A model generated the notes under the pieces. That model saw only the letters and a list, made by a program, of their open reading frames with translations, ran no database searches and was not told where the DNA came from. Shown in pieces: positions 1 to 64,000 of a stretch of DNA of 64,000 nt. The translations under genes and the position numbers were made by a program. This stretch comes from Lysobacter alkalisoli (GTDB lineage Bacteria > Pseudomonadota > Gammaproteobacteria > Xanthomonadales > Xanthomonadaceae): positions 62,001-126,000 of the forward strand of contig NZ_CP041242.1 of assembly GCF_006547045.1 (NCBI RefSeq), given 5' to 3'. How positions within the stretch are numbered: position 1 is the stretch's first letter; each line of letters starts with the position of its first letter.

Positions 1-839
1 TCGCCGTCGGCCGAGTTCGGGTCGATGTCGTTCTGGTCGTTCTGGGTCTCCTGCAGAGGCAGGAACTCGACCGCGGTGATCCCGAGGTCGGCCAGGTACG
101 CCGCCTTCTGCGCCGCGCCGGCATAGGTGCCGCGGATTGCAGCTGGCAGCGAGGTGTCGTTCATGGTCAGCCCGCGCAGGTGGACTTCGTAGATCACCTC
201 GTCGCGGAACGCGCGGGTCGGCTTGCTGCCGGTCGAGGTTGCGTCGTTGGCCAGCACGATGCCCTTGGATGCGCACGCGCCGCTGTCCTTGTTGCGGTGG
301 CCCACGCCACTGGCGTAGAGCGTTCCGTCGGTGCAGGCCGGGGTGATCGGGTCGTGGCTGGTCTCGCGCGCGTACGGGTCGAGCAGCAGCTTGTTCGGGT
401 TGAAGCGGTTGCCGTTGCTGTCGACGTCGCTGATGAAGCCGGTCCCGGTGCCCTTCTTCCAGCTGCTGTCGTAGGGCCAGTTCGGACCCCAGGCGCGGTA
501 GCCGTAGTACACCGTGCCGGTGATGCCGTAGCTGTCGCGCAGGGTGGACACCGGAACCGTCTTCGACCACACGTTGGTCGTGCTGTTCTTGCTCAGCACA
601 TAGCGCACCTTCTCCTGCGCGCCGGAGGAGGTCTTGTAGATCCAGACCTCGACCCGGGTCGCGCGCGAGGAATACACGCGAAAGTCGATGTTGGCGCCGC
701 CGGCGTCGTAACGTGCGCCGAGCGCGTTGGCATCGATCGCAGCCTGCCCCGGCGCCGATGTCAGCGACAAGGCCGCAGCCAGGCACAGTGCACGAGCCGC
801 CCTGCCCCACCCTCGTATCCGGTTCCGCATGTCCCGCAT
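1..839 (-). CDS. Isoamylase/glycogen debranching enzyme (GH13), 5' part only
   Basis: The gene starts at 839 and runs off the left edge, so about 279 N-terminal residues are visible. The product begins with a signal peptide (MRDMRNRIRGWG, then a hydrophobic stretch ending LTSAPGQA), so it is probably exported. Next comes an N-terminal beta-sandwich (CBM48-like, with the segment ANIDFRVYSSRATRVEVWIY) and the start of a GH13 barrel (RDEVIYEVHLRGLT, then YLADLGITAVEFLPLQET), as in bacterial isoamylases that cleave alpha-1,6 branches of glycogen or amylopectin. The ATG at 839 is preceded by GGAGGGGA; an in-frame ATG lies 9 nt later. The catalytic Asp/Glu residues are outside the window, so activity cannot be judged. 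The assignment to the isoamylase family is good; the exact substrate is inference. Confidence 0.85.
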   Translation of the reverse strand, partial: MRDMRNRIRGWGRAARALCLAAALSLTSAPGQAAIDANALGARYDAGGANIDFRVYSSRATRVEVWIYKTSSGAQEKVRYVLSKNSTTNVWSKTVPVSTLRDSYGITGTVYYGYRAWGPNWPYDSSWKKGTGTGFISDVDSNGNRFNPNKLLLDPYARETSHDPITPACTDGTLYASGVGHRNKDSGACASKGIVLANDATSTGSKPTRAFRDEVIYEVHLRGLTMNDTSLPAAIRGTYAGAAQKAAYLADLGITAVEFLPLQETQNDQNDIDPNSADG

Positions 840-984
840 GGCTCCCCTCCCGAAGATGGCCCGCGCTGTTCGCGTGCCGGCGACTATCGCACCGGGTGCA
901 GGTGCACAATGCCCGCCTGCGGCGCCCTGCAAACGTATTCAACGCGCCGACCGCCGGCGTGGCACAAGGCAGTAAAATGCCGCG

Positions 985-2154
985 ATGAACGCAACCATCG
1001 CCACCGTCCGCCTCAAGAACGCCTGGAAATCCAGCCACCCATGGATCTTCCAGCGCCTGGTCGAGAAGCCGACCCCGAAACCCAAGCCCGGCAGCATCGT
1101 CGACGTGGTCGGCGTCGATGGCGAATGGATCGGCCGCGGCTTCTACAACGGCCATTCGCGGATCGCGATCCGCATCCTCGAAACCGACCCGGAGGTGGCG
1201 GTCGATGCCGGTTGGTTCGAGCGCAAGATCGCCGAAGCGGTCGCGCTGCGTCGCGAGACGCTGCGGTTGGATGAGGCCAGCAATGCCTGGCGCGTGTTTC
1301 ACAGCGAGGGAGATGGCATTTCCGGCCTGATCGTCGATCGCTACGACGACCTGATCGTGGTCGGCTTCTTCAGCGCCGGTGCCTGGCGCCACCGCAGCGA
1401 GATTTTCGACGCCCTGCGCGCGCAGTTCCCCGGCTGCCGCTTCCACAGCTTCGCCGACGAACACGTGCAGAAGCAGGAAAGCTTCGACTACCGCGACACC
1501 CAGGGCACCGAACCGGCGGTCATCACCGAATACGGCATCCGCTTCCGCGCCGATCCGGCCGGCGCGCACAAGACCGGCTTTTTCGCCGACCAGCGCGACA
1601 ACCGCGAATGGCTGTCGCACCGGGTCCAAGGCCAGCGCGTGCTCGACCTGTGCTGCAACACCGGCGGCTTCGCGGTGTATGCGGCGGTGCGCGGTGCCAG
1701 CGAGGTGGTCGGCATCGACATCGACGCCGACGTGATCGAGATCGCCAAGGGCAATGCGAAGTTGAACAATGTCCGCCCGCGCTTCGTCCAGGCCGACATC
1801 TTCCCGTGGCTGCGCGACGCAGCCAACAACGGCGAGCAGTTCGACGTGGTCATCCTCGACCCGGCCAAGATGACCCGCGACCGCGACCAGGTGATCCCGG
1901 CGCTGAAGAAGTACCTCGACATGAACAAGCTTGCGTTGGGCGTGGTGAAACCCGGCGGGCTGTTCGCGACCTTCTCCTGCACCGGCCTGGTCAGCGAGGA
2001 ACAGTTCCTCGACATGCTGCGCCGCGCCGCGTTCTACGCCAACCGTACCGTGCAAGTGCTCAAGGTCGCCGGCGCCGGTCCGGACCATCCGTTCCTCGCC
2101 AACGTGCAGGAGTCGCGCTACCTGAAGGCGGTGTTCTGCCGGGTGCTGGATTGA
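985..2154 (+). CDS. rlmI: Class I SAM-dependent rRNA methyltransferase, RlmI-like
   Basis: This is a 389-residue cytosolic methyltransferase of the RlmI/RlmK group, close to the length of E. coli RlmI (396), which methylates C5 of a cytosine in 23S rRNA. It has an N-terminal PUA domain (about residues 1-80), then an EEHEE-type linker and a Rossmann methyltransferase domain. Visible motifs are SAM motif I VLDLCCNTGGF (219-229), the catalytic-loop motif DPAK (292-295, where most relatives have DPPK or DPPxF) and a second conserved cysteine in TFSCTG (Cys332). The ATG at 985 gives the canonical N-terminus. It is followed without a gap by the next gene. RlmI function is well supported; the DPAK variant and the exact target base leave some doubt. 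Confidence 0.85.
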   Translation: MNATIATVRLKNAWKSSHPWIFQRLVEKPTPKPKPGSIVDVVGVDGEWIGRGFYNGHSRIAIRILETDPEVAVDAGWFERKIAEAVALRRETLRLDEASNAWRVFHSEGDGISGLIVDRYDDLIVVGFFSAGAWRHRSEIFDALRAQFPGCRFHSFADEHVQKQESFDYRDTQGTEPAVITEYGIRFRADPAGAHKTGFFADQRDNREWLSHRVQGQRVLDLCCNTGGFAVYAAVRGASEVVGIDIDADVIEIAKGNAKLNNVRPRFVQADIFPWLRDAANNGEQFDVVILDPAKMTRDRDQVIPALKKYLDMNKLALGVVKPGGLFATFSCTGLVSEEQFLDMLRRAAFYANRTVQVLKVAGAGPDHPFLANVQESRYLKAVFCRVLD

Positions 2155-3101
2155 GGCGGACGGGTATCGGCTGGATGCTGGCCGCGGCGCTGCTGGCAGC
2201 TCCCGCCGCGGCGACCGGGCTGCAGCCGTTCCAGGCCGAAGACGGTCGCTACGGTTACCGGGACGCCAGCGGAACGGAGCGGGTGGCGCCCCGCTACGAC
2301 TTTGCGTTTCCGTTCGTGGACGGCTATGCCAAGGTTCACCTCTACAACGACCGGCGCCGCCGGCTGACCGGTTTGCTCGACGCCACCGGCCGCGAGGTCA
2401 TCGCACCCGGCGACAGCGATGTGCATCAGGCGCGGACCCGTGATGGGTCGAGGCCGGCGGGCGTGTACACGGTCGATGGCGGCATCCTGCAGGTCGATGA
2501 GCAACGCTGGCTGATGCCGCCCGAATCGGTGCGCGGCGATGCCTACTGCCGCGGTGCCGATGCAGACGACCTGTTGTGCCTGCCGGATCGCCGCGAGCTG
2601 CTGCTGCAACACGTGCGGCGGTTCTGCCAGGTCATCGACCTCAACCATGTCAGCTGCGACGAGGGTGAAGTCCTCTACGTCGACGGCCGCGAGCAGCGGC
2701 CGCCGGAAGGTGCACGGTTCAAGGAGGTGGTGGCCGAACATGGCTACGCCATCGTCGAAACCGGCGACTACGAGACCCTCGTGTACGCACTGGACGGCCG
2801 CCGGCTCACGCCGGCCGCACCGCACCCGGCTTTCTACTTCCACCACCATTATTCGCCCGCAGCCGAACGTTTCGTCAGCGTGCACCTCGGTCGCCCGGCC
2901 TCTCTTGGCCGGCATGCCGAGATCTTCGACCGCGACGGCCGCCCGATTGCGCGCATCGCGCTTCCGATGGGGCCATTCCATGCCTGGGGATTCGAGCCGG
3001 ACGGGTATCTCAAGCATCGCGACCGCGATTACGTCTGGCATTACATCCGTCTGCGCGACGGCGTCGAGACCGATCCGCCCGAGTCCGAACGCGCCGACTG
3101 A
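2151..3101 (+). CDS. Exported WG-repeat-like protein of unknown function
   Basis: A 316-residue protein with a signal peptide (MRRTGIGWMLAAALLAAPAAATG). The N-terminal part after the signal (PFQAEDGRYGYRDASGTE, then APRYDFAFPFVDGYAKV) has the look of a WG (beta-hairpin) repeat, with Tyr in place of the usual Trp, as found in many periplasmic or surface proteins. The remainder has several short beta-rich segments and no catalytic motif I recognise. I chose the TTG at 2151, which overlaps the stop of the upstream methyltransferase gene as TTGA; it supplies the positively charged N-region of the signal peptide. The ATG at 2175 would leave a signal peptide without charge. No function is assigned. 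Confidence 0.65.
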   Translation: MRRTGIGWMLAAALLAAPAAATGLQPFQAEDGRYGYRDASGTERVAPRYDFAFPFVDGYAKVHLYNDRRRRLTGLLDATGREVIAPGDSDVHQARTRDGSRPAGVYTVDGGILQVDEQRWLMPPESVRGDAYCRGADADDLLCLPDRRELLLQHVRRFCQVIDLNHVSCDEGEVLYVDGREQRPPEGARFKEVVAEHGYAIVETGDYETLVYALDGRRLTPAAPHPAFYFHHHYSPAAERFVSVHLGRPASLGRHAEIFDRDGRPIARIALPMGPFHAWGFEPDGYLKHRDRDYVWHYIRLRDGVETDPPESERAD

Positions 3102-3120
3102 TCTTCGAAACGGAGGACGC

Positions 3121-3714
3121 ATGCGTTGCTTGGTGGTGACCACTCATCCGCTGGAGTCGAGCCTGTGCCAGGCCCTGGCCGCGCATGTGGTGCGGACGCT
3201 GGAAGCGGCCGGCCACACGGTGCAGCGTGAGGACCTGTATGGATCCGGCTTCGATCCACGCCTGTCGGCGTCCGAGCGTGCCGGCTACTACACGGACTAT
3301 CCGACCGATGCGGTAGTGGCGCAGATGGCACGGCTGCAGGCGGCTGAAGCCATCGTGCTGGTGTTTCCGACCTGGTGGTTCGGGTTTCCGGCAATGCTCA
3401 AGGGCTGGTTCGACCGCGTCTGGGCCCCCGGCAGCGCCTACGATCATGCCGATGACTATGGGCCGATCCGGCCGCGGCTGGCCGGGCTGCGACGGATGCT
3501 GGCGGTGACCACGCTCGGATCACCGTGGTGGGTGGATCGACTGCTGATGCGGCAACCGCTGCGCCGTGTGCTCAAGACCGCCCTGGTCGGCACCTGCGCG
3601 CCGCAGTGCCGGTTCCGGATGTTGTCGCTATACCGCAGCGAGAGGATGGAACCGGCTCGGCTCGCGTCCTTTACGCGCCGGGTCGAACGCGCGCTGCTGC
3701 GTTGGCCGCGGTAG
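3121..3714 (+). CDS. NAD(P)H-quinone-oxidoreductase-like flavoprotein (flavodoxin fold)
   Basis: A 197-residue protein of the NQO1/MdaB/KefF type flavodoxin-like family, which bind FMN or FAD and reduce quinones by two electrons. The first strand and flavin loop read CLVVTTHPLESSLCQALA, the usual H-P-x-x-S phosphate-binding pattern, and the FPTWWFGFPAMLKGWFDRVW segment is the hallmark isoalloxazine-binding loop of the family. There is no signal peptide, so the protein is cytosolic. The ATG at 3121 is preceded by GGAGGAC. It lies 20 nt downstream of the WG-repeat-like gene on the same strand and may be cotranscribed. Family membership is secure; the physiological electron acceptor is not shown. 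Confidence 0.85.
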   Translation: MRCLVVTTHPLESSLCQALAAHVVRTLEAAGHTVQREDLYGSGFDPRLSASERAGYYTDYPTDAVVAQMARLQAAEAIVLVFPTWWFGFPAMLKGWFDRVWAPGSAYDHADDYGPIRPRLAGLRRMLAVTTLGSPWWVDRLLMRQPLRRVLKTALVGTCAPQCRFRMLSLYRSERMEPARLASFTRRVERALLRWPR

Positions 3715-3953
3715 TCGCGACGTGTGGGCCACGCGCGACTGTCGGGACGTTGCACAGTCACCATGCCTGGCAAGCAGTCGACGCTCTGGCCTCAGGCGCC
3801 ACGTTGCCGGGTCCCGATTTCCCCAATGCGTTGATGCCGCGAACAGGGATGAGCCGCTGTGCTTGATACGCCCCGGGGCGGTTGTTGACGCGGAATGTGG
3901 AACCCTGGGAACTGAACCGTCCCGGCGCCATGAGTTCGAGGATGAGACGATCA

Positions 3954-4544
3954 TCAGATGACGCTGTTTGCTTCATCTCCGATGGCGAAGCTGCCGACGC
4001 CGATGGCGGCCTTGCCGTCAGCCGCAGCAATGACTGCAGCCGCCCCCGAGGTGGTGAAGCCGCCGTAGAGCTCAATCAGGCGGACGCCGCCTTCCACGAG
4101 CGTGGCAGCGATCTTGGGCGCGGACGCTTCGTCGGGCACGAACACAATGGTGATGTGCTGCGGAGGAAGGTCTCGGGTGATGCGGTCGCCTGCCGGGTCG
4201 GCGCCTGGCTGGAGGATGATCATGGCCTCCTTCGGCGGGTGGCCCTCCAGGTACGCGGCGTTGTATGCCGCAACCGGTACGATCGACTCGATTCCGAAGG
4301 TCACTCCACTCACGCTTGCTCTGCCATCGGCAAGTGCGATGACCTTGGCACGCTCGGCAGCCGGCATGCCTCCGCACAACTCGATGCGACGCGCCCCTTG
4401 CTTCAGAAGCTCGCGGGCAGTGGCCTCGGCCGACTCTCCTTTTCCGAGAAGGGCAATGGTGAGCTCTCCCGCCGGGTCTTGCCGGACGATGCGGTCCCCG
4501 GCCGATCCCGATGCGTCATAGATGATCGTCGTGCACATTTTCAT
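3954..4544 (-). CDS. Internally duplicated DUF6506-type protein
   Basis: A 196-residue soluble protein built of two homologous halves. Residues 1-95 and about 105-196 both contain the pattern P(A/G)-x-D-R-(I)-x-x-D, then a beta strand, then an ARRIELCGG / VRLIELYGGF turn and a conserved ADGRASVSGVTFG / ADGKAAIGVGSFA ending. Single-domain proteins of this kind (about 100 residues) are catalogued as DUF6506; no biochemical role is known to me. The start is the ATG at 4544, which has AGGAGA seven bases upstream; a longer open frame upstream lacks initiation signals. It stands alone, with 239 nt without a gene on the side of the flavoprotein and 195 nt on the side of the exporter gene. Function unknown. 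Confidence 0.7.
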   Translation of the reverse strand: MKMCTTIIYDASGSAGDRIVRQDPAGELTIALLGKGESAEATARELLKQGARRIELCGGMPAAERAKVIALADGRASVSGVTFGIESIVPVAAYNAAYLEGHPPKEAMIILQPGADPAGDRITRDLPPQHITIVFVPDEASAPKIAATLVEGGVRLIELYGGFTTSGAAAVIAAADGKAAIGVGSFAIGDEANSVI

Positions 4545-4739
4545 TGGCGTTCTCCTGGGTGTTGGGCCCGGCCTGTGGTCTGTGGTCCGGGATGCGGGCA
4601 GATACGCCCGGACTTCGGCCACATCGACCAATTCACCATGTTGGCGTTTCAGGCAGGCAATGAAACGCGATGGGTTTCGATCATGACGATCGAAATGAAA
4701 GAGCATGTTCCTGGCGCATCGCGCAGGGGCACGCAGGCG

Positions 4740-5657
4740 TCAACGGGCGGGGGTTGCGCCGAGGGTCGCAGCCGGGGTCGCCGACGCCGAGGGTTGGTTG
4801 CCGATCGCGATGCCGGCGAACACCAGCACCAGGGCCGGCCAGAACAGCGCGCCAAGCGCATCGCCGAAGATCAACGCGCTCGCGGCCACGCCGGTCAGTG
4901 CGATCACATAGCCGATCTGGCTGAAGGCGGCGGCGCCGGCGGTGCGCTGCAGGGTCGAGGCGGCGAGGGTGCCGGCGACCGTGATCGTCACCAGCGCGGC
5001 CAGCAGCGGCCACAGTGGAAGCAACTCGGCGCCGCCGGCAGTGGTCCGGGCGAAGAACAGCGGCACCAGCAGCAGGCCTTGCGAGAGCAGGGTGCCGGCC
5101 GCCGCCGCGGGCGCGGGCAGCCGGTCCGGCCAGCGGCGCGAGCGATAGACATTGCCGGCCGCGAGCAGCACGGGCACGCCGAGTGCGAGCGCCAGGGCCA
5201 GGCCCTGCTCCGAGCCGACCGTCTGCGCGCGCGGCACCAGCACCAGCAGTACCCCGGCCAGGCCGATCCCGATCCCGAGCGCGGTCATGGGGGCCGGCAG
5301 GCGACGATCGAGGCCGGCATTGATGAGCGTGGTGAACATTGGTGACAGCGTCACCACCACGGTGAAGATGCCGGCCGGGATCCGCGCCAGCACCCATTGC
5401 CCGAGCAGCGGGCCGGCGGCGATGCCGATCAGTGCCGAGACCAGCAGGTAGCGCCAGGTATCGCGGCGGAACGGCAACGCGCCGCCGCCGAGTTTGAGCG
5501 CGGTGCCGAGGAACAGCCCGGCACCGCCGACCTGGACCAGTGCGATCGTGGCCGGATCGGCGCCGGCGTCGAGCAGCAGTTTGGCGACGACGAAGCCGCT
5601 GCCGATCAGGCCGCCGGCGGCGAGGGTCAGGGCGATGCGTTGCGCGGTGGCGTTCAT
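4740..5657 (-). CDS. EamA/DMT-family inner-membrane exporter
   Basis: A 305-residue protein of the drug/metabolite transporter superfamily with about ten hydrophobic helices in two repeated halves, the usual EamA architecture and length. Members export small metabolites, amino acids or drugs; the substrate cannot be read from the sequence. The first helix carries GGLIGSGFVVAKLLLDAG, typical of the family. The ATG at 5657 is preceded by CCGGAG with a spacing of about seven bases. The gene is divergent from the LysR regulator at 5747, with 89 nt between the starts, so it is probably the regulator's target. Confidence 0.85.
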   Translation of the reverse strand: MNATAQRIALTLAAGGLIGSGFVVAKLLLDAGADPATIALVQVGGAGLFLGTALKLGGGALPFRRDTWRYLLVSALIGIAAGPLLGQWVLARIPAGIFTVVVTLSPMFTTLINAGLDRRLPAPMTALGIGIGLAGVLLVLVPRAQTVGSEQGLALALALGVPVLLAAGNVYRSRRWPDRLPAPAAAAGTLLSQGLLLVPLFFARTTAGGAELLPLWPLLAALVTITVAGTLAASTLQRTAGAAAFSQIGYVIALTGVAASALIFGDALGALFWPALVLVFAGIAIGNQPSASATPAATLGATPAR

Positions 5658-5746
5658 GGAATCGCTCCGGTGGAGTGGGTGCGGTTCCAAGGTAGTGATC
5701 GAGCGGGGGCGGATAATCGGCCTGCGAGTCGTTAGACTGTTTCCCC

Positions 5747-6688
5747 ATGTCAACAATTCCGCTCGAACAGGGACCGAGCCTGGACCTCGCCGGGCTGCTC
5801 GCATTCGTGCGCGTGGCGGAGCTCGGCAGCTTCGTGCGCGCCAGCGAAAGCCTCGGGCTGTCGAAGGCCGCGGTCAGCAAGCAGGTCTCGGCGCTGGAAC
5901 GTCGACTCGGTGCACGCCTGCTGCACCGGACCACCCGCCGGCTGAGCCTGACCGAGGCCGGGCAGGCCTATCTGCGCCATGCCCAGGCCGCGCTGTCACA
6001 GGCGCGGGCGGCCGAGGACGCGGTCGCCGACACCCAGACCGTGGCCCGGGGGCGGCTTCGGGTGGCGGTGCCGATGAGCTTCGGCCTGCTGCACATCGCG
6101 CCGCTGGCCAGCGCGTTCCTGCGCGAACAGCCGCAGGTCGACCTCGACTTGCAGTTCGATGACCGGCCGCAGGACCTCGTGGCCGCGGGACTGGATCTGG
6201 CCATCCGTTTCAGTAGCCGGCTGGACGACTCCAGCCTGGTCGCGCGCCGGCTTGGCCGCGTGCGCGTGGGGCTGTTTGCGGCCCCCGCCTACCTCGATCG
6301 CCATGGCCGGCCGGGGCATCCGGATCAGTTGACCGGCCACGACTGCCTGCACTACTCGTTGACGCCGGGCGGCTACGTCTGGGAGATGAGTCGTGCCGGG
6401 GAGACCATTCGGGTGGCTGTCGCGGCGCGGTTGGAGGCCAATTCCAGCCTCGCCCTGCGCGCGGCGGTGCTCGGCGGCGGCGGCATCGCGCGGCTGCCCG
6501 AGTTCGTGGTCGGCGGCGAGCTGAGCCGTGGCGAACTCGAGGGGGTGCTGCCGGAATGGCGCTTTCCCGCCCTCGACATGTATGCGGTCATGCCCGAGCG
6601 CCGCTACGTGCCGGCCAAGGTGCGCGTGTTCCTCGACTTCCTGACCCGGAGCTGGGCGCAGTCCCCCGGCTGGGACATGCGCCGTTAG
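5747..6688 (+). CDS. LysR-family transcriptional regulator
   Basis: A 313-residue LysR-type regulator: winged HTH in about residues 14-75 (LLAFVRVAELGSFVRASESL, then LSKAAVSKQVSALERRLGARLLHRTTRRLSLTEAG) and a periplasmic-binding-protein-like effector domain behind it. It belongs to the CrgA/DsdC-like branch with the RTTRRLSLTEAG signature. It is divergent from the EamA exporter gene and probably controls it, as is common for such pairs; the effector is unknown. The stop codon overlaps the stop of the convergent GFA gene by 3 nt (TTA/TAG). Confidence 0.88.
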   Translation: MSTIPLEQGPSLDLAGLLAFVRVAELGSFVRASESLGLSKAAVSKQVSALERRLGARLLHRTTRRLSLTEAGQAYLRHAQAALSQARAAEDAVADTQTVARGRLRVAVPMSFGLLHIAPLASAFLREQPQVDLDLQFDDRPQDLVAAGLDLAIRFSSRLDDSSLVARRLGRVRVGLFAAPAYLDRHGRPGHPDQLTGHDCLHYSLTPGGYVWEMSRAGETIRVAVAARLEANSSLALRAAVLGGGGIARLPEFVVGGELSRGELEGVLPEWRFPALDMYAVMPERRYVPAKVRVFLDFLTRSWAQSPGWDMRR

Positions 6689-7170
6689 GCGCTCGCCCTG
6701 GCGTCGCGATAGCGCTGCCGTGCGTCCTCGGGCCACAGCTGCTTCGGGTCGTAGAACTCCGCAAATGCCGGCGTGGCCGCATCGAGCACCACCCACGGCT
6801 GTTTCGAGGCGGTGAAGATGTGCACGTCCGGGCGCAGTGCGTCCGGTGTTTCCAGGGTGCCAACGCGGACGAAGGCGATCGCGTCGCCGCCACCCGGGTA
6901 GTGGCTCCACAGCGCCACCCTGCACTGCGGGCACCGCATGATGCGCTGGCCCTTGCCGCTCTCGGACGGCGTCAGGATTTCCTCCGGCTCGCCGTCCACC
7001 AGCGCCAGCCGGTCGCGCTCGACCATCGCGTTGAGCGCGAACGCGCTGCCGGTCTCGCGCTGGCACCAGCGGCAGTGGCAGCAATGGACGAAGATCGGCG
7101 CGACCTCCACCCGGTAGCGCACCGCGCCGCAGGTGCAGCGGCCTTCGAGCGGGAAGCTGGAGTGGGTCAT
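6685..7170 (-). CDS. GFA-family (CENP-V/GFA fold) zinc protein
   Basis: A 161-residue protein of the Mss4-like glutathione-dependent formaldehyde-activating (GFA) fold. The zinc-binding cysteines are visible: C12-T-C14, then CCHCRWCQ (residues 30-37) and CPQC in the second half. The family name comes from Gfa of Paracoccus, but most members have no proven reaction. The ATG at 7170 is used because the N-terminus MTHSSFPLEGRCTCGAV matches the family; the in-frame codons further upstream lie in the preceding gene. It follows another GFA gene at a distance of 10 nt, and the two form a small operon. Confidence 0.82.
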   Translation of the reverse strand: MTHSSFPLEGRCTCGAVRYRVEVAPIFVHCCHCRWCQRETGSAFALNAMVERDRLALVDGEPEEILTPSESGKGQRIMRCPQCRVALWSHYPGGGDAIAFVRVGTLETPDALRPDVHIFTASKQPWVVLDAATPAFAEFYDPKQLWPEDARQRYRDARASA

Positions 7171-7180
7171 GGCTGCATCC

Positions 7181-7531
7181 CTACATCGAGCGGCCATCGA
7201 AATGCTGCACCGGCACCGCCGCGAGGTCGATGTCCTCCAGGCAGCGCAGGTTGATTGCGGCCATCTCGTTGCCCTTGGGATCGGTGCCGAGTCCGAACGG
7301 ATGCATGCCGCAGGTCGAACAGAACTGGTGGCGGATCACGTGCCTGTTGAAGGTGTAGGTGCTCAGCGCATCCTCGCCCGCGGTGATCCGCAGGCTGTCG
7401 CGCGGCACGAACCACAGCAGCGCGCCCTTGCGCTGGCAGATCGAGCAATTGCAGGACAGGCCGCCGTCGATCTCGCCGTCGGCCTCGAAGGTGACCGCGC
7501 CGCAATGGCAGCTTCCGGTGTGTGTCGTCAT
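7181..7531 (-). CDS. Small GFA-family (CENP-V/GFA fold) zinc protein
   Basis: A 116-residue protein with the full GFA cysteine pattern: SCHCGAV (Cys8, Cys10), NCSICQRKG (Cys27-29, Cys32 region) and FCSTCGMHPFG. The segment ending in GTDPKGNEMAAINLRCL, with its conserved N-x-R-C-L, is typical of the short GFA proteins annotated as possible carbon-sulfur lyases; the substrate is unknown. It is the first gene of a two-gene operon with a second, longer GFA protein, to which it is only distantly similar. It is divergent from rmuC. Confidence 0.85.
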   Translation of the reverse strand: MTTHTGSCHCGAVTFEADGEIDGGLSCNCSICQRKGALLWFVPRDSLRITAGEDALSTYTFNRHVIRHQFCSTCGMHPFGLGTDPKGNEMAAINLRCLEDIDLAAVPVQHFDGRSM

Positions 7532-7648
7532 CGTGGAGTCCTCCCGTGGATGGGCGGCATGCCGCCGGAATGCAGACCATACGCCTGCGCCGCGACGATC
7601 TCACCCGCCGATCGCGGATGGTGAGACGGGGCCGGATACACTGGCGGC

Positions 7649-9025
7649 ATGCCCGATGTCCAAGTCCTCGTCGTGATCCTGCTGGCGGCCGTGCTGGTCG
7701 CCATCGTCCTGCTCGTCGTCCTGCTGCGGCGCCGGCCCGAGGCCGCGTTCGGCGCCCTGCGCGAGCAGCTCGAGCAGGCCTTGCGTGCGGAGCAGCGTGA
7801 AGGACGCGGCGAGTTGCGCCAGCAGCTGGACAGCCTGTCCAAGCAGCAGGATGCCCGTATCGATGGCTTCGGCCGCAGCCTGACCGACTTCCGCGACCGC
7901 ACCGACCAGCGCCTGGACGAGCTGCGCACCGCGCTCAACGACGATGCCCACAAGGCTCGGCTGGAACTGGCCACCCGCCAGCAGCAGTTCGCCGACACCC
8001 TGTCGGCACAGCTGCGCGAACTGACCCAGCGCAACGAGCAGCGCATCGGCGAGATGCGGACGACGCTGGAGCAGCAGCTGCAGAAGCTGCAGGCCGACAA
8101 CGCGGCCCGGCTCGAACAGATGCGCGCCACCGTCGACGAGAAACTGCAGAGCACGCTGGAAACCCGTCTCGGCGCCTCGTTCAAGCTGGTGTCCGAACGG
8201 CTGGAGCAGGTCCAGCGCGGGCTTGGCGAGATGCAGCAGCTGGCGACCGGGGTCGGCGACCTCAAGCGCGTGCTCGGCAACGTCAAGTCGCGCGGCGTGT
8301 TCGGCGAGGTGCAGCTGGCGGCGTTGCTGGAGCAGGTGTTCGCGCCCGACCAGTACGCGGCCAACGTCGCCACCGTGCCGGGCAGCAACGACCGGGTCGA
8401 GTTCGCGGTGCGCTTCCCCGGCTCCAACAGCGAGACGCCGGTGTGGTTGCCGATCGATGCCAAGTTCCCGCGCGAGGACTACGAGCGCCTGCTCGACGCG
8501 CAGGAGCGCGCGGACGTGGAGGCCGCCCGGCTCGCTGGCGACGCGCTGGAACGGCAGGTCAAGCTGGAGGCCGCGCGCATCCGCGACAAGTACGTCTCCG
8601 CACCGCATACCACCGAATTCGCGATTCTGTTCCTGCCGACCGAAGGGCTCTACGCCGAGGTGCTGCGCCGGCCGGGCCTGGTCGATGGCCTGCAGCGCGA
8701 CCTGCACATCGCGGTGGCCGGCCCGACCACCCTGCTGGCGTTGATGACCAGCTTCCAGATGGGCTTCCGCACCCTCGCGATCGAGAAGCGCTCCAGCGAG
8801 GTCTGGCAGACCCTGGGCGCGGTCAAGACCGAGTTCGGCAAGTTCGGCGTGGTGCTCGAGGGGGTGAAGAAGAAGCTCGACGAGGCCAGCAACAAGATCG
8901 AGGAGACCGGTCGCCGCACCCGCGTGCTGACCCGCAAGCTGCGCGATGTCGAGGCGCTGCCGCTGGACGACAGCCGGCGCCTGCTCGGCGGTGCATTGGA
9001 CGACGAACCCGACGACAAGGACTGA
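7649..9025 (+). CDS. rmuC: DNA recombination protein RmuC
   Basis: A 458-residue RmuC homologue. The N-terminal membrane helix (VQVLVVILLAAVLVAIVLLVVL) is followed by a long Gln/Glu/Arg-rich coiled coil (about residues 35-195) and the conserved RmuC domain with SRGVFGEVQL, WLPIDAKFPREDYE and the FLPTEGLYAEVLRRPGL segment. In E. coli RmuC limits recombination at inverted repeats and is thought to be a nuclease of the PD-(D/E)xK group; the DAK motif fits that. The ATG at 7649 gives the family N-terminus. The gene is followed by a strong hairpin. Confidence 0.92.
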   Translation: MPDVQVLVVILLAAVLVAIVLLVVLLRRRPEAAFGALREQLEQALRAEQREGRGELRQQLDSLSKQQDARIDGFGRSLTDFRDRTDQRLDELRTALNDDAHKARLELATRQQQFADTLSAQLRELTQRNEQRIGEMRTTLEQQLQKLQADNAARLEQMRATVDEKLQSTLETRLGASFKLVSERLEQVQRGLGEMQQLATGVGDLKRVLGNVKSRGVFGEVQLAALLEQVFAPDQYAANVATVPGSNDRVEFAVRFPGSNSETPVWLPIDAKFPREDYERLLDAQERADVEAARLAGDALERQVKLEAARIRDKYVSAPHTTEFAILFLPTEGLYAEVLRRPGLVDGLQRDLHIAVAGPTTLLALMTSFQMGFRTLAIEKRSSEVWQTLGAVKTEFGKFGVVLEGVKKKLDEASNKIEETGRRTRVLTRKLRDVEALPLDDSRRLLGGALDDEPDDKD

Positions 9026-9038
9026 ACCTGATCCCGGG

Positions 9039-9065
9039 CGCAGCCTGCGGGTTTCCCGGGCTGCG
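9039..9065. terminator. Hairpin between convergent rmuC and lipoprotein gene
   Basis: A two-part stem: CGCAGCC (9039-9045) pairs with GGCTGCG (9059-9065), and inside it CGGG pairs with CCCG around a TTT loop. It lies 14 nt after the rmuC stop and 23 nt before the stop of the convergent gene. There is no U-tract on either side, so it may act as a weak bidirectional terminator or an mRNA 3' end stabiliser. Confidence 0.5.
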
Positions 9066-9087
9066 ACCGCGGAGTCCGCCGGAGGTG

Positions 9088-9480
9088 TCAGTCGGCGGCG
9101 GAGGCCGTCTGGCAGGTAGCCGGGAGATGATCGGCCAACAGTTCGGCCTGTTGCACGCGCACGACATTGGCGTAACCGGGCACGTCGGTCGGCTCCAGGA
9201 GCCCCACGACTTCGGCGTAGACGCCCTGGTGCGGTTGGCCGAGCGCCTTCGAGCGGGCTGCCGAGCGGGTGCGCAGCGGCTCAAGCACGCTGTCGCTGCC
9301 GGTCATCCAGAGTGTCGAGGAGCTGCCGCACGGACGAATGATGTGCGACTCGTCGAGATGGATGTACAGGCCACGCACCGTGGACGGAGGTTCGGGCGGC
9401 GGGGTCGTGGCGCAGGCCGCGGTGGCGGCGGCGAGGACCGACAGTACGGCGAGCCGGCTCGGGCGGAAGCGGTTGGACAT
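9088..9480 (-). CDS. Small putative lipoprotein of unknown function
   Basis: A 130-residue protein with a lipoprotein signal peptide (MSNRFRPSRLAVLSVLAAAT followed by AACATTPPPEPP), so the mature chain should start at the Cys in AAC and be lipid-anchored. The mature part contains LYIHLDESHIIRPCGSSSTLW, which resembles the small beta-barrel-like modules of heat-shock or NlpE-type lipoproteins, but I cannot name the family with confidence. The ATG at 9480 has AAAGGAG seven bases upstream. It is monocistronic, convergent with rmuC. Confidence 0.65.
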   Translation of the reverse strand: MSNRFRPSRLAVLSVLAAATAACATTPPPEPPSTVRGLYIHLDESHIIRPCGSSSTLWMTGSDSVLEPLRTRSAARSKALGQPHQGVYAEVVGLLEPTDVPGYANVVRVQQAELLADHLPATCQTASAAD

Positions 9481-9649
9481 CGGCAAACTCCTTTTCGGAT
9501 GGACATATCCCGGGTTGCAGGCATGGTGCTTGCGGCGGCGATGCGCCGCGATGACGGGCGGCAGGAACCCCGGGAGGCGACAACCTTAACAGGAGCGGCC
9601 TGACATCTCGAAGACGGCCGCCGCCAGCGGCCCGGCTGGTGCAGGGCGG

Positions 9650-10822
9650 TCAGTTCCCGCCCGGCACCGATGGCAGTGCCGGCATTGCGTCGACCGGCAC
9701 GGTCGGATTGTCTTCCTCGCGCAGGTAGTCGGGCAGCGAGTCGTCCTCTTCGAGCAGGCGGTCGCCGTAGATCTGGTAGTTGCGGCGCTGCAGCCAGGCA
9801 TCGCGGACCAGGGCATAGTCGTCCGCGGCGCCTTCGCGCAGGCTGTCGGTGGCCAGCAGCTGGGTCCGGACGTCGACCAGTTGCAGGCCCTGCAGCGCAT
9901 AGCGCGCGGCGTTGTCGTCGATCTGGCGCAGCGGGCTCAGCGGAGCGTCGCCGACCAGGCCGAAGCTGTCGCGCAGGGTGCGCGGGCCGAACAGCGGCAG
10001 CTCGACATAGCGCGAGTTCTTCCAGCCCCACACGCCGAGGGTCTGGCCGAAATCCTCGCTGCGGTTGGGCAGCCTGGCGTCGCTGGCCGGATCGAAGATG
10101 CCGCCGATGCCGAGGGTGGAATTGAGCAGGAACCGCCCCAGCGACTGGCTGGCCTGCTTGGGCTTGCCCTGCAGCAGCGCGTTCACCGCCGACACCGGCT
10201 GGCCGAGGTTGTTGAAGAAGTTGCTGACCCCGAGCCGGACCGGGCGCGGCACCACCTTGACGTAGCTGCGCGCCAGCGGCCGGGCGACGTTGCGGTCGAC
10301 CGCGTTGTTGAAGCGGTGCATCTTGCGGTTGTAGCGCTCCCACGGGTCGTAGGCCGCCTGCATCTGGGCCGGCTCGGGCAGGGTCGGGTCGGCGACCGGG
10401 TCGTAGCCGCCGTAGATGGCGTGATAGTCGAATTCGGCTTCGGTGGGTGCGACCGGGTCCACTACGGGTTCCGGCACCACTTCCGGTGTCGCATCAGGCG
10501 GCGTTTCAAGTCCGGCTTCGGGGGCCGGCTCCAGCGCTGGCTTGATGCGCGCGTCCTGCTCCGCCTGTTCCGGCAGTTCTGCTTCCGGTGGCGTGGCTGC
10601 GGGCGTGATGTCTCCGGTCGCCTCGGCCAGGCAGCGCTGGAAGGCCGACGCAGCGTTGTCGGCGGCCTCCATGCAGCGCAGATAGGCGGCCTGTTCTGCG
10701 GCCGAGAGCGGGCGGGCCATGATCTGGGCCTGCGCTCCCAGCGACATCGCCGCAAGCAGGGCTGCGACGGTCAATCGCAGGGCAGGGCCTTCATGGTGGG
10801 CGTGCGAGTGGGGGCGTCGCAT
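9650..10822 (-). CDS. mlaA: MlaA/VacJ family phospholipid-transport protein
   Basis: A 390-residue MlaA homologue, much longer than E. coli MlaA (251). The MlaA domain lies in about residues 150-370 (YDPWERYNRKMHRFNNAVDR, NFFNNLGQPVSAVNALLQG, FLLNSTLGIGGIFDPAS, DFGQTLGVWG). MlaA sits in the outer membrane with porins and removes misplaced phospholipids from the outer leaflet, passing them to MlaC. The N-terminus has a signal peptide ending AAMSLGAQAQ, but I see no lipobox cysteine, unlike the lipoprotein MlaA of E. coli. Residues about 30-150 are an acidic Pro/Ala/Glu-rich linker with two cysteines. It is the last gene of the mla cluster, 89 nt after mlaB. Confidence 0.9.
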   Translation of the reverse strand: MRRPHSHAHHEGPALRLTVAALLAAMSLGAQAQIMARPLSAAEQAAYLRCMEAADNAASAFQRCLAEATGDITPAATPPEAELPEQAEQDARIKPALEPAPEAGLETPPDATPEVVPEPVVDPVAPTEAEFDYHAIYGGYDPVADPTLPEPAQMQAAYDPWERYNRKMHRFNNAVDRNVARPLARSYVKVVPRPVRLGVSNFFNNLGQPVSAVNALLQGKPKQASQSLGRFLLNSTLGIGGIFDPASDARLPNRSEDFGQTLGVWGWKNSRYVELPLFGPRTLRDSFGLVGDAPLSPLRQIDDNAARYALQGLQLVDVRTQLLATDSLREGAADDYALVRDAWLQRRNYQIYGDRLLEEDDSLPDYLREEDNPTVPVDAMPALPSVPGGN

Positions 10823-10911
10823 CGGCTGAGTGTACTGTCCGTAGCTGGAGTGTCGGCCACCCGATGGGGCGCTGGCAGCCGGAACACTGTGTTGTGTAAA
10901 GGGGATGCGAC

Positions 10912-11220
10912 TCAGCCTGCGTAGGTCAGGTTCGCGTCCATGCGGTAGGCGGCACGCAGTTCGGACAGGCCGGCGGGATCGCCCGCCACGCCGCCGGCGC
11001 CGCGGTCGATACCGGCCTGTTCGGCGATCTCGGCCAGCAGCGCCAGCCCGGCGCTGTCCACGCGCGTGACCGCGGTCAGGTCGAGTCGCCGGGTGCCGGC
11101 CAGCAGCGGACGTGCCTGCGTCCAGGCCGAGGCGCAGGCATCGCGGCCAAGCTCCCCGGCGAACATCAGGGTGTCGCCGTCGCGGCGGACGCTGGCAGCT
11201 GTCATGCGTGTCGTGTCCAT
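10912..11220 (-). CDS. mlaB: MlaB, STAS-domain protein of the Mla ABC transporter
   Basis: A 102-residue single STAS domain with the core segment RRLDLTAVTRVDSAGLALLAEI, where the conserved DSAG loop binds MlaF in the E. coli complex. MlaB stabilises and activates the MlaF ATPase on the cytoplasmic face. I chose the ATG at 11220, which has GGAG at a spacing of nine; 11205 is possible. It lies between mlaC and mlaA, the usual place. Confidence 0.85.
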   Translation of the reverse strand: MDTTRMTAASVRRDGDTLMFAGELGRDACASAWTQARPLLAGTRRLDLTAVTRVDSAGLALLAEIAEQAGIDRGAGGVAGDPAGLSELRAAYRMDANLTYAG

Positions 11221-11263
11221 GCGTTGAGGCTCCGTTGACGGCATCCCGGTGGACGCCGGCGCC

Positions 11264-11923
11264 TCAATTGGTCGAGGCCTGGATTGTACCGGCGCGGAGG
11301 TCGGCCGCGACCTGCGGAATCGACTTCTGCCGCAGCGGGGCGTCGAACTGGTTGCGGAAGGTCTGCACGAAGCTGACGCCTTCCACCATCACGTCGAACA
11401 CCTTCCACTGGCCGCCGCTCTGGCGCATCAGGTAGTCGACCGGCACCGGTTCGCCGCCCTGGCGCAGGTACTCGCTGGCGACCTTGACGATGGCGCCGCC
11501 GCGGATCGGGGTTTCCGACTTCACCCGCACCTGCAGGCGCGCATTGAGGTCGAGCAGGGAGCTGCCGTAACGCGACATCAGGCTGTCGGCGAGAGCGTCG
11601 GCGAACAGCTTCACGTCGGCGTCGGCGGCGCCGCGGCCGTGGGTGCCGAGCACCAGCCGGGCGGCGTAGTCGCGGTCGAACATGGAGTTGAACTCGCCGA
11701 CCATGAAGGCCTGCAGCTTGCCGCGGTCGGCGGTGAACTCGGCGCGGCGGGATTCGAGCGTGTTGAGGATGCGGGTGCTGTTGTCGAGTACAAGCTGGCT
11801 CGGGCTGGCGGCCTGGTTCGCCGCCTGCGCCTGTGCGGCGGCGGGTGCGATGGGCAGGCCGGCGGTGGCCAGCAGCAGCACGGACAGCGGGAGGGCTGCG
11901 AGTCGGATCATGCGTGAGGTCAT
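11264..11923 (-). CDS. mlaC: MlaC/Ttg2D periplasmic phospholipid-binding protein
   Basis: A 219-residue soluble periplasmic protein with a cleavable signal peptide (MTSRMIRLAALPLSVLLLAT, then PAAAQAQA) and the MlaC fold: an N-terminal helical part with LGTHGRGA replacing the usual LG..WR, and the strand-rich lipid pocket with VDYLMRQSGGQWKVFDVMVE and GVSFVQTFRNQFD. It shuttles phospholipids between MlaA at the outer membrane and the MlaFEDB complex. The ATG at 11923 has CTAGGAG seven bases upstream. The gene is 51 nt downstream of mlaD. Confidence 0.92.
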   Translation of the reverse strand: MTSRMIRLAALPLSVLLLATAGLPIAPAAAQAQAANQAASPSQLVLDNSTRILNTLESRRAEFTADRGKLQAFMVGEFNSMFDRDYAARLVLGTHGRGAADADVKLFADALADSLMSRYGSSLLDLNARLQVRVKSETPIRGGAIVKVASEYLRQGGEPVPVDYLMRQSGGQWKVFDVMVEGVSFVQTFRNQFDAPLRQKSIPQVAADLRAGTIQASTN

Positions 11924-11974
11924 GGGGCGGCTCCTAGGGGGAGGGCTCGGGAATGAGGGCTGGGCTTGCTGCAC

Positions 11975-12505
11975 TTACTGCAGGTAATCCGGCACGGCCT
12001 CGTCGGCGGTGTCGGGCGAGGTATTGCCGCTACTGCCCGCATTGTCGGCAGCGCCGCTGAACATGTACTTGCCGACCAGTTCGATGATGTCGACCGAGGA
12101 CTGGGTCAGGAAGATCTCGTCGCCGTCCTTGAGCGGGTCGGGGTCTCCGCCGGGCTTGAGACCGACGAAGCTCTCGCCGAGCAGGCCGCTGGTCAGGATC
12201 GCGGCGCTGGTGTCGGCCGGCAGGTCGCTGTAGCGGCTGTCGATGGCCAGGGTCACCACCGAATCCAGCTTGACCGGGTCCAGTCCGATCTTCGCCACCT
12301 TGCCGATGGTGACGCCGCCGACCTTGACCGGCGCGTTCTGCCGCAACGGGCCGAGGTTGCTGAAGCGGGCACTCACCTCATAGGTGCTGCCGCCAAAACT
12401 GAAGTTGCCGTTGGTGGAGGCGATCGCCAGCACCAGCAGGGAGGCCAGGGCCAGCAGAAGGAAGGCGCCGACGGCGAATTCGATGCGGGGGGCGCGAATA
12501 CTCAT
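11975..12505 (-). CDS. mlaD: MlaD, MCE-domain subunit of the phospholipid transporter
   Basis: A 176-residue inner-membrane-anchored protein: one N-terminal transmembrane helix (about residues 9-30, FAVGAFLLLALASLLVLAIA) and an MCE domain in the periplasm (about 40-115, with VKVGGVTIGKVAKI and SGLLGESFVGLKPG). In E. coli it forms a hexameric ring through which lipids pass. The C-terminus ends in a Ser/Asp-rich tail. A 42-bp palindrome lies just upstream in the gap to mlaE, so translation is not coupled here, unlike mlaF-mlaE. Confidence 0.93.
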   Translation of the reverse strand: MSIRAPRIEFAVGAFLLLALASLLVLAIASTNGNFSFGGSTYEVSARFSNLGPLRQNAPVKVGGVTIGKVAKIGLDPVKLDSVVTLAIDSRYSDLPADTSAAILTSGLLGESFVGLKPGGDPDPLKDGDEIFLTQSSVDIIELVGKYMFSGAADNAGSSGNTSPDTADEAVPDYLQ

Positions 12506-12523
12506 GGAAGGATCCTGTGGGGA

Positions 12524-12565
12524 GGGGCCAGAGTCGACTTTCCTAGGAAAGTCGACTCTGGCCCC
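12524..12565. repeat. Perfect 42-bp palindrome between mlaE and mlaD
   Basis: Bases 12524-12544 are the exact reverse complement of 12545-12565; the left arm begins GGGGCCAGAGTCGACTTTCC and the centre is CCTAGG. It starts 19 nt upstream of the mlaD start and ends 9 nt after the mlaE stop. In RNA it would form a 20-bp hairpin inside the operon. Sequences beginning GGGGTCAGAGT are, to my knowledge, seen as REP-like elements in related genomes, often near IS200-like REP-associated transposases; I see no such gene here. It could act as a mobile palindromic element, an attenuator or an mRNA stabiliser. Confidence 0.9.
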
Positions 12566-12574
12566 GGTTTCGGC

Positions 12575-13324
12575 TCATTTGAATAACAAAGCGGTCATGA
12601 CGAAGTTGAACATCAGCACCAGCAACGAGGCGTTGACCACCGCGCGGGTGGTTGCCACCGAGGTGCCCTCGATGGTCGGCTCGGCGTGGTAGCCGACGTA
12701 GGCCGCGACCAGCGCGGCGGTGGCGCCGAACACCGCGGCCTTGGCGAAGGCCATCATGAAGTCCTTGCCGAAGTCGACGCTGTCCTTGAGCACCTGCCAG
12801 AACACGCCGCCGTCGATGCCGATCACGTGCACCGCCTCGAAATAGCTGGCGCTGATCGCGAGGCTGCAGAAGAAGCCGGTCAGCAGCGGCACGCACAGCA
12901 CCGCGGCCCAGAACCGCGGCGCGACCGCCTTGCCGACCGGGTCGATCCCCATCAGCCCGAGCGCGGTGATCTGGTCGGTGGCGCGCATCAGGCCCAGTTC
13001 CGCGGCGATCGAGCTGCCGGCGCGGCCAATGAACAGCAACGCGGTCAGTACCGGGCCGAGTTCGCGGTACAGGCCGAGCCCGAGCATCGCGCTGACCTGG
13101 TTGGCGGCGCCGTAGGTGTCGAGTGCGCGGTAGCCGAGCAGGGTCACCGAAAGTCCGACGAACGCGCCGCCAACGACAATGATCGGCAGCGAACGTGCGC
13201 CGATCTTGTAGATTTCGCGCACCAGCTCACGCCAGAAGTCGGCGTTCGGTTTCGACGCCCGCAGCACCGCCAGCGAGAACAGGCCGGCGCGGCCCAGCGA
13301 GCGGGTGGCTTCAACGAAGGGCAT
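12575..13324 (-). CDS. mlaE: MlaE, permease subunit of the phospholipid ABC transporter
   Basis: A 249-residue integral membrane protein with about five to six hydrophobic helices and the conserved MlaE signature ELGPVLTALLFIGRAGSSIAAELG followed by MRATDQITALGLMGIDP. Two copies form the transmembrane core of MlaFEDB, coupled to MlaF. Its start codon overlaps the last base of the mlaF stop (TGATG), so the two are translationally coupled. Confidence 0.93.
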   Translation of the reverse strand: MPFVEATRSLGRAGLFSLAVLRASKPNADFWRELVREIYKIGARSLPIIVVGGAFVGLSVTLLGYRALDTYGAANQVSAMLGLGLYRELGPVLTALLFIGRAGSSIAAELGLMRATDQITALGLMGIDPVGKAVAPRFWAAVLCVPLLTGFFCSLAISASYFEAVHVIGIDGGVFWQVLKDSVDFGKDFMMAFAKAAVFGATAALVAAYVGYHAEPTIEGTSVATTRAVVNASLLVLMFNFVMTALLFK

Positions 13325-14115
13325 CAGGCGGCCTCCTGGGCATTACGCGGCGCCGCATCGAATCCGATCGGTCCGTCCGGCTCCCCGTTGAGGAACTGCC
13401 GCACCAGCGGATCTTCCGTGGCGGACAGTGCCTCCGGGCTGCCGGAGAACACGATCTGGCCGTTGGCGATCACGATCGCGTGGTCGGCCACAGGCAATGT
13501 CTCATGGACGTGGTGGGTGACCACGATGCTGGTCAGGCCGAGGGTATCGTTGAGCCGGCGCACCAGCGACATCACCACGCCGCTGGCGATCGGGTCCAGG
13601 CCGGTCAGCGGTTCGTCGTAGATCATCAGCGGCGGGTCCAGCGCCAGCGCGCGGGCCAGCGCGACCCGGCGCGCCATGCCGCCGGACAGCTCGCGCGGGA
13701 AGGCGTCGGCGGCGGCGCGCAGACCGACCGCGTGCAGCTTCATCCGCACCAGCCGCTCGATCACCGGTTTGGGCAGCGTGGTGTGCGCGCGCAGCGGCAG
13801 GGCCACGTTTTCGGCCGCGGTCAGGTCGGTCAGCAGGCCGTTGCCCTGCAGCATCACCCCGATACCCTTGCGCAACTCCAGCAGGTCGCGGTTGCGGGTC
13901 GGCATCGGCCGGCCGAACACCTCGACCGTGCCGGATGCGGGCTCCAACTCGCCGGTCAACGCCGCCAGCAGGGTCGACTTGCCGCTGCCCGACGGGCCGA
14001 GCACCGCAACGACCTGGCCCTTGGGCACCTCCAGGCTGATGTCGCGCAGGATGGTACGCCCGCCGCGGTCGAGGCGGACGCGATCCAGGCGAACGATGGG
14101 CGCGGGGGCGTTCAT
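13324..14115 (-). CDS. mlaF: MlaF, ATPase subunit of the phospholipid ABC transporter
   Basis: A 263-residue ABC ATPase: Walker A GPSGSGKST (40-48), Q-loop LQGNGLL (about 89-95), signature LSGGM (143-147), Walker B LMIYDEP (163-169) and H-loop VVTHHVHE. It powers lipid movement by MlaE/MlaD at the inner membrane. The ATG at 14115 is chosen because the chain MNAPAPIVRLDRVRL matches the family N-terminus; longer frames upstream lack signals. It is the first gene of the mla cluster, divergent from the DUF885 gene with about 200 nt between them for promoters. Confidence 0.92.
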   Translation of the reverse strand: MNAPAPIVRLDRVRLDRGGRTILRDISLEVPKGQVVAVLGPSGSGKSTLLAALTGELEPASGTVEVFGRPMPTRNRDLLELRKGIGVMLQGNGLLTDLTAAENVALPLRAHTTLPKPVIERLVRMKLHAVGLRAAADAFPRELSGGMARRVALARALALDPPLMIYDEPLTGLDPIASGVVMSLVRRLNDTLGLTSIVVTHHVHETLPVADHAIVIANGQIVFSGSPEALSATEDPLVRQFLNGEPDGPIGFDAAPRNAQEAA

Positions 14116-14317
14116 CGGAGTGTGTTCTCCGGGGCGGTTGTCGGGATGGGCGACGGGGAAAGCCGTTGAGCTTGGCGGCGACAAGCTGAACGGACCCTAT
14201 CGCCGATTGTCGCAGGCGCCGGCGTTCGATGCACACGCCCAAGCATGACCATCCACAGGGGCCATCCGTTCTCTGCGAGCCCAGAATGGAAGATCATCCG
14301 CCCCGAGTATTCCGCCC

Positions 14318-16213
14318 GTGCGCATCCTGTCTCCCCGCAATGCCCTCGCCCTCGCGCTGGCCCTTGGCCTGGCCGCCTGCAGCCCGCAGCCCGCGGGCGA
14401 CGCTTCGACAGCGGCACCCGTCGCGACCGCCGAACAGGTCCAGGCGGAGTCGCAACGCCTGAACGAGTGGTTCGACGTCCAGTACGAAGAGCTGCTGCAG
14501 TTCAGCCCGACCCAGCTGACCTTCCTCGGCCGCAAGGAACTCAACGACCAGATCGACGACGTGTCCGAAGCCGGCGTCCGCAAGCAGCTGGCGTGGATGG
14601 AGGCGTCGGTGAAGGAGATGGAATCGAGCTTCGACTACGACAAGCTGGATCCTGAGACCCGCTTGTCGTGGGACCTTTGGAAGCGCCAGTACGAAAACGC
14701 GCGCGCTGGCCTGCCGTTCCTCGGCAACGGCTATCCGTTCAACCAGATGGGCGGCATGCAGAACATGGTGCCGACCTTCCTGATCAACTTCCACAAGGTC
14801 GACGACGAGAGCGACTACCTGGCCTACGTCTCGCGCCTGCAGAAGGTGCCGGTGATGTTCGATCAGCTGCTCGAGCGTACCCGCGCCTCCGCGGCGCAGG
14901 GCATCCGCCCGCCGAAGTTCGCCTATGAGGGCGTGCTCGACCAGTCGCGCAAGATCATCGCCGGCGCACCATTCGATGGCGGTGCCGACAGCGCGCTGTG
15001 GGCCGACGCCCAGGCCAAGGCCGACGCACTGGCCAAGGACGACAAGATCAGCGAAGAGCGCGCCGCCGAACTCAAGGAACAGGCGCGCAAGGCGCTGGTC
15101 GAATCGATCAAGCCGGCCTACGACCGCGTGATCGCTTTCGCCGAAGAGGAGCTGCCGCAGGCCGCGGAGAATGCGGCCGGCGTCGGCACCAGCCACCCCA
15201 ACGGCAAGGCCTACTACGAGTACCAGCTCCGGCAGAACACCACCACCGACATGACCGCCGATGAGGTCCATCGGCTCGGCCTGTCCGAAGTGGCGCGCCT
15301 GCGCGGCGAGCTCGAGGCGGTGCAGCAGCAGATCGGTTTCGAGGGCGACCTGCAGGCCTTCTTCAAGCACGTGCAGGACGACCCCAACCGCCTGTATCCC
15401 AACACCGACGCCGGTCGCCAGGCCTATATCGACGACGCCACCCAGGCCATCGACAACATCAAGCAGCACCTGCCCGAATACTTCGGCCTGCTGCCCAAGG
15501 CCGGCCTGGAGGTCAAGCGCGTGGAAGCCTTCCGCGAACAGGACGGCGCCGCCCAGCACTACTACCCCGGCACCCCGGACGGCTCGCGCCCCGGCATCTA
15601 CTACGCGCACCTGTCGGACATGAGCTCGATGCCGAAGACCGAACTGGAGGTCATCGCCTATCATGAGGGCCTGCCCGGCCATCACATGCAGATCTCCATC
15701 GCCCAGGAGCTGGAAGACATTCCCACCTTCCGTACCCAGCAGTTCACCACCGCCTACACCGAGGGCTGGGGCCTGTACTCGGAGTTGCTGGCCAAGGAGA
15801 TGCCCGACACCTACGTGGACCCGTACTCCGAGTACGGCCGGCTGATGTCGGAGATGTGGCGCGCGATCCGCCTGGTGGTCGATACCGGCCTGCACGTCCA
15901 GGGCTGGACCGAGCAGGAGGCCGTCGATTACTTCCGCGCCAACAGCTCGGTGCCAGACGCCGCGATCCGCTCCGAAGTGCAGCGCTACCTGGTCATCCCG
16001 GGCCAGGCCACCGCCTACAAGGTCGGCATGATCAAGATCCTGGAACTGCGCAGGAACGCTGAAGCCGAGCTGGGCGACAAGTTCGACATCCGCGGTTTCC
16101 ACGACGCCGTGCTCGGCGGCGGAGCGTTGCCGCTCGACCTGCTGGAGAAGCGCGTCGATCTGTGGATCGAAGCGCAGCGTGGGGCGGCCGCTCCGGCGGC
16201 GGAAGCGGCTTGA
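14318..16213 (+). CDS. DUF885-family metallopeptidase lipoprotein
   Basis: A 631-residue lipoprotein of the DUF885 family, whose members carry an M3/M32-like zinc peptidase fold. The zinc motif HEGLPGHH is at 449-456 and the second Glu is probably in AYTEGWGLYSE. The N-terminus is a lipoprotein signal (MRILSPRNALALALALGLAA before Cys21), so the mature protein is probably anchored in a membrane, in or facing the periplasm. The start is a GTG at 14318. Relatives are abundant in Xanthomonadaceae, usually annotated as carboxypeptidase-like; the peptide substrate is unknown. The next gene starts on its stop codon. Confidence 0.88.
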   Translation: MRILSPRNALALALALGLAACSPQPAGDASTAAPVATAEQVQAESQRLNEWFDVQYEELLQFSPTQLTFLGRKELNDQIDDVSEAGVRKQLAWMEASVKEMESSFDYDKLDPETRLSWDLWKRQYENARAGLPFLGNGYPFNQMGGMQNMVPTFLINFHKVDDESDYLAYVSRLQKVPVMFDQLLERTRASAAQGIRPPKFAYEGVLDQSRKIIAGAPFDGGADSALWADAQAKADALAKDDKISEERAAELKEQARKALVESIKPAYDRVIAFAEEELPQAAENAAGVGTSHPNGKAYYEYQLRQNTTTDMTADEVHRLGLSEVARLRGELEAVQQQIGFEGDLQAFFKHVQDDPNRLYPNTDAGRQAYIDDATQAIDNIKQHLPEYFGLLPKAGLEVKRVEAFREQDGAAQHYYPGTPDGSRPGIYYAHLSDMSSMPKTELEVIAYHEGLPGHHMQISIAQELEDIPTFRTQQFTTAYTEGWGLYSELLAKEMPDTYVDPYSEYGRLMSEMWRAIRLVVDTGLHVQGWTEQEAVDYFRANSSVPDAAIRSEVQRYLVIPGQATAYKVGMIKILELRRNAEAELGDKFDIRGFHDAVLGGGALPLDLLEKRVDLWIEAQRGAAAPAAEAA

Positions 16214-17409
16214 TCCCCCTCGCCGGAAGGCAACCAGCGCGCCCGACAACAGCATCGTTGCCGGGCGCGCTGTTATCGAGCGCGCTGTCGAGCGTGCTGC
16301 TGCTGGCCGGCACTGCCGCTGCCGAGCCCGGGAGCAGCTTCGCCCTGTCCGTCCCCGAACCGCCGACAGCGGTCCGGGTCGAAGACCGCACCGTGCTGGG
16401 CTACGAATTGCACCTGGCCAACCACGCGCCGCATGCACTGGACCCGGTCCGGGTCGAGGTGCTGGCCGGAGACGAGGTCCTCGCGACCTACGAGGGCGAG
16501 GCGCTCGAGGCGCGGATCGACCGCTCCGGCCTGCAGCAGGATTCGGTGGCCGGCGCGCCGATCGCCTCCGGCCGGTGGGGAATCGTCTTCATCGACATCG
16601 CGCTGGACGGGACCGCGTTGCCATCCACCCTCGTCCATCGGATCGCCTTCGACAGAGCCGACGCGAGCGGGGCATTGCAGGAACAGCGAGTCGAGGGCGG
16701 ACCTGCCGAAGTCCGCCCCGGCATCGGCACGCCGCTGTCTCCCCCCTTGCACGGTGGACCCTGGGCCGCGATCAGCGACACCGGGTGGACGCGTGGCCAC
16801 CGCCGGGTCGGCTATGCCCTGGGTGGCCGCCTGCGCACGCCGGGTCGCTATGCCATCGACTGGGTGAAGCTGGACGCCGATGGCCGGCGACACCCGGACG
16901 GCAGTGGCCTGGCGAGCGATGCCTACAGTCATGGCGAAGACGTCCTGGCCGTCGCGGATGGCAGGGTGGTGAAGCTGCAGGACGGCATTGCGGAGCGGCG
17001 CCGGCTCGACGAGCGTCTGGACCGCGACCGCGCGCGTCGCGAAGGAAGCGGCAACACCGTGGTGCTGGACCTCGGCGACGGCCGCTTTGCCCACTACGCG
17101 CACCTGCGCCCGGGCAGCATCGTCGTTGCCGAAGGCCAGCGCGTCGCCCGTGGCGAGAAGATCGCCGAAGTCGGTTTCAGCGGCGGCGCCTCGGCCCCGC
17201 AGCTGCACTTCGCCATCACCGATGGCGCCGATGAACCCGCCAGCGAAGGTCTGCCGTTCCACTTCGGTGCCTTCGATCTCTCTGGCACCTATGCCGATCC
17301 CGCGCGTGCCGGCCAGGAGGCTTGGGGCGCCGCCCGTGTCGCGCCGGGACCGCGAACCAACGAAATGCCCGGACGTGGCGCGGTGGTGCGGTTCTTCCCG
17401 GCGCCATAG
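16210..17409 (+). CDS. Exported M23-family peptidase (LytM fold)
   Basis: A protein of about 399 residues with a signal peptide ending LLLAGTAAAEP, an N-terminal beta-rich region and a C-terminal M23 domain. Metal-binding pattern: SHGEDVLAVADG (H-x-x-D), then HYAHLRPGSI and PQLHFAI (the H-x-H second motif is reduced to LHF plus the HLRP His). M23 enzymes cut peptidoglycan cross-links or other peptides in the periplasm. The start is uncertain: TTG at 16210 overlaps the DUF885 stop as TTGA and has GGAAG upstream; TTG at 16258 would also keep a signal peptide. Confidence 0.75.
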   Translation: MIPLAGRQPARPTTASLPGALLSSALSSVLLLAGTAAAEPGSSFALSVPEPPTAVRVEDRTVLGYELHLANHAPHALDPVRVEVLAGDEVLATYEGEALEARIDRSGLQQDSVAGAPIASGRWGIVFIDIALDGTALPSTLVHRIAFDRADASGALQEQRVEGGPAEVRPGIGTPLSPPLHGGPWAAISDTGWTRGHRRVGYALGGRLRTPGRYAIDWVKLDADGRRHPDGSGLASDAYSHGEDVLAVADGRVVKLQDGIAERRRLDERLDRDRARREGSGNTVVLDLGDGRFAHYAHLRPGSIVVAEGQRVARGEKIAEVGFSGGASAPQLHFAITDGADEPASEGLPFHFGAFDLSGTYADPARAGQEAWGAARVAPGPRTNEMPGRGAVVRFFPAP

Positions 17410-17504
17410 CCTGCCGGGGCGGAGTTTACGTGCGCGCACCCATCAGGCTGCGATATCGCCGTCCCTGAAGGCGCCCGGCCGGCATCTGCCGGCGGGTCCC
17501 CATG

Positions 17505-18077
17505 TCAGGGCCCCGCGCTGCCTGTAGCGGACGATGCGTCGAGCGCTGCCACATCCCCGGCAGCGGGCGCGGCCAGCAGCTCGTTGAGCGTGGCGATGAG
17601 CCCCGGCACGCTGCGCTCGGAATAACCCAGATGGACCTTTGCGACCTTGCCGGTCTTGTCGATGATGAAGGTATGCGGCACCGCGTTCACACCGTAGGCA
17701 TCGGACACGGCACCGTTGCGGTCGTGGGTCCAGGTCACCTTCGACTTGCGCGCCTGCCGCCGCACCGCGCGGTAGGTCGACGCGTCTTCCTTGAAATTGA
17801 CCACCACCACGCGCAACTGCTCGGGATCGACCTGCTCTTGCAGGTAATCCAGCACCGGGAACTTCCTGCGGCATTGCGGGCACCACGACGCCCAGAAACT
17901 CACCACCATCACCTTGCCGCGATGGTCGCTGATGCGGATTTCCTCGCCTTTCGGCGTCTTGCCCAGCAGGTCCGGCGGCACCTCGCCGGCCTTCGGGCTG
18001 GCGGCGTGCGCCGTTACCGCCGCCATGCAGGCCAGCAGCGCCGCCATCCACGTGGCGACGCGTCGATTCCCGTCCAT
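17505..18077 (-). CDS. TlpA-family thioredoxin-like protein
   Basis: A 190-residue periplasmic thioredoxin-fold protein: signal peptide to about residue 26 (MDGNRRVATWMAALLACMAA, then VTAHAAS), AhpC/TSA-like core with active site WASWCPQC (Cys66, Cys69) and cis-proline in AVPHTFIIDKTG. TlpA/ResA proteins keep cysteines reduced, for example in cytochrome c or copper-centre assembly; the partner is not evident here. ATG 18077 is preceded by AAGGGGGA. The gene is convergent with the M23 peptidase gene; GC-rich inverted repeats around 17465-17515 may terminate both. Confidence 0.85.
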   Translation of the reverse strand: MDGNRRVATWMAALLACMAAVTAHAASPKAGEVPPDLLGKTPKGEEIRISDHRGKVMVVSFWASWCPQCRRKFPVLDYLQEQVDPEQLRVVVVNFKEDASTYRAVRRQARKSKVTWTHDRNGAVSDAYGVNAVPHTFIIDKTGKVAKVHLGYSERSVPGLIATLNELLAAPAAGDVAALDASSATGSAGP

Positions 18078-18251
18078 CGTTCCCCCTTGTCCAGTCCCCT
18101 GCCGATGCATTGTCGGCGGGAGCAACATCGGCCACGCCGGGGTGTGCGTCAAGCCCCGAAGCGGACCGCCGCACGCTCGACGTCGCGCGCTGGCCGCCGT
18201 CGCGCAACCGTGGGTAGCCCGGACAAGGCCACTGGCCGCATCCGGCTGCGG

Positions 18252-18479
18252 TCAGCCCGCGGTGGCGTGCCGCGGCGTCGGCCGCCAGCCCAGCAGCCGT
18301 GCCGGCAGGGTCAGCACCGCGTAGAGGAATGCGAACAACGCCGAGAAGGTGATGCCGATCAACCGGAACGGCAGCGACAGCAACCAGACGAAGGGCCACA
18401 GCACCAGCGCAAGCAGCGCCAGCGGCCAGCACAGCACCAGCAGCAGGCACCAGGCCAGCAGGGCGATGAAGGTCTTCAT
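18252..18479 (-). CDS. Small hydrophobic membrane protein
   Basis: A 75-residue protein with two very hydrophobic stretches (about 3-38 and 43-62, rich in Leu, Trp and Phe) separated by a single Arg-containing turn, and a positively charged tail. AAGGAG lies seven bases before the ATG at 18479, which makes a real small gene likely. No family is recognised. It is monocistronic between the TlpA and YciI-like genes. Confidence 0.65.
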   Translation of the reverse strand: MKTFIALLAWCLLLVLCWPLALLALVLWPFVWLLSLPFRLIGITFSALFAFLYAVLTLPARLLGWRPTPRHATAG

Positions 18480-18656
18480 GGTCGGGCTCCTTGTGCGGGT
18501 GGGCGGCGTGCGGACTCGGCGCGCGATCTACATACACGATGCGGCCCCCGGCACGGCGGTTCAACCGTCCATGCGATGAATCGCCGGATGCTCCGACGAA
18601 ACCGGGGATGTGGCGACGGAACGGCTGCGACGCAGCTTCAGGCAGGCGTCCAGCGC

Positions 18657-19028
18657 TCAACGGGCCAGATAGAACTCCAGGGGGATAAGCTCGACGGCCC
18701 ATCCGCCTTCTTCGCCCAGCGTCGCGGCCGGATGCATGGATGCGATGCGCAACGCCTCGTCATGGCTATCGGCCTCGATGATGAACAGGCCGCCCACCAC
18801 TTCCTTCGACTCGGTGTAAGGCCCGTCGCTGACGTGCGTCCTGCCGCTGCGCGGGCGGAGCGTACTCCAGGTGTCCAGGTCGCCGAGCGACGCGGAAACC
18901 AGAACCTTGCCGGTAGCGCGCATCGTCTCGTCCAATGCAGGGCATTGGCTGACCAATGCCTCGACCTCGTCTGGCGTCATCGCAGCGAACTTTTCGGGGT
19001 TGTAGTAGGCCAGGCCTAGGTATTTCAT
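18657..19028 (-). CDS. YciI/DGPF-domain protein
   Basis: A 123-residue protein of the YCII-related family: MKYLGLAYYNPEKF at the start, the DGPYTESKEVVGGLFIIE signature (DGPF type) and SHDEALRIASMHPAA. These ferredoxin-like dimers often accompany ECF sigma factors; none is next to it here. The ATG at 19028 gives the normal family N-terminus. Function unknown beyond the fold. Confidence 0.85.
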   Translation of the reverse strand: MKYLGLAYYNPEKFAAMTPDEVEALVSQCPALDETMRATGKVLVSASLGDLDTWSTLRPRSGRTHVSDGPYTESKEVVGGLFIIEADSHDEALRIASMHPAATLGEEGGWAVELIPLEFYLAR

Positions 19029-19297
19029 GGGCAATCATTCCGGTTGGGATGCATGGACGACGAAGCCGATGGCCGAAAATCGACAATGAGTTCCGGGAGT
19101 CTTTGTACCGGGCCTTGGCCAGCATGCCCGCTTTGGGTCGGTGTTCGTCGGCTATCGGCCAGAAGCCGACATCAACCATGGCACCACGTCGGCGGTCCAA
19201 GCATCGACAGCCGTGCGATTTGCCTTTTTCGGGCAGCGGCCTTGCCATCCGGAATCGGCGTCGAATCCTTGTCCGGCGGAACGCCCCCTCGTATCGC

Positions 19298-20686
19298 CTA
19301 GGGCTCCTGTCCGGGCTCGGTGCAACGCTCCGGGACAAGTGTGCCTTCCACGAATGCCGACGCCACCTCGATAAAGCACGTCGGTGCGACGTAGGCCAAC
19401 AAGTGGGCACCGCGGTGAACGGTGCTGAAAGTCAGCGGCCCCGCTTCGGCCAATCCCTCGGCGTGAGCCCGTGCTCCGGCATAGGGCGTGTTCGGATCGA
19501 GGGTGCCGTGGATCACCAGCGTTCGCGGTAGTGAGGCGGGCGTGCTGCCGAACCATTCGTCCCGTTCATAACGAGGCACCGGCGAGTCGACGAGAAAGCC
19601 GGGGAGCGGGCTCGTGAAAAGCGCAGCCTCTGCTTCGGCTTCGACGGTCTCGCGGCTCAGATCGCGCCTTTCGTTGTTCTCGGATGCGGAGATCAGCATG
19701 ACCAACGGCAACGACGGCGGCGACAGAGGATGCCGGGTCATCTCCTCCATCATGGTTTGCAGATCGGCAACGGTCGCACGGAGCTCGGCATCATCTTCGC
19801 CCGACAGTTCGTCGACGATGGAGGGGATACGAGCCCGCAGCGTAGGGAAGTTCAACAGTGCGCCGAAGAAGCGCCGGAGGTCGCCGCCGGGCACATGGCT
19901 GCGCCAAGCGGCCTCCGGAGCAGCCGTATCAAGCAGGCGTTGGTAGGCCATCGCCTGGGCCTCACCGAGAAAGGCCCGGCCGACCTCGTCGACCACCGCA
20001 GTCCGGTGGCTCAAGTCCCACTTCGCTTCGTTTTCCGGCGGCACCAGGCCATCAAGGATCAACCCGTCGAGTGCCGGCGGAGCGGCCTGCAGCATGCGCA
20101 GTGCAAGCTGGGTTCCGTACGACACGCTGTATAGCAAGACTTCACCATCGCCGCGATGGCGGGTGAGCAGCGTTGAAAGATCGTGCGCAGCCTGGGTAAT
20201 GGTAAACGCAGAGGTCCGGTCCGTATCCGCATACAGTGCGCCGATGCAAGGGCCCCATTCTTCCCCGGCCAGCGCAACGCCGTCTGGGCTATCGAGCGAT
20301 TCCTGCTTCGGGCAAAGCCGTTCCGACCCACCCGTACCGCGGTGGTCCGGCAGCACCAGGTCGTAGTGGGGAAATGCCTGCCGGAACGTCGGCAGGAGCG
20401 GATGGAACGACGCACCCGGTTCTCCAGGGCCTCCCGCAACGAGCCAGATTTCGCCGCGTCGACTCGCTGGCTCGGTCGCGGGGAAGCGGCGTACGGAAAG
20501 CTCGATGGACGTGCCGTCCGGGGACTCGTGTCGCAGTGGGACGGATGTCGTCAGGCACAGGCTGTCAGCGAGCTCCGGGAACTCGGCGATATCCGCGCAA
20601 GGTGCAAAGCGATCCGCCTCAACGGCTGCAGCTTGGATGGGAAGGCCATACATCAGCAGCGCAGCGGCAACAGCGGATCGGAGCAT
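19298..20686 (-). CDS. Exported alpha/beta hydrolase with TAP-like C-terminal domain
   Basis: A 462-residue hydrolase. A signal peptide (MLRSAVAAALLMYGLPIQAA) is followed by an alpha/beta core with oxyanion motif GGPGEPG (85-91), DHRGTG (114-119) and the nucleophile elbow SVSYGT (Ser189; the usual first Gly is Ser). A TAP-like C-terminal segment has VIHGTLDPNTPYAGARAHAE (catalytic Asp) and HRGAH (His). Relatives include proline iminopeptidases and tripeptidyl aminopeptidases that act on peptides in the periplasm or outside the cell. The frame stays open to 20938, but the ATG at 20686 is the one that produces a signal peptide; no clear ribosome-binding site is seen. Confidence 0.82.
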   Translation of the reverse strand: MLRSAVAAALLMYGLPIQAAAVEADRFAPCADIAEFPELADSLCLTTSVPLRHESPDGTSIELSVRRFPATEPASRRGEIWLVAGGPGEPGASFHPLLPTFRQAFPHYDLVLPDHRGTGGSERLCPKQESLDSPDGVALAGEEWGPCIGALYADTDRTSAFTITQAAHDLSTLLTRHRGDGEVLLYSVSYGTQLALRMLQAAPPALDGLILDGLVPPENEAKWDLSHRTAVVDEVGRAFLGEAQAMAYQRLLDTAAPEAAWRSHVPGGDLRRFFGALLNFPTLRARIPSIVDELSGEDDAELRATVADLQTMMEEMTRHPLSPPSLPLVMLISASENNERRDLSRETVEAEAEAALFTSPLPGFLVDSPVPRYERDEWFGSTPASLPRTLVIHGTLDPNTPYAGARAHAEGLAEAGPLTFSTVHRGAHLLAYVAPTCFIEVASAFVEGTLVPERCTEPGQEP

Positions 20687-21010
20687 CGGTGGGAGCCTGT
20701 GGAGTAACGTCCGATCAAGTATGCCGTGGCGCTTTCGCTGCGGCGCACGCCAGAAGTCACAGCATGCATGGCATGCGAACAGCAGATGTCCGCTTGGGGT
20801 AGCTAGATTGCCGAAAGGGGTGTTCGTGTCGAGCACCACCCCGATCGCAACTGCGTTTGGCGAAAGCTCGACCGCAGGCTGTTCCATGTTTGCGCCAATC
20901 AAGGTGCCGCCCCACCCATTCGCGGGTGACTTTCTCACCTGGCAGCCGGCGCGCGGCTGCCTACACCCGCTCGTTCATCTAGCGGTCGTTGTCGGCTATC
21001 AGGGAAAGGC
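20687..21010. other. Stretch without a supported gene
   Basis: These 324 nt separate the hydrolase gene from the last gene of the restriction operon. Open frames cross it on both strands but none has an initiation region or a recognisable product. It marks the 3' boundary of the restriction-modification operon. I see no terminator with a U-tract, no direct repeat and no attachment site. Confidence 0.6.
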
Positions 21011-21721
21011 CTATAGCAGCGCCCTCTCCAGTCGCTGCTTGCGTTGCTCCCAGTCCGGCATCACCTGGCCGAGCAGCTTGAAGAATCGCGCGTCATGGTC
21101 CCGGTGCTTGATGTGGCACAGCTCATGGGTCACCACGTACTCGATGCAGGGGCGCGGTGCGCGCACCAGATTGACGTTCAGCGTCATGCTGCCGGCGCGC
21201 GACAGGCTGCCCCACCGGGAGTGCATGGTGCGTACGATCAGGCGCGGTGCCGGTGCGTCCTTGAAGTGGCGCAAGCTGCCGTCCAGCACTTCGCCGAACA
21301 CGGCGCGGGCGCGGTCGAGATACCAGTGATGAAGCATGGCCTTGACACGCTGCGGCTCAGGCTCGCCAGCCACGCCGACGAGCAGCTGTCCGCGGGCAAG
21401 CTTCACCCCGGGCGTGTTGTTGGGCAACAGCTTCAGCCGATACTGCTTGCCAAGGTACAGATGCGATTCGCCGTTGATGTACTGCCGCGTCGGCGTGCGC
21501 GGACGATAGCGCTCGAATTCGGCCAACTGGCGGCTGATCCAGGCGGCACGTCTTTGCACCCGTTCGGCGATCAGGGGCTCGGGGCAACCTGCCGGCGCGC
21601 GCACGAGCACGCGGCTGTCGGGGTGCACCTCGATGGCCAATGTCCGCCGTGACGACAGAAACCTCACTTCGTAACGGATCGTGTCGCGGCCGTAGCTCAG
21701 CATCCCCGTCACAGTCTTCAC
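21011..21721 (-). CDS. YgjP-type (DUF45, WLM-like) metallopeptidase
   Basis: A 236-residue protein of the YgjP/DUF45 family with the gluzincin motif HELCHIKH (199-206), preceded by the conserved SRWGS (168-172). Genes of this family are often found next to hsdR of type I restriction systems; what they cleave there is not established. The start is a GTG at 21721 that overlaps the hsdR stop as GTGA, so it is translationally coupled and the last gene of the operon. The protein is cytosolic and complete compared with E. coli YgjP (about 170 residues) plus a longer N-terminal beta-rich part. Confidence 0.87.
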   Translation of the reverse strand: MKTVTGMLSYGRDTIRYEVRFLSSRRTLAIEVHPDSRVLVRAPAGCPEPLIAERVQRRAAWISRQLAEFERYRPRTPTRQYINGESHLYLGKQYRLKLLPNNTPGVKLARGQLLVGVAGEPEPQRVKAMLHHWYLDRARAVFGEVLDGSLRHFKDAPAPRLIVRTMHSRWGSLSRAGSMTLNVNLVRAPRPCIEYVVTHELCHIKHRDHDARFFKLLGQVMPDWEQRKQRLERALL

Positions 21722-24700
21722 TCCGTCATCCGGTGGCGGGCCAGCTGCATGGTCTTCTCGATGATCTCGTCCATCTCCTCGGTGGAGAGCGCGATGCCCT
21801 GCGTACCCCTGACCTCGTCGTAAAGGTAGTCATCGATCTCGTTCATCGTGCGCCGCTGCGCGTCGAGGTCGTCCCAGTAGCCCACCTTGCGGTTGCGCCG
21901 GAAGATGTGCCATACCGCCACCGCCGCCTCGACGGCAGCCGTCTGCGCCCGGTCGGCGTCGCCCAGGTGTCCCGCAACAAAGGGCTGCAGCAGGCCATAG
22001 ACGGCGGCCGCATCGGCATCATCGGCCAGCCCGGGCGGCAGGTCGTCGCGCTTGCGTGAGACCACGGCATTCCGGATTTCGCTGACGCGCTGCAGGTACT
22101 CCAGATCGGACAGGCGCTTGGCTCGGTAGTCGTCGATGGCCTGCTGGATCAGCCGGGAGAACTTTTCGTAGAACGCGGGGTCCTGCTCCAGCCGCTCGTG
22201 GATAGCGCGCTTGGTGGCATGGGCGATCGTGTCGGCCTTGGCGCCCAGGTTCTTTTCGCCGCCTGCGCCCTGCTCCTCGACCACCTGCTGGAACGCGGCC
22301 TCGTCGAAGATGTTCACCGGCGCGTTCAGCTGCACTACTTCGGAGGCCGAGATGTGCGTGTCCAGCAGCTTCTGGATGCGCGGCTCGTAGTCGGTCCTGT
22401 AGTCGATCGCTTCGGCGTAGCGCAGCTTCACCGCCGCCTTCAGGTTGACGAAGCGTTTCAGGTCGTTCTTGTACGCGCGCAGTTTCTGCTCGGGCGTGTC
22501 GGCGATGAAACGCTCGCTCGAAAGGGCGATGGCCAGCGTCTTGGCATAGGCCGAGAGGCGCCCGTAGAAGTCGGCGCGCAGCTTCGCGTCGGCAAGAAGC
22601 AGTTCGAAAGCCTCCTCGTCTTGGCGGTTCTTTACCGTCTTGAACAGGTCCCACAGCTCGGCATGGCGCTGCGGCAGTTGACTGACTTCGTCATGGATCG
22701 AGGCCAGCGCACCTTCCAGATCGCCCGCATCAAAGCCATCCAACCCACTGTATGTGGTCAGCGCTTCGTCCAGCTCACCCAGCACACCCACATAGTCGAT
22801 GACGTAACCGAAGTCCTTGGTCTTGCTGCCGGTCTCGTCCTCGTACAGGCGATTGACCCGCGCAATGGCCTGCAGCAGCGAATGATCCTTCAGCCGCCGG
22901 GCCAGGTAGAGCACCGTGTTGCGCGGCGCATCGAAGCCGGTCAGCAGCTTGTCCACTACGATCAGGATTTCCGGCTCGTCGCCAAACTTGAAGGCGTTGA
23001 CGATCTGCTTGTTGTAGTCGTCTTCCGAGCCGTAGCGCTTCATCATGCGCTGCCAGAAGGCCACCACCGCATCGGTGGATTCCTCCGCATCGACCTCGTC
23101 AAAGCCCTCGCGCTCGTCCGGCGGCGAGATGATCACCTCGCTGGTGACCGCACTCAGCTCGTCCAGGAAGGCCTTATAGCGCAGCGCGGCCGCCTTGCTG
23201 GGCGCCACCAGCTGCGCCTTGAAACCGGTGCCCTGCCAGTTCTGGCGGTAGTGCTCGCTGATGTCGAAGGCGCGCATGTAGATCACCTGCTCGGCCTTGT
23301 TCAGCATTTCGGCGCGGGCGTATTTCTTCTTCAGGTCGGCCTTCTGCTGATCGGTCAGGCCCTGGGTGTGGCGCTCGAACCAGATGTCGATGGCGGCCTG
23401 GTTCTGCTCCAGCTCGACCATGCGCCCCTCGTAGAGCAGCGGCACGATGGCGCCGTCGGCCACCGCCTGGTCGATGGCATAGGTGTGGATCACCCCGCCG
23501 AACCTGGCCACGTCGCTCTTCTCGCGGGTCAGCAGCGGAGTGCCGGTGAAGCCGATGTAGCAGGCGTTCGGAAACATCTGCCGCATCCGCGCTGAATAGC
23601 TGCCCAGCTGGGTGCGCTGGGTCTCGTCCACCAGCACGAAAATGTCGGGCGAGGCATCGCTGAACTTTCTGTAGGCAAGCGCCTTGTCGAACTTGTGTAC
23701 CAGGGTGGTGACGATGTGCGCCTTGCCATCGGACACCAGTTCCACCAGATGGCGGCCGCTCTCGGCCCGGTCCGGCGACAGGCCGCAGGCGGCGAAAGTG
23801 TTGCCGAGCTGCTTGTCCAGGTCCGCGCGGTCGGTCACCAGCACGATACGCGGATTGCGGATGGAAGGCTCCAGAGCCAGCGCGCGCGCCAGCATCACCA
23901 TGGTCAGCGACTTGCCCGAACCCTGTGTATGCCAGACGATACCGCCCCGGCGCTTGCCGCTGTCGTCCGTCTGCCTGACCCGCCGCAGCACCTCCTGAAT
24001 GGCGAACACCTGCTGGTAGCGTGCGATCTTGCGCACGCCGCCGTCAAATACGGTGAAGGCCCAGGTCATCTCCAGCAGGCGTTCGGGGCGGCACAGCGCG
24101 TAGAGCGCGCGGTCCTGCTCGGTCACCTGCCGGCCGACCAGGTAGGGCGCGGCCTCCTCGCGCACGCCCAGCCCGTCGAAGGCCAGATCGAACAGCGAGG
24201 CTTTCACCGATTCCGGCAGTGGGCGTTCCAGCAGCGGTGCCAGTTCCGCGTCGGCCACGTCCTCCTTCCACTTCGACCAGAACTTGGCCGGCGTGCCGGT
24301 GGTGGCATAGCGGGCCTCGTTCTTGTTCAGCGCCAGCACCATCTGCGCATAGGTGAACAGGCGCGGGATGTACTCGTCGCGCTGGTTGCGGATCACCTGC
24401 GAGATCGCCTGGCCCACCTCGACCTTGGGCGACTTGCACTCGATCACCGCGAATGGGATGCCGTTGACGAACAGCACCAGGTCCGGCCGGCAGGTCTCCA
24501 CGCTGCGCGTGCGCTCCACCGTGAACTCGGCCGCCACGTGATAGACGTTGTTGGCCGGATTGCGCCAGTCCACGTAGTTCAGCGTGAAGCTCTTCTGGTC
24601 GCCCTCGATGGACTGTTCCAGCGCCACGCCCAGAGTGAGCAAGTCGTATACCGCCTCGTTGGTCTTGAGCAGGCCGTCGTACTTGACGTTCTTCAGCCGT

Positions 24701-24963
24701 TGGATGGCGCTCTGGAGGTTCTCCTCGCTGAACAGATAACTGCCGCCCTTGTGCTGGATGCGATTCAGCTTCTTGAGCTGTTCGCGCAGGACTTCCTCCA
24801 GCAACACGTTGCCGGCCTTGCCGCCGCGCGCGAACAGCGCCTGGGCAGGTGTCAGGTACCGGTAACCCAGGTTGACCAGCACCTGCAGGGCCGGGAGCTG
24901 GGAGAGGTACTTTTCGTCGAAGCGAAAGGCCTTCTCCGTAGTGTGATCGTTGGAGGCAGTCAT
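21718..24963 (-). CDS. hsdR: Type I restriction endonuclease subunit R (HsdR)
   Basis: A 1081-residue HsdR, the motor and nuclease subunit that translocates DNA and cuts it away from the recognition site. An N-terminal PD-(D/E)xK nuclease is visible (Asp161 in RPDLVLF, Glu175 and Lys177 in AVIECKSP), followed by SF2 helicase motifs: Walker A HTQGSGKS (345-352), DETQR (446-450, in place of DEAH), FTGTPLL, and LLTGFDAP with the later ARVNR motif VI. The C-terminal helical part binds the methylase core. The start ATG at 24963 fits the family N-terminus; the upstream extension overlaps the HAD gene and lacks signals. Spacing from the HAD stop is 25 nt, the only gap in the operon. Confidence 0.95.
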   Translation of the reverse strand: MTASNDHTTEKAFRFDEKYLSQLPALQVLVNLGYRYLTPAQALFARGGKAGNVLLEEVLREQLKKLNRIQHKGGSYLFSEENLQSAIQRLKNVKYDGLLKTNEAVYDLLTLGVALEQSIEGDQKSFTLNYVDWRNPANNVYHVAAEFTVERTRSVETCRPDLVLFVNGIPFAVIECKSPKVEVGQAISQVIRNQRDEYIPRLFTYAQMVLALNKNEARYATTGTPAKFWSKWKEDVADAELAPLLERPLPESVKASLFDLAFDGLGVREEAAPYLVGRQVTEQDRALYALCRPERLLEMTWAFTVFDGGVRKIARYQQVFAIQEVLRRVRQTDDSGKRRGGIVWHTQGSGKSLTMVMLARALALEPSIRNPRIVLVTDRADLDKQLGNTFAACGLSPDRAESGRHLVELVSDGKAHIVTTLVHKFDKALAYRKFSDASPDIFVLVDETQRTQLGSYSARMRQMFPNACYIGFTGTPLLTREKSDVARFGGVIHTYAIDQAVADGAIVPLLYEGRMVELEQNQAAIDIWFERHTQGLTDQQKADLKKKYARAEMLNKAEQVIYMRAFDISEHYRQNWQGTGFKAQLVAPSKAAALRYKAFLDELSAVTSEVIISPPDEREGFDEVDAEESTDAVVAFWQRMMKRYGSEDDYNKQIVNAFKFGDEPEILIVVDKLLTGFDAPRNTVLYLARRLKDHSLLQAIARVNRLYEDETGSKTKDFGYVIDYVGVLGELDEALTTYSGLDGFDAGDLEGALASIHDEVSQLPQRHAELWDLFKTVKNRQDEEAFELLLADAKLRADFYGRLSAYAKTLAIALSSERFIADTPEQKLRAYKNDLKRFVNLKAAVKLRYAEAIDYRTDYEPRIQKLLDTHISASEVVQLNAPVNIFDEAAFQQVVEEQGAGGEKNLGAKADTIAHATKRAIHERLEQDPAFYEKFSRLIQQAIDDYRAKRLSDLEYLQRVSEIRNAVVSRKRDDLPPGLADDADAAAVYGLLQPFVAGHLGDADRAQTAAVEAAVAVWHIFRRNRKVGYWDDLDAQRRTMNEIDDYLYDEVRGTQGIALSTEEMDEIIEKTMQLARHRMTE

Positions 24964-24988
24964 CGGTCTCGTCTCATCGCAGGAGTGG

Positions 24989-25834
24989 TTACCACCAGTC
25001 CGAAAGCAGGCCGTTGGATGCGTGCCTGGCGGCAACCGCATCGATCTGCGCTTTGATGATCCGGTCCAGATCGGAGCCCTCGCCGTAGCTGGCGGGCACG
25101 GCGCAGTGGACGCGGCCATCGCTCATGTGCTTCTGCGCCTTGGCCTTTCCGCCCTTTTTGCCCGGCGTGTACACCGCGATGGAAAGCCCGCCCTGATCCT
25201 TGACCAGCCGGAAGCACGGGATATCGGTGTCTCCGTCGCCGATGAAGACCATGTTCTCGAACGGGACCGGGCGCTCGCGCTTGGGAACGACCTTGTTCAC
25301 GGAAGCGTTGTCGGACAGGTCGTGCGCGCCCTTGTTGATCCGGAACAGGTACTGCGTCTTTGTGGTGTAGTTGATCGCCAATGCTGGCCAGTCGGCGACG
25401 CCGTTCTGGTCGAACATGTACTTGGATGCGTAGACCTGCGCGAACTTCTTCCTGATCGGCGTGCCGGCAAAGATCTCCTCGTTCCCGGACGAGATCAGCA
25501 CATGCTGCAGTTCAACGGACTTTCCCTTGGCATACGCATTGACACGGTCGAACCACCCTTCCACGCCGTCGAACAAGGCGATTGATCGGCCTCGCGCCTT
25601 GAAGTCGCGCTTCCGGACTGCAACGCCACTGGCGCTCGCCTTCTTCAGCATGAGGTTCATGTAGACCAGGACTTCGTCGGCCTGGTGTTGTTTCGCCAGT
25701 TCTTTGACCTCTGCCCAAAATTCCTTCGGCGTCATTCCGATATCGGGAAGAAACTGGTGCTCCTGCATGTTCCCGGGGGCAAGCGTACCGTCGAAGTCAT
25801 AGGCGATGGCCATGCGGGCGTGCTTCTTGCTCAT
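24989..25834 (-). CDS. HAD-superfamily phosphatase in the R-M operon
   Basis: A 281-residue cytosolic HAD hydrolase with all four motifs: DFDGT (13-17, nucleophile Asp13 and acid/base Asp15), LISSG (113-117), a Lys in the TTKTQYLF region (about 159) and GDGDTDIPC (199-207, metal-binding Asp). An insertion between motifs I and II (about 30-105) forms a helical cap. The substrate is unknown; relatives of this size are annotated only as haloacid dehalogenase-like. Its start overlaps the hsdS stop (ATGA) and it lies directly in front of hsdR, so it is produced with the restriction system. A role in processing nucleotide or DNA-end phosphates is speculation. Confidence 0.85.
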   Translation of the reverse strand: MSKKHARMAIAYDFDGTLAPGNMQEHQFLPDIGMTPKEFWAEVKELAKQHQADEVLVYMNLMLKKASASGVAVRKRDFKARGRSIALFDGVEGWFDRVNAYAKGKSVELQHVLISSGNEEIFAGTPIRKKFAQVYASKYMFDQNGVADWPALAINYTTKTQYLFRINKGAHDLSDNASVNKVVPKRERPVPFENMVFIGDGDTDIPCFRLVKDQGGLSIAVYTPGKKGGKAKAQKHMSDGRVHCAVPASYGEGSDLDRIIKAQIDAVAARHASNGLLSDWW

Positions 25835-27069
25835 TGGTTGTTTCCATCGAGATTTGAGGTGATCCGCCACCGGCCGGTCAACAGCTTCTGCATCAGGCCT
25901 CGCTTCTGGGTCTTCAGCGCCGCAACGGACTGGCCGAGCAGGTCGATCTCCTCGCGCAGTGCGTTGAGGTAACGGGCGATGGCGGCTTGCGTGTTGGTAT
26001 CCGGCAGCGGAATCGTGATAGCCGCGAACTCGGAGAAGGACACGGTTTCGCGGACGCTGCCCTGGGCGCTGTTCTTGATGCGTTGGCGAGCCTCGTGGGA
26101 ATTCAGCCAGTGGAGGAAATAGTCCGAGTTGACTTTTTCCTCATCGAGCCGGAACACGACATACATCGGGCTGAGCACACCATCGTCCCAGCCGTCGAGG
26201 CGGGCGATGGAGCCGACGTTGATGCGCGACGGGTTGTAGGCGTACTGCCCACGGCGCACGACCTTGTAATTGGACAGGTCGGCACTGGCGACGCGGCGCT
26301 CGAACTGGTCTTCGGGCAGCACGAAGCCGCGGGAGTTGGTCATGCTCAGCACGCGGGCTTCGTTGCCGCTTCGATTACGCGTGGAGACTTCTCCAGCAAA
26401 GGTGCCGACATGGGCGTGCGGGTGCTGGCCCCGGCTGATCAGGCACGACAGTTCGTGGCTGTAGTGTCGCTCCTTCGCCGCGATCAGTTGCTCGATTTTC
26501 TGGATGGCGGTGTCCCAAGTCGACAGAAGGCTGGCAATCTCCTGTTGGAGTTCAAAGTTTGGTAACGAGACACGTTGGCGCTTGAGGTTCTTGCCATTAA
26601 TGACTGGAACGGTGCCGTCATTACAAAAGTGCTGTAGGTCTTGAAAGTCGAACCAGTAGTACAGGTATTCGGATGAGCAAGAGTGCGTATCCCTCACGGC
26701 CACAACGATCACGTTATCGTCTGTGAGGCTTGCGTGTCGAAGGATGCGCTTGTTGTTGTTTCTCAGTGCTGCACCAACTCGCGGGAATACGATGCTTCCA
26801 GGAGGAAATGGTTTCACGCCCATCTCTTCTATGACACTGTCATCAACGTAGTTGAGGGTCTTGTCGAGATACTTTGTATTTCCGTGAGCGTTGAGGTCGC
26901 CGACCTTTACGTACAGCCATTTTCCTGCCGCTTGACCTTGGTAGGTAGGACTGAAGGTGTAGCCCTGTTGCACCATTGCGATTTCGCCAAGTGGATATTC
27001 GTCGAAGTGGTGAGTTGTAGCTTGCCGAGTGGCGTTGTCTTTGCGCTTGGCGGTGGTTTCGAGTGTCAT
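25831..27069 (-). CDS. hsdS: Type I specificity subunit HsdS, full length
   Basis: A 412-residue HsdS with two target-recognition domains: TRD1 about residues 25-165, first conserved helical spacer about 170-215 (LPNFELQQEIASLLSTWDTA), TRD2 about 220-360, second spacer LPDTNTQAAIARYLNALREE at the C-terminus. Each TRD reads one half of a bipartite DNA target. Base composition is visibly more AT-rich in TRD1 (about 26.5-27.0 kb) than in hsdM or hsdR, the usual sign of exchange of recognition domains. Start and stop overlap rhuM and the HAD gene by 4 nt each. Confidence 0.92.
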   Translation of the reverse strand: MTLETTAKRKDNATRQATTHHFDEYPLGEIAMVQQGYTFSPTYQGQAAGKWLYVKVGDLNAHGNTKYLDKTLNYVDDSVIEEMGVKPFPPGSIVFPRVGAALRNNNKRILRHASLTDDNVIVVAVRDTHSCSSEYLYYWFDFQDLQHFCNDGTVPVINGKNLKRQRVSLPNFELQQEIASLLSTWDTAIQKIEQLIAAKERHYSHELSCLISRGQHPHAHVGTFAGEVSTRNRSGNEARVLSMTNSRGFVLPEDQFERRVASADLSNYKVVRRGQYAYNPSRINVGSIARLDGWDDGVLSPMYVVFRLDEEKVNSDYFLHWLNSHEARQRIKNSAQGSVRETVSFSEFAAITIPLPDTNTQAAIARYLNALREEIDLLGQSVAALKTQKRGLMQKLLTGRWRITSNLDGNNQ

Positions 27070-28139
27070 CTCTTCTTCCCCCGCCAGTTGCCTTCCATCT
27101 GTTGCCCGGACTGCTCCAGCCTCCCGGCCTCCTTCACCACGCGATCAAAGTCCGATTCGAGTTGATGCTCCTGGATCAGTCGGTATTTCTCGAATTCGCC
27201 CTCCGCATGATTTCTTGCGGCGTCGGCGCTGATGCGGCCGGCGTTGTCCAGAACCTCGCGGTCACTGAACTTCAGGAACTCGTCCAGCCGGTTGGCCCAG
27301 TCCTCCATGGTCATGGGAATGCGACGTTCGGCGCGGTCCTCGGCCATGTCCAGCCAGGCGTTGACGATGCGGCCCAGGGATTTCAGTTCGCCCTCGTCGA
27401 GGTAGTTCTTGGCGGTGCCGACATCGCTCTTGAGAATGCGGCCGCCGGGTGCGTTCTCCCAGCTCTTCAGGCCCATGTGCGGCTGGCTGGCGTCCGCTCG
27501 CTTGCGGATCAGCTCGGGGGCGGTGTGGCCGTGGATGGCGTAGTGCAGCTTGTTTTGCACCGTGGCGAAAAACTTCTTCGTGGTCGGGGCGCCGGGGTTG
27601 TAGTCCACGGCGGTGGCATAGATGTCGGTGATCTTCTGGTAGAAGCGCCGCTCGGACAGGCGAATTTCGCGGATTTCTTCCAGCAGCCGCTCGAAGTAGT
27701 CCTCGCCGAGAAAGGCGCCGTTCTCCAGGCGCTTGCGGTCCAGCACGTAGCCCTTGATGGCGAACTCGCGCAGCACCTGCGTGGCCCACTGGCGGAACTG
27801 GGTGGCGCGCACCGAGTTGACGCGGTAGCCGACCGAGATGATGGCGTCGAGGTTGTAGTGTTGTGCCAGGTAGCTCTTGCCGTCGGCGGCAGTTATCCGG
27901 ATTTTCCGGACAACTGAATCCGCATCCAACTCATTGGATTCGAAGATGTTTTTAAGATGCTCGCTGACCGTGCGCACGTCCACGGCGAACAGCTCCGCCA
28001 TCAGCTTCTGGGTCAGCCAGATGGTCTCGTCCTCGAAGCGGACCTGGAGGCTTTCCTCGCCCGCCTGGCGGGTGAAGATCAGGAACTCGGCGGTGCTGTT
28101 GCGGATGGTCAGGCCGGCGCCGCGCTTGTCCTTCTTCAT
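27066..28139 (-). CDS. RhuM-family protein embedded in the R-M operon
   Basis: A 357-residue protein of the RhuM family (named after a Salmonella pathogenicity-island gene). The N-terminal part has the family pattern RFEDETIWLTQKLMAELFAV followed by VRTVSEHLKNIFESNEL and the RKIRITAADGKSYLAQHYNLD segment, which resembles a winged DNA-binding or antirepressor-like domain. The C-terminal half is largely helical and charged. RhuM genes are frequently found inside type I restriction loci, but their action is not known. It overlaps hsdM and hsdS by 4 nt (ATGA), so it is made in proportion to the methylase. Confidence 0.9.
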   Translation of the reverse strand: MKKDKRGAGLTIRNSTAEFLIFTRQAGEESLQVRFEDETIWLTQKLMAELFAVDVRTVSEHLKNIFESNELDADSVVRKIRITAADGKSYLAQHYNLDAIISVGYRVNSVRATQFRQWATQVLREFAIKGYVLDRKRLENGAFLGEDYFERLLEEIREIRLSERRFYQKITDIYATAVDYNPGAPTTKKFFATVQNKLHYAIHGHTAPELIRKRADASQPHMGLKSWENAPGGRILKSDVGTAKNYLDEGELKSLGRIVNAWLDMAEDRAERRIPMTMEDWANRLDEFLKFSDREVLDNAGRISADAARNHAEGEFEKYRLIQEHQLESDFDRVVKEAGRLEQSGQQMEGNWRGKKR

Positions 28140-29695
28140 ACGCCCAGCTCCTTGAGGTACTGCTTCATGCGCGTGCGCACTTCGGCCAGTTCGCCTTCCA
28201 GGCGGTCGATCTCCTGCTCGACTGCGGCGACGTCGATCTCCTCTTCTTCCTCGAAGGTGTCGACGTAGCGCGGGATGTTGAGGTTGAAGTCGTTGTCGGC
28301 AATCTCCTGCAGGCTAGCGACGTGGGCGTACTTGTCCACAGGCGTCCGTGCACGGAAAGTTTCCAGGATGCGCGTCATGTGCTGGTCGAGCAGGGCGTTC
28401 TGATTCTTGCCGCTCTGGTAGTCGCGGCTGGCATCGATGAACAGCACGTCCTTGCAGTCCTCGCGGGCGCCACCATTTTCGCGGGCGCGGTCGAACACCA
28501 GGATGGCGACCGGGATGGAGGTGGTCGGGAACAGGTTGCCCGGCAGGCCGATGACGGCGTCGAGCAGGTTCTCCTCGATCAGAGCGCGGCGGATGCGGCC
28601 TTCGGCGCCGCCGCGGAACAGCACGCCGTGCGGTACCACCACGGCGACGCGGCCCTCCTGCGGCAGCGCGGTTTCGATCATGTGGGTGACGAAGGCGTAA
28701 TCGCCCTTGGATTTGGGCGGCACGCCACGCCAGAAACGGTTGTAGCGGTCGGCCTGGGCCTCGGCAGCGCCCCATTTGTCGAGGCTGAAGGGTGGGTTGG
28801 CGACCACCACGTTGAAGCGCATCAGGCGGTCGGCCTCGATCAGGACCGGGCTGTTGAGGGTGTCACCCCATTCGATGCGGGCGGCGTCCTTGCCATGCAG
28901 GAACATGTTCATGCGCGCCAGCGCCCAGGTGCTGCCATTGGACTCCTGCCCGAACAGGGCGAAGTCGCGGCTGCTCTGCGCCTCAACCAGTGCCGCGGCT
29001 TCGATCAGCAGCCCACCGGCCCCGCAGGTCGGATCACAGATGCGGTCGCCGGGTTTTGGCGCGGCCAGCTGCGCCAGCAGCTTCGACACCTGTTTGGGCG
29101 TGTAGAACTCGCCCGCCTTCTTGCCGGCATCGGAGGCGAAGCGCTCGATCAGGTAGATGTAGGTGTTGCCGATCACGTCCTCGGACACGCGCGAGGGCCG
29201 AAGGTCGAGTTTGGCGAAGTCGCCAAGCAGGTTCTCCAGCCGGTTGTTGCGGTCGCGCGTGCGGCCCAGATTGGCTTCGGAGTTGAAGTCGATGTTCCGG
29301 AACACGCCTTCGAGCTTGGCCTTGTTGGCTTCTTCGATGTGATCGAGGACGATGTTGATCAGCTCGCCGAGATTGGCCGCCTTGCGGCGCTCGTGCAGGG
29401 CGTTGAAGTCGGCCAGGAAGCGGTCGGTGACCTCGCCGGTCTTTTCGTCCTTGAACTCGACGTAGGGGAGGATGAAGCGCTCGCGCTCCAGCTTGCGGCG
29501 GATGCGCTCCTCGTTGTCGCCGTATTCCTTCCTGTACTCGGCGTAGTGGTCGGTCCACAAGTCGCTGATGTACTTGAGGAATAGCATCACCAGGATGTAG
29601 TCCTTGTACTGCGCCGGATCGACGACGCCGCGGAAGGTGTCGCAGGCGGCCCAGGCGGTGTTGTTGACGTCTTGCTGGGAGAGCTGGCCGGTCAT
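28136..29695 (-). CDS. hsdM: Type I DNA methyltransferase subunit HsdM
   Basis: A 519-residue N6-adenine methyltransferase. An N-terminal helical domain (about 1-160) is followed by the catalytic domain with SAM motif I DPTCGAGG (221-228) and the catalytic NPPF (300-303); the C-terminal coiled coil (EEEEEIDVAAVEQEIDRLEG) contacts HsdS. With HsdS it methylates the target and with HsdR it restricts. The start overlaps the stop of the half-size hsdS upstream (ATGA) and the stop overlaps rhuM. Confidence 0.96.
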   Translation of the reverse strand: MTGQLSQQDVNNTAWAACDTFRGVVDPAQYKDYILVMLFLKYISDLWTDHYAEYRKEYGDNEERIRRKLERERFILPYVEFKDEKTGEVTDRFLADFNALHERRKAANLGELINIVLDHIEEANKAKLEGVFRNIDFNSEANLGRTRDRNNRLENLLGDFAKLDLRPSRVSEDVIGNTYIYLIERFASDAGKKAGEFYTPKQVSKLLAQLAAPKPGDRICDPTCGAGGLLIEAAALVEAQSSRDFALFGQESNGSTWALARMNMFLHGKDAARIEWGDTLNSPVLIEADRLMRFNVVVANPPFSLDKWGAAEAQADRYNRFWRGVPPKSKGDYAFVTHMIETALPQEGRVAVVVPHGVLFRGGAEGRIRRALIEENLLDAVIGLPGNLFPTTSIPVAILVFDRARENGGAREDCKDVLFIDASRDYQSGKNQNALLDQHMTRILETFRARTPVDKYAHVASLQEIADNDFNLNIPRYVDTFEEEEEIDVAAVEQEIDRLEGELAEVRTRMKQYLKELGV

Positions 29696-30261
29696 GGGGT
29701 GGTCTCGTGGGCGGATTTCATCAGGAGGTGTTGGGTGGCGCGCTGGCGCAGGGTTGCGATGCGGGCCAGCAGCGATTGTTCTCGGTCGACCAGGGCGGCG
29801 GTCTGTGCAATGTGTTGCTGTACGGCCAGCGAAGGCAGTGGAACGTCCAGTGCTTTCACGGCTTCAGCGCTGATCATCCGCACCGAGGTGCCCTCGGCCA
29901 GCGCGCCAAGTTGCGCTTGGGTGGCGGGCGCGTTGATGTACCAGCACAGGTAGGCGGGCAGTACCTTGTGGGGTCGGATCAGCAGCATTGGCGCCGCTAG
30001 CACGGCCGGGCCAATGCCTTTCAGCACTTGGGCTGCGTTATTGCTGCGGCCGCGCGAGCGAAACAGCAGATCGCCTTCGCGCAACAGGTGGCGGGTCTTG
30101 CCCGTGGGCAATGAAACCCGAATCGCGTCCTCGGCCTGCAGCAGGTTGGCGTCGTCGATGTCCTTCATCTGGATCACCGCGACGTCTCCCTCCGGGTCGT
30201 GTTCGAGGCGTGACCGGAACGGGTAGCCCATCTGTATGTCTGCAAGCTCGCCGAGATGCAT
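29692..30261 (-). CDS. Half-size type I specificity subunit (single TRD)
   Basis: A 189-residue HsdS-like protein consisting of one target-recognition domain (about 1-135, starting HLGELADIQMGYPFRSRLE) and one conserved spacer helix (VPLPSLAVQQHIAQTAALVD onward). Full HsdS proteins have two of each. Half-size S subunits are known to work as dimers that read symmetrical targets. The gene is intact, is the first of the operon, and overlaps hsdM by 4 nt, which argues against a remnant. The ATG at 30261 is 28 nt from the predicted transcription start. The longer open frame upstream reads through a recD fragment and is not coding. Confidence 0.82.
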   Translation of the reverse strand: MHLGELADIQMGYPFRSRLEHDPEGDVAVIQMKDIDDANLLQAEDAIRVSLPTGKTRHLLREGDLLFRSRGRSNNAAQVLKGIGPAVLAAPMLLIRPHKVLPAYLCWYINAPATQAQLGALAEGTSVRMISAEAVKALDVPLPSLAVQQHIAQTAALVDREQSLLARIATLRQRATQHLLMKSAHETTP

Positions 30262-30295
30262 GTTTGCAAAAACGCCATTACGACAGAATGCTGGC

Positions 30296-30324
30296 ACCCT
30301 AGTCCTCGGGGTGACTCTTGTCAA
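30296..30324 (-). promoter_or_regulatory. Predicted sigma-70 promoter of the R-M operon
   Basis: Read on the minus strand: -35 TTGACA (30324-30319), a 17-nt spacer, and -10 TAGGGT (30301-30296). The -35 is a perfect match, the -10 is weaker but correctly spaced. It lies 35 nt before the ATG of the first gene. The surroundings are more AT-rich than neighbouring DNA. The repeated element CATTAC/GTAATG on either side could be a regulator site. Confidence 0.6.
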
Positions 30325-30364
30325 TACGTAGTAATGCGGTTTCTGCAAAACTAACCTAAGAGGC

Positions 30365-30721
30365 CGACCCCAACCGCCAGCCCAGCCCGAAATGCGGGTG
30401 GCATGCCGCGCCAGCGCGGTCTCGATGATCGCGGCGCTGCCGGCCAGGTGGGGTTCGCGGCGGGGCGGTCTAGCCCAGTGCGCGCGCGAGCACACGGTTG
30501 GACCGTTCGGGCAGCAGCAGCCAGACTTCGTCGAACTCGGAGCCTGGGCCTTGTGCAGGGTCATGGCGAAGGCGCTTTCGGGCGGGCAGGGTGGCGGGGT
30601 GGATGGGGCGCGGTTGCGATGTGGATCCTGGCCGGGGAACTAGCGACGAGATGGCTGTAGCCGTCGCGCAGGCAGATGCCGATGTCACCGTTGAGCAGGT
30701 AGTGGCGATAGCTGTTCTCGC
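30365..30721 (-). pseudogene. Decayed copy of the recD 3' end
   Basis: This stretch matches the last about 370 nt of the intact recD (36604-36971) in the same orientation, base by base in most places. Shared blocks include the segment encoding SEFDEVWLLLPERS and HLAGSA-IIE-ALARHA. It has several small deletions that break the frame (for instance in the region matching 36700-36730 and at the GCGCTTTCG block), an in-frame stop and lost ends, so it cannot be expressed. It lies between the LysR gene and the start of the restriction operon. Its presence implies a duplication or recombination at recD. Confidence 0.85.
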
Positions 30722-30737
30722 AAATAAGGGATCGGGC

Positions 30738-31658
30738 TCATTTTTCCGAGTTGCCCACGCTAGCCTCCGCCTTCAACCACTCGCAGAAAGCATCGGCGCC
30801 GGGGTGGGGCCGGCCGCCATCAGGTCTGACAACCCAGAGTGCATACGCATTGGGCAGTGTCAGCCCGAAAGGCCTGACCAGCCGTCCGCGTTGCAGGTCT
30901 TCCTCGACCAAGGGGGCAACCCCGAGGGCGATGCCGTGGCCGGCGGTGGCGGCTTCCTGGGCGAGGTAGATGCTGTCGAAGACGGGGCCGTGGGTGGCGT
31001 CCACGCGTTTCGCGCCGGCGGCGTGCAGCCAGGCGGGCCAGTCGGGGACGCCGGGGCGGTCGGTGGCGCTGTCGTCGTGGAGCAGGGTGTGGTGGCGCAG
31101 GTCGTCGGGCGTGCGCAGGGGATGCGGGCCGTCGTGCGCCAGCGCGGGGGCGCAGACGGGGAATACCGGGGCGTCCATCAGGCGTTCGGCGACGACGTCG
31201 GTGTAGCCGCCCGGGCCGTAGCGGATGGCGATGTCGATGCCGCCGCGGACGAAGTCGGCGGGGTCGTTGCCGGTCTCGATGCGGAGCTTGAGCTCGGGGC
31301 AGTCGCGGTGGAAGCGGTGCAGCCGCGGCGCCAGCCACTTGGCGGCGAAGGATTCCAGGGTGCTGACGCGCAGGTGCGCGGCGCCGGGCGCGGTGGCGCG
31401 GTCCAGGGCGAGGTCGAGCTGCGCGAACACCTCGCCCAGCGATGCGGCCAAGGCCGCGCCTTGTTCGCTCAGTTCCACCACGCGGTGGCCGCGGTGGAAC
31501 AGGGTCACGCCGAGATGGGCTTCCAGCCGCTTCACCTGGTGGCTGATCGCCGCCGGGGTGACGAACAGCTCGGCGGCGGCGGCCTGGAAACTCAGGTGGC
31601 GGGCCGCGGCCTCGAAGGCCCTGAGCGCGTTGAGCGGAGCGGGGTGGCGGGGCTTCAC
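30738..31658 (-). CDS. LysR-family regulator, GcvA-like
   Basis: A 306-residue LysR regulator of the GcvA/AmpR branch: HTH in about residues 8-65 (LNALRAFEAAARHLSFQAAA, then VTPAAISHQVKRLEAHLGVTLFHRGHR) and an effector domain with GIDIAIRYGPGGYTDVVAERL. The start is a GTG at 31658. It is divergent from the metallo-beta-lactamase-fold genes at 31759, with about 100 nt between them that contain AT-rich sequence around 31700-31735, so it probably controls them. Confidence 0.88.
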   Translation of the reverse strand: MKPRHPAPLNALRAFEAAARHLSFQAAAAELFVTPAAISHQVKRLEAHLGVTLFHRGHRVVELSEQGAALAASLGEVFAQLDLALDRATAPGAAHLRVSTLESFAAKWLAPRLHRFHRDCPELKLRIETGNDPADFVRGGIDIAIRYGPGGYTDVVAERLMDAPVFPVCAPALAHDGPHPLRTPDDLRHHTLLHDDSATDRPGVPDWPAWLHAAGAKRVDATHGPVFDSIYLAQEAATAGHGIALGVAPLVEEDLQRGRLVRPFGLTLPNAYALWVVRPDGGRPHPGADAFCEWLKAEASVGNSEK

Positions 31659-31758
31659 GTCGCGCGGGCCTGCGGTTGCCGGAGCCGCATCGTATCAGGA
31701 CAGTTTTTCTAAGGTGACGTTGAAAACATATCGTTTGTCGCCGCCGGCCGCGCTGGAA

Positions 31759-32616
31759 ATGATGGCCCGCATCGAAACGATGCATGCCCCCATGAGATAC
31801 GAAACGATCGGTTCCAACGTGTTGATGTTCGTCGGCGACGATTACCAGTCGGTCGCCACCGCCTTCCTCGACGGTGACGACGTGCTGCTGGTCGATGCGC
31901 TCGGCAGCATGGACGATGCGCTCGCGCTGCGCCGGGTGCTGTGCGAGGAGCTGGGCAAGACGGTGCGTGTCATCGCCGCGACTCACTACATGAGCGACCA
32001 CGGCGCGGCGATGTCGCTGTTCCCGGAGGCGCTCACGGTCGCGCATCGGCAGCATCGGCAGACGTTCCTGTCGCAGAACCGCTGCGTGCACGCGTTCTAC
32101 CGCGAGCCGAAGCTGGTGTTCGACGTCGGCATGAGCCTGCGCTGGGGCGCGCACGAGTTGCACTTCGTGCACAACCCCGGCAAGACGGCGGACCACGTCA
32201 GCGTCGATGTGCCCAGCGCCGACCTGGTCTGCGCGGGCGACAACATCGTCGGCAACATCGTCTACCTGTCCCGCGCCGATCCGGTGATGCTCCGCGCGGC
32301 GATCGGACGCATGCGCCAGTTCGGCCGCGGCACGGTGATCGGCGGCCACATGGGCCGGTTTCCCGCGGTCACGCTCGACAATGCGGTGCACTATCTCGAT
32401 CGGTTGCAGCAGATCGTCGTCGACATTCGCGCCTGCGTGCCGATGGACGGCGTCGCTGGCCGCGTCGCCGCGATCCGCATCGAGGACTGCGTCGCGCCGG
32501 GGGTCGAGCCGAGCGACTTCGAGCGTAAGTGGCATGGACACAACCTGGAGGTGATCGTGTCGCAGTCGGTGTTCGCGCTCGATGCCGCGGTGGCCGCACG
32601 GGAGGTCCGCGCATGA
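31759..32616 (+). CDS. Metallo-beta-lactamase-fold protein with altered metal motif
   Basis: A protein of about 285 residues with an MBL fold close to SoxH/quinoprotein-relay-type hydrolases: first strand region VLMFVGDDYQSVATAFLDGDDVLLVD, then ATHYMSDHGAAM in which the usual HxHxDH reads H76-Y-M78-S-D80-H81, so one zinc ligand is Met. Other ligands are present: TADH (His145), GDN (Asp161), GGH (His197). There is no signal peptide. Start uncertain: ATG 31759 or 31762, with later ATGs at 31780 and 31792. It overlaps the next gene as ATGA and is divergent from the LysR gene. Confidence 0.72.
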   Translation: MMARIETMHAPMRYETIGSNVLMFVGDDYQSVATAFLDGDDVLLVDALGSMDDALALRRVLCEELGKTVRVIAATHYMSDHGAAMSLFPEALTVAHRQHRQTFLSQNRCVHAFYREPKLVFDVGMSLRWGAHELHFVHNPGKTADHVSVDVPSADLVCAGDNIVGNIVYLSRADPVMLRAAIGRMRQFGRGTVIGGHMGRFPAVTLDNAVHYLDRLQQIVVDIRACVPMDGVAGRVAAIRIEDCVAPGVEPSDFERKWHGHNLEVIVSQSVFALDAAVAAREVRA

Positions 32617-33479
32617 ACCGCGACGATCACCCGTATCGCCACGGTCTGGGACGCCGGGCCTTCCTGTCCGGCATGGCGGGCCTGGCGGCATCGGCGCTGC
32701 TGCCCGGTGGGCGCAGCCTGGCCGCGGTGCCCGCCGACGGACTGCGCATCCAGCGCCTGGCCTGGGCCGGCATCCGCCTGCAGCTGCCCACCGCCACGCT
32801 GTTCATCGATCCGCTGGTTGACCGCGAGACCTGGGGCGACGCGCTCGGCGACGCGCTGGTGCCGGTCGACGATCCGCAGGGCAACGCCTATGTGCTAGTC
32901 ACCCACGCACACGGCGATCATTTCGATGCCAAGGCGGTGGCGGATGCACTGGCCGCGGGTGGTGCCCTGGTGCACCCGGCGGGCACGAACCCGCTGCCGC
33001 TGCCGCCGAAGGCGCGGGCCTGGCCGAGCGCACCGTGGGAACCGCAACTGCTGGGCGACTTCACCGCGACCGCCGTGCCGGCGTCAGATGGCTACGGCGA
33101 CCCGCAGATGTCGTGGGTAGTCTCGGCCGGCGGCCGCCGGATCTTCCACGGCGGGGACACCCTCTGGCATGGGCACTGGTGGCGGATCGGCCGCCAGTTC
33201 GGCCCGTTCGATGCCGCATTCCTGCCGGTCAACGGCGCGCGCTTCGGCTGGCGCAAGCCGGTCAGTGGCGAGCCCGGCACGCTGACGCCCGAGCAGGCGG
33301 TGGCCGCCGCGACGATCCTCGGCGCGCGCCGCCTGGTACCGATCCACTACGGCGTGTCGGGCATGGACGAGTACATCGAGGTCGCGGACCCGATTGCCGC
33401 ACTGCGTCGCGCGGTGCGCGGGAGTGCAGTGCAGCTGCAGGTGCTGGCGCCGGGCGAATGGCTCGACTGGTCGGATTGA
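32613..33479 (+). CDS. Tat-exported MBL-fold hydrolase (UlaG/NAPE-PLD-like)
   Basis: A 288-residue protein with a twin-arginine signal (GRRAFLSGMAGLAASALLPG) and the UlaG-like MBL fold: THAHGDHFD metal motif, FHGGDTLWHGHW (Asp ligand), NGARFG and LVPIHYGV (His). Proteins of this group hydrolyse lactone or phosphodiester-type substrates; the exact one is unknown. Export by Tat means metal loading and folding occur in the cytoplasm. The ATG overlaps the stop of the preceding MBL gene, so the two form one operon, with a cytosolic and a periplasmic partner. Confidence 0.85.
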   Translation: MNRDDHPYRHGLGRRAFLSGMAGLAASALLPGGRSLAAVPADGLRIQRLAWAGIRLQLPTATLFIDPLVDRETWGDALGDALVPVDDPQGNAYVLVTHAHGDHFDAKAVADALAAGGALVHPAGTNPLPLPPKARAWPSAPWEPQLLGDFTATAVPASDGYGDPQMSWVVSAGGRRIFHGGDTLWHGHWWRIGRQFGPFDAAFLPVNGARFGWRKPVSGEPGTLTPEQAVAAATILGARRLVPIHYGVSGMDEYIEVADPIAALRRAVRGSAVQLQVLAPGEWLDWSD

Positions 33480-33494
33480 GGTGATGCCGGGATA

Positions 33495-33590
33495 GGTCCG
33501 GCCGCGTTGCAGGTCTTCTTCGACCGGCGTTTCGTCATGCAGCAGGGCATGGTGGCGCAGGTCGTCGGACGTGCGCTCTGTGCGATCTCG
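33495..33590 (-). pseudogene. Decayed fragment of a LysR gene
   Basis: Two pieces of the LysR gene at 30738-31658 are recognisable, fused by a deletion of about 160 nt: the piece encoding VEEDLQRGR (matching around 30880-30912) and the piece encoding RTxDDLRHHxLLHD (matching around 31068-31118). Both are in the same orientation as the intact gene. The fragment has no start and no HTH. Together with the intact LysR gene it brackets the two MBL-fold genes. Confidence 0.75.
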
Positions 33591-33968
33591 TTGCTCCATC
33601 TGAACCTCATTTCGTAACGGTGCGGGTGCGTATGACCGGCAGAGCCACGCCGCTGGGTTTCACCATCAGCGGTGCCGAAGTGCTGGGAGTGGCTAAGGAC
33701 ATCGAAATTGAGCGGATGAGCGAATGACGTTGGACGACCGACGACTGAAAGGCGTGGTTTGTTGGTGCAATGCCGCATTCGAAAACGATATAGCTCATTA
33801 AGAACAATTCATTGGTATGGCATGACACGCCTGCCTATGCTCGCCTCGAAGTTGCTTCACAGCGGTTCGTTGTGCGACGGGAGCAACCGGCAACGCCAAG
33901 CCCCGCAACGTCAACTTATGGCGTGGCGGATCAGCCAGATTGTGTTGATCGAGACTTTTGGGGGGTTC
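33591..33968. other. Gene-free, relatively AT-rich stretch before the GH5 gene
   Basis: No gene is supported here. The part from 33700 to 33850 is clearly poorer in G+C than the surroundings. A possible promoter for the endoglucanase is TTGGTA (33811-33816) with TATGCT 18 nt further on, which is weak evidence. Small open frames on both strands have no family match that I recognise. Confidence 0.5.
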
Positions 33969-35537
33969 ATGTCGAATCGCAAACCTTTCGCTTCCGTTCG
34001 CTTGCTCCGGGCCAGATTGATCGGGCAGTTGTCGATGTTGTGTGCGACGGCGCTCCTGTTTGCAGGACCTGCATTCGCCCAGCTTCCAACCGCCCAGCAA
34101 GTCGCGGGCCAGATCCGGATCGGCTGGAACCTGGGTAACACCATGGAGGCGATCTGCAGCGAGACAGCCTGGGGCAATCCAGCCGCCACGCAGCAACTGG
34201 TCAACTCCGTGAAAGCTGCCGGCTTCAATGCCATCCGCATTCCGGCGGCCTGGGACTGTCACGCCAACCAGCAGACGCAGACCATCGACTCGACCTGGAT
34301 GGCGCGCGTCAAACAGGTGGTGGACTACGCGTACAGCCAGGACATGTACGTCGTTCTGAACATCCATTGGGATGGCGGCTGGCTCGAGGAGCACCCTTTC
34401 TACTCGCACCAGGCTGCGAACAACCAGAAGCAGTGGAACTACTGGACCCAGATCGCCAACACGTTCCGCAACTACAACGAACGCATGCTGTTCGCCGGCA
34501 CCAATGAAGTTCGCGCGAACTACGGTACGCCGACCACCGAGCACAACACCGTTCAACAGTCGTACAACCAGACATTCGTCGATGCCGTGCGCGCAACCGG
34601 CGGCAACAATGCGTCGCGCACGCTCATCGTGCAGACCTACAACACGAACGTGCAACACGGCCTCAACTTCTTCAACATGCCGTCGGACTCGATCGCCAAC
34701 CGGCTCATGGTCGAGGTCCACTACTACGATCCGTTCCAGTACACGCTGGATCCGGAGGGGAGCTGTTGGTATTGGGGCTCGCCCTATCCTCCACAAAGCG
34801 ATTGTTCCTGGGCCCAGGAGAGCTATGTCGACAGCCTCTTCTCGCAGGTTCGCGCCAGGTGGGTGGACAACGGCATCCCGGTGATCATCGGCGAGTACGG
34901 CGTCGAGTTTCGTTCGGGCATGAACCGGCAGTCGCGCGAGTACTACCTGGAATACATCAACCGCGCCGCCCGGCTCAATGGCATCAAGACCTTCTACTGG
35001 GATAACGGCACGGCCAATTTTGCGTTGTTCAACCGCTCCAATGGCTCGGTCGTCGATGCCGGTGCCCTCAACGCGATCAAGCGCGGTGCCGATTCCGGCC
35101 AGATCATTGCAAACGGTACGTATCGGGTGATTTCCCGACACAGCGGCAAGGCGCTCGACGTGAGCGGCCGCAGTACTGCCGACGGTGCAAACGTACTTCA
35201 GTGGACGTATGGCGGCGCCAACAACCAACGCTGGACGTTCACCCACCTCGGAAACAACACCTACCGGATCACTGGCGTTCAAAGCGGAAAGGCGTTGCAG
35301 GTAGCGAGCACATCGGCAGCGAATGGAACCAACGTGGACATTCGGACCTATACCGGCGCCAATAATCAGCGCTGGATTGTCTCGGCGACGAGCGGGGGCT
35401 TCTACCGGCTGTCACCGGTCAGCAGCACCGGCTCGGCGCTGGATGTCTCGGGCGTCTCTTCGTCCGATGGTGCAAACGTTCACCAGTGGGGCTGGTTGAA
35501 TGGCAACAATCAGCAGTGGGCGATCCAGGCTCCCTGA
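33969..35537 (+). CDS. Secreted GH5 endoglucanase (cellulase) with ricin-type lectin domain
   Basis: A 522-residue secreted enzyme. The signal peptide ends at about residue 38 (LCATALLFAGPAFAQ). The GH5 catalytic domain (about 40-370) shows IRIGWNLGNTMEAICSETAWG, IRIPAAW, the acid/base Glu180 in AGTNEVRA and the nucleophile Glu309 in IIGEYGVEF; it should cleave beta-1,4 glucan. After a short linker, residues about 381-520 form a ricin-B/CBM13-like domain with three repeats ending QRWTF, QRWIV and QQWAI, for sugar binding. The ATG at 33969 is preceded by GGGGGG only. It stands alone between a LysR fragment and a terminator and may have been acquired together with the block around it. Confidence 0.93.
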   Translation: MSNRKPFASVRLLRARLIGQLSMLCATALLFAGPAFAQLPTAQQVAGQIRIGWNLGNTMEAICSETAWGNPAATQQLVNSVKAAGFNAIRIPAAWDCHANQQTQTIDSTWMARVKQVVDYAYSQDMYVVLNIHWDGGWLEEHPFYSHQAANNQKQWNYWTQIANTFRNYNERMLFAGTNEVRANYGTPTTEHNTVQQSYNQTFVDAVRATGGNNASRTLIVQTYNTNVQHGLNFFNMPSDSIANRLMVEVHYYDPFQYTLDPEGSCWYWGSPYPPQSDCSWAQESYVDSLFSQVRARWVDNGIPVIIGEYGVEFRSGMNRQSREYYLEYINRAARLNGIKTFYWDNGTANFALFNRSNGSVVDAGALNAIKRGADSGQIIANGTYRVISRHSGKALDVSGRSTADGANVLQWTYGGANNQRWTFTHLGNNTYRITGVQSGKALQVASTSAANGTNVDIRTYTGANNQRWIVSATSGGFYRLSPVSSTGSALDVSGVSSSDGANVHQWGWLNGNNQQWAIQAP

Positions 35538-35566
35538 CCACCCTGGCGAGGATGTGGGATGTGAGT

Positions 35567-35594
35567 GGCGGTCACGGCTAGCGTCGTGACCGCC
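35567..35594 (+). terminator. Rho-independent-like terminator after the GH5 gene
   Basis: A 10-bp stem GGCGGTCACG (35567-35576) pairs with CGTGACCGCC (35585-35594) around an 8-nt loop, followed by TTCTT. It lies 30 nt after the endoglucanase stop. Confidence 0.8.
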
Positions 35595-35704
35595 TTCTTG
35601 CTGATTCGCTTGCAGGCGTGAGGCAGTCGCCGCAGTGCGACGCCGAGGCCAGTCGTCCGGTCTGCAACCGTTGGCGAGAGATCGAGTCGTTCCCCCAACC
35701 GACG

Positions 35705-36181
35705 TTACCCGAGTGGCAGCATCACCGTCATGTCGTGGATGGGTGACACGATGAAGCCGTGTTTGAGGTAGAACGCCTTCGCTTCTTCATCGATGGCGTG
35801 GCACAGCAGCGCACGGGCGCCTATCTGTTCGCAGGTCTGCAACGTCCGTTGTACGGCATCCTTGAGCAACCCCTGTCCGATCCCTTGGCCAACCCAGTCC
35901 GCGTGCACAGCCAAGCGCCCCAACACGATGACCGGGATCGGACTAGGCATGTTGCGTCGGATGCGGCCGGGCACATCTCCATGTGACACCGCGCCGGCCG
36001 CCAGCGCGTAGTAGCCCACGACGTGCTGCTGCTCGTCACAGACGACGAAACACCTCGATGCGCCAGACGCCTGATTCTGGCGCGCCCGCTCCAACAGCCA
36101 CTTTGTCAGTTCCGGTGCGCTGCAGCGGAAGTCGTCCAGCCGGTGCTCATCGTTGAGCGGGCTGGGGGCACTGAGCGGCAA
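35705..36181 (-). CDS. GNAT-family acetyltransferase toxin (TacT-like)
   Basis: A 158-residue GNAT acetyltransferase of the kind that pairs with DUF1778 antitoxins (TacT/AtaT group); these toxins acetylate the amino group of charged tRNA and stop translation. Acetyl-CoA binding motif: VLGRLAVHADWVGQGIGQGL; C-terminal YLKHGFIVSP has the conserved Tyr. The start is a TTG at 36181, three bases after the antitoxin stop, with GGGAG nine bases upstream. It is the second gene of a toxin-antitoxin operon. Confidence 0.88.
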   Translation of the reverse strand: MPLSAPSPLNDEHRLDDFRCSAPELTKWLLERARQNQASGASRCFVVCDEQQHVVGYYALAAGAVSHGDVPGRIRRNMPSPIPVIVLGRLAVHADWVGQGIGQGLLKDAVQRTLQTCEQIGARALLCHAIDEEAKAFYLKHGFIVSPIHDMTVMLPLG

Positions 36182-36184
36182 GGC

Positions 36185-36457
36185 TCAGCGCTCCCAGGGC
36201 GCCGGGGTGCTCAACAGGCGGCGGATCGCCGCATTGTCCTCCAGGGGCGCATCGAGCTGGGCATTGAAGCGCTGCAGGGCCTGCCGGCTCAGGGCGAACC
36301 GGGTTTGGTCGGCCAACACTTCTCGCGCCTTATCGCACACGGCGTCCAGGATGAACTCCGTGCGGTTCATGCCGCTGACTTCCACGGCATGGTCGATCAG
36401 CGCCTGCTTGGCGGCAGGCGCGCGGAAATTGATGACCTTGCTGGTGGCGGCGCTCAT
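36185..36457 (-). CDS. DUF1778 (RHH) antitoxin
   Basis: A 90-residue antitoxin: N-terminal ribbon-helix-helix (KVINFRAPAAKQALIDHAVE, then VSGMNRTEFILDAV) that binds DNA and represses its own operon, and a C-terminal tail that neutralises the GNAT toxin (ALSRQALQRFNAQLDAPLED, NAAIRRLLSTPAPWE). The ATG at 36457 is preceded by AGGAG eight bases upstream; a longer frame to 36550 has no signals and crosses the operator. Confidence 0.9.
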   Translation of the reverse strand: MSAATSKVINFRAPAAKQALIDHAVEVSGMNRTEFILDAVCDKAREVLADQTRFALSRQALQRFNAQLDAPLEDNAAIRRLLSTPAPWER

Positions 36458-36532
36458 GGCGAGTGCTCCTGTTCTGGTTGCCGGTCGTGCTGGCGTGGGG
36501 TGCTTCTGTATGGGCGCGCATATGTGGGCGCT

Positions 36533-36553
36533 TGTATGCACACTGTACATACA
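36533..36553. promoter_or_regulatory. Candidate operator of the toxin-antitoxin operon
   Basis: A 21-bp imperfect palindrome, TGTATG at 36533-36538 and CATACA at 36548-36553 with a near-symmetric centre. It lies about 76 nt upstream of the antitoxin start. The TGTATG half-site recurs at 36507-36512 (part of CTGTATGGG). RHH antitoxins bind such repeats. Inference from position. Confidence 0.45.
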
Positions 36554-36556
36554 TAC

Positions 36557-36582
36557 CGGAAATTGCTCAACTGCAATTTCCG
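36557..36582. terminator. Hairpin after recD
   Basis: A perfect 10-bp stem, CGGAAATTGC (36557-36566) and GCAATTTCCG (36573-36582), with a 6-nt loop, 6 nt beyond the recD stop. Leading out on the minus strand it is followed by GTATGTATG, not a U-tract. It may end recC-recB-recD transcription or insulate the toxin-antitoxin promoter. Confidence 0.55.
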
Positions 36583-36588
36583 CAGCAT

Positions 36589-38592
36589 TCAGTAGTCCGT
36601 GAACCCGAGCCGCCAGCCCAGGCCCGACCAGCGGCTGGCATGCCGCGCCAGCGCGGCTTCGATGATCCCGGCGCTGCCGGCCAGATGCAGTTCTCGGCGG
36701 GCGCGGGTGATGCCGGTGTAGACCAGCTCGCGCGAGAGCACGCGGGTGGAGCGCTCGGGCAGCAGCAGCCAGACTTCGTCGAATTCGGAGCCCTGCGCCT
36801 TGTGCACGGTCATGGCGAAGGCGCTTTCGTGGGCGGGCAGGGTGGCGGGGTGGAAGGGGCGCGGTTGCGATGGATCTTCACCGGGGAACCAGGCGACGAG
36901 GTGACCGTCGTCGTCGCGCAGGCAGATGCCGATGTCGCCGTTGAACAGGCGGTGGCGGTAGCTGTTCTGGGTGATCAGCAGCAGGCGGCCGTGGAAGTGG
37001 CCGGCGCCGCGGCCGCGCGAACCGCCTAGGCGGCTGCCGGACAGTATCGCTTCGACGCGGGCGTTGACGCTGCGTGCGCCCTGCGGGCCATCGCGCACGG
37101 CGGTGAGCAGGCGCAGGCGGGTGGCAAGGCGCAGCGCTTCGGCGGGACTGTCGGTCCGGGCCAGCGAGGTCCAGTGGGCGAGCAGGCGGTCGCGGTGGAC
37201 TTGCAGCGGATCGGCGAGGTCTTCGTGGAAGTGCACGCCGGGCAGGGTGGCGCCGCGCAGCAGGTCGAGCGTGCTGGTGGCGTCGCCGGTGCGGACGGCG
37301 ATGGCGAGCGGGGCCAGTTGCAGAGCGTCGTGCTGGCGGAAGCCACGGGTGAGGTGGACATGGCGGGCTGGGAAGGCGGGCGGGACATTGGAGACGGCTG
37401 CGGCCGACGCGGTGCCAAGCAGGGGTTGCAGCGCTTCGGCGTCGGCGGCGGTCAGGTGCGCGCCGTCGCCGGCCGCTAACAGGATGCCGGCCAGTACGTC
37501 GCCGGCTTCGACCGAGGGCAACTGGTCGGGGTCGCCGAGCAGGACCAGGCGCGCGCCGTCGGGCACGGCTTCGACCAGTTTGGTCATCAGCGGCAGGTCG
37601 ATCATCGAGGCTTCGTCGACCACCACCACGTCCAGCGGCAGCGGGTGGTCGGCGTGGTGACGGAAGCGCGGGGTGTCGGGGATCGTGCCGAGCAGGCGAT
37701 GCAGGGTGGTGCCGGTGGTCGGCAGTTGCGCGCACAGGCCGGCATCGATGCCGGCGGCTTCGAGTGTCTGCGCCGCGGCGCGCACGCTTTCGGCCATGCG
37801 TTCGGCGGCGCGGCCGGTCGGCGCGGCCAGAGCGATGCGCGGCGCGGCGCGGCCGGCGTGCCGGGCCTGCGCGACCAGCAGGGTCAGCAGGCGAGTGATG
37901 GTGGTGGTCTTGCCGGTGCCGGGCCCGCCGGTGACCAGCAGCAGGGCGTGACGTAGGGCGACGGCGGCGGCGCGGGCCTGTCGGTCTTCGTGGAAGGCGC
38001 CCTCATCCGCCCTTCGGGCACGTTGACTCGCGCCATCCATGGCGCTCGCCCTCCGGGCGACTTCGTCGTCCAAACCGGCAGTCCCTGCCGGTTTGTCTCC
38101 CGCTGGCGGGAGAAGGGAAGAAGTGGGGAACAGTTGCGCGAACAGCGGTGCGAGCGGGGTGGGGGCGTCGCCGGGCAATGGATGCGCGGCGATCCGGTGC
38201 AGTTGCAGCGCGAGCCGGCGTTCGTACTCGCGGTAACGGCGCAGGTAGAGCAGGCCGCGCCCTTCGAGAGTGTGTTCGAGGACCAGCGGTGCGTCGGTGG
38301 CAGCTTCAATATCGGCGGCTTCGGGCGTGGCGACCCAGCGTGAGGTGCCCAGCGCGCGCGTCCATGCTTCGGGCTCCGGCCACGGCAGCGGCGCCTCGAC
38401 CAGCATCTGCGGCTGCGCGGGATCGAAGCCGGCATGGCCCTGCGATACCGCCAGCGAGGCCAGCGCGGCGGCGGCCAGTACTTCATCGGGCGTGTCCGGG
38501 TCGAGCCGGCGCAGGCTCTGCGCGAGGGCGTGGTCGAGGGTGCGAAGTTGGCCGCTTTGCCACAGGGCGTTGAGCAGGGAGGGTGCGCTCAT
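36589..38592 (-). CDS. recD: Exodeoxyribonuclease V subunit alpha (RecD)
   Basis: A 667-residue SF1B helicase, the 5'-3' motor of RecBCD. Motifs: Walker A TGGPGTGKTTT (about 221-231), DEASMIDLPL (motif II), LLGDPDQLPSVEAG (motif III) and the C-terminal TVHKAQGSEFDEV with ITRARRELHLAG. It is longer than E. coli RecD (608). About 43 residues between PLFAQLFP and the HEDRQARAAA segment just before Walker A (about residues 156-199) come from a repeat element read in frame (see 37996-38125). Start overlaps the recB stop (ATGA). Confidence 0.95.
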   Translation of the reverse strand: MSAPSLLNALWQSGQLRTLDHALAQSLRRLDPDTPDEVLAAAALASLAVSQGHAGFDPAQPQMLVEAPLPWPEPEAWTRALGTSRWVATPEAADIEAATDAPLVLEHTLEGRGLLYLRRYREYERRLALQLHRIAAHPLPGDAPTPLAPLFAQLFPTSSLLPPAGDKPAGTAGLDDEVARRASAMDGASQRARRADEGAFHEDRQARAAAVALRHALLLVTGGPGTGKTTTITRLLTLLVAQARHAGRAAPRIALAAPTGRAAERMAESVRAAAQTLEAAGIDAGLCAQLPTTGTTLHRLLGTIPDTPRFRHHADHPLPLDVVVVDEASMIDLPLMTKLVEAVPDGARLVLLGDPDQLPSVEAGDVLAGILLAAGDGAHLTAADAEALQPLLGTASAAAVSNVPPAFPARHVHLTRGFRQHDALQLAPLAIAVRTGDATSTLDLLRGATLPGVHFHEDLADPLQVHRDRLLAHWTSLARTDSPAEALRLATRLRLLTAVRDGPQGARSVNARVEAILSGSRLGGSRGRGAGHFHGRLLLITQNSYRHRLFNGDIGICLRDDDGHLVAWFPGEDPSQPRPFHPATLPAHESAFAMTVHKAQGSEFDEVWLLLPERSTRVLSRELVYTGITRARRELHLAGSAGIIEAALARHASRWSGLGWRLGFTDY
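37996..38125. repeat. Repeat-type element inserted in frame in recD
   Basis: This segment holds CCCTCATCCGCCCTTCGGGC and two strong hairpins: CAAACCGGCAG (38071-38081) with CTGCCGGTTTG (38085-38095), and TCTCCCGC (38096-38103) with GCGGGAGA (38106-38113). Such blocks, with their GCGGGAGAAGGG tail, are common intergenic repeats in related genomes. Here it is read through in recD without stop, adding about 43 residues (with PAGDKPAGTAGLDDEVARRA inside) before the Walker A motif. Confidence 0.75.
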
Positions 38593-41500
38593 GGGGTGCC
38601 CTCGTGTATGCCCTCACCCCAACCCCTCTCCCGCGGGCGGGAGAGGGGCTCTTTGCCGGCGAACAGGGCGTCGAGGGCGTGCACCAGTTCCGGGGCGAAG
38701 TGGTGTGCGTGAATGCCGGGGGAGTCATCGCGAGTCGCGTCGAGGCCGCGGCAGAACAGGTAACGGATGCCACCGAAGTCGCGTTCGTAGTCGTAGCGGT
38801 CGCCGAGGCGGAAGCGCAGCCAGCGGTGCAGGGCCAGGGTGTAGATCAGCGCCTGCAGGTCGTACTCGCTGTGGGCCATGGCGGCGTCGAGCGCGGCGGC
38901 GTCGTAGCGCGGCAGGCGGTTGGACTTGTAGTCGAGCACGTACCAGCGGCCGTCATGGCAGTAGGTAAGGTCGATCAGGCCGGTCATCAGGCCTTCCAGC
39001 CGCTGGCGCAGACCGAAGCCGTGGCGCTCGCGGACCACCCCGTGCGCGTGCAGCAACTGCAGCAATGCGTCGACCCGGGTCGATTGCAGCGAGAACTGGA
39101 ACTCGATCTCCGGGCGGCGTTCGCCTGCCGGCACCTCGCACAGGCGCGTGCCCTCGGGCAGGGCGACGGTGAGGGTGTGGCCGACCAGCGCCGTGGTCAG
39201 GGCGATGCCGTCTTCGAGTTCGTCGCTGGCGTAGCCTTCCTGCTGCAACGCTTCGGCGATGACGGTGGCTTCATCGTCCGGTGCCGTCTCGCCCGGCCGC
39301 CAGCCGCGCCAGGCGGCGAAATCGACATGCTCCAGCGCGGCATGCAGGGCCACGCCGAAGCGGGTGCCGGCGAAACGCGGGTCGAAGCCATCGTCGTCGT
39401 CCTCCACCGGCGCGGGTTCGTCCTGGCCGCCGGGAACCGGCAGGGTCGACGCGCTGGACGGATCGTTGCCGGCGTCGCTGCCGGCATCGGCGTGCGCGAG
39501 CTGGGTGAAGCTGTACACCCACCAGTCGTGCGACAGCGGGCGGCTGGCCTCGCGCGCGGGGGGCACCGCGGCTTCGGATTCGGGCGGCAGGCGCGGCAGG
39601 TCGGTGGGCGGTGCGCCGGGGTCGAGGACGATGCCAGGCGTTCCGGCCAGCGCCTGCAGGTCGCGCAGCATCGGCGACAGCGGGCTGCGCTCGTGGTTGA
39701 AGAACGGGCCATGCGCGACCCACAGCGCGTGTTCGGCGCGGGTCAGGCCGACGTACAGCAGGCGTGCGTCCTCGGCGCGCTGTTCCTGCTTCCATTCGCT
39801 TTCGGCGTTGTTCCATTCCGCTTCGGGCAAGTCGAGCTTCCAGTGCAGGCGACGGCCGTCGGTGGCGTCGTGGACCACGCACTGGCGTGTCGGTGCCCTG
39901 GCATCGCGGCCGATGCCGACGAAGGGCAGGAACACCAGCGGATACTCCAGGCCCTTGCTCTTGTGCAGGGTGACGATCTTCACCCGGTGTGCGTCGGATT
40001 CCAGCCGCAGCAGCTGGGCCTCGTCGTTCTCGTCGGCGCTGGCGATGCGACGGCCAAGCCAGTCGACCAGGCCCTGCAGGCCGAGTGCTTGCCGGGCGGC
40101 CTCCTGCAGCAGTTCGGCCAGCTGCAGGTAGTTGCTGACCCGGCGCTCGCCGTCGAGCAGGCCGAGCAGGCGTCCGGATTGCGCCGCGCACAGCTCGCCG
40201 ACCAGCGCCAGCGGGCCGCCGCGCAGCAGGCGTTCGCGCCAGGTGAGCGCCTGGTGCTGCCAGTGGCGATGGGTGTTGGTGCTGCTGTCGTCGACGGGAC
40301 GGTCCAGTCGTTCGATGCCGGCCGCGTCGACGCCGACCAGCACCGTGGCCAGCGCCGCGCGCAGGCGGGCGTCGTCGGCGCCATGCAGCAGCGCCAGCAG
40401 CAGGATGTGCAGCTCACGTGCCTCGGTGGTGGCGAACAGGCTCTGCTTGCCGGCGGCGACCGCGGGAATGCCGACGTCGGCGAGCGCGCGCTGGACGCGG
40501 GTGGCCTCGGCATGGCTGCGCACCAGCACCGCGATGTCGCCGGGTCGCGCGGCGCGACCGTCGATCTTCGCGCGATGGTCGCGCTCGTCGCGCAGCACGG
40601 CATGGATCGCGGCGACGCAGGCCGCGGTGGCCAGCGCGCGCGAATCGGGCGCGCTCCATGGCTTGACCCTGCCCTTGTCGTCCGCCGCCGGATCGGGGGC
40701 GCGCCACAGGGTCAGCGCCGGCGCCACGGAGCCGGCGCGCCGGAAGTCGGCATCGCCGCGCTTGCCGCCGGGCTCGAGCGTGTGGAAGGCGATGCGTTCG
40801 TCGACGAAGGCGGTGTTGCCGGCCTGCGCGTACAGCGCGTCGATCGCCCGCAGCAGCGACGGCCGCGAGCGGAAGTTGTGCGACAACGCCGGCGCGGCCT
40901 CGGCGTCGGCGCGGGCGGCCAGGTAGGTGTGCACGTCGCCGCCGCGGAAACCGTAGATCGCCTGCTTGGGGTCGCCGATCAGGAACAGCGCCGGATCGCT
41001 TCCGGCCTGACCGAACACGCGCTTGAAGATGCGCCACTGGCGCGGGTCGGTGTCCTGGAACTCGTCGACCAGGGCGACGCGGTACTGCGTGCGCAGCGCG
41101 CGGACGAGCGCATCGCCCTGCGATCCGTCGAGCGCATCGGCGACGTCGTCGATCAGGTCATCGTAGGTCTGCACGCGGCGCTGGCGCTTGAGCGTGGCCA
41201 GTCGCGTGCGAGCGTCGTCGCGCAGGCGGTGCAGCAGGGCGGCGCGGCGGTGGGCACGGGCCGCTTCCATCGCATGCAGGGCATCGAGATGGTCGGCGAC
41301 CGCGGCGTTGAGGGGAGGCGAGGCGGGCGTCTTGCCGACATGCGCTTTCTTCGTGCCCGCGGTGAGCGCTTCGGTACGCAGTTTTTCAAGTTTCGGATGC
41401 GGCTCGGTGGACAGGTGCGGATCGGCGGCCCAGGCATGCAGCCACTGGCGCAGCTCTGCGACCCACTGTGGTTTGTACTGGTTGCCATTCATCACGCCGC

Positions 41501-42317
41501 CATCGATCGCGGCGCCGAGGGCGTCGAAAAAGGACTCGCCGTGCGCCTGCCAGGCCTGCTGCAGGTGGGTCGCGGTGGCATCGAGTCGGCGCTGCGCTGC
41601 ATCCAGCGCGTCGCTGTCGGCGTCCGGCGCGGGCGGCAACAGCACCGGCTCGCGCACCAGTGCCGGCAGGTCGGCCGCCAGCGCGGTCGGGCCTTCCTTC
41701 CACAACGTGTTCAGGTCGTCGGCGCCGGCCGCATCGGTCGCATGCGCGCGCCACAGGTCGGCGGCCACGTCCTCGCGCAGGCCGCGGTCGTTGGCCAGCA
41801 GTTCCGGCGGGTCGAAACCCTGGCCGCTTTCCAGCGCGTGCTCGCGCAGCACGCGGGCGCAGAAGCCGTGGATGGTGAAGATCGCGGCGAGGTCGATCTC
41901 GTCGACCGCGCGTTGCAGGCGCCGATGCAATGCGTCGACGGTTTCGCCGCTGCGGGCACGGTGGCCGTCGAGCAGGGCGCGGGTGAGCGCGGCCGCGGCC
42001 GGCTCTTCATCGACGTGCCCATCATCAGCATGCCCGTCATCGATCGACTCGTCACCGGCACGCCCGCCATCGACCAGCTCCAGTGCCAGTTGCAGGCGTT
42101 CGCGAATGCGCTTGCGCAGCTCCTGGGTCGCGGCTTCGGTGAAGGTGACGGCGAGGATCTGCGCCAGGCGCAGGTCGCGTTCGACCACCAGCCGGGCGAC
42201 CAGGGTGGCGAGGGTGAAGGTCTTGCCGGTACCGGCCGAGGCCTCGATCAGGCGCACGCCGGACAGTGGCAGGTCGAGCCAGGGGTCAGGCCACGGACCG
42301 CGCGGGGTGTCGCTCAT
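38589..42317 (-). CDS. recB: Exodeoxyribonuclease V subunit beta (RecB)
   Basis: A 1242-residue SF1A helicase-nuclease. Walker A EASAGTGKT (25-33), motif II VDEFQDTDPRQW, motif III LIGDPKQAIYGFRG, VTLHKSKGLEYPLVFLP and LYVGLTRAEHAL in the helicase; the C-terminal nuclease domain carries GLIDLTYCHDGRWYVLDYKS with the catalytic Asp and Lys. With RecC and RecD it repairs double-strand breaks and degrades foreign DNA. The last residues (EPLSRPRERGWGEGIHEG) are encoded by a repeat palindrome. Start and stop overlap recC and recD by 4 nt. Confidence 0.96.
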   Translation of the reverse strand: MSDTPRGPWPDPWLDLPLSGVRLIEASAGTGKTFTLATLVARLVVERDLRLAQILAVTFTEAATQELRKRIRERLQLALELVDGGRAGDESIDDGHADDGHVDEEPAAAALTRALLDGHRARSGETVDALHRRLQRAVDEIDLAAIFTIHGFCARVLREHALESGQGFDPPELLANDRGLREDVAADLWRAHATDAAGADDLNTLWKEGPTALAADLPALVREPVLLPPAPDADSDALDAAQRRLDATATHLQQAWQAHGESFFDALGAAIDGGVMNGNQYKPQWVAELRQWLHAWAADPHLSTEPHPKLEKLRTEALTAGTKKAHVGKTPASPPLNAAVADHLDALHAMEAARAHRRAALLHRLRDDARTRLATLKRQRRVQTYDDLIDDVADALDGSQGDALVRALRTQYRVALVDEFQDTDPRQWRIFKRVFGQAGSDPALFLIGDPKQAIYGFRGGDVHTYLAARADAEAAPALSHNFRSRPSLLRAIDALYAQAGNTAFVDERIAFHTLEPGGKRGDADFRRAGSVAPALTLWRAPDPAADDKGRVKPWSAPDSRALATAACVAAIHAVLRDERDHRAKIDGRAARPGDIAVLVRSHAEATRVQRALADVGIPAVAAGKQSLFATTEARELHILLLALLHGADDARLRAALATVLVGVDAAGIERLDRPVDDSSTNTHRHWQHQALTWRERLLRGGPLALVGELCAAQSGRLLGLLDGERRVSNYLQLAELLQEAARQALGLQGLVDWLGRRIASADENDEAQLLRLESDAHRVKIVTLHKSKGLEYPLVFLPFVGIGRDARAPTRQCVVHDATDGRRLHWKLDLPEAEWNNAESEWKQEQRAEDARLLYVGLTRAEHALWVAHGPFFNHERSPLSPMLRDLQALAGTPGIVLDPGAPPTDLPRLPPESEAAVPPAREASRPLSHDWWVYSFTQLAHADAGSDAGNDPSSASTLPVPGGQDEPAPVEDDDDGFDPRFAGTRFGVALHAALEHVDFAAWRGWRPGETAPDDEATVIAEALQQEGYASDELEDGIALTTALVGHTLTVALPEGTRLCEVPAGERRPEIEFQFSLQSTRVDALLQLLHAHGVVRERHGFGLRQRLEGLMTGLIDLTYCHDGRWYVLDYKSNRLPRYDAAALDAAMAHSEYDLQALIYTLALHRWLRFRLGDRYDYERDFGGIRYLFCRGLDATRDDSPGIHAHHFAPELVHALDALFAGKEPLSRPRERGWGEGIHEGTP
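38611..38650. repeat. Palindromic repeat forming the 3' end of recB
   Basis: CCCTCACCCCAA leads into a perfect 12-bp inverted repeat, CCCCTCTCCCGC (38623-38634) and GCGGGAGAGGGG (38637-38648), with a 2-nt loop. This is the same general type as the element in recD and as the repeat-like sequence at 57560-57655. It lies within the last 20 codons of recB, with the recD start immediately downstream. Confidence 0.75.
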
Positions 42318-45300
42318 GCCGCGTCCTCCGCATCGTCCTCGAGCGGGAGCGCGAGGACGTCCGCGGCATCGCCTTCGACCACGCCGCGGGTCACCGCACC
42401 GTAGATCGCGCGCGCGAGCGCGGCGAACTCGCGCAGGGTGTCGAGGTCGGTGAACGGATCGCGCCCGCGCAATGCCAGTCGCAGCGCTTCGCTGTCGCCT
42501 TCGGCCCACTGTCGCGTCCCGCCGCGCCATTTCGCCGCGGCGTTGCGTACCGCGCGCACCGGATCGGGTGCGTTGAAATATTCCCAGCCGCTGTACGGCG
42601 CAAAGGCCAGCGGGCGGCGCAGGCCCTCGCCGCGCAGCGCGAGCAGGTGGCGCAGTGCGGCGGTCGCCTGATCGCGACCGATGGCGTCGCGCGGATAGGC
42701 GCGGACGCCGTCCTCGCCCTGGTGGAACTCGAGCAGCGGCAGGCCGAGGCCGGCGGCTTCCGCCAGCAACCAGTCCAGGCCGTGGCGGATCGCTGACGGC
42801 CCGTTCGGCGTGCCGAAGCGCAACCGCGCCAGCCCCTGTGGCCACGCGTCGGCGAGGCGGCCTTGCAGGCGCACGCCGTCGATCTCCACTTCCAGCGGCC
42901 ACGACCGCGGTTCCGCATCGCCGCGCCATGCGACGAACTGCGCGGCATAGGGTTGAACCTCGTCCAGCACCCCGGCCAGTGCGCGCCGGCCCAGCGGCCC
43001 GGACGGCAGCAGGCCGCGCGCACGCAGCCGAGGTTGCATCGCCTCGGCATCCTCGCCGGCGAGCAGCGCATCGAACGCCGCGCGTTGCAGTTGCATGCGC
43101 TCGAGGCCACGACCGGGCGCCTGCAGCGGTTCCACATCCTCACCGGCGGCCTCGACCTCGGCCAGGCGCAGGCCCAGCCGCTGGCGCAGGAACTGTTCGG
43201 CCGGCGCCATCAGGAACCGGCGCAGTGCGTCGAGCGACAGCGTGTCTTCGACCTCGATGGCCGGCGCCAGCGCGGCGGCGGCGTCCATCCAGGGCGGCAA
43301 TGCCGTGCGCGCGCCGGCCAGGTGGCCGGCAGCAGGGTGCCAGTGGCGGCGGTAGCTGAAATGACGCGGATCGGGCGCGTCGCCGCCGCCGAACGCGGCC
43401 GGCGAGAACGGCTGCAGCGGATGCCGCAATACCAGTTCCTGCGCCGCGGCGGCCGGGTCGGCGTGGTAGGCACCGGCGGCGGCCCGCAGTTCGTCGACCA
43501 GCGCCGAAGGCTCGCGCACGCTGCCGTCGCGCGGGTCGGCGCCGAGCCAGCTGAGGTAGAACACGTCCTGTGCGGACGAGAACAGCTGCAGGAACAGGTA
43601 GCGGTCGTCGTCGCGGGTGGAGCGGTCGCCGTGACGACGCTTGCCGGTGTCCAGTTCGGCGGTGAGGCGGTTGAGTCCGGCGACCGGGTCGCGGCGCGGG
43701 AACTCGCCGTCGTTCATGCCCAGCAGGCAGATCACCCGGAACGGCAACAGCCGCATCGGCACCATCCGCGCGAAGCTGACGCCGCCGGTGAGCAGCGGCG
43801 CACGGGTGTCGGCTGCGGACAGCACGGCGGCGAAATGGGAGCGCACGACTTCAGCCGGAACGGGCAACTCGGCCCCGGCGCGTTCGGCATCGCGTGCGAA
43901 GCTGTCGACCAGGCGGCGCAGGCGCTCCAGCGCACGCTGCCCGCCGGGCGTGGAGGGCGGGCGCGGCGGCAGGTCATCGAGCAGGACCAGCAGGCGTTCG
44001 CGCCACTGCGCGGGCGGCATCGCTTCGCCGAGCAGGCGTTGGTGGCGGGCGAGCACGCGCAGCAACCGCAGCAGCTTGTCGAGCGCTTCGAGCGCGCCGC
44101 CCTCCAGTTCCGGCCAGGGCGCGACGACCTGTCCGGCGCCGGCAATCGGTTCATCGCCGCCGGTGGCGTGGCCGAGCAGCAGGCGGTCCAGTGCGAACTG
44201 CCAGGTATAGGCGTCGTCGGCCGGCGCACCGTGGCGCGCGCGGTGCGCGGCATCGATGCCCCAACGCGCGCCGGCGGCCTGCAGCCAGCCGTGCAGGCGC
44301 TCGAACGCGTCGGCGTCGAGCCCGGCGGCCTCGGCCAGTGGCGGGCTGGCGAGCAGGTCGAGCATTTCCTGCAGGCCGAAGCGCGCCACCGGCAGCGCCA
44401 GCAGGCGCAGGAACACCTCGGCCAGCGGTTCCCCGGCCAGCGGGCTGGCATCGGCCATCGCGTAGGGGATCGGTCCGCCCGGAGCATGATCCTTGTCGCC
44501 GTGGCCGCCGAACACCGCGTCCAGGTACGGCACGTAGGGGTCGATGTCCGGCGCCAGCACCGCGATCTCGCGCGGCTGCAGCGGCGGGTCGAACCGTTTG
44601 TCCTCGAGCAGCGCGCGCAGGCGGTCGTGCAGCACCTGCAGTTCGCGCAGGCGGGTGTGGCAGGCGTGCAGCTGCAGGCTGGGGTCGTCGCGGTCCACGG
44701 CCGCGCGCGGCGTGCCGGAGGGGGCGCTGCGGCGGTGGAACAGATCGGCCTGCAGGCGCTGCAGCAGGCTGTCGTGCTGATCCGCATGCTCGGGGTCGAC
44801 GCAGGCATCGATCTCGCCCGAGGGATGCACCACCTCGTAGCTGCCGAGCAGGGCCATGAAGTCGCGCCCGGCCATGCCCCAGCTGCGCAGCAGCGGGTTC
44901 TCGTCGGCCTCGTCTCCGAACGGCGCCGGCGAACCGCTGCGCAGGCGTGCGCCCAATGCCTGCAGGTCGCCCCAGTACGCGCGCGTCGGCGTGGGCAGGT
45001 AGAAGTGCAGGGTGCCCACGCGGGCCTGGGTGGCCATCACCCGCAGCACGTCGGGCGAGACGTTGAGGGTGGCGAAGGCGAACAGCCGCGGCGGCAGGCC
45101 CTGCGGCAATGCCTCGCCGTCGGGATCATGCCTGCCGAACCGCGCGAGGTAGTCCTGGATGCGGCGAGCGCGATGCGTGCGGCCGGCCGCCACTTCGCGC
45201 CAGAGGATGGCCTGCGGGTCGTCCGGATCGGCACCGGCCTCCCAGCGCAGCAGCCAGTCGCGGCGCCAGGCCTGGTACTTCTCGAACACCGCGGCCAGCT

Positions 45301-45703
45301 CGCCGGCCAGCGCCCAGGGCTTGAGCGCGTCATCGCCGCGCAGGTGCTCGCGCAGCGCGCGCAGGGCCGGGCGTTCGAGCACCGCCGGATCGGCCAGCGC
45401 GGCGTACACGCGCCACTGCAGCGCGGCCGCGTCGAGATCGCCATCGCTCCTGCCGAGATTGGCGTCCAGCGCGCGGGCGACGAACTCGCCGGGGGTGAGG
45501 AACTCGAGGTTGGCGGCCACGCCATGGCGCGCGGCCAGGGTCGCCTGCAGCCAGCGCCGCATCGCCACCTGCGGGATCAGGATCGTGTCCGGCGTCAGCA
45601 GCGCCTGCCCGGGCGCGGGTTCGCGCAGCGCGTCGGCCAGCAGGCCGGCGAGCACGTCGAGCGCATTGGAGTGGTAGAGGCGGAAGTCGGACGGACCCGG
45701 CAT
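42314..45703 (-). CDS. recC: Exodeoxyribonuclease V subunit gamma (RecC)
   Basis: A 1129-residue RecC (E. coli 1122), the subunit that splits the DNA strands and senses Chi sites. The N-terminus FRLYHSNALDVLAGLLADAL is the conserved RecC start, followed by inactive helicase-like domains (ILIPQVAMRRWLQATLAARH, LCLLGMNDGEFPRRDP-like segment VICLLGMNDGEFPRRDPV) and the C-terminal nuclease-like domain. The start ATG at 45703 is chosen for that N-terminus; ATG 45745 is in frame 14 codons upstream. A hairpin covers the 45703 start. First gene of the recC-recB-recD operon. Confidence 0.94.
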   Translation of the reverse strand: MPGPSDFRLYHSNALDVLAGLLADALREPAPGQALLTPDTILIPQVAMRRWLQATLAARHGVAANLEFLTPGEFVARALDANLGRSDGDLDAAALQWRVYAALADPAVLERPALRALREHLRGDDALKPWALAGELAAVFEKYQAWRRDWLLRWEAGADPDDPQAILWREVAAGRTHRARRIQDYLARFGRHDPDGEALPQGLPPRLFAFATLNVSPDVLRVMATQARVGTLHFYLPTPTRAYWGDLQALGARLRSGSPAPFGDEADENPLLRSWGMAGRDFMALLGSYEVVHPSGEIDACVDPEHADQHDSLLQRLQADLFHRRSAPSGTPRAAVDRDDPSLQLHACHTRLRELQVLHDRLRALLEDKRFDPPLQPREIAVLAPDIDPYVPYLDAVFGGHGDKDHAPGGPIPYAMADASPLAGEPLAEVFLRLLALPVARFGLQEMLDLLASPPLAEAAGLDADAFERLHGWLQAAGARWGIDAAHRARHGAPADDAYTWQFALDRLLLGHATGGDEPIAGAGQVVAPWPELEGGALEALDKLLRLLRVLARHQRLLGEAMPPAQWRERLLVLLDDLPPRPPSTPGGQRALERLRRLVDSFARDAERAGAELPVPAEVVRSHFAAVLSAADTRAPLLTGGVSFARMVPMRLLPFRVICLLGMNDGEFPRRDPVAGLNRLTAELDTGKRRHGDRSTRDDDRYLFLQLFSSAQDVFYLSWLGADPRDGSVREPSALVDELRAAAGAYHADPAAAAQELVLRHPLQPFSPAAFGGGDAPDPRHFSYRRHWHPAAGHLAGARTALPPWMDAAAALAPAIEVEDTLSLDALRRFLMAPAEQFLRQRLGLRLAEVEAAGEDVEPLQAPGRGLERMQLQRAAFDALLAGEDAEAMQPRLRARGLLPSGPLGRRALAGVLDEVQPYAAQFVAWRGDAEPRSWPLEVEIDGVRLQGRLADAWPQGLARLRFGTPNGPSAIRHGLDWLLAEAAGLGLPLLEFHQGEDGVRAYPRDAIGRDQATAALRHLLALRGEGLRRPLAFAPYSGWEYFNAPDPVRAVRNAAAKWRGGTRQWAEGDSEALRLALRGRDPFTDLDTLREFAALARAIYGAVTRGVVEGDAADVLALPLEDDAEDAA

Positions 45704-45719
45704 CCGGCCATGATGCCGG
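45697..45719. promoter_or_regulatory. Hairpin over the recC start codon
   Basis: CCGGCATC (45697-45704) pairs with GATGCCGG (45712-45719) around a 7-nt loop; an alternative longer pairing of ACCCGG with CCGGGT is possible. The ATG at 45703 lies in the stem. It may limit translation of recC or terminate the regulator transcript that ends at 45751. Confidence 0.5.
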
Positions 45720-45750
45720 AGCCGGGTCGCAGGCGGCGAGAACATTGGGG

Positions 45751-46851
45751 TCAGGCCGCGGCTTGCGGTGCCTGGGCTGCGCGGATGGAGGGGAAGGCCT
45801 CCGGCAGGGTCTGCACGGTGCCGCAGTAACTCGGGTCGTAGCCGGGCAGCTGGCCGAGGGCGTGGCGGAAGGCGTCGCCGCGCAGCAGGTCGACCAGTTC
45901 GGCCAGCTGCCCGCTTTCCAGCATCTCCTCGCGGCACAGGAAGAAGTAGTGCTCGGTGACCATCGGCACGAAGTCGAGGCCGTAGCGGCGCGCGGGCGGC
46001 TCCAGTGCCAGGCCGGCATCGGCCAGGCCGCTGGCGACGTAGGCGGCGACCGCGGCATGGGTCAGTTCCTCCACGTCGCAGGCGTTGATTGCGGCGAACG
46101 ACAGCCCCTGCCGCGCCAGCATGCATTCCAGCAGCAGGCGGGTGCCGGAACCGGGCTGACGATGGATGAAGCGCAGGTCGCCGCGCAGCAGATCGTCGAG
46201 GCCGTGCACACCTTTCGGATTGCCCGGCGCCAGCACCAGTCCCTGCCGGCGCATCGCCAGGTGCAGCACGCGGTCGCCCTGCAGGTCGAAGCGGTCGAGA
46301 TAGTGCCGGGCAATCTCCTCTTCCAGCGCACCGATCGGCAGATGCAGGCCGGCCAGGTCACAGCTGCCGCTGCGCAGCGCCGCGAGCGCGTCGTCGGGAC
46401 TGCGGTACTTCAGGTCCAGCGGCATGTTGTCGTCGGACATGAAGCGGCGCAGGGTTTCCACCCCGAACCCGTGCGAGGCGTGGATGCGCAGCGGCATGGC
46501 CTGCGCGCTGAGGTAGCGCTCGAGTTCGGCCTCCAGCTCGGTGGCCAGGCTCTCGAACATGGGCGACAGCCGCGCGGCGATGCGCTTGTCGGCCCAGACC
46601 AGGCGCTCGCCGATCGGGGTGAGCCGCGCCCCGCGGCCGCGGGTCATGCGCAGCAGCGGGCGGCCGAACAGCGCCTGCGCCTGCTTGAGCAGGCCCCAGG
46701 CGTAGCGATAGGACAGGCCGGCACGGCGGCAGCCGGCGGCCAGCGAGCCGGTCTCATGCACCGCCAGCAACAGTCCGATCAGGCGCGCGGGCATCTGCCC
46801 GCGGTCGGCCACTTCCAGCTTCCAGTACGGCTCGATGCCGATCTTGAACAT
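45751..46851 (-). CDS. One-component regulator: ModE/LysR-like HTH plus PBP-like domain
   Basis: A 366-residue DNA-binding protein. The N-terminal part (about 20-90) is a winged HTH of the ModE/LysR type (GLLLAVHETGSLAAGCRRAG, LSYRYAWGLLKQAQALFG, MTRGRGARLTPIG); the rest (about 110-350) is a periplasmic-binding-protein-like domain of the PBP_like type, with SPDDALAALRSGSCDLAGLH and HRQPGSGTRLLLECML, which could sense molybdate, tungstate or formate-related ligand. The ATG at 46851 has GGAGGAG. It is divergent from the OFA transporter-fdhD-ydeP operon and is the probable regulator of it. The ligand is inference from context. Confidence 0.82.
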   Translation of the reverse strand: MFKIGIEPYWKLEVADRGQMPARLIGLLLAVHETGSLAAGCRRAGLSYRYAWGLLKQAQALFGRPLLRMTRGRGARLTPIGERLVWADKRIAARLSPMFESLATELEAELERYLSAQAMPLRIHASHGFGVETLRRFMSDDNMPLDLKYRSPDDALAALRSGSCDLAGLHLPIGALEEEIARHYLDRFDLQGDRVLHLAMRRQGLVLAPGNPKGVHGLDDLLRGDLRFIHRQPGSGTRLLLECMLARQGLSFAAINACDVEELTHAAVAAYVASGLADAGLALEPPARRYGLDFVPMVTEHYFFLCREEMLESGQLAELVDLLRGDAFRHALGQLPGYDPSYCGTVQTLPEAFPSIRAAQAPQAAA

Positions 46852-46907
46852 CGTCTCCTCCGGTTCGCGCGGGTGCGGGCGTGCTGCACTGCAGGACTGC
46901 CCGGTCG

Positions 46908-47026
46908 CCGATTCAATCGGTTTTTCAAAACATATTATTCGACCATCGCATCGCGCAGTACTTGTTGATCTTGTACTAGTCTCGCCCGGCAAGCCGCGAA
47001 TCAATTATGTAGTCAATAACATATTA
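46908..47026. promoter_or_regulatory. Divergent regulatory region of the formate module
   Basis: AT-rich DNA with several candidate sites: a perfect 13-bp palindrome CCGATTCAATCGG (46908-46920); a direct repeat AACATATTA at 46929-46937 and 47018-47026; a dyad AGTAC (46957-46961) and GTACT (46973-46977). Binding by the divergent regulator is likely but which element it uses is unknown. Confidence 0.5.
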
Positions 47027-47069
47027 AGCGGCCTCACGCAGACCCATGGTCATGCCCGGGAGGAAATCC

Positions 47070-48758
47070 ATGAGCCAGCCGGCTAGCACCGTTCTCGACC
47101 CTGTATCCGTCCGCCCCCCAGGCCTGCTGGCCAAAGAGCGCATCGTCGCCCGGCCCGGTTTCAATCGCTGGCTGGTGCCGCCCGCGGCGTTGGCGATCCA
47201 CCTGTGCATCGGCATGGCCTACGGTTTCAGCGTGTTCTGGCTGCCGCTGTCGATGGCGGTCGGGGTCGACGCCCCGGTCGCCTGTCCGGCCGACATGGGC
47301 TTCTTCGCCCGCATGTTCTCGGCCGCCTGCGACTGGCGAGTGTCGGAACTGGGTTGGATGTACACGCTGTTCTTCGTGCTGTTGGGCTGCTCGGCGGCGA
47401 TCTGGGGCGGCTGGCTGGAGCATGCCGGCCCGCGCAAGGCCGGGGTGGTGGCGGCGCTGTGCTGGTGCGGCGGCCTGGTGATCTCGGCGCTGGGCGTGCA
47501 CTGGCACCAGATCTGGATGCTGTGGCTGGGCTCGGGCGTGATCGGCGGCGTCGGCCTGGGACTGGGCTACATCTCGCCGGTGTCGACGCTGATCAAGTGG
47601 TTCCCGGATCGCCGCGGCATGGCCACCGGCATGGCGATCATGGGCTTCGGCGGCGGCGCGATGATCGGCAGCCCGCTGGCCGACATCCTGATGCGCCATT
47701 TCGCCACCCCGACCTCGGTCGGCGTGATGGAGACCTTCCTGGTGATGGCGGCGCTGTACTTCGTGTTCATGATGGCGGGCGCGTTCGGCTATCGCGTGCC
47801 GCCGACCGGCTGGCGTCCCGCCGGCTGGACGCCACCACCGGCGCAGAACGGCAACGCGATGATCACCCAGGGTCACGTGCACGTGAAAAAGGTCTGGGGC
47901 ATCCCGCAGTTCTGGCTGGTGTGGGGCGTGCTGTGCCTGAACGTGTCGGCCGGCATCGGGGTGATCGGCATGGCCTCGCCGATGCTGCAGGAGATGTTCG
48001 GCGGCCGGCTGATCGGCGTGGATGCCGGTTTCGGCAGCCTGGATGCCACCCAGCTCGGCGCGATCGCGGCGATCGCGGCCGGCTTCACCGGCCTGATCAG
48101 CCTGTTCAACATCGGCGGGCGGTTCTTCTGGGCGTCGATGTCCGACAAACTGGGGCGCAAGAACACCTACACGATCTTCTTCCTGCTCGGCATCGCGTTG
48201 TACGCCAGTGCGCCACACTTCGGTGCGTCCGGCAGCGTCGCGCTGTTCGTGGCCGCGTTCTGCGTGATCCTGTCGATGTACGGCGGCGGGTTCGCCACCG
48301 TGCCGGCGTATCTGGCCGATCTGTTCGGCACCCAGATGGTCGGCGCCATCCACGGTCGCCTGCTCACCGCCTGGGCCACCGCCGGCATCCTCGGCCCGGT
48401 GGTGGTCGGCTACATGCGCGAGTACCAGCTGGGGTTGGGCATGCCGCCTTCGCAGGTCTACAACACCACCATGTATATCCTTGCCGGCATGCTGGTCCTG
48501 GGCCTGATCTGCAACCTGCTGGTGCGGCCGGTGGCACCGAAGCACTTCATGACGCCGGAAGAACTCGCCCGCGAGAAGAAGCTCGCCCACGAGAAGGTGG
48601 GCGAGGGCGGCGAGTCGCTGATCCCGCAGGCCGAGATGGAGCGGATCGGGCGCGGCGGCAATCCGTTGCTGGTCGCCTTCGCCTGGGCCGCGGTCGGCGT
48701 CCCGCTGTTGTGGGGCGTGTGGATCACGCTGGAGAAGGCGCTGGTGCTGTTCCGTTGA
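47070..48758 (+). CDS. OFA-family MFS transporter (oxalate/formate antiporter-like)
   Basis: A 562-residue inner-membrane transporter of the major facilitator superfamily, OFA group, with about 12 helices and typical loops: GLGYISPVSTLIKWFPDRRG between helices 4 and 5 and FWASMSDKLGRKNTYTIFF. Larger than standard OFA members because of N-terminal and C-terminal cytosolic segments (the tail FMTPEELAREKKLAHEKVGE is charged). In this setting, upstream of fdhD and a formate-dehydrogenase-like gene, formate or oxalate is the plausible substrate. ATG 47070 is preceded by GGGAGGAAA. Confidence 0.9.
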   Translation: MSQPASTVLDPVSVRPPGLLAKERIVARPGFNRWLVPPAALAIHLCIGMAYGFSVFWLPLSMAVGVDAPVACPADMGFFARMFSAACDWRVSELGWMYTLFFVLLGCSAAIWGGWLEHAGPRKAGVVAALCWCGGLVISALGVHWHQIWMLWLGSGVIGGVGLGLGYISPVSTLIKWFPDRRGMATGMAIMGFGGGAMIGSPLADILMRHFATPTSVGVMETFLVMAALYFVFMMAGAFGYRVPPTGWRPAGWTPPPAQNGNAMITQGHVHVKKVWGIPQFWLVWGVLCLNVSAGIGVIGMASPMLQEMFGGRLIGVDAGFGSLDATQLGAIAAIAAGFTGLISLFNIGGRFFWASMSDKLGRKNTYTIFFLLGIALYASAPHFGASGSVALFVAAFCVILSMYGGGFATVPAYLADLFGTQMVGAIHGRLLTAWATAGILGPVVVGYMREYQLGLGMPPSQVYNTTMYILAGMLVLGLICNLLVRPVAPKHFMTPEELAREKKLAHEKVGEGGESLIPQAEMERIGRGGNPLLVAFAWAAVGVPLLWGVWITLEKALVLFR

Positions 48759-48769
48759 AGGCCGTTCCA

Positions 48770-49675
48770 ATGAATCCGTCCACGAGCGCAACCACGATGC
48801 CACGCAAGCCCGCCGCCTCCGAGCCGCCTTCCCCGGGCAGTGTGCTGCGCCCGGTCGACCGTTGGCGCAGCGGCCTGCACCGGCACCTGGGCGACCACAT
48901 CGCCGAGGAGGTGCCGGTCGCCTTCGTCTACAACGACGCGCCGTTCGCGGTGATGATGGCCACGCCGTCCGACCTGGAGGACTTCGCGCTCGGCTTCGCG
49001 CTCAGCGAGGGCATTGTGGAAGCCATCGGCCAGGTGCGGGTGGAGCGGATCGAACAGCTGTTCGAGGGCGTCGAGATCCGGCTGTCGATCCCCGTCGAAC
49101 GCGCCGGCATGCTGGAACGGCGGCGACGCAGCCTGAGCGGCCGCAGCGGCTGCGGCTTGTGTGGCAGCGAATTGCTGGAAACCGCGCTGCGTCATCCCGC
49201 ACCGGTCCGGAGCGGGATCCGGATCGAGGCCGCTGCGCTGCGCCGCGCATTGCGCGCGCTGCACGATGCGCAGACGCTCAACGCGCTCACCGGCGCCACC
49301 CACGCTGCGGGCTGGGCCGACCAGGACGGCCGGATCGTGCTGGTGCGCGAGGACGTGGGCCGGCACAACGCACTCGACAAGCTGATCGGCGCCATGCACC
49401 GTGCGGGACTCGCGGCCGATGACGGCTTTCTCGTTGTCACCAGCCGCGCCAGCTACGAGATGGCGATGAAGGCGGCCAGCGCCGGCATCGCGCTGATGGC
49501 GGCGGTTTCGGCGCCGACCGCGCTGGCGATCACGCTCGCCGACCGTGCCGGCCTGACCCTGATCGGGTTCGCCCGCGACGACGGATATGCCGTCTATACC
49601 CACCCGCAACGGCTGCTGCCCGAAGCGCCGGCAGAGTTGACCGGCGCGCGCAGGCGCGGGGATTCCGCGACATGA
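48770..49675 (+). CDS. fdhD: FdhD, sulfurtransferase for formate dehydrogenase maturation
   Basis: A 301-residue FdhD. It transfers sulfur from IscS to the molybdenum cofactor of formate dehydrogenases. The essential cysteine pair is CGLCG (Cys128, Cys131), followed later by REDVGRHNALDKLIG and VVTSRASYEMAMKAASAGI, the GDP-binding hallmark regions. The ATG at 48770 is 11 nt after the transporter stop; ATG 48800 is an alternative. Its stop overlaps the start of the next gene (ATGA), tying it to its target enzyme. Confidence 0.94.
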   Translation: MNPSTSATTMPRKPAASEPPSPGSVLRPVDRWRSGLHRHLGDHIAEEVPVAFVYNDAPFAVMMATPSDLEDFALGFALSEGIVEAIGQVRVERIEQLFEGVEIRLSIPVERAGMLERRRRSLSGRSGCGLCGSELLETALRHPAPVRSGIRIEAAALRRALRALHDAQTLNALTGATHAAGWADQDGRIVLVREDVGRHNALDKLIGAMHRAGLAADDGFLVVTSRASYEMAMKAASAGIALMAAVSAPTALAITLADRAGLTLIGFARDDGYAVYTHPQRLLPEAPAELTGARRRGDSAT

Positions 49676-52026
49676 GCAAGAAGACGATCCGCAAATACGA
49701 CGGCCCCGCCGGCGGTTGGGGCGCGCTCAAGAGCGTCGCCACCCACCTGCTCGAACAGGACATCCCGCTACGGGGTGCCAGGACCCTGCTCAAGGCCAAC
49801 CAGCCCGACGGCTTCGACTGCCCCGGCTGCGCCTGGCCCGATCGCGACCACACCTCTACCTTCGAGTTCTGCGAGAACGGCGCCAAGGCGGTAGCGGCCG
49901 AGTCGACCAGGCACCGCGCCGGACCGGAGCTGTTCGCGCAATACACGGTGTCGCAACTGGCCGGCTACAGCGACTACTGGCTGGAGGACCAGGGCCGCCT
50001 GACCACGCCGATGCGCTACGACGCTGCCAGCGACCGCTACCTGCCGGTGGGCTGGGACCAGGCTTTCGCGCTGATCGCCGCCCACCTCAACGGGCTGGCG
50101 TCGCCGGACGAGGCGATCTTCTACACCTCCGGCCGCACCAGCAACGAGGCGGCGTTCCTGTACCAGCTGTTCGTGCGCGAGTTCGGTACCAACAACTTTC
50201 CCGACTGCTCCAACATGTGTCACGAGCCCTCGGGCGTGGCGCTCAAGCATCAGATCGGCGTCGGCAAGGGCACGGTGTCGCTGCACGATTTCGAACTCGC
50301 CGATGCGATCTTCATCTTCGGCCAGAATCCCGGCACCAACCATCCGCGCATGCTCGGGGAGCTGCGCGAGGCCTCCAGGCGCGGTGCCCGGATCGTCTCG
50401 TTCAACCCGCTGCGCGAACGCGGGCTGGAGCGCTTCGCCGATCCCAAGGACACGCTGCAGATGCTGCATTACGGTTCGACGCCGATCTCGTCGGACTACT
50501 GCCAGCTCCGGATCGGCGGCGACCTGGCGGCGGTGAAGGGCATGATCAAGCACGTGCTCGAACGTGATGCCGAGGCATTGCTGGAGGGGCGCGCCTCCCT
50601 GCTCGACCGTGCCTTCATCGCCGAACACACGACCGGCTTCGACGCCTTCGCCGCCAGCGTGGCGGCCGAAAGCTGGGACGTCATCGTCGCCGAGTCGGGT
50701 CTGTCCGAGGCGCAGCTGCGCCATGCCGGCGACATCTATCTGGGCGCGGACAAGGTGATCTGCTGCTGGGGCATGGGCATCACCCAGCACAAGCATTCGG
50801 TCGCCACCATCCAGATGATCGTCAACCTGCTGCTGCTGCGTGGTCACCTCGGCCGTCCCGGCGCCGGGGCCTGCCCGGTGCGCGGGCACAGCAACGTGCA
50901 GGGCGACCGCACGATGATGATCTACGAGAAGCCGCCGCAGGACTTCCTCGACCGCCTGCAGGCGGTGTTCGGCTTCGAGCCGCCACGCGAGGACGGCTAC
51001 GACACCATCGGCGCGATCGAGGCGATGCGCGACGGCCGCGCCAGGACGTTCTTCGCCATGGGCGGCAACTTCGCCACCGCCACGCCCGACACCGACGCCA
51101 CCCATCGCGCGCTGCGCAACTGCGATCTCACCGTGCACGTGACCACCAAGCTCAACCGCAGTCACCTGGTGCACGGCCGCGACGCGCTGATCCTGCCGTG
51201 CCTGGGCCGCACCGAGATCGATGTGCAGGAGGCCGGACCGCAGGCGGTCACGGTCGAGGATTCGATGAGCATGGTGCACCTGTCGGCCGGCATCAATCCG
51301 CCGGCCTCGGACGCGCTGCTGTCGGAGCCGGCGATCGTCGCCCGCCTGGCCGAGGCGACGCTGGGCGGACGCAGCCGGATACCGTGGCGCTGGCTGGTCT
51401 GCGACTACGACCGCATCCGCGACCTGGTCGCGCAGGTGTTCGACGACTTCCAGGACTTCAATGCCCGCGTACGCGTGCCCGGCGGCTTCCGCCTGTCCAA
51501 CACGGCGCGCGATCGGGTCTGGGTCAATCCGGCTGGGCGGGCCGTGTTCTGCGCCCATGCGGTGCCGACCGACAATCCGATCCACCGTGCCCGCGCGCGC
51601 AACCCGGACCGACCGGTGTTCAACCTGAGCACGCTGCGCTCGCACGACCAGTACAACACCACCATCTACGGCCTCAACGACCGCTATCGCGGCGTGTTCG
51701 GCGAGCGCCGGGTGCTGTTCATCCACGCCGACGACATTGCCGCGCTGGGCATGCGGGCCGGCGACCGGGTCGACCTGGAAAGCCTGGCCGAGGACGGCGT
51801 GCGGCGCATGGCCAGACGCTTCATGTTGGTCGCCTACGACATCCCGCGCGGCTGCCTGTCCGCGTACTACCCGGAAACCAACGCCCTGGTGCCGCTGTCG
51901 AGCTTCGCCGACGAGGCGCGCACGCCGACCTCCAAGTCGATCCCGGTCGTGGTGCTGCCGCACCGGCCGGATCCGGAGGCCGATGCGCCGGCCCAGCGCG
52001 ACATTCCCGCCACCGTCGTGAATTGA
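49672..52026 (+). CDS. YdeP-family molybdopterin oxidoreductase (formate-dehydrogenase-like)
   Basis: A 784-residue protein of the FdhF/YdeP group, which carry bis-MGD molybdenum. It has an N-terminal CPGC (Cys50, Cys53) with Cys67 in the FEFCENGAKA segment, fewer Cys than the C-x2-C-x3-C-x26-C iron-sulfur site of FdhF, and a CHEPSG motif (Cys183-His184) at the place where FdhF has SeCys-His. The molybdopterin domain has FYTSGRTSNEAAFLYQL and GQNPGTNHPRMLGEL; the C-terminal cap FNLSTLRSHDQYNTTIYG. No other subunits are encoded nearby. In E. coli YdeP is linked to acid resistance but its reaction is not proven. Confidence 0.9.
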   Translation: MSKKTIRKYDGPAGGWGALKSVATHLLEQDIPLRGARTLLKANQPDGFDCPGCAWPDRDHTSTFEFCENGAKAVAAESTRHRAGPELFAQYTVSQLAGYSDYWLEDQGRLTTPMRYDAASDRYLPVGWDQAFALIAAHLNGLASPDEAIFYTSGRTSNEAAFLYQLFVREFGTNNFPDCSNMCHEPSGVALKHQIGVGKGTVSLHDFELADAIFIFGQNPGTNHPRMLGELREASRRGARIVSFNPLRERGLERFADPKDTLQMLHYGSTPISSDYCQLRIGGDLAAVKGMIKHVLERDAEALLEGRASLLDRAFIAEHTTGFDAFAASVAAESWDVIVAESGLSEAQLRHAGDIYLGADKVICCWGMGITQHKHSVATIQMIVNLLLLRGHLGRPGAGACPVRGHSNVQGDRTMMIYEKPPQDFLDRLQAVFGFEPPREDGYDTIGAIEAMRDGRARTFFAMGGNFATATPDTDATHRALRNCDLTVHVTTKLNRSHLVHGRDALILPCLGRTEIDVQEAGPQAVTVEDSMSMVHLSAGINPPASDALLSEPAIVARLAEATLGGRSRIPWRWLVCDYDRIRDLVAQVFDDFQDFNARVRVPGGFRLSNTARDRVWVNPAGRAVFCAHAVPTDNPIHRARARNPDRPVFNLSTLRSHDQYNTTIYGLNDRYRGVFGERRVLFIHADDIAALGMRAGDRVDLESLAEDGVRRMARRFMLVAYDIPRGCLSAYYPETNALVPLSSFADEARTPTSKSIPVVVLPHRPDPEADAPAQRDIPATVVN

Positions 52027-52106
52027 CAACCTTCAGGCGGAAGCCTGCTCGCGCTCGCCGACATCGACCCGCCACGACGGAACCAGCGTGTCCTGGGAGC
52101 GCCCCA

Positions 52107-52706
52107 CTAGGTCACCGCGGCGATCCAGGCGCGTGCCAGCTTGGTCTTTCCGGGGTCGTCGAGCCCCAGTCGCTGCAGTGACGCCCAGGTCGTGAATGCC
52201 AGCACGTGGCGTAGCGTCGCCTGCAACTGGACGCGATGCCGGCGCACCTTGAACTGACGGAACAGGTCGTCCGCGATCTCGTCGACAAGAGCGGAGAACT
52301 CGGCCATCGGGCCCTGCAGAGCCGGTACATCGGCGACATCGCGATGCGCGGCCATCCACATCGCCGTCGTCGATGCGTAGTAGCGATGGAAGGCGGCAAT
52401 CGCCGCATCGGCCCGTTGGTACGGATCGGTCACCCCCGCCCAGGCCGAAGGGGCCGGCGGCGGGTTCAACGACAGCCAGTGCGACGTGCAGGCCTGGAAC
52501 ACCGCGGTTTCGTCCGGGAAATGACGGTAGACGGTGAGCCGGGTGACCCCGGCGCGTTGGGCGATGGCACTGATCGTGGTGGCGCGGGGGCCGATTTCCT
52601 CATGCAGGTGCATGGACGCCTCGACGATGCGCTGGCGCGTCTCGTCCTGGCTTTCCTGGCGTTTGCGCTTGGCGTACGAACGCTTTCCGGGGGGTGTCGT
52701 GCTCAT
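52107..52706 (-). CDS. TetR-family regulator
   Basis: A 199-residue TetR regulator: HTH in about residues 22-65 (RIVEASMHLHEEIGPRATTI, then SAIAQRAGVTRLTVYRHFPDETAV) and a helical ligand-binding part. The ATG at 52706 was chosen over the GTG at 52727. It is divergent from the MBL-fold gene at 52809; two palindromes lie between the genes and are the likely operators. Confidence 0.87.
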   Translation of the reverse strand: MSTTPPGKRSYAKRKRQESQDETRQRIVEASMHLHEEIGPRATTISAIAQRAGVTRLTVYRHFPDETAVFQACTSHWLSLNPPPAPSAWAGVTDPYQRADAAIAAFHRYYASTTAMWMAAHRDVADVPALQGPMAEFSALVDEIADDLFRQFKVRRHRVQLQATLRHVLAFTTWASLQRLGLDDPGKTKLARAWIAAVT

Positions 52707-52709
52707 TTG

Positions 52710-52727
52710 GTGAACATATCTGTTCAC
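52710..52727. promoter_or_regulatory. Palindrome 1, probable TetR operator
   Basis: Perfect inverted repeat GTGAACA-TATC-TGTTCAC, 18 bp, immediately upstream of the TetR start. Typical size and symmetry of a TetR-family site, suggesting autoregulation. Confidence 0.7.
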
Positions 52728-52773
52728 TGAAGTGTTGACAACCGGCCCGGCCGCGTCTAGCCTCTGATTTCGA

Positions 52774-52789
52774 TAAACACACGTGTTTA
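52774..52789. promoter_or_regulatory. Palindrome 2, probable operator of the MBL-fold gene
   Basis: TAAACAC-AC-GTGTTTA, 16 bp, 20 nt upstream of the MBL-fold gene start. It resembles palindrome 1 in its ACA/TGT core, so the same TetR regulator may bind both. Confidence 0.6.
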
Positions 52790-52808
52790 CTTATTTGAGA
52801 GAAAGCCG

Positions 52809-53735
52809 ATGGTTGCCTCCGCCCCCGCTCCCCTTGCCGTTCCCGTCATGTCCCCTGTCCAACCGGTCGCCGGCGACTGGTCGGTACTGCCCTCCTGGCT
52901 TCCAGTGCCCGGGATGGGCGTCCTTGCGGCCAACAGCTTCCTGCTGCGCGGCCGCCAGCCGATGCTGGTCGACACCGGTCTGCTCGCCGTAAGTGACGCC
53001 TACATCGCGGCATTGACCGAGGCGATCGACCCCGCAGATCTGCGCTGGATCTGGATCAGCCACCTCGACGCCGACCATGTCGGCAACCTCGACCGTGTGA
53101 CCGCCTTGGCGCCAAACGCAACGGTGCTCACAAGCTTCCTCGGTGCCGGCAAGATGCAGGTGGCGGGGATGGACGCCTCCCGCGTCCAGACGATCGAGCC
53201 CGGTACCCGGATCGACCTGGGCGACCGCGAGCTGGTCCCGCTGCGGCCGCCCTACTACGACGCACCGGAAACGCTCGGTTTCTTCGATCTCCACGACCGT
53301 GTGCTGTTCGCCGCCGATGCGTTCGGGGCGGTGCTGCCCGATGCGGCCGAGCGCTACGCGGACATTCCGCGGCACGCACTCGCCGAAGGGTTGCGCAACT
53401 GGTCGTCGCTGGACGCGCCATGGCTTTCGCAGATCGACCCACGACGCTTTGCCGCGTCGCTGGCTGCCGTGGGCTGTCTCACTCCCCTGGCGACGCTGAC
53501 GGGCCACCTGCCGCCGGTGACCGGCGACCTCGGCCCACTCCTCGAGGATGTCCACGATGCCTGGTGCCGGCCGGCCGCGGCGGACCCGGCGCTGATGCCG
53601 TTCAGCCTCGAAAGCGCCCTGGCCGCAGTCGCGGCCGGATCATCGCGCGCAAGGGGAGATGCCCGGTTGCATGACATCGCTGCCCCCGGACCCTCCGTGC
53701 AGGCGACGGCCACGCCCGCTTCGCTGGCCAGGTGA
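52809..53735 (+). CDS. MBL-fold hydrolase, flavodiiron-like metal motif
   Basis: A 308-residue protein with the MBL fold of flavodiiron/ODP type: SHLDADHVGN (H-x-D-x-D-H) as metal motif, FAADAFG with the bridging Asp, and GHLPP (His) near 240. No signal peptide, so it is probably cytosolic. No FMN domain is attached. The C-terminal 50 residues are low in complexity. It is divergent from the TetR gene and convergent with a LysR gene. Substrate unknown. Confidence 0.82.
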   Translation: MVASAPAPLAVPVMSPVQPVAGDWSVLPSWLPVPGMGVLAANSFLLRGRQPMLVDTGLLAVSDAYIAALTEAIDPADLRWIWISHLDADHVGNLDRVTALAPNATVLTSFLGAGKMQVAGMDASRVQTIEPGTRIDLGDRELVPLRPPYYDAPETLGFFDLHDRVLFAADAFGAVLPDAAERYADIPRHALAEGLRNWSSLDAPWLSQIDPRRFAASLAAVGCLTPLATLTGHLPPVTGDLGPLLEDVHDAWCRPAAADPALMPFSLESALAAVAAGSSRARGDARLHDIAAPGPSVQATATPASLAR

Positions 53736-53754
53736 TGCGCGGACACGTACCTGG

Positions 53755-53795
53755 CCGGATCACGCCTGCCAGCGCAGGCATGACGAATGATCCGG
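53755..53795. terminator. Nested palindrome between convergent genes
   Basis: Outer arms CCGGATCA (53755-53762) and TGATCCGG (53788-53795); inside, GCCTGC (53764-53769) pairs with GCAGGC (53774-53779). It lies 20 nt after the MBL-fold gene and 24 nt before the LysR stop, so it could terminate both transcripts. The inner GCAGGCATGACG motif is a common intergenic repeat. Confidence 0.6.
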
Positions 53796-53818
53796 GCAGG
53801 CTTCTTCGTGCCCTGGGC

Positions 53819-54871
53819 TCAGGCGGGCAGCTTCTCGCGCGTCTCGTCGGCCTGGCCGGTGTCCTTCTTCGTCGCCCCGACCCGGGCCAGCTCGGCCTTG
53901 AGTGCATCGCTCTGCGCGTCGGCGCCGAGCTGGCAGCGACCGCGGACGTCGGGGCACACGTGCTCCATGTAGTCGACGTCGAGGTTGACCCGCTCGACCA
54001 GGAAGTCGACGAAGGCGCGCACCTTGGGCGATTGCACGTGGCCGCGCGGGAACACCGCGTTGAGGTCGTACTCGGGGCCGGTCCAGCCGGCCAGCACGCG
54101 CTTGAGGTAGCCCTGTTCGACGTGGGTGCGGACCATCACGTCGGAGGCCAGCATCATCGCCTCGCCGCACAGCAGCGCGCCGCGCAGCGCGGCCGGATCG
54201 TTGGCGACCATGATCGGGTCGACGGTGAACTCCTGCAGCCCGTTGCCGTCGTCGAGCGGCCAGATGTAGTGGCCGTTGCGGCGGAACTTCGGGAACGCGA
54301 GGGTGCGATGGTGGCGCAGGTCGTCCGGCTGCAGCGGTTCGCCGTGGCGCTCGATGTAGTGCGGGCTGGCATAGACCTGGGTGCGCAGCACCGCCAGCCG
54401 GCGCGCGACCAGGTTGGAGTCGGGCAGGGCGCCGACGCGCAGGGCGACGTCGATCTCCTTGTCGACCAGGTCGAGGCTGTCGTTGCTGAGGATCATCTCG
54501 ACCCGGACTTCCGGATGGCGGGCATGGAACTCGCCCAGCAGCGGCGCGACGCGCTCGATGCCCATCGAATACGGCGCGGTCACCCGCAGCCAGCCACGCG
54601 GACCGGCCTGCAGCTGGCCGACCGCGCTTTCGGCCTCGTCGAGCTCGCGCGCGATGCGCTGGCAATGCTCGTAGTAGACATTGCCGGCTTCGGTCAGGCC
54701 GAGTTTGCGGGTGGTCCGGTGCAGCAGCTGGGCGCCGAGGCGGCTTTCCAGTTCCTGCACCTTGCGGCTGACCGTGGTCTTGGGCAGGCGCAGGGCGCGG
54801 GCGGCGGCGATGAAACTGCCGGCTTCCACCACCTTGACGAAGATCAGGGTGTCGTTGAGATCGCGGGCCAT
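53819..54871 (-). CDS. LysR-family regulator next to the RND pump
   Basis: A 350-residue LysR regulator with HTH (LIFVKVVEAGSFIAAARALR, LPKTTVSRKVQELESRLGAQ, LLHRTTRKLGLTEAG) and an effector domain. It has a C-terminal extension of about 35 residues with CPDVRGRCQLGADAQ. It is divergent from the gene at 55022, which starts the RND efflux operon; this arrangement is like MexT and mexEF-oprN of Pseudomonas, so control of the pump is likely. Confidence 0.87.
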   Translation of the reverse strand: MARDLNDTLIFVKVVEAGSFIAAARALRLPKTTVSRKVQELESRLGAQLLHRTTRKLGLTEAGNVYYEHCQRIARELDEAESAVGQLQAGPRGWLRVTAPYSMGIERVAPLLGEFHARHPEVRVEMILSNDSLDLVDKEIDVALRVGALPDSNLVARRLAVLRTQVYASPHYIERHGEPLQPDDLRHHRTLAFPKFRRNGHYIWPLDDGNGLQEFTVDPIMVANDPAALRGALLCGEAMMLASDVMVRTHVEQGYLKRVLAGWTGPEYDLNAVFPRGHVQSPKVRAFVDFLVERVNLDVDYMEHVCPDVRGRCQLGADAQSDALKAELARVGATKKDTGQADETREKLPA

Positions 54872-55021
54872 GGGAGGGGTTTCCGTGGTCAGGAGAGGGG
54901 GTGGAGCCTATTGGACTGGCTTATTGGACCATGCGCGGAACAATTATTCCCTCATTTGCCGACTAATCAAGTGCCGGTCGTCGGCGTAGTCTGGCCGCCA
55001 TTCCTGCAAGAGTCCGCCCCC

Positions 55022-55279
55022 ATGTTGGCCCCGCGCGCCATCCGCTACGTGTTCTTTCCGCTGATGCTGTTGGCCATGTCGTTGCTGGCATGGCCGGCCT
55101 TTGTCGTGCTCCGGGAAGGCGTCGCGGCGGGCTCCGGCGAGGCCTGGATGGTGCTCTGGGTGCTGGCCTTCGTGTTCGCTCTGCCGGCACTGATGCTGGT
55201 CCTGCCTTTCGTGGCCGCATTGGTCGAGTTGGCCCGCGGGCGGGACAATATCCCATCGGCGGGAGTGAAAATCCCATGA
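55022..55279 (+). CDS. Small membrane protein at the start of the efflux operon
   Basis: An 85-residue protein with two hydrophobic helices (about 10-28 and 42-68) and a short tail. The ATG at 55022 is used; the stop overlaps the next gene's start (ATGA), which supports it as a real first gene of the operon. No family recognised. Confidence 0.6.
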   Translation: MLAPRAIRYVFFPLMLLAMSLLAWPAFVVLREGVAAGSGEAWMVLWVLAFVFALPALMLVLPFVAALVELARGRDNIPSAGVKIP

Positions 55280-56181
55280 GCGGGACAGCCTCCTTGCCGG
55301 TCGTGGTACTCGGCGCCGCCGGCGGTATCGGACGCGGCGTGGTGCAGGCCGCGCTCGATCGCGGCCGGCCGGTGATCGCGGTCGCGCGCAACCCCGAGGC
55401 GCTGGAGTCGCTGCGTGCGCTGGCGCCAAACTCGCCGCTGCTGACCCTGTTGCAGGGGGCCGTTGACGACGATGCGGCCGGTGCCGTCCTGGCTTCGCGC
55501 CTGCGCGAGCTCGACCGGCCGCTGGGCGGTGTGGTCGCCTGCATCTGCGGCGCATTGCGCGCCGGCCGCCTGCTCGACCAGCCGGCCGAGTTGCTGCGCC
55601 GCCGCCTCGACGAGGACCTGCTGCCGCACCTGGCCGCGGCTCGCCACCTGCTGCCATTGCTGGCCGATGTCGGCCGCAACAGCACCTATGTGCTGATCGG
55701 CGGCCCCGGGGGTGAACAGCCATGGGCCGGTTACGGCCACCGCTCGGTCGGCACGGCCGCGCTGCGCATGCTCGCCCGCGTCCTCCACGATGAAGCCCGC
55801 GCGCAGGGCGTGCGGGTGCAACTGCTCTCGGTCGACAGCCCGGTGCGGACCGGGGAACAGGCCCGCCATTGCTGCCCGCGCTGGCCGAGCGCGCTTGCCG
55901 TGGGTCAGCGTGCGCTGGCCCTGGTCGATCGCGACGGCCAGCCGCCGGTACCGCCGGTCATCGTCCGCTATGCCGACGGTGGCGACCAGCCGATGCCATT
56001 GGCAGAGGTTGTCGAAACCGCACCGGCCGGATCGTCAAACCTGCAGGAAGGCGCCGCTACGGCGCCATCGGAACTGCTGCCAGAAGGTTGTCAGCAGCCG
56101 GTCCGCACGCTGTTGGACAGGTTGTTGCCGCCACGCCCACCGCTTTCCCGTTCGCCGCACGACAAGGAACGCCCCTTATGA
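55276..56181 (+). CDS. Degenerate SDR-like protein
   Basis: A 301-residue protein with the Rossmann start of a short-chain dehydrogenase (VVVLGAAGGIGRGVVQAALD, glycine-rich motif at about 12-18) and the usual layout. The catalytic Tyr is in GYGHRSVG, but the Lys four residues later is Ser, and no Ser sits in the usual place before the Tyr. The NAD(P)-binding site may still work. The last 60 residues are an extension without match. It overlaps the small membrane protein gene and the adaptor gene by 4 nt. Confidence 0.75.
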   Translation: MSGTASLPVVVLGAAGGIGRGVVQAALDRGRPVIAVARNPEALESLRALAPNSPLLTLLQGAVDDDAAGAVLASRLRELDRPLGGVVACICGALRAGRLLDQPAELLRRRLDEDLLPHLAAARHLLPLLADVGRNSTYVLIGGPGGEQPWAGYGHRSVGTAALRMLARVLHDEARAQGVRVQLLSVDSPVRTGEQARHCCPRWPSALAVGQRALALVDRDGQPPVPPVIVRYADGGDQPMPLAEVVETAPAGSSNLQEGAATAPSELLPEGCQQPVRTLLDRLLPPRPPLSRSPHDKERPL

Positions 56182-57425
56182 ACCCCCACTTCACTCCCAT
56201 CGCTTCATCGTCCCGGCGCCTTGCGCGCTCCGGGACCGGATTGCCCCTGCTCGCGCTGACCTTGAGCCTGGGCATCAGCCTGGTGCTGGCCGGTTGCGGC
56301 AGCCAGGCTTCCACCGCCGAGCACATGCCACCACCTGAAGTCAGCATCGCCGAGGTCGTCAGCCGCGAGGTACAGCCCTGGGACGAGTTCACCGGCCGCG
56401 TCAGCGCGGTCGAGTCGGTCGAACTGCGTCCGCGCGTGAGCGGCTATGTCGAGCGCGTCGCGTTCAAGGAAGGGCAGGAGGTGGCCAAGGGCGACCTGCT
56501 GTTCGTGATCGACCAGCGCCGCTACCGTGCCGATCTCGATCGCGCCCAGGCGCAACTGGCGCAGGCGCGCAGCGAGTCCGAACTGGCGCGGACCCAGCAT
56601 GCCCGCGCGCAGTCGCTGGTCGAGGCCAAGGCGATCTCGACCGAGGAGTTCGAATCACGTCGCGCAGGCCGTTCGCAGGCCGAAGCGGCGGTGCGCGCGG
56701 CCGAGGCCGCGGTCGCCAATGCGCGCCTGGATCTGCAGTTCACCGAGGTGCGGGCGCCGATTTCCGGCCGTGCCGGGCGCGCGCTGGTCACCGCCGGCAA
56801 CCTCGCCCAGGCCGATGCGACGGTGTTGACCACCCTGGTGTCGCTCGATCCGGTCCACGTCCATTTCGAGGCCGACGAGCAGACCTGGCAGCGCTATGCC
56901 GCCCAGGCCGGCGAGCAGCGCGCGGTGCAGGACAACGCGGTCCGGGTCGGCCTGGGCGGCGAGGGCGGTGAAGACCGTTTCAGGCATGCCGGCAAGGTCG
57001 ACTTCGTCGACAACCAGATCGACAGCGGCACCGGCACGATCCGGGTCCGTGCAGTGGTGCCCAATCCCGACCGGCTGTTGACCCCGGGGCTGTTCGCACG
57101 TGTCCGGATGCAGGGGCGCGACAGGCACCAGGCGCTGCTGATCGACGACCAGGCCGTGCTCACCGACCAGGACCGCAAGTTCGTCTATGTGCTGGGCGAG
57201 GGCAACGCCGCCGAGCGCCGCGACATCACCCTTGGCCGCGCGTCCGGCGACCTGCGCGAGGTCAGCGCCGGCCTGGCGCCGGGCGACAAGGTGATCGTGC
57301 ATGGCGTGCAGAAGGTGTTCTTCCCGGGCATGCCGGTGTCGCCGACCACGATCGAGATGGGCGGCGCACCGCAGGTCGCAAGTGCCGGCTCCGGACCGGC
57401 TGGGCCCGCCGGAGGCGGTCAGTGA
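56178..57425 (+). CDS. RND efflux periplasmic adaptor (MexE-like)
   Basis: A 415-residue membrane fusion lipoprotein: signal with lipobox LVLAGC, lipoyl halves around the helical hairpin (VRPRVSGYVERVAFKEGQEV-type segment, coiled coil in about 110-200), beta-barrel FTEVRAPISGRAGRALVTAG, and C-terminal GDKVIVHGVQKVFFPGMPV. It links the inner-membrane pump to the outer-membrane channel. MexE-like by sequence style. ATG overlaps the SDR stop; CAAGGA lies upstream. Confidence 0.9.
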   Translation: MNPHFTPIASSSRRLARSGTGLPLLALTLSLGISLVLAGCGSQASTAEHMPPPEVSIAEVVSREVQPWDEFTGRVSAVESVELRPRVSGYVERVAFKEGQEVAKGDLLFVIDQRRYRADLDRAQAQLAQARSESELARTQHARAQSLVEAKAISTEEFESRRAGRSQAEAAVRAAEAAVANARLDLQFTEVRAPISGRAGRALVTAGNLAQADATVLTTLVSLDPVHVHFEADEQTWQRYAAQAGEQRAVQDNAVRVGLGGEGGEDRFRHAGKVDFVDNQIDSGTGTIRVRAVVPNPDRLLTPGLFARVRMQGRDRHQALLIDDQAVLTDQDRKFVYVLGEGNAAERRDITLGRASGDLREVSAGLAPGDKVIVHGVQKVFFPGMPVSPTTIEMGGAPQVASAGSGPAGPAGGGQ

Positions 57426-57670
57426 TGTCGAGCCGATGACGCCGACCTCGTCCGGTGCGTCGCCGATGGGCCTGCTCCTAGCAGGCCAGCTCCCAGCAGG
57501 CCTGCCCTCAACAGGGCTGCTCTCAACAGACCCGCCTCCAGCGGTATAGCGGCGCCGGTCCTTTCGCACACTCCCTCCCCCGACCGTGCGGAAGGGCCGG
57601 CAGGCCCGCGATTCGTGCAACACCTTCTTCCGCATGCGGGAGAGGGGAACCCATTGCCAGGAAATCCCCC
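57426..57670. other. Intergenic region with repeat-like sequence before the pump gene
   Basis: These 245 nt split the adaptor and pump genes. Bases 57470-57545 hold three imperfect units of the type CAGCAGGCC; bases 57560-57655 resemble the GCGGGAGAGGGG palindromic repeats at recB and recD (CTTCCGCATGCGGGAGAGGG). No coding potential is seen. A possible mRNA processing or stability site. Confidence 0.6.
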
Positions 57671-60600
57671 ATGGACTTCTCCAAGTTCTTCATCGACCGG
57701 CCGATCTTCGCCGCGGTGCTGTCGATCATCATCTTCGCGGTCGGCCTGATCGCGATCCCGATCCTGCCGATGAGCGAGTACCCGAATGTCGCGCCGCCAT
57801 CGGTGATGGTGCGCACCGTGTACCCGGGCGCGAACCCCAAGGTGATCGCCGAGACCGTGGCGACGCCGCTGGAGGAAGCGATCAACGGCGTCGAGGACAT
57901 GATGTACGTCAAGTCGGTCGCCGGCTCCGATGGCGTGCTGCAACTCACCGTGACCTTCCGTCCGGGCACCGATCCGGACGACGCCGCGGTCAAGGTGCAG
58001 AACCGCGTCGCCCAGGCGCAGGCGCGACTGCCCGAAGACGTGCGCCGGCAGGGCGTGACCGTGCAGAAGCAGTCGCCGACCTTCCTGATGGTGGTGCACC
58101 TGACCTCGCCCGAGGGCAAGTACGACCTGCTGTACCTGCGCAACTACGCCCGCCTGCACGTCAAGGATTCGCTGGCGCGGATCCGCGGCGTCGGCGACGC
58201 GCAGATCTTCGGCGGCGGCGACTACGCGATGCGCGCCTGGCTCGACCCCGACGCGATCGCCTCGCGCGGGCTCACCGCCGGCGACGTGGTGCGGGCGATG
58301 CGCGAGCAGAACGTTCAGGTATCGGCCGGCCAGCTCGGCGCCGAACCGATGCCCGACAGTCGCTTCCTGACCCTGATCAACGCCCAGGGCCGGCTCGCCA
58401 CCGAGGAGGAGTTCGGCGACATCGTGGTCAAGAGCGGCGGCGACGGCGAGCTGGTGCGCCTGCGCGACGTCGCCCGCCTGGAGCTGGGCGCGAGCGACTA
58501 CACCCTGCGCTCGCAACTCGACGGCAACGAGGCGGTCGCGATCGGCGTGTTCGAAGCGCCGGGCGCGAATGCGCTGCAGATCCGCGACGAGGTGATCGCG
58601 ACCATGGACGAGCTCGCCACCCGCTTCCCGGAAGGCATCGAGTACCGGTCGATCTACGACACCACGGTGTTCGTGCGCGACTCGATCAAGTCGGTGATCA
58701 AGACCCTGTTCGAGGCGGTGCTGCTGGTCGCGCTGGTGGTGATCCTGTTTCTGCAGACCTGGCGCGCCTCGCTGATCCCGCTGCTGGCGGTGCCGGTGTC
58801 GGTGGTCGGTACCTTCGCCGTGCTGTACCTGCTCGGCTACTCGATCAACACGCTGACGCTGTTCGGCCTGGTGCTGGCGATCGGCATCGTGGTCGACGAC
58901 GCCATCGTGGTGGTGGAGAACGTCGAGCGCCATATCGAGGACGGCGCGACCCCGCTGGAAGCCGCGCACATGGCAATGAAGGAAGTCTCCGGACCGATCA
59001 TCGCGATCGGCCTGGTGCTGTGTGCGGTGTTCGTACCGATGGCGTTCCTGACCGGTGTGACCGGCGACTTCTATCGCCAGTTCGCGGTCACCATCGCGAT
59101 CTCGACGGTGATCTCGACGATCAACTCGCTGACCCTGTCGCCGGCGCTGGCGGCGATGCTGCTCAAGCCGCACGATGCACCCAAGGACCGCCTCGGCCGC
59201 CTGATCGATCGCCTGTTCGGCCGCGTGTTCCGCCCGTTCAACCGCTTCTTCGGGCGCAGTTCGGACAGGTACCAGAAGAGCGTCGCGCGCTCGCTGGGCC
59301 GTCGCGGCGGTGTGTTCGCGGTGTACGCCGGGCTGCTGCTGGCGACCGGGCTGATGTTCCAATGGGTGCCGGCCGGCTTCATCCCGGTGCAGGACAAGAT
59401 GTACCTGATGGCCGGCGTCAACCTGCCTGCGGGCGCGTCGTTGTCGCGCACCAATGAGCTGTTGGACAAGGTCGCCGAGATCGCGATGGAAGACGAAGAC
59501 GTCATCCACACCGTGCCCTTCCCCGGCCTGAACCCGCTGCAGTTCACCAACACGCCCAACTGGGGCGTGGCGTTCCTGACCCTCAAGCCGTTCGGCGAAC
59601 GCAAGCGCACGGCCGAGCAGATCAACGCGGATATCAACCAGAAGATCGCCGGTTTGCAGGAAGGCCTCACGTTCTCGTTCATGCCGCCGCCGATCCAGGG
59701 CCTGGGCAATGGCTCGGGTTACCAGCTGTTCGTCCAGGACCGTGCCGGACTCGGCTACGGCGCGCTGCAGGAGGCGGTCAACGCGTTCCAGGGCGCGGTG
59801 GCGCAGACCCCGGGGATGGGCTTCCCGATCACCAGCTACCAGGCCAACGTGCCGCAGCTCGATGCGATCGTCGACCGCACCAAGGCCAAGGCCCAGGGCG
59901 TGCAGCTGACCGAACTGTTCGACACCCTGCAGACCTACCTGGGTTCGGCCTACGTCAACGACTTCAACCAGTTCGGACGCACCTGGCAGGTGATCGCCCA
60001 GGCCGATGCGCCGTTCCGCGACAGCGTCGAGGACATCGCCAACCTGCGGACCCGCAACGACCGCGGCGAGATGGTGCCGATCGGTTCGATGGTCAGCGTC
60101 CGTGAGACCTTCGGTCCCGACCCGGTGCTGCGCTACAACGGCTACCCGGCCGCCGACCTGGCCGGCGAATCCGATCCGCGCGTGCTGTCGTCGGCGCAGG
60201 CGATGGACCGGCTGACCGAGATGGGCGCCGCGGTGCTGCCCAACGGCATGAGCTTCGAATGGACCGACCTGAGCTTCCAGCAGGCCAACCAGAGCAAGGC
60301 CGCGCTCATCATCTTCCCGCTCGCGGTGATGCTGGTGTTCCTGGTGCTGGCCGCGCTGTACGAGAGCTGGACGCTGCCGCTGGCGATCATCCTGATCGTG
60401 CCGATGTGCATGCTGTCGGCGATGCTCGGCGTGTGGGCAACCGGCGGCGACAACAACATCTTCGTCCAGGTCGGACTGGTGGTGCTGATCGCGCTGGCGT
60501 GCAAGAACGCGATCCTGATCGTCGAGTTCGCCCGCGAGCTGGAGCAGCAGGGCATGGGCATCGTGGAGGCCGCGCTGGAAGCCTGCCGCCTGCGCCTGCG

Positions 60601-60850
60601 CCCGATCATCATGACCTCGATCACCTTCACCGCCGCGGTGGTGCCGCTGGTGCTGGCCGGCGGCGCCGGTGCCGAGGTGAGGCAGGCGCTGGGCATCGCG
60701 GTGTTCTTCGGCATGCTCGGGGTGACCGCGTTCGGCCTGTTCCTGACCCCGGTGTTCTATGTCGCCCTGCGCAAGTGGGCCGAGCGCGGCAAGACGCGCG
60801 AGCCTGCGGCATTGCCCCATGGCGACGACGTGGAGACTTCCCATGCCTGA
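57671..60850 (+). CDS. RND efflux pump inner-membrane subunit (MexF-like, HAE1)
   Basis: A 1059-residue pump with the AcrB architecture: twelve helices and two large periplasmic loops. The N-terminus MDFSKFFIDRPIFAAVLSII and PGANPKVIAETVATPLEEAI are close to MexF. The proton-relay Asp pair is in GIVVDDAIVVVENVERH. It exports drugs by proton motive force as a trimer with the adaptor and outer-membrane factor. The stop is 8 nt inside the next gene. Confidence 0.95.
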   Translation: MDFSKFFIDRPIFAAVLSIIIFAVGLIAIPILPMSEYPNVAPPSVMVRTVYPGANPKVIAETVATPLEEAINGVEDMMYVKSVAGSDGVLQLTVTFRPGTDPDDAAVKVQNRVAQAQARLPEDVRRQGVTVQKQSPTFLMVVHLTSPEGKYDLLYLRNYARLHVKDSLARIRGVGDAQIFGGGDYAMRAWLDPDAIASRGLTAGDVVRAMREQNVQVSAGQLGAEPMPDSRFLTLINAQGRLATEEEFGDIVVKSGGDGELVRLRDVARLELGASDYTLRSQLDGNEAVAIGVFEAPGANALQIRDEVIATMDELATRFPEGIEYRSIYDTTVFVRDSIKSVIKTLFEAVLLVALVVILFLQTWRASLIPLLAVPVSVVGTFAVLYLLGYSINTLTLFGLVLAIGIVVDDAIVVVENVERHIEDGATPLEAAHMAMKEVSGPIIAIGLVLCAVFVPMAFLTGVTGDFYRQFAVTIAISTVISTINSLTLSPALAAMLLKPHDAPKDRLGRLIDRLFGRVFRPFNRFFGRSSDRYQKSVARSLGRRGGVFAVYAGLLLATGLMFQWVPAGFIPVQDKMYLMAGVNLPAGASLSRTNELLDKVAEIAMEDEDVIHTVPFPGLNPLQFTNTPNWGVAFLTLKPFGERKRTAEQINADINQKIAGLQEGLTFSFMPPPIQGLGNGSGYQLFVQDRAGLGYGALQEAVNAFQGAVAQTPGMGFPITSYQANVPQLDAIVDRTKAKAQGVQLTELFDTLQTYLGSAYVNDFNQFGRTWQVIAQADAPFRDSVEDIANLRTRNDRGEMVPIGSMVSVRETFGPDPVLRYNGYPAADLAGESDPRVLSSAQAMDRLTEMGAAVLPNGMSFEWTDLSFQQANQSKAALIIFPLAVMLVFLVLAALYESWTLPLAIILIVPMCMLSAMLGVWATGGDNNIFVQVGLVVLIALACKNAILIVEFARELEQQGMGIVEAALEACRLRLRPIIMTSITFTAAVVPLVLAGGAGAEVRQALGIAVFFGMLGVTAFGLFLTPVFYVALRKWAERGKTREPAALPHGDDVETSHA

Positions 60851-62348
60851 GTTCAATGCAGCAATCACGCGGGCCCGGCCGCTCGTAGCGAACCTGTTCA
60901 CCGCGAGCCTGCTGGCCAGCGCCCTGGCCGCCTGTGCGGTCGGCCCCGACCACGTGAGGCCGATCCTGCCAGTGCCGGACAGCTTCGGCGCGGCTGTTGA
61001 TGCCACTGCCGGTGCCGACGCGGCCGTCGACGTACGGCCGACTCCGGACGCCAACGCCCCGTTCTGGGACGACTTCGACGATCCGGTCCTGAGTCGCCTG
61101 GTCGACGAGGCGCTGGTCGCCAACCACGACCTGCGCATCGCGCTGGCCAACTACGACCGGGCCAACGCGCTGCTGCGCGGGTCGAAGTTCGACCGTTGGC
61201 CGACCATCACCGCCAGCGGCACGGCCGCCGAATCGCGCAGCAGCGCCGACCAGATGCCGGGCGTGCCGCGCGGCGATCGCGACGTCGAGTCGTACGAGGC
61301 GGGCGTCAATGCCAGCTGGGAGCTGGACGTGTTCGGCCGGGTCCGGCGCAGCGTCGAATCCAGCCGCGCCGAAGCCGCCGCTACAGCGGCCGACCTGCAG
61401 GCATTGCAGGTCGCGATCGTCGGCGAGGTCGTCGGCGGTTATGTCGAGCTGCGCGGTCTGCAGGCGCGTCTGCAGGTGGCGCGCGAGAATGCCGACAACC
61501 AGCGCGACACCCTGCGACTGGTCGATGCGCGGCTGCAGGCCGGGCGCGGCACCGAGTTCGACACCGCCCGCGCCCGCGCGCAGCTGGAAGGCACGCTGGC
61601 CCGGGTCCCGGCGCTTGAGGCGGCCGAGGCGGTCAGCATGCACCGGCTGGCCGTGCTGACCGGGCGCACTCCGGAAACATTGCTGTCGGAACTGTCGAAG
61701 GCACAGCCGTTGCCGGCATTGCCGGAGCGCTTCGACCCGGGCACGCCCGGCGAGCTGTTGCGACGCCGGCCCGACGTGCTCGCTGCCGAACAGCGCCTGC
61801 ACGCGGCGACCGCGCGGATCGGCGTCGCTACCGCCGACCTGTTCCCGCGCTTCACCCTCGCCGGGCTGATCGGCAGCCAGGCGATCGACACCAGCGCCCT
61901 GTTCGAACGCGCCAGCGAGACCCGTCTGGTCGCGCTCGGCATCGACTGGTCGTTCCTCGACATCGGCCGGGTGCGTGCCCGCATCGCCGCCGCCGATGCC
62001 ACGGCCGAAGGCGAGCTCGCGCGCTACCAGCAGACCGTGCTGCGCGCGCTGGAGGACACCAGCAACGCACTGGTCCGCTACGCCCGTGCCCGCGAAGAGG
62101 ATGCCCACCTGGCCCGGGCCGCCGAAGACAGCGCGCGCGCCGCCGGACTGGCGCGGGTGCGCTACGAGGCCGGTGCCACCGATCTGTTCGAGGTCCTCGA
62201 TGCCGAGCGCAGCCAGCTGCAGGCACAGGACGCGCTGGCCGACGCCCGCACCCGCAGCGTCAATGGCGCGGTCGGCGTGTACCGAGCGCTGGCCGGCGGC
62301 TGGCCGTCCCGGCAACCGTTGCGTGAGGGCATCGCCGGACGCGACTGA
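60843..62348 (+). CDS. Outer membrane factor lipoprotein, NodT/OprN type
   Basis: A 501-residue TolC-like channel. Lipobox SALAAC; two copies of the OEP domain follow, with NASWELDVFGRVRRSVESSR in the first and GIDWSFLDIGRVRARIAAAD in the second, and LRRRPDVLAAEQRL between. It forms the outer-membrane exit of the pump. It overlaps the pump gene by 8 nt, which means coupled translation. Confidence 0.95.
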   Translation: MPEFNAAITRARPLVANLFTASLLASALAACAVGPDHVRPILPVPDSFGAAVDATAGADAAVDVRPTPDANAPFWDDFDDPVLSRLVDEALVANHDLRIALANYDRANALLRGSKFDRWPTITASGTAAESRSSADQMPGVPRGDRDVESYEAGVNASWELDVFGRVRRSVESSRAEAAATAADLQALQVAIVGEVVGGYVELRGLQARLQVARENADNQRDTLRLVDARLQAGRGTEFDTARARAQLEGTLARVPALEAAEAVSMHRLAVLTGRTPETLLSELSKAQPLPALPERFDPGTPGELLRRRPDVLAAEQRLHAATARIGVATADLFPRFTLAGLIGSQAIDTSALFERASETRLVALGIDWSFLDIGRVRARIAAADATAEGELARYQQTVLRALEDTSNALVRYARAREEDAHLARAAEDSARAAGLARVRYEAGATDLFEVLDAERSQLQAQDALADARTRSVNGAVGVYRALAGGWPSRQPLREGIAGRD

Positions 62349-62527
62349 TGCCCGCACCGGCAAGAGCGGCATTGGATGGCTTTCGTGCTCGTCGGAGCGC
62401 GGTCCACTGACGGCCTGTGCTAGCGTGCGGGCCAACCGCATGCTCTCTCTGGCTGATGCTTTTCAGCCCGGAAGGTTCGCGACATCGCGGCCCTCATTGC
62501 CGCAGGAATCATCCCGGACTCATAACG

Positions 62528-63376
62528 TTGCCGCCGACCCCTGGAAGTCCGCCCGCATCCGCAACCCCGGCCGCCTCCGGCGTCGTGACGGGCCGGGCGG
62601 CCCCGTGGTTGCGGCATGCGGCGGGTGGGCAGCAGCGCATCGAGGCCCATCTTTCGGGATTCCAGTTCGCGCCCCATCGCCACGACACCTATGCCGTGGC
62701 GCTGACCCTGGAGGGCGTGCAGTGCTTCGACTACCGCGGCACCGCGCGCCATTCGCTTCCGGGTGGCGTGGTCGTGATCCACCCGGACGAGCGCCACGAT
62801 GGCCGGCCCGGCACCAGCGACGGCTTCCGTTATCGCTCCATCCACATCGAGCCTGCCCGGATCCAGCGGATGCTCGGTGGCAGCGGGCTTCCGTTCATCG
62901 CCGGGGGCACTTCGACCGATCCGCGCCTGATCGGCCCGGTACGGGCGCTGCTGGCAGACTACCGGCGACCGCTCGACGAGCTGGAACTCGACGACGCGCT
63001 GTACGACCTCTCCACTTCGCTCGACGCGCTGTCGATGCCGCGACGCCGGACCAGGCCCATCGACCACTGCGCCGCCGAGCGGGCACGCGGATACATGCTC
63101 GAGCACTGGAGCAGCGACGTGTCCCTGGCCTGTCTCGAAAGGGCGAGCGGGCGCGACCGCTGGAAGCTGTCGCGGGACTTCCGCGCGCTGTTCGGCACCA
63201 GTCCCTACCGCTACCTGCTCATGCGCAGGCTCGAACGCGCGCGGGACATGCTGGCCGACGGCCACGGGCCGGCCGAGGTCGCTGCGGCCTGTTGCTTCGC
63301 GGACCAGAGCCATCTCACCCGCCACTTCCGCAACGCCTTCGGGGTCACACCGGGGAAGTGGGCGCGTCCTGCCTGA
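62528..63376 (+). CDS. AraC-family transcriptional regulator
   Basis: A regulator of about 282 residues: an N-terminal cupin-like ligand domain (FAPHRHDTYAVALTLEGVQC, then FDYRGTARHSLPGGVVVIHP) and a C-terminal double HTH (SLACLERASGRDRWKLSRDF, then AEVAAACCFADQSHLTRHFR) typical of AraC/XylS. The start is uncertain: the frame is open from 62417; TTG 62528 gives a normal N-terminus and GTG 62585 a shorter one. None has a good ribosome-binding site. Target unknown. Confidence 0.8.
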   Translation: MPPTPGSPPASATPAASGVVTGRAAPWLRHAAGGQQRIEAHLSGFQFAPHRHDTYAVALTLEGVQCFDYRGTARHSLPGGVVVIHPDERHDGRPGTSDGFRYRSIHIEPARIQRMLGGSGLPFIAGGTSTDPRLIGPVRALLADYRRPLDELELDDALYDLSTSLDALSMPRRRTRPIDHCAAERARGYMLEHWSSDVSLACLERASGRDRWKLSRDFRALFGTSPYRYLLMRRLERARDMLADGHGPAEVAAACCFADQSHLTRHFRNAFGVTPGKWARPA

Positions 63377-63472
63377 GGACGGGCGCGCAGCACGCACGAT
63401 CGTTCTATCGCCTGGTCGGGGCCGGGGCGAGAATGCCGTCCTCCACCCGCGCTGACGCGCAATGAGCCCACG

Positions 63473-64000
63473 ATGACAGACAAGCCCTTCTCGCCCGCAG
63501 CGATCGCCGGGCGGCATCCGGTCCTCGTGTTCATCGTCCTCGCCTTCGCCATCACCTGGTCGGTGTGGTTCTGCGTGCCGTGGATCGCCGGACCAGACTG
63601 GGCCCTCGGCAAGATCGTCACCGGCCTGGCCTTCGGGCCTGCGCTGGCCGTGATCCTCATGGATCGCTGGCGCGGCACCGGCGCCACCCTGGGCAACAGG
63701 ACCTGGTGGATGCGCTTCTTCCCGGTGTTCGCGATCGTCGCCACCATCGATGTCTCCATCCTGCTGACCGGCGACGCCACCACCGCGGCCGCGTTCGCCG
63801 TCGCGCAGCCGCCGGGCCTGTCGCCGCTGGGCATCGCCAGCGCGCTGGCCGCCGCCGCGGTGGCCGGTTTCATCGTGGCCTCGCTTGCGGGCAGCCGGTC
63901 GCCGCAGCTGTCGTCCGTGTTCCGCTGGCGCGTTCCGTTGCGCTGGTGGCTGGCGGCGCTGTTCCTTCCGGCCGCCTGGATGTTGCTGGGCGTGCTGATC
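63473..64000 (+). CDS. Multi-pass membrane protein, 5' part (CPBP-like)
   Basis: Only the first 176 residues are in the window. They hold about five hydrophobic helices (VLVFIVLAFAITWSVWFCVP, IVTGLAFGPALAVIL and others). The HPVLVFIVLAFAITW start resembles CPBP-type intramembrane metalloproteases (type II CAAX peptidases), whose EExxxR and catalytic His motifs would lie beyond the right edge. The ATG at 63473 follows a 96-nt gap after the AraC gene. Confidence 0.6.
   Translation, partial: MTDKPFSPAAIAGRHPVLVFIVLAFAITWSVWFCVPWIAGPDWALGKIVTGLAFGPALAVILMDRWRGTGATLGNRTWWMRFFPVFAIVATIDVSILLTGDATTAAAFAVAQPPGLSPLGIASALAAAAVAGFIVASLAGSRSPQLSSVFRWRVPLRWWLAALFLPAAWMLLGVLI

Follow-up and report, generated by a model that had tools for sequence, protein, structure and literature searches.

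How a decayed piece of recD came to lie beside a restriction-modification (R-M) operon, some 6 kb from the intact gene, and which of the two recD ends is the older, are the questions raised by this locus of Lysobacter alkalisoli. They were approached through a 64,000-nucleotide stretch of contig NZ_CP041242.1 (assembly GCF_006547045.1, positions 62,001 to 126,000 of the forward strand; hereafter, the window) and through the recD loci of related genomes. The scar is best read as the product of a known process, gene-end displacement, acting in a new form at an unexpected anchor gene.

The Decayed recD Tail

The two copies of the recD tail are located as follows:

30367..30718, minus strand: decayed, frame-broken recD 3' tail, corresponding to recD positions -376 to -11 (blastn, 84%)
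36589..38592, minus strand: intact recD, 667 aa (Pfam AAA_19, AAA_30, RecD_N and UvrD_C_2), the last ~370 nt of which match the remnant

When the window was compared with itself by blastn, 36603-36968 and 30367-30718 matched on the same strand with 83.97% identity over 368 columns and six gap openings (E 1.1e-107). Local alignment of the two tails gave a score of 443, compared with at most 35 for letter shuffles (n = 100). Between the two stretches, ungapped repeat families start 6237-6251 nt apart, and the longest exact run remaining between the tails is 29 nt. The original prediction, made from the letters of the window alone, had described a frame-broken copy of about the last 370 nt of recD at 30365-30721, in the same orientation as the intact gene and 6.2 kb from it; all of this was borne out, with the coordinates right to within 3 nt. 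A search of the 3.86-Mb genome with the 461 bases around the remnant revealed no third copy of the tail at E <= 0.001.

No frame of the remnant is open throughout: frames 0, 1, and 2 contain 1, 2, and 1 stops, respectively, and the recD reading switches between frames along its length. Changes on each branch were polarised by the majority base of the other recD genes. On the remnant branch, they are distributed 14/14/13 over the three codon positions (7 ambiguous changes omitted), and on the branch of the intact tail 1/3/10, with an excess at third positions. The even distribution indicates that, for most or all of the period since its split from the present recD end, the remnant has evolved as non-coding DNA.

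Whether the remnant is closer to the recD of another species had been put forward as a check. It is not detectably so, as its best identities, although close to each other, are 83.2% to the window's own recD and 82.2% to the next, that of G250 (L133). In a tree of 126 tails, which was midpoint-rooted and in which the support of the node joining the two window tails fell on the root, the remnant is the sister of the window's own recD end. A foreign origin of either tail is thus unsupported by identity and tree. Because the two tails are sisters and no foreign allele is seen, the donor must have been close kin, or else the event was a duplication. In the latter case, the recD tail would have been copied locally, through unequal exchange or break repair, and the space between the copies filled by unrelated later events. 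Such an intrachromosomal duplication accords with the sister relationship and with a remnant that passed through no phase of coding evolution after the split; nevertheless, we regard it as unlikely, given what is seen in other genomes of the family (see below). A mosaic structure of the window's own recD was considered as well and cannot be claimed, the placement of its body in a body-versus-tail comparison of trees being weak (support 0.22 with G006).

Genes Around the Remnant

The genes surrounding the remnant, together with the flank that the window has in common with its relatives, are listed below:

14318..18479: conserved flank, common to relatives downstream of recD, comprising a DUF885 protein (14318-16213, plus strand) and a 75-aa protein (18252-18479, minus strand)
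21011..21640, minus strand: YgjP-like metallopeptidase (PF01863), which adjoins this HsdR also in G026, G054, G015, and G156
21718..24963, minus strand: HsdR (REase_I, E 3e-206)
24989..25834, minus strand: HAD-fold protein, PADLOC candidate PDC-S34 (PDC-S34, E 4e-121; PF12710)
25831..27069, minus strand: full-length HsdS, 412 aa (Specificity_I, E 1e-56)
27066..28139, minus strand: RhuM family protein, PADLOC candidate PDC-S05 (PF13310, E 5e-111; PDC-S05, E 2e-156)
28136..29695, minus strand: HsdM (PF02384, E 9e-103)
29692..30261, minus strand: half-size HsdS (PADLOC Specificity_I, E 7e-25), starting 105 nt below the remnant
30738..31658, minus strand: LysR regulator (PF03466, PF00126), its stop 19 nt from the 5' end of the remnant
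31795..32616, plus strand: MBL-fold protein 1 (PF00753, E 1e-9)
32613..33479, plus strand: MBL-fold protein 2 (PF12706, E 2e-22), 82% identical to a gene downstream of recD in the same-genus genome G001
33498..33576, minus strand: fragments of a second LysR gene (93% over 28 nt and 89% over 45 nt; tblastn E 5e-5 with a 700-base target)
34035..35537, plus strand: GH5 cellulase with ricin-B-type lectin repeats (ORF 33759-35537; PF00150, E 9e-57; PF14200)
35705..36181, minus strand: GNAT acetyltransferase, TacT-like toxin partner (PF13508, E 3e-11), 3 nt behind TacA
36185..36457, minus strand: TacA-like antitoxin, TacA1 family (PF08681, E 4e-19 on the 121-aa ORF 36185-36550)

The two recD tails therefore flank TacA, TacT, GH5, the two MBL-fold genes, and LysR; both gene order and Pfam matches agree with the predicted content of this block, namely LysR, two MBL-fold genes, GH5, and a toxin-antitoxin pair. 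The last of these is a putative TacAT pair, judging from the adjacency of a TacA1-family antitoxin gene and a GNAT gene. The restriction operon on the other side of the remnant is likewise real, reading HsdS, HsdM, RhuM, HsdS, HAD-fold protein, HsdR. It qualifies as type I through HsdR, HsdM, and HsdS, all of which are recognized by PADLOC, and HsdM and the first HsdS by Pfam in addition. The half-size HsdS precedes HsdM and the full-length HsdS follows RhuM, and matches occur in the same order in G026 and G156. A type I system with an embedded RhuM is ordinary in itself; what is unusual is its place beside a recD remnant. The GC content is 0.57-0.64 in the R-M operon, 0.72 in recD, 0.60 in GH5, and 0.63 in TacT.

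The boundary between the remnant and the operon holds a trap for annotation. The longest ORF of the first hsdS, 29692-30564, reaches into the remnant, where its first residues, MTLHKAQ, can be compared with the recD motif MTVHKAQG. Taken at face value, this ORF would have a false start fused with the recD remnant; a gene caller based on codon usage places the likelier start at 30261. Elsewhere in the block, the LysR fragments at 33498-33576 lie directly behind MBL-fold gene 2 on the same strand as the intact LysR gene (30738-31658), forming a small decayed direct repeat that is perhaps the scar of a second event. Farther away, a perfect 42-nt inverted self-match (a palindrome, 12524-12565) lies between two genes, which from their appearance we take to be mlaD and mlaE.

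Recurrence of recD-Tail Fragments in the Lysobacteraceae

For comparison, 80 recD loci were sampled from named genomes, of which 35 (L015-L048 and L052) were used as family members, and to these were added seven same-genus stretches from six genomes and 80 loci from other genomes of the family. Removal of identical tails left 110 loci, with no hidden duplicates among them, and 97 of these have at least 7 kb downstream of recD. L018 and L030 were dropped because they come from the same genomes as L135 and L152 (identical tails), and L101 is a contig-end fragment.

Searches with the recD of each locus uncovered same-strand recD-tail fragments behind the intact gene in six of the 97 loci: the window, G254 (L134), L. 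endophytica (L135), G389 (L136; short fragments only), L. salinisoli (L152), and G301 (L205). A seventh genome, G403 (L226), emerged from a scan of the Luteimonas group. A profile search of 107 downstream stretches detected five of the six loci at E <1e-10 and G389 weakly, at 0.007; in this search a single reverse-strand match reached E 0.001 and the best upstream match 4e-5. In the Luteimonas group, second copies lie beside recD in five of the 50 genomes with a recD match, G403 included, and all are on the same contig, strand, and side as recD and within 10 kb of it; one additional, stray distant match was obtained in G408. In the Pseudoxanthomonas group, the figure is two of 37 genomes; one of them, G412, is marginal (an 83-nt, 73% match directly behind recD, in a contaminated assembly) and was not counted. 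Outside the family, no recD-tail fragment was present in any of the 35 loci with at least 4 kb downstream (of 45 fetched).

Control searches covered 464 other genes from these loci, none of which had a clean fragment-tail copy. Two cases, a paralogue pair in L190 and a 92-nt repeat in L178, are debatable. Intact tandem paralogues (L211, L190, and L145) were left out of the control, and an "other gene" at 5842-6663 of L134 is the recD fragment itself. By Fisher's test, the difference between recD (6/97) and the control is significant at p 2e-5, or 5e-4 if both debatable cases are counted; the 97 here are the loci with at least 7 kb downstream, whereas the gene caller tested recD in 64 loci, with six positive. 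Because the Luteimonas cases share cargo, the seven genomes amount to at least three independent origins rather than seven, and with three origins only, p becomes 0.005 (0.04 with both debatable cases).

The fragments begin at various positions of recD (-376, -874, about -970, -297, -142, and others), although decay may have shortened some. Six copies extend to the end of the gene (the window, two in L. salinisoli, and one each in L134, L. endophytica, and L205), and in these homology stops between 19 nt before and ~6 nt past the last matched recD codon. Homology ending near the gene end is expected where two downstream regions meet and speaks against a local duplication of recD. So does the tail tree, in which the L205 copy groups with L180 (support 97) and the L134 copy falls in another Luteimonas clade (supports 48-89), each apart from the recD of its own genome.

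A few matches in same-genus relatives stand aside from this pattern. In G005, an incomplete assembly (L100, L101), recD matches with differing identities are found on two contigs, reflecting either a mixed assembly or a real second copy, and two more weak stray matches (E 2e-4 to 3e-4) were obtained in G001 and G003.

Which recD End Is Old

The relative age of the two ends can be read most clearly in L. endophytica and L. salinisoli, which are sisters by the recD body (95.3% identical). The last 160 nt of their intact recD genes are only 73.4% identical, whereas the displaced copies of the same segment are 97.0% identical (Fisher p 3e-8). Beyond the recD stop, the DNA of the two species is unrelated until collinearity, at 95% identity, resumes at +1721 in one species and at +289 in its sister, and the displaced copies of both lie inside this collinear part. 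Species descent is therefore tracked by the displaced copies and not by the ends now attached to recD. Together, these comparisons show that the end of recD was replaced in this pair, the old end being pushed downstream together with its old neighbours. Local duplication leaves such replaced ends unexplained.

The neighbours themselves point the same way. The displaced copies of both species are immediately followed by a three-gene cassette. It encodes a 778-aa protein that combines a carboxypeptidase-regulatory-like domain with weak matches to outer-membrane barrels, then a response regulator and a histidine kinase. In L143 and L203 this cassette adjoins intact recD itself (after 422 and 162 nt, respectively), and in L187 an MFS gene lies between recD and the cassette. 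It follows a recD fragment in G254, L. endophytica, G389, and L. salinisoli, and in G403 as a 39-aa relic. Since the cassette adjoins intact recD in some genomes and recD fragments in others, the fragment is best read as an old recD end that has remained with its old neighbour. The cassette is also far more alike between species than are the recD genes beside it: between G254 and the L. endophytica-L. salinisoli pair, the cassette is 93-94% identical and the recD bodies 81%, which suggests that the cassette has been transferred between species at this site. This discrepancy, too, is left unexplained by duplication.

In G403 (L226, 6629-13335), the stack consists of recD, a PIN-domain gene, an HTH/DUF433 gene, a recD fragment, the cassette relic, and a type III R-M system. 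The PIN-domain and HTH/DUF433 genes presumably form a toxin-antitoxin-like pair, and the arrangement resembles that of the window, with its recD, TacAT and further genes, recD fragment, and type I R-M operon.

Order of Events in the Window

The block behind recD in the window is not one of conserved synteny across relatives, in line with the original prediction. The distance from recD to the gene of the 75-aa flank protein is 18.1 kb in the window, compared with 6.1 kb in G006 and 4.1 kb in G004, the two same-genus relatives in which it was detected. Among 120 relative loci, with downstream stretches of a few bases to 18.5 kb and some genomes present twice, TacA, GH5, HsdR, the HAD-fold protein, and both HsdS proteins had no match downstream of recD at E 1e-10, and HsdM matched only at 29%.

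In the original prediction, the restriction operon or the block between the copies had entered by recombination at the end of recD, bringing a second tail that subsequently decayed. Entry that leaves second recD tails is indeed supported for this family, but the roles of the two tails may be the reverse of those proposed, because the fragment is the old tail in the best-resolved relatives. By analogy with these, the remnant in the window would be the old tail, lying beside the type I R-M operon, and the TacAT-GH5-MBL-LysR block would have come later with the present recD end.

Direct evidence from the genus is mixed, and the sampled relatives include none with an empty version of the window's site. 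Over the last 120 nt, the recD genes of six same-genus relatives are marginally closer to the remnant (0.689) than to the intact gene (0.673), largely owing to one codon; farther upstream, the intact gene is the better match by about 0.05. Other groups shift within the last 120 nt as well, g11 (+0.006) by nearly the same amount, and the single genomes of g7 and g35 are negative. The same-genus match may thus weakly hint that the remnant is the native version. The gene 82% identical to that of MBL-fold protein 2 downstream of recD in G001 speaks for the opposite order, with the MBL block as the older part, and the arrangement MBL2-MBL1-LysR is found downstream of recD also in Stenotrophomonas mori.

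The MBL match is likewise compatible with a native MBL-LysR part and an R-M operon, or a larger insert, that arrived with a recD tail which then decayed, leaving the intact recD wholly native. The sporadic distribution of the operon fits this scenario, as HsdR at E <= 1e-200 is found in six genomes, counting that of the window, among 395 of the family, and all six same-genus relatives lack such a match. Its GC content of 0.57-0.64 is lower than that of recD, though GH5 and TacT are as low. In G156, moreover, the R-M operon lies ~50 kb from recD on the same contig. A further point comes from G301, where the remnant belongs to a 2.3-kb segment separated from recD by 0.94 kb, a shared small gene included; its relative G352, which is 92-96% identical around the segment, lacks it, so that in G301 the remnant may have arrived with the insert. 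The segment may be an insertion that brought the tail or may have been deleted in G352. Three observations speak against an arrival with the R-M operon: the 35 kb read around the same operon in G026 contain no recD, the Luteimonas cases that could be resolved have the old tail as their fragment, and the remnant in the window displays no foreign affinity. We judge this course of events to be decidedly improbable and tentatively infer that the remnant is the old tail.

Probable Displacement at a Housekeeping Gene

Taken together with the relatives, the remnant is probably the scar of a C-terminal displacement by homologous recombination, of the kind described for rhs genes and type VI secretion system (T6SS) effectors, at a housekeeping gene, recD. 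In such an event, DNA carrying a recD 3' end followed by new genes would recombine through its homologous tail with the chromosomal recD. It could enter either as a circle, through a single crossover, or as a fragment with a homology anchor on one side and an illegitimate join on the other. The outcome would be an intact, possibly chimeric recD, followed by the new genes and then by the old recD tail, truncated at its 5' end and with its former downstream neighbours still joined to it, and the orphan tail, having no start, would decay neutrally. Applied to the window, the new block would comprise TacA-TacT, GH5, the two MBL-fold genes, and LysR, with the type I R-M operon as the old neighbour.

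Replacement of a gene end is also a property of certain integrating elements. Prophages and islands may supply a replacement end and displace the old one, as do e14 and phage 21 in icd and SXT in prfC, and these elements use an integrase and a fixed att site. Islands that carry a replacement tail and integrate at a site in the recD 3' end would produce the same topology as that observed here. The genome contains three PF00589 integrases, of which none is in the window and the nearest, assuming a circular chromosome, is at a distance of 0.64 Mb from recD, and none was found among the cargo proteins of the ten relatives scanned; this search covered tyrosine integrases. The fragments, moreover, start at different recD positions, although decay could blur or hide a common site. 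Site-specific integration accordingly seems very improbable, and recombination through the recD tail is the route that we would favour.

The closest precedent is provided by the rhs genes. Jackson (2009; PMC2935791) describes displaced tips and proposes circular intermediates with homologous recombination. As at recD, an intact gene is followed by 3' fragments of itself, variable in length, the old ends having been shunted downstream. At recD, the elements of such a process are a full gene followed by 5'-truncated, same-strand 3' fragments (six of 97 loci, and G403), fragment lengths that vary with no fixed breakpoint (starts from about -970 to -142, some perhaps shortened by decay), and, in L. 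endophytica and L. salinisoli, an attached end that has been replaced by a non-orthologous one. The two systems differ in where the variation lies: rhs genes vary in the tip itself, whereas the recD tail is a conserved helicase end and it is the cargo behind it that varies. Unlike rhs, the anchor gene here is a housekeeping recombination gene; no Rhs model matched the window protein, which instead matches RecD_N and helicase/AAA-type models.

A second parallel is found in the T6SS effectors of V. cholerae, for which stacked arrays with the old 3' end shifted back, and homology-facilitated illegitimate recombination as their suggested origin, are described by Kirchberger (2017; PMC5361080). Both the stacking and the shifted 3' end of the old gene resemble the recD site. 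The arrays, as described there, are built from effector/immunity modules, whereas no link between the recD cargo and the function of RecD is apparent. Among open-licence papers, none on recD as an insertion site was found.

A more far-reaching version, which we offer tentatively and hold to be doubtful, is that recD-tail cassettes are integrase-free mobile units of the Lysobacteraceae. RecA would excise a circle by way of the flanking tails, the tail on the circle would dock, as a homology arm, at any related recD and in every case regenerate an intact gene, and cargo (toxin-antitoxin, R-M, RhuM/Bro, and metabolic genes) would be stacked in order of arrival behind a recombination gene. If displacement does operate at recD, a mechanism known from polymorphic toxins would extend to a housekeeping repair gene, where it would lay down cargo, defence genes included, in successive layers without an evident integrase. 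The fragments would then order the insertions, making the stack readable like strata, and recD tails behind recD would reveal acquired regions that escape searches based on integrases.

Genes Behind recD and Defence

The nature of this cargo was surveyed in the 96 loci in which a gene was called no more than 1.5 kb from recD, out of 108 (the window and L101 being left out). The first genes behind recD matched 87 Pfam families, with several matches per protein possible, indicating that the recD end is a variable site; RhuM was the commonest family, with six. Of the PADLOC models, the commonest match was a single RhuM/Bro model, PDC-S05, with 10 of the 96 first neighbours. Far genes, taken from the 90 loci that include a complete gene at a distance of more than 8 kb, give PADLOC matches too, including JetB in 5 of 90 and others among the matches listed for the top 25 families. 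A general enrichment of defence genes behind recD is thus unsupported, as first neighbours and far genes both match PADLOC and only RhuM/Bro stands out. The original phrase, a defence island beside recBCD, is apt as far as the R-M operon of the window is concerned. RhuM genes are located just behind intact recD in L139, L144, L166, L168, L178, and L025, and a RhuM gene is also embedded in the R-M operon of the window.
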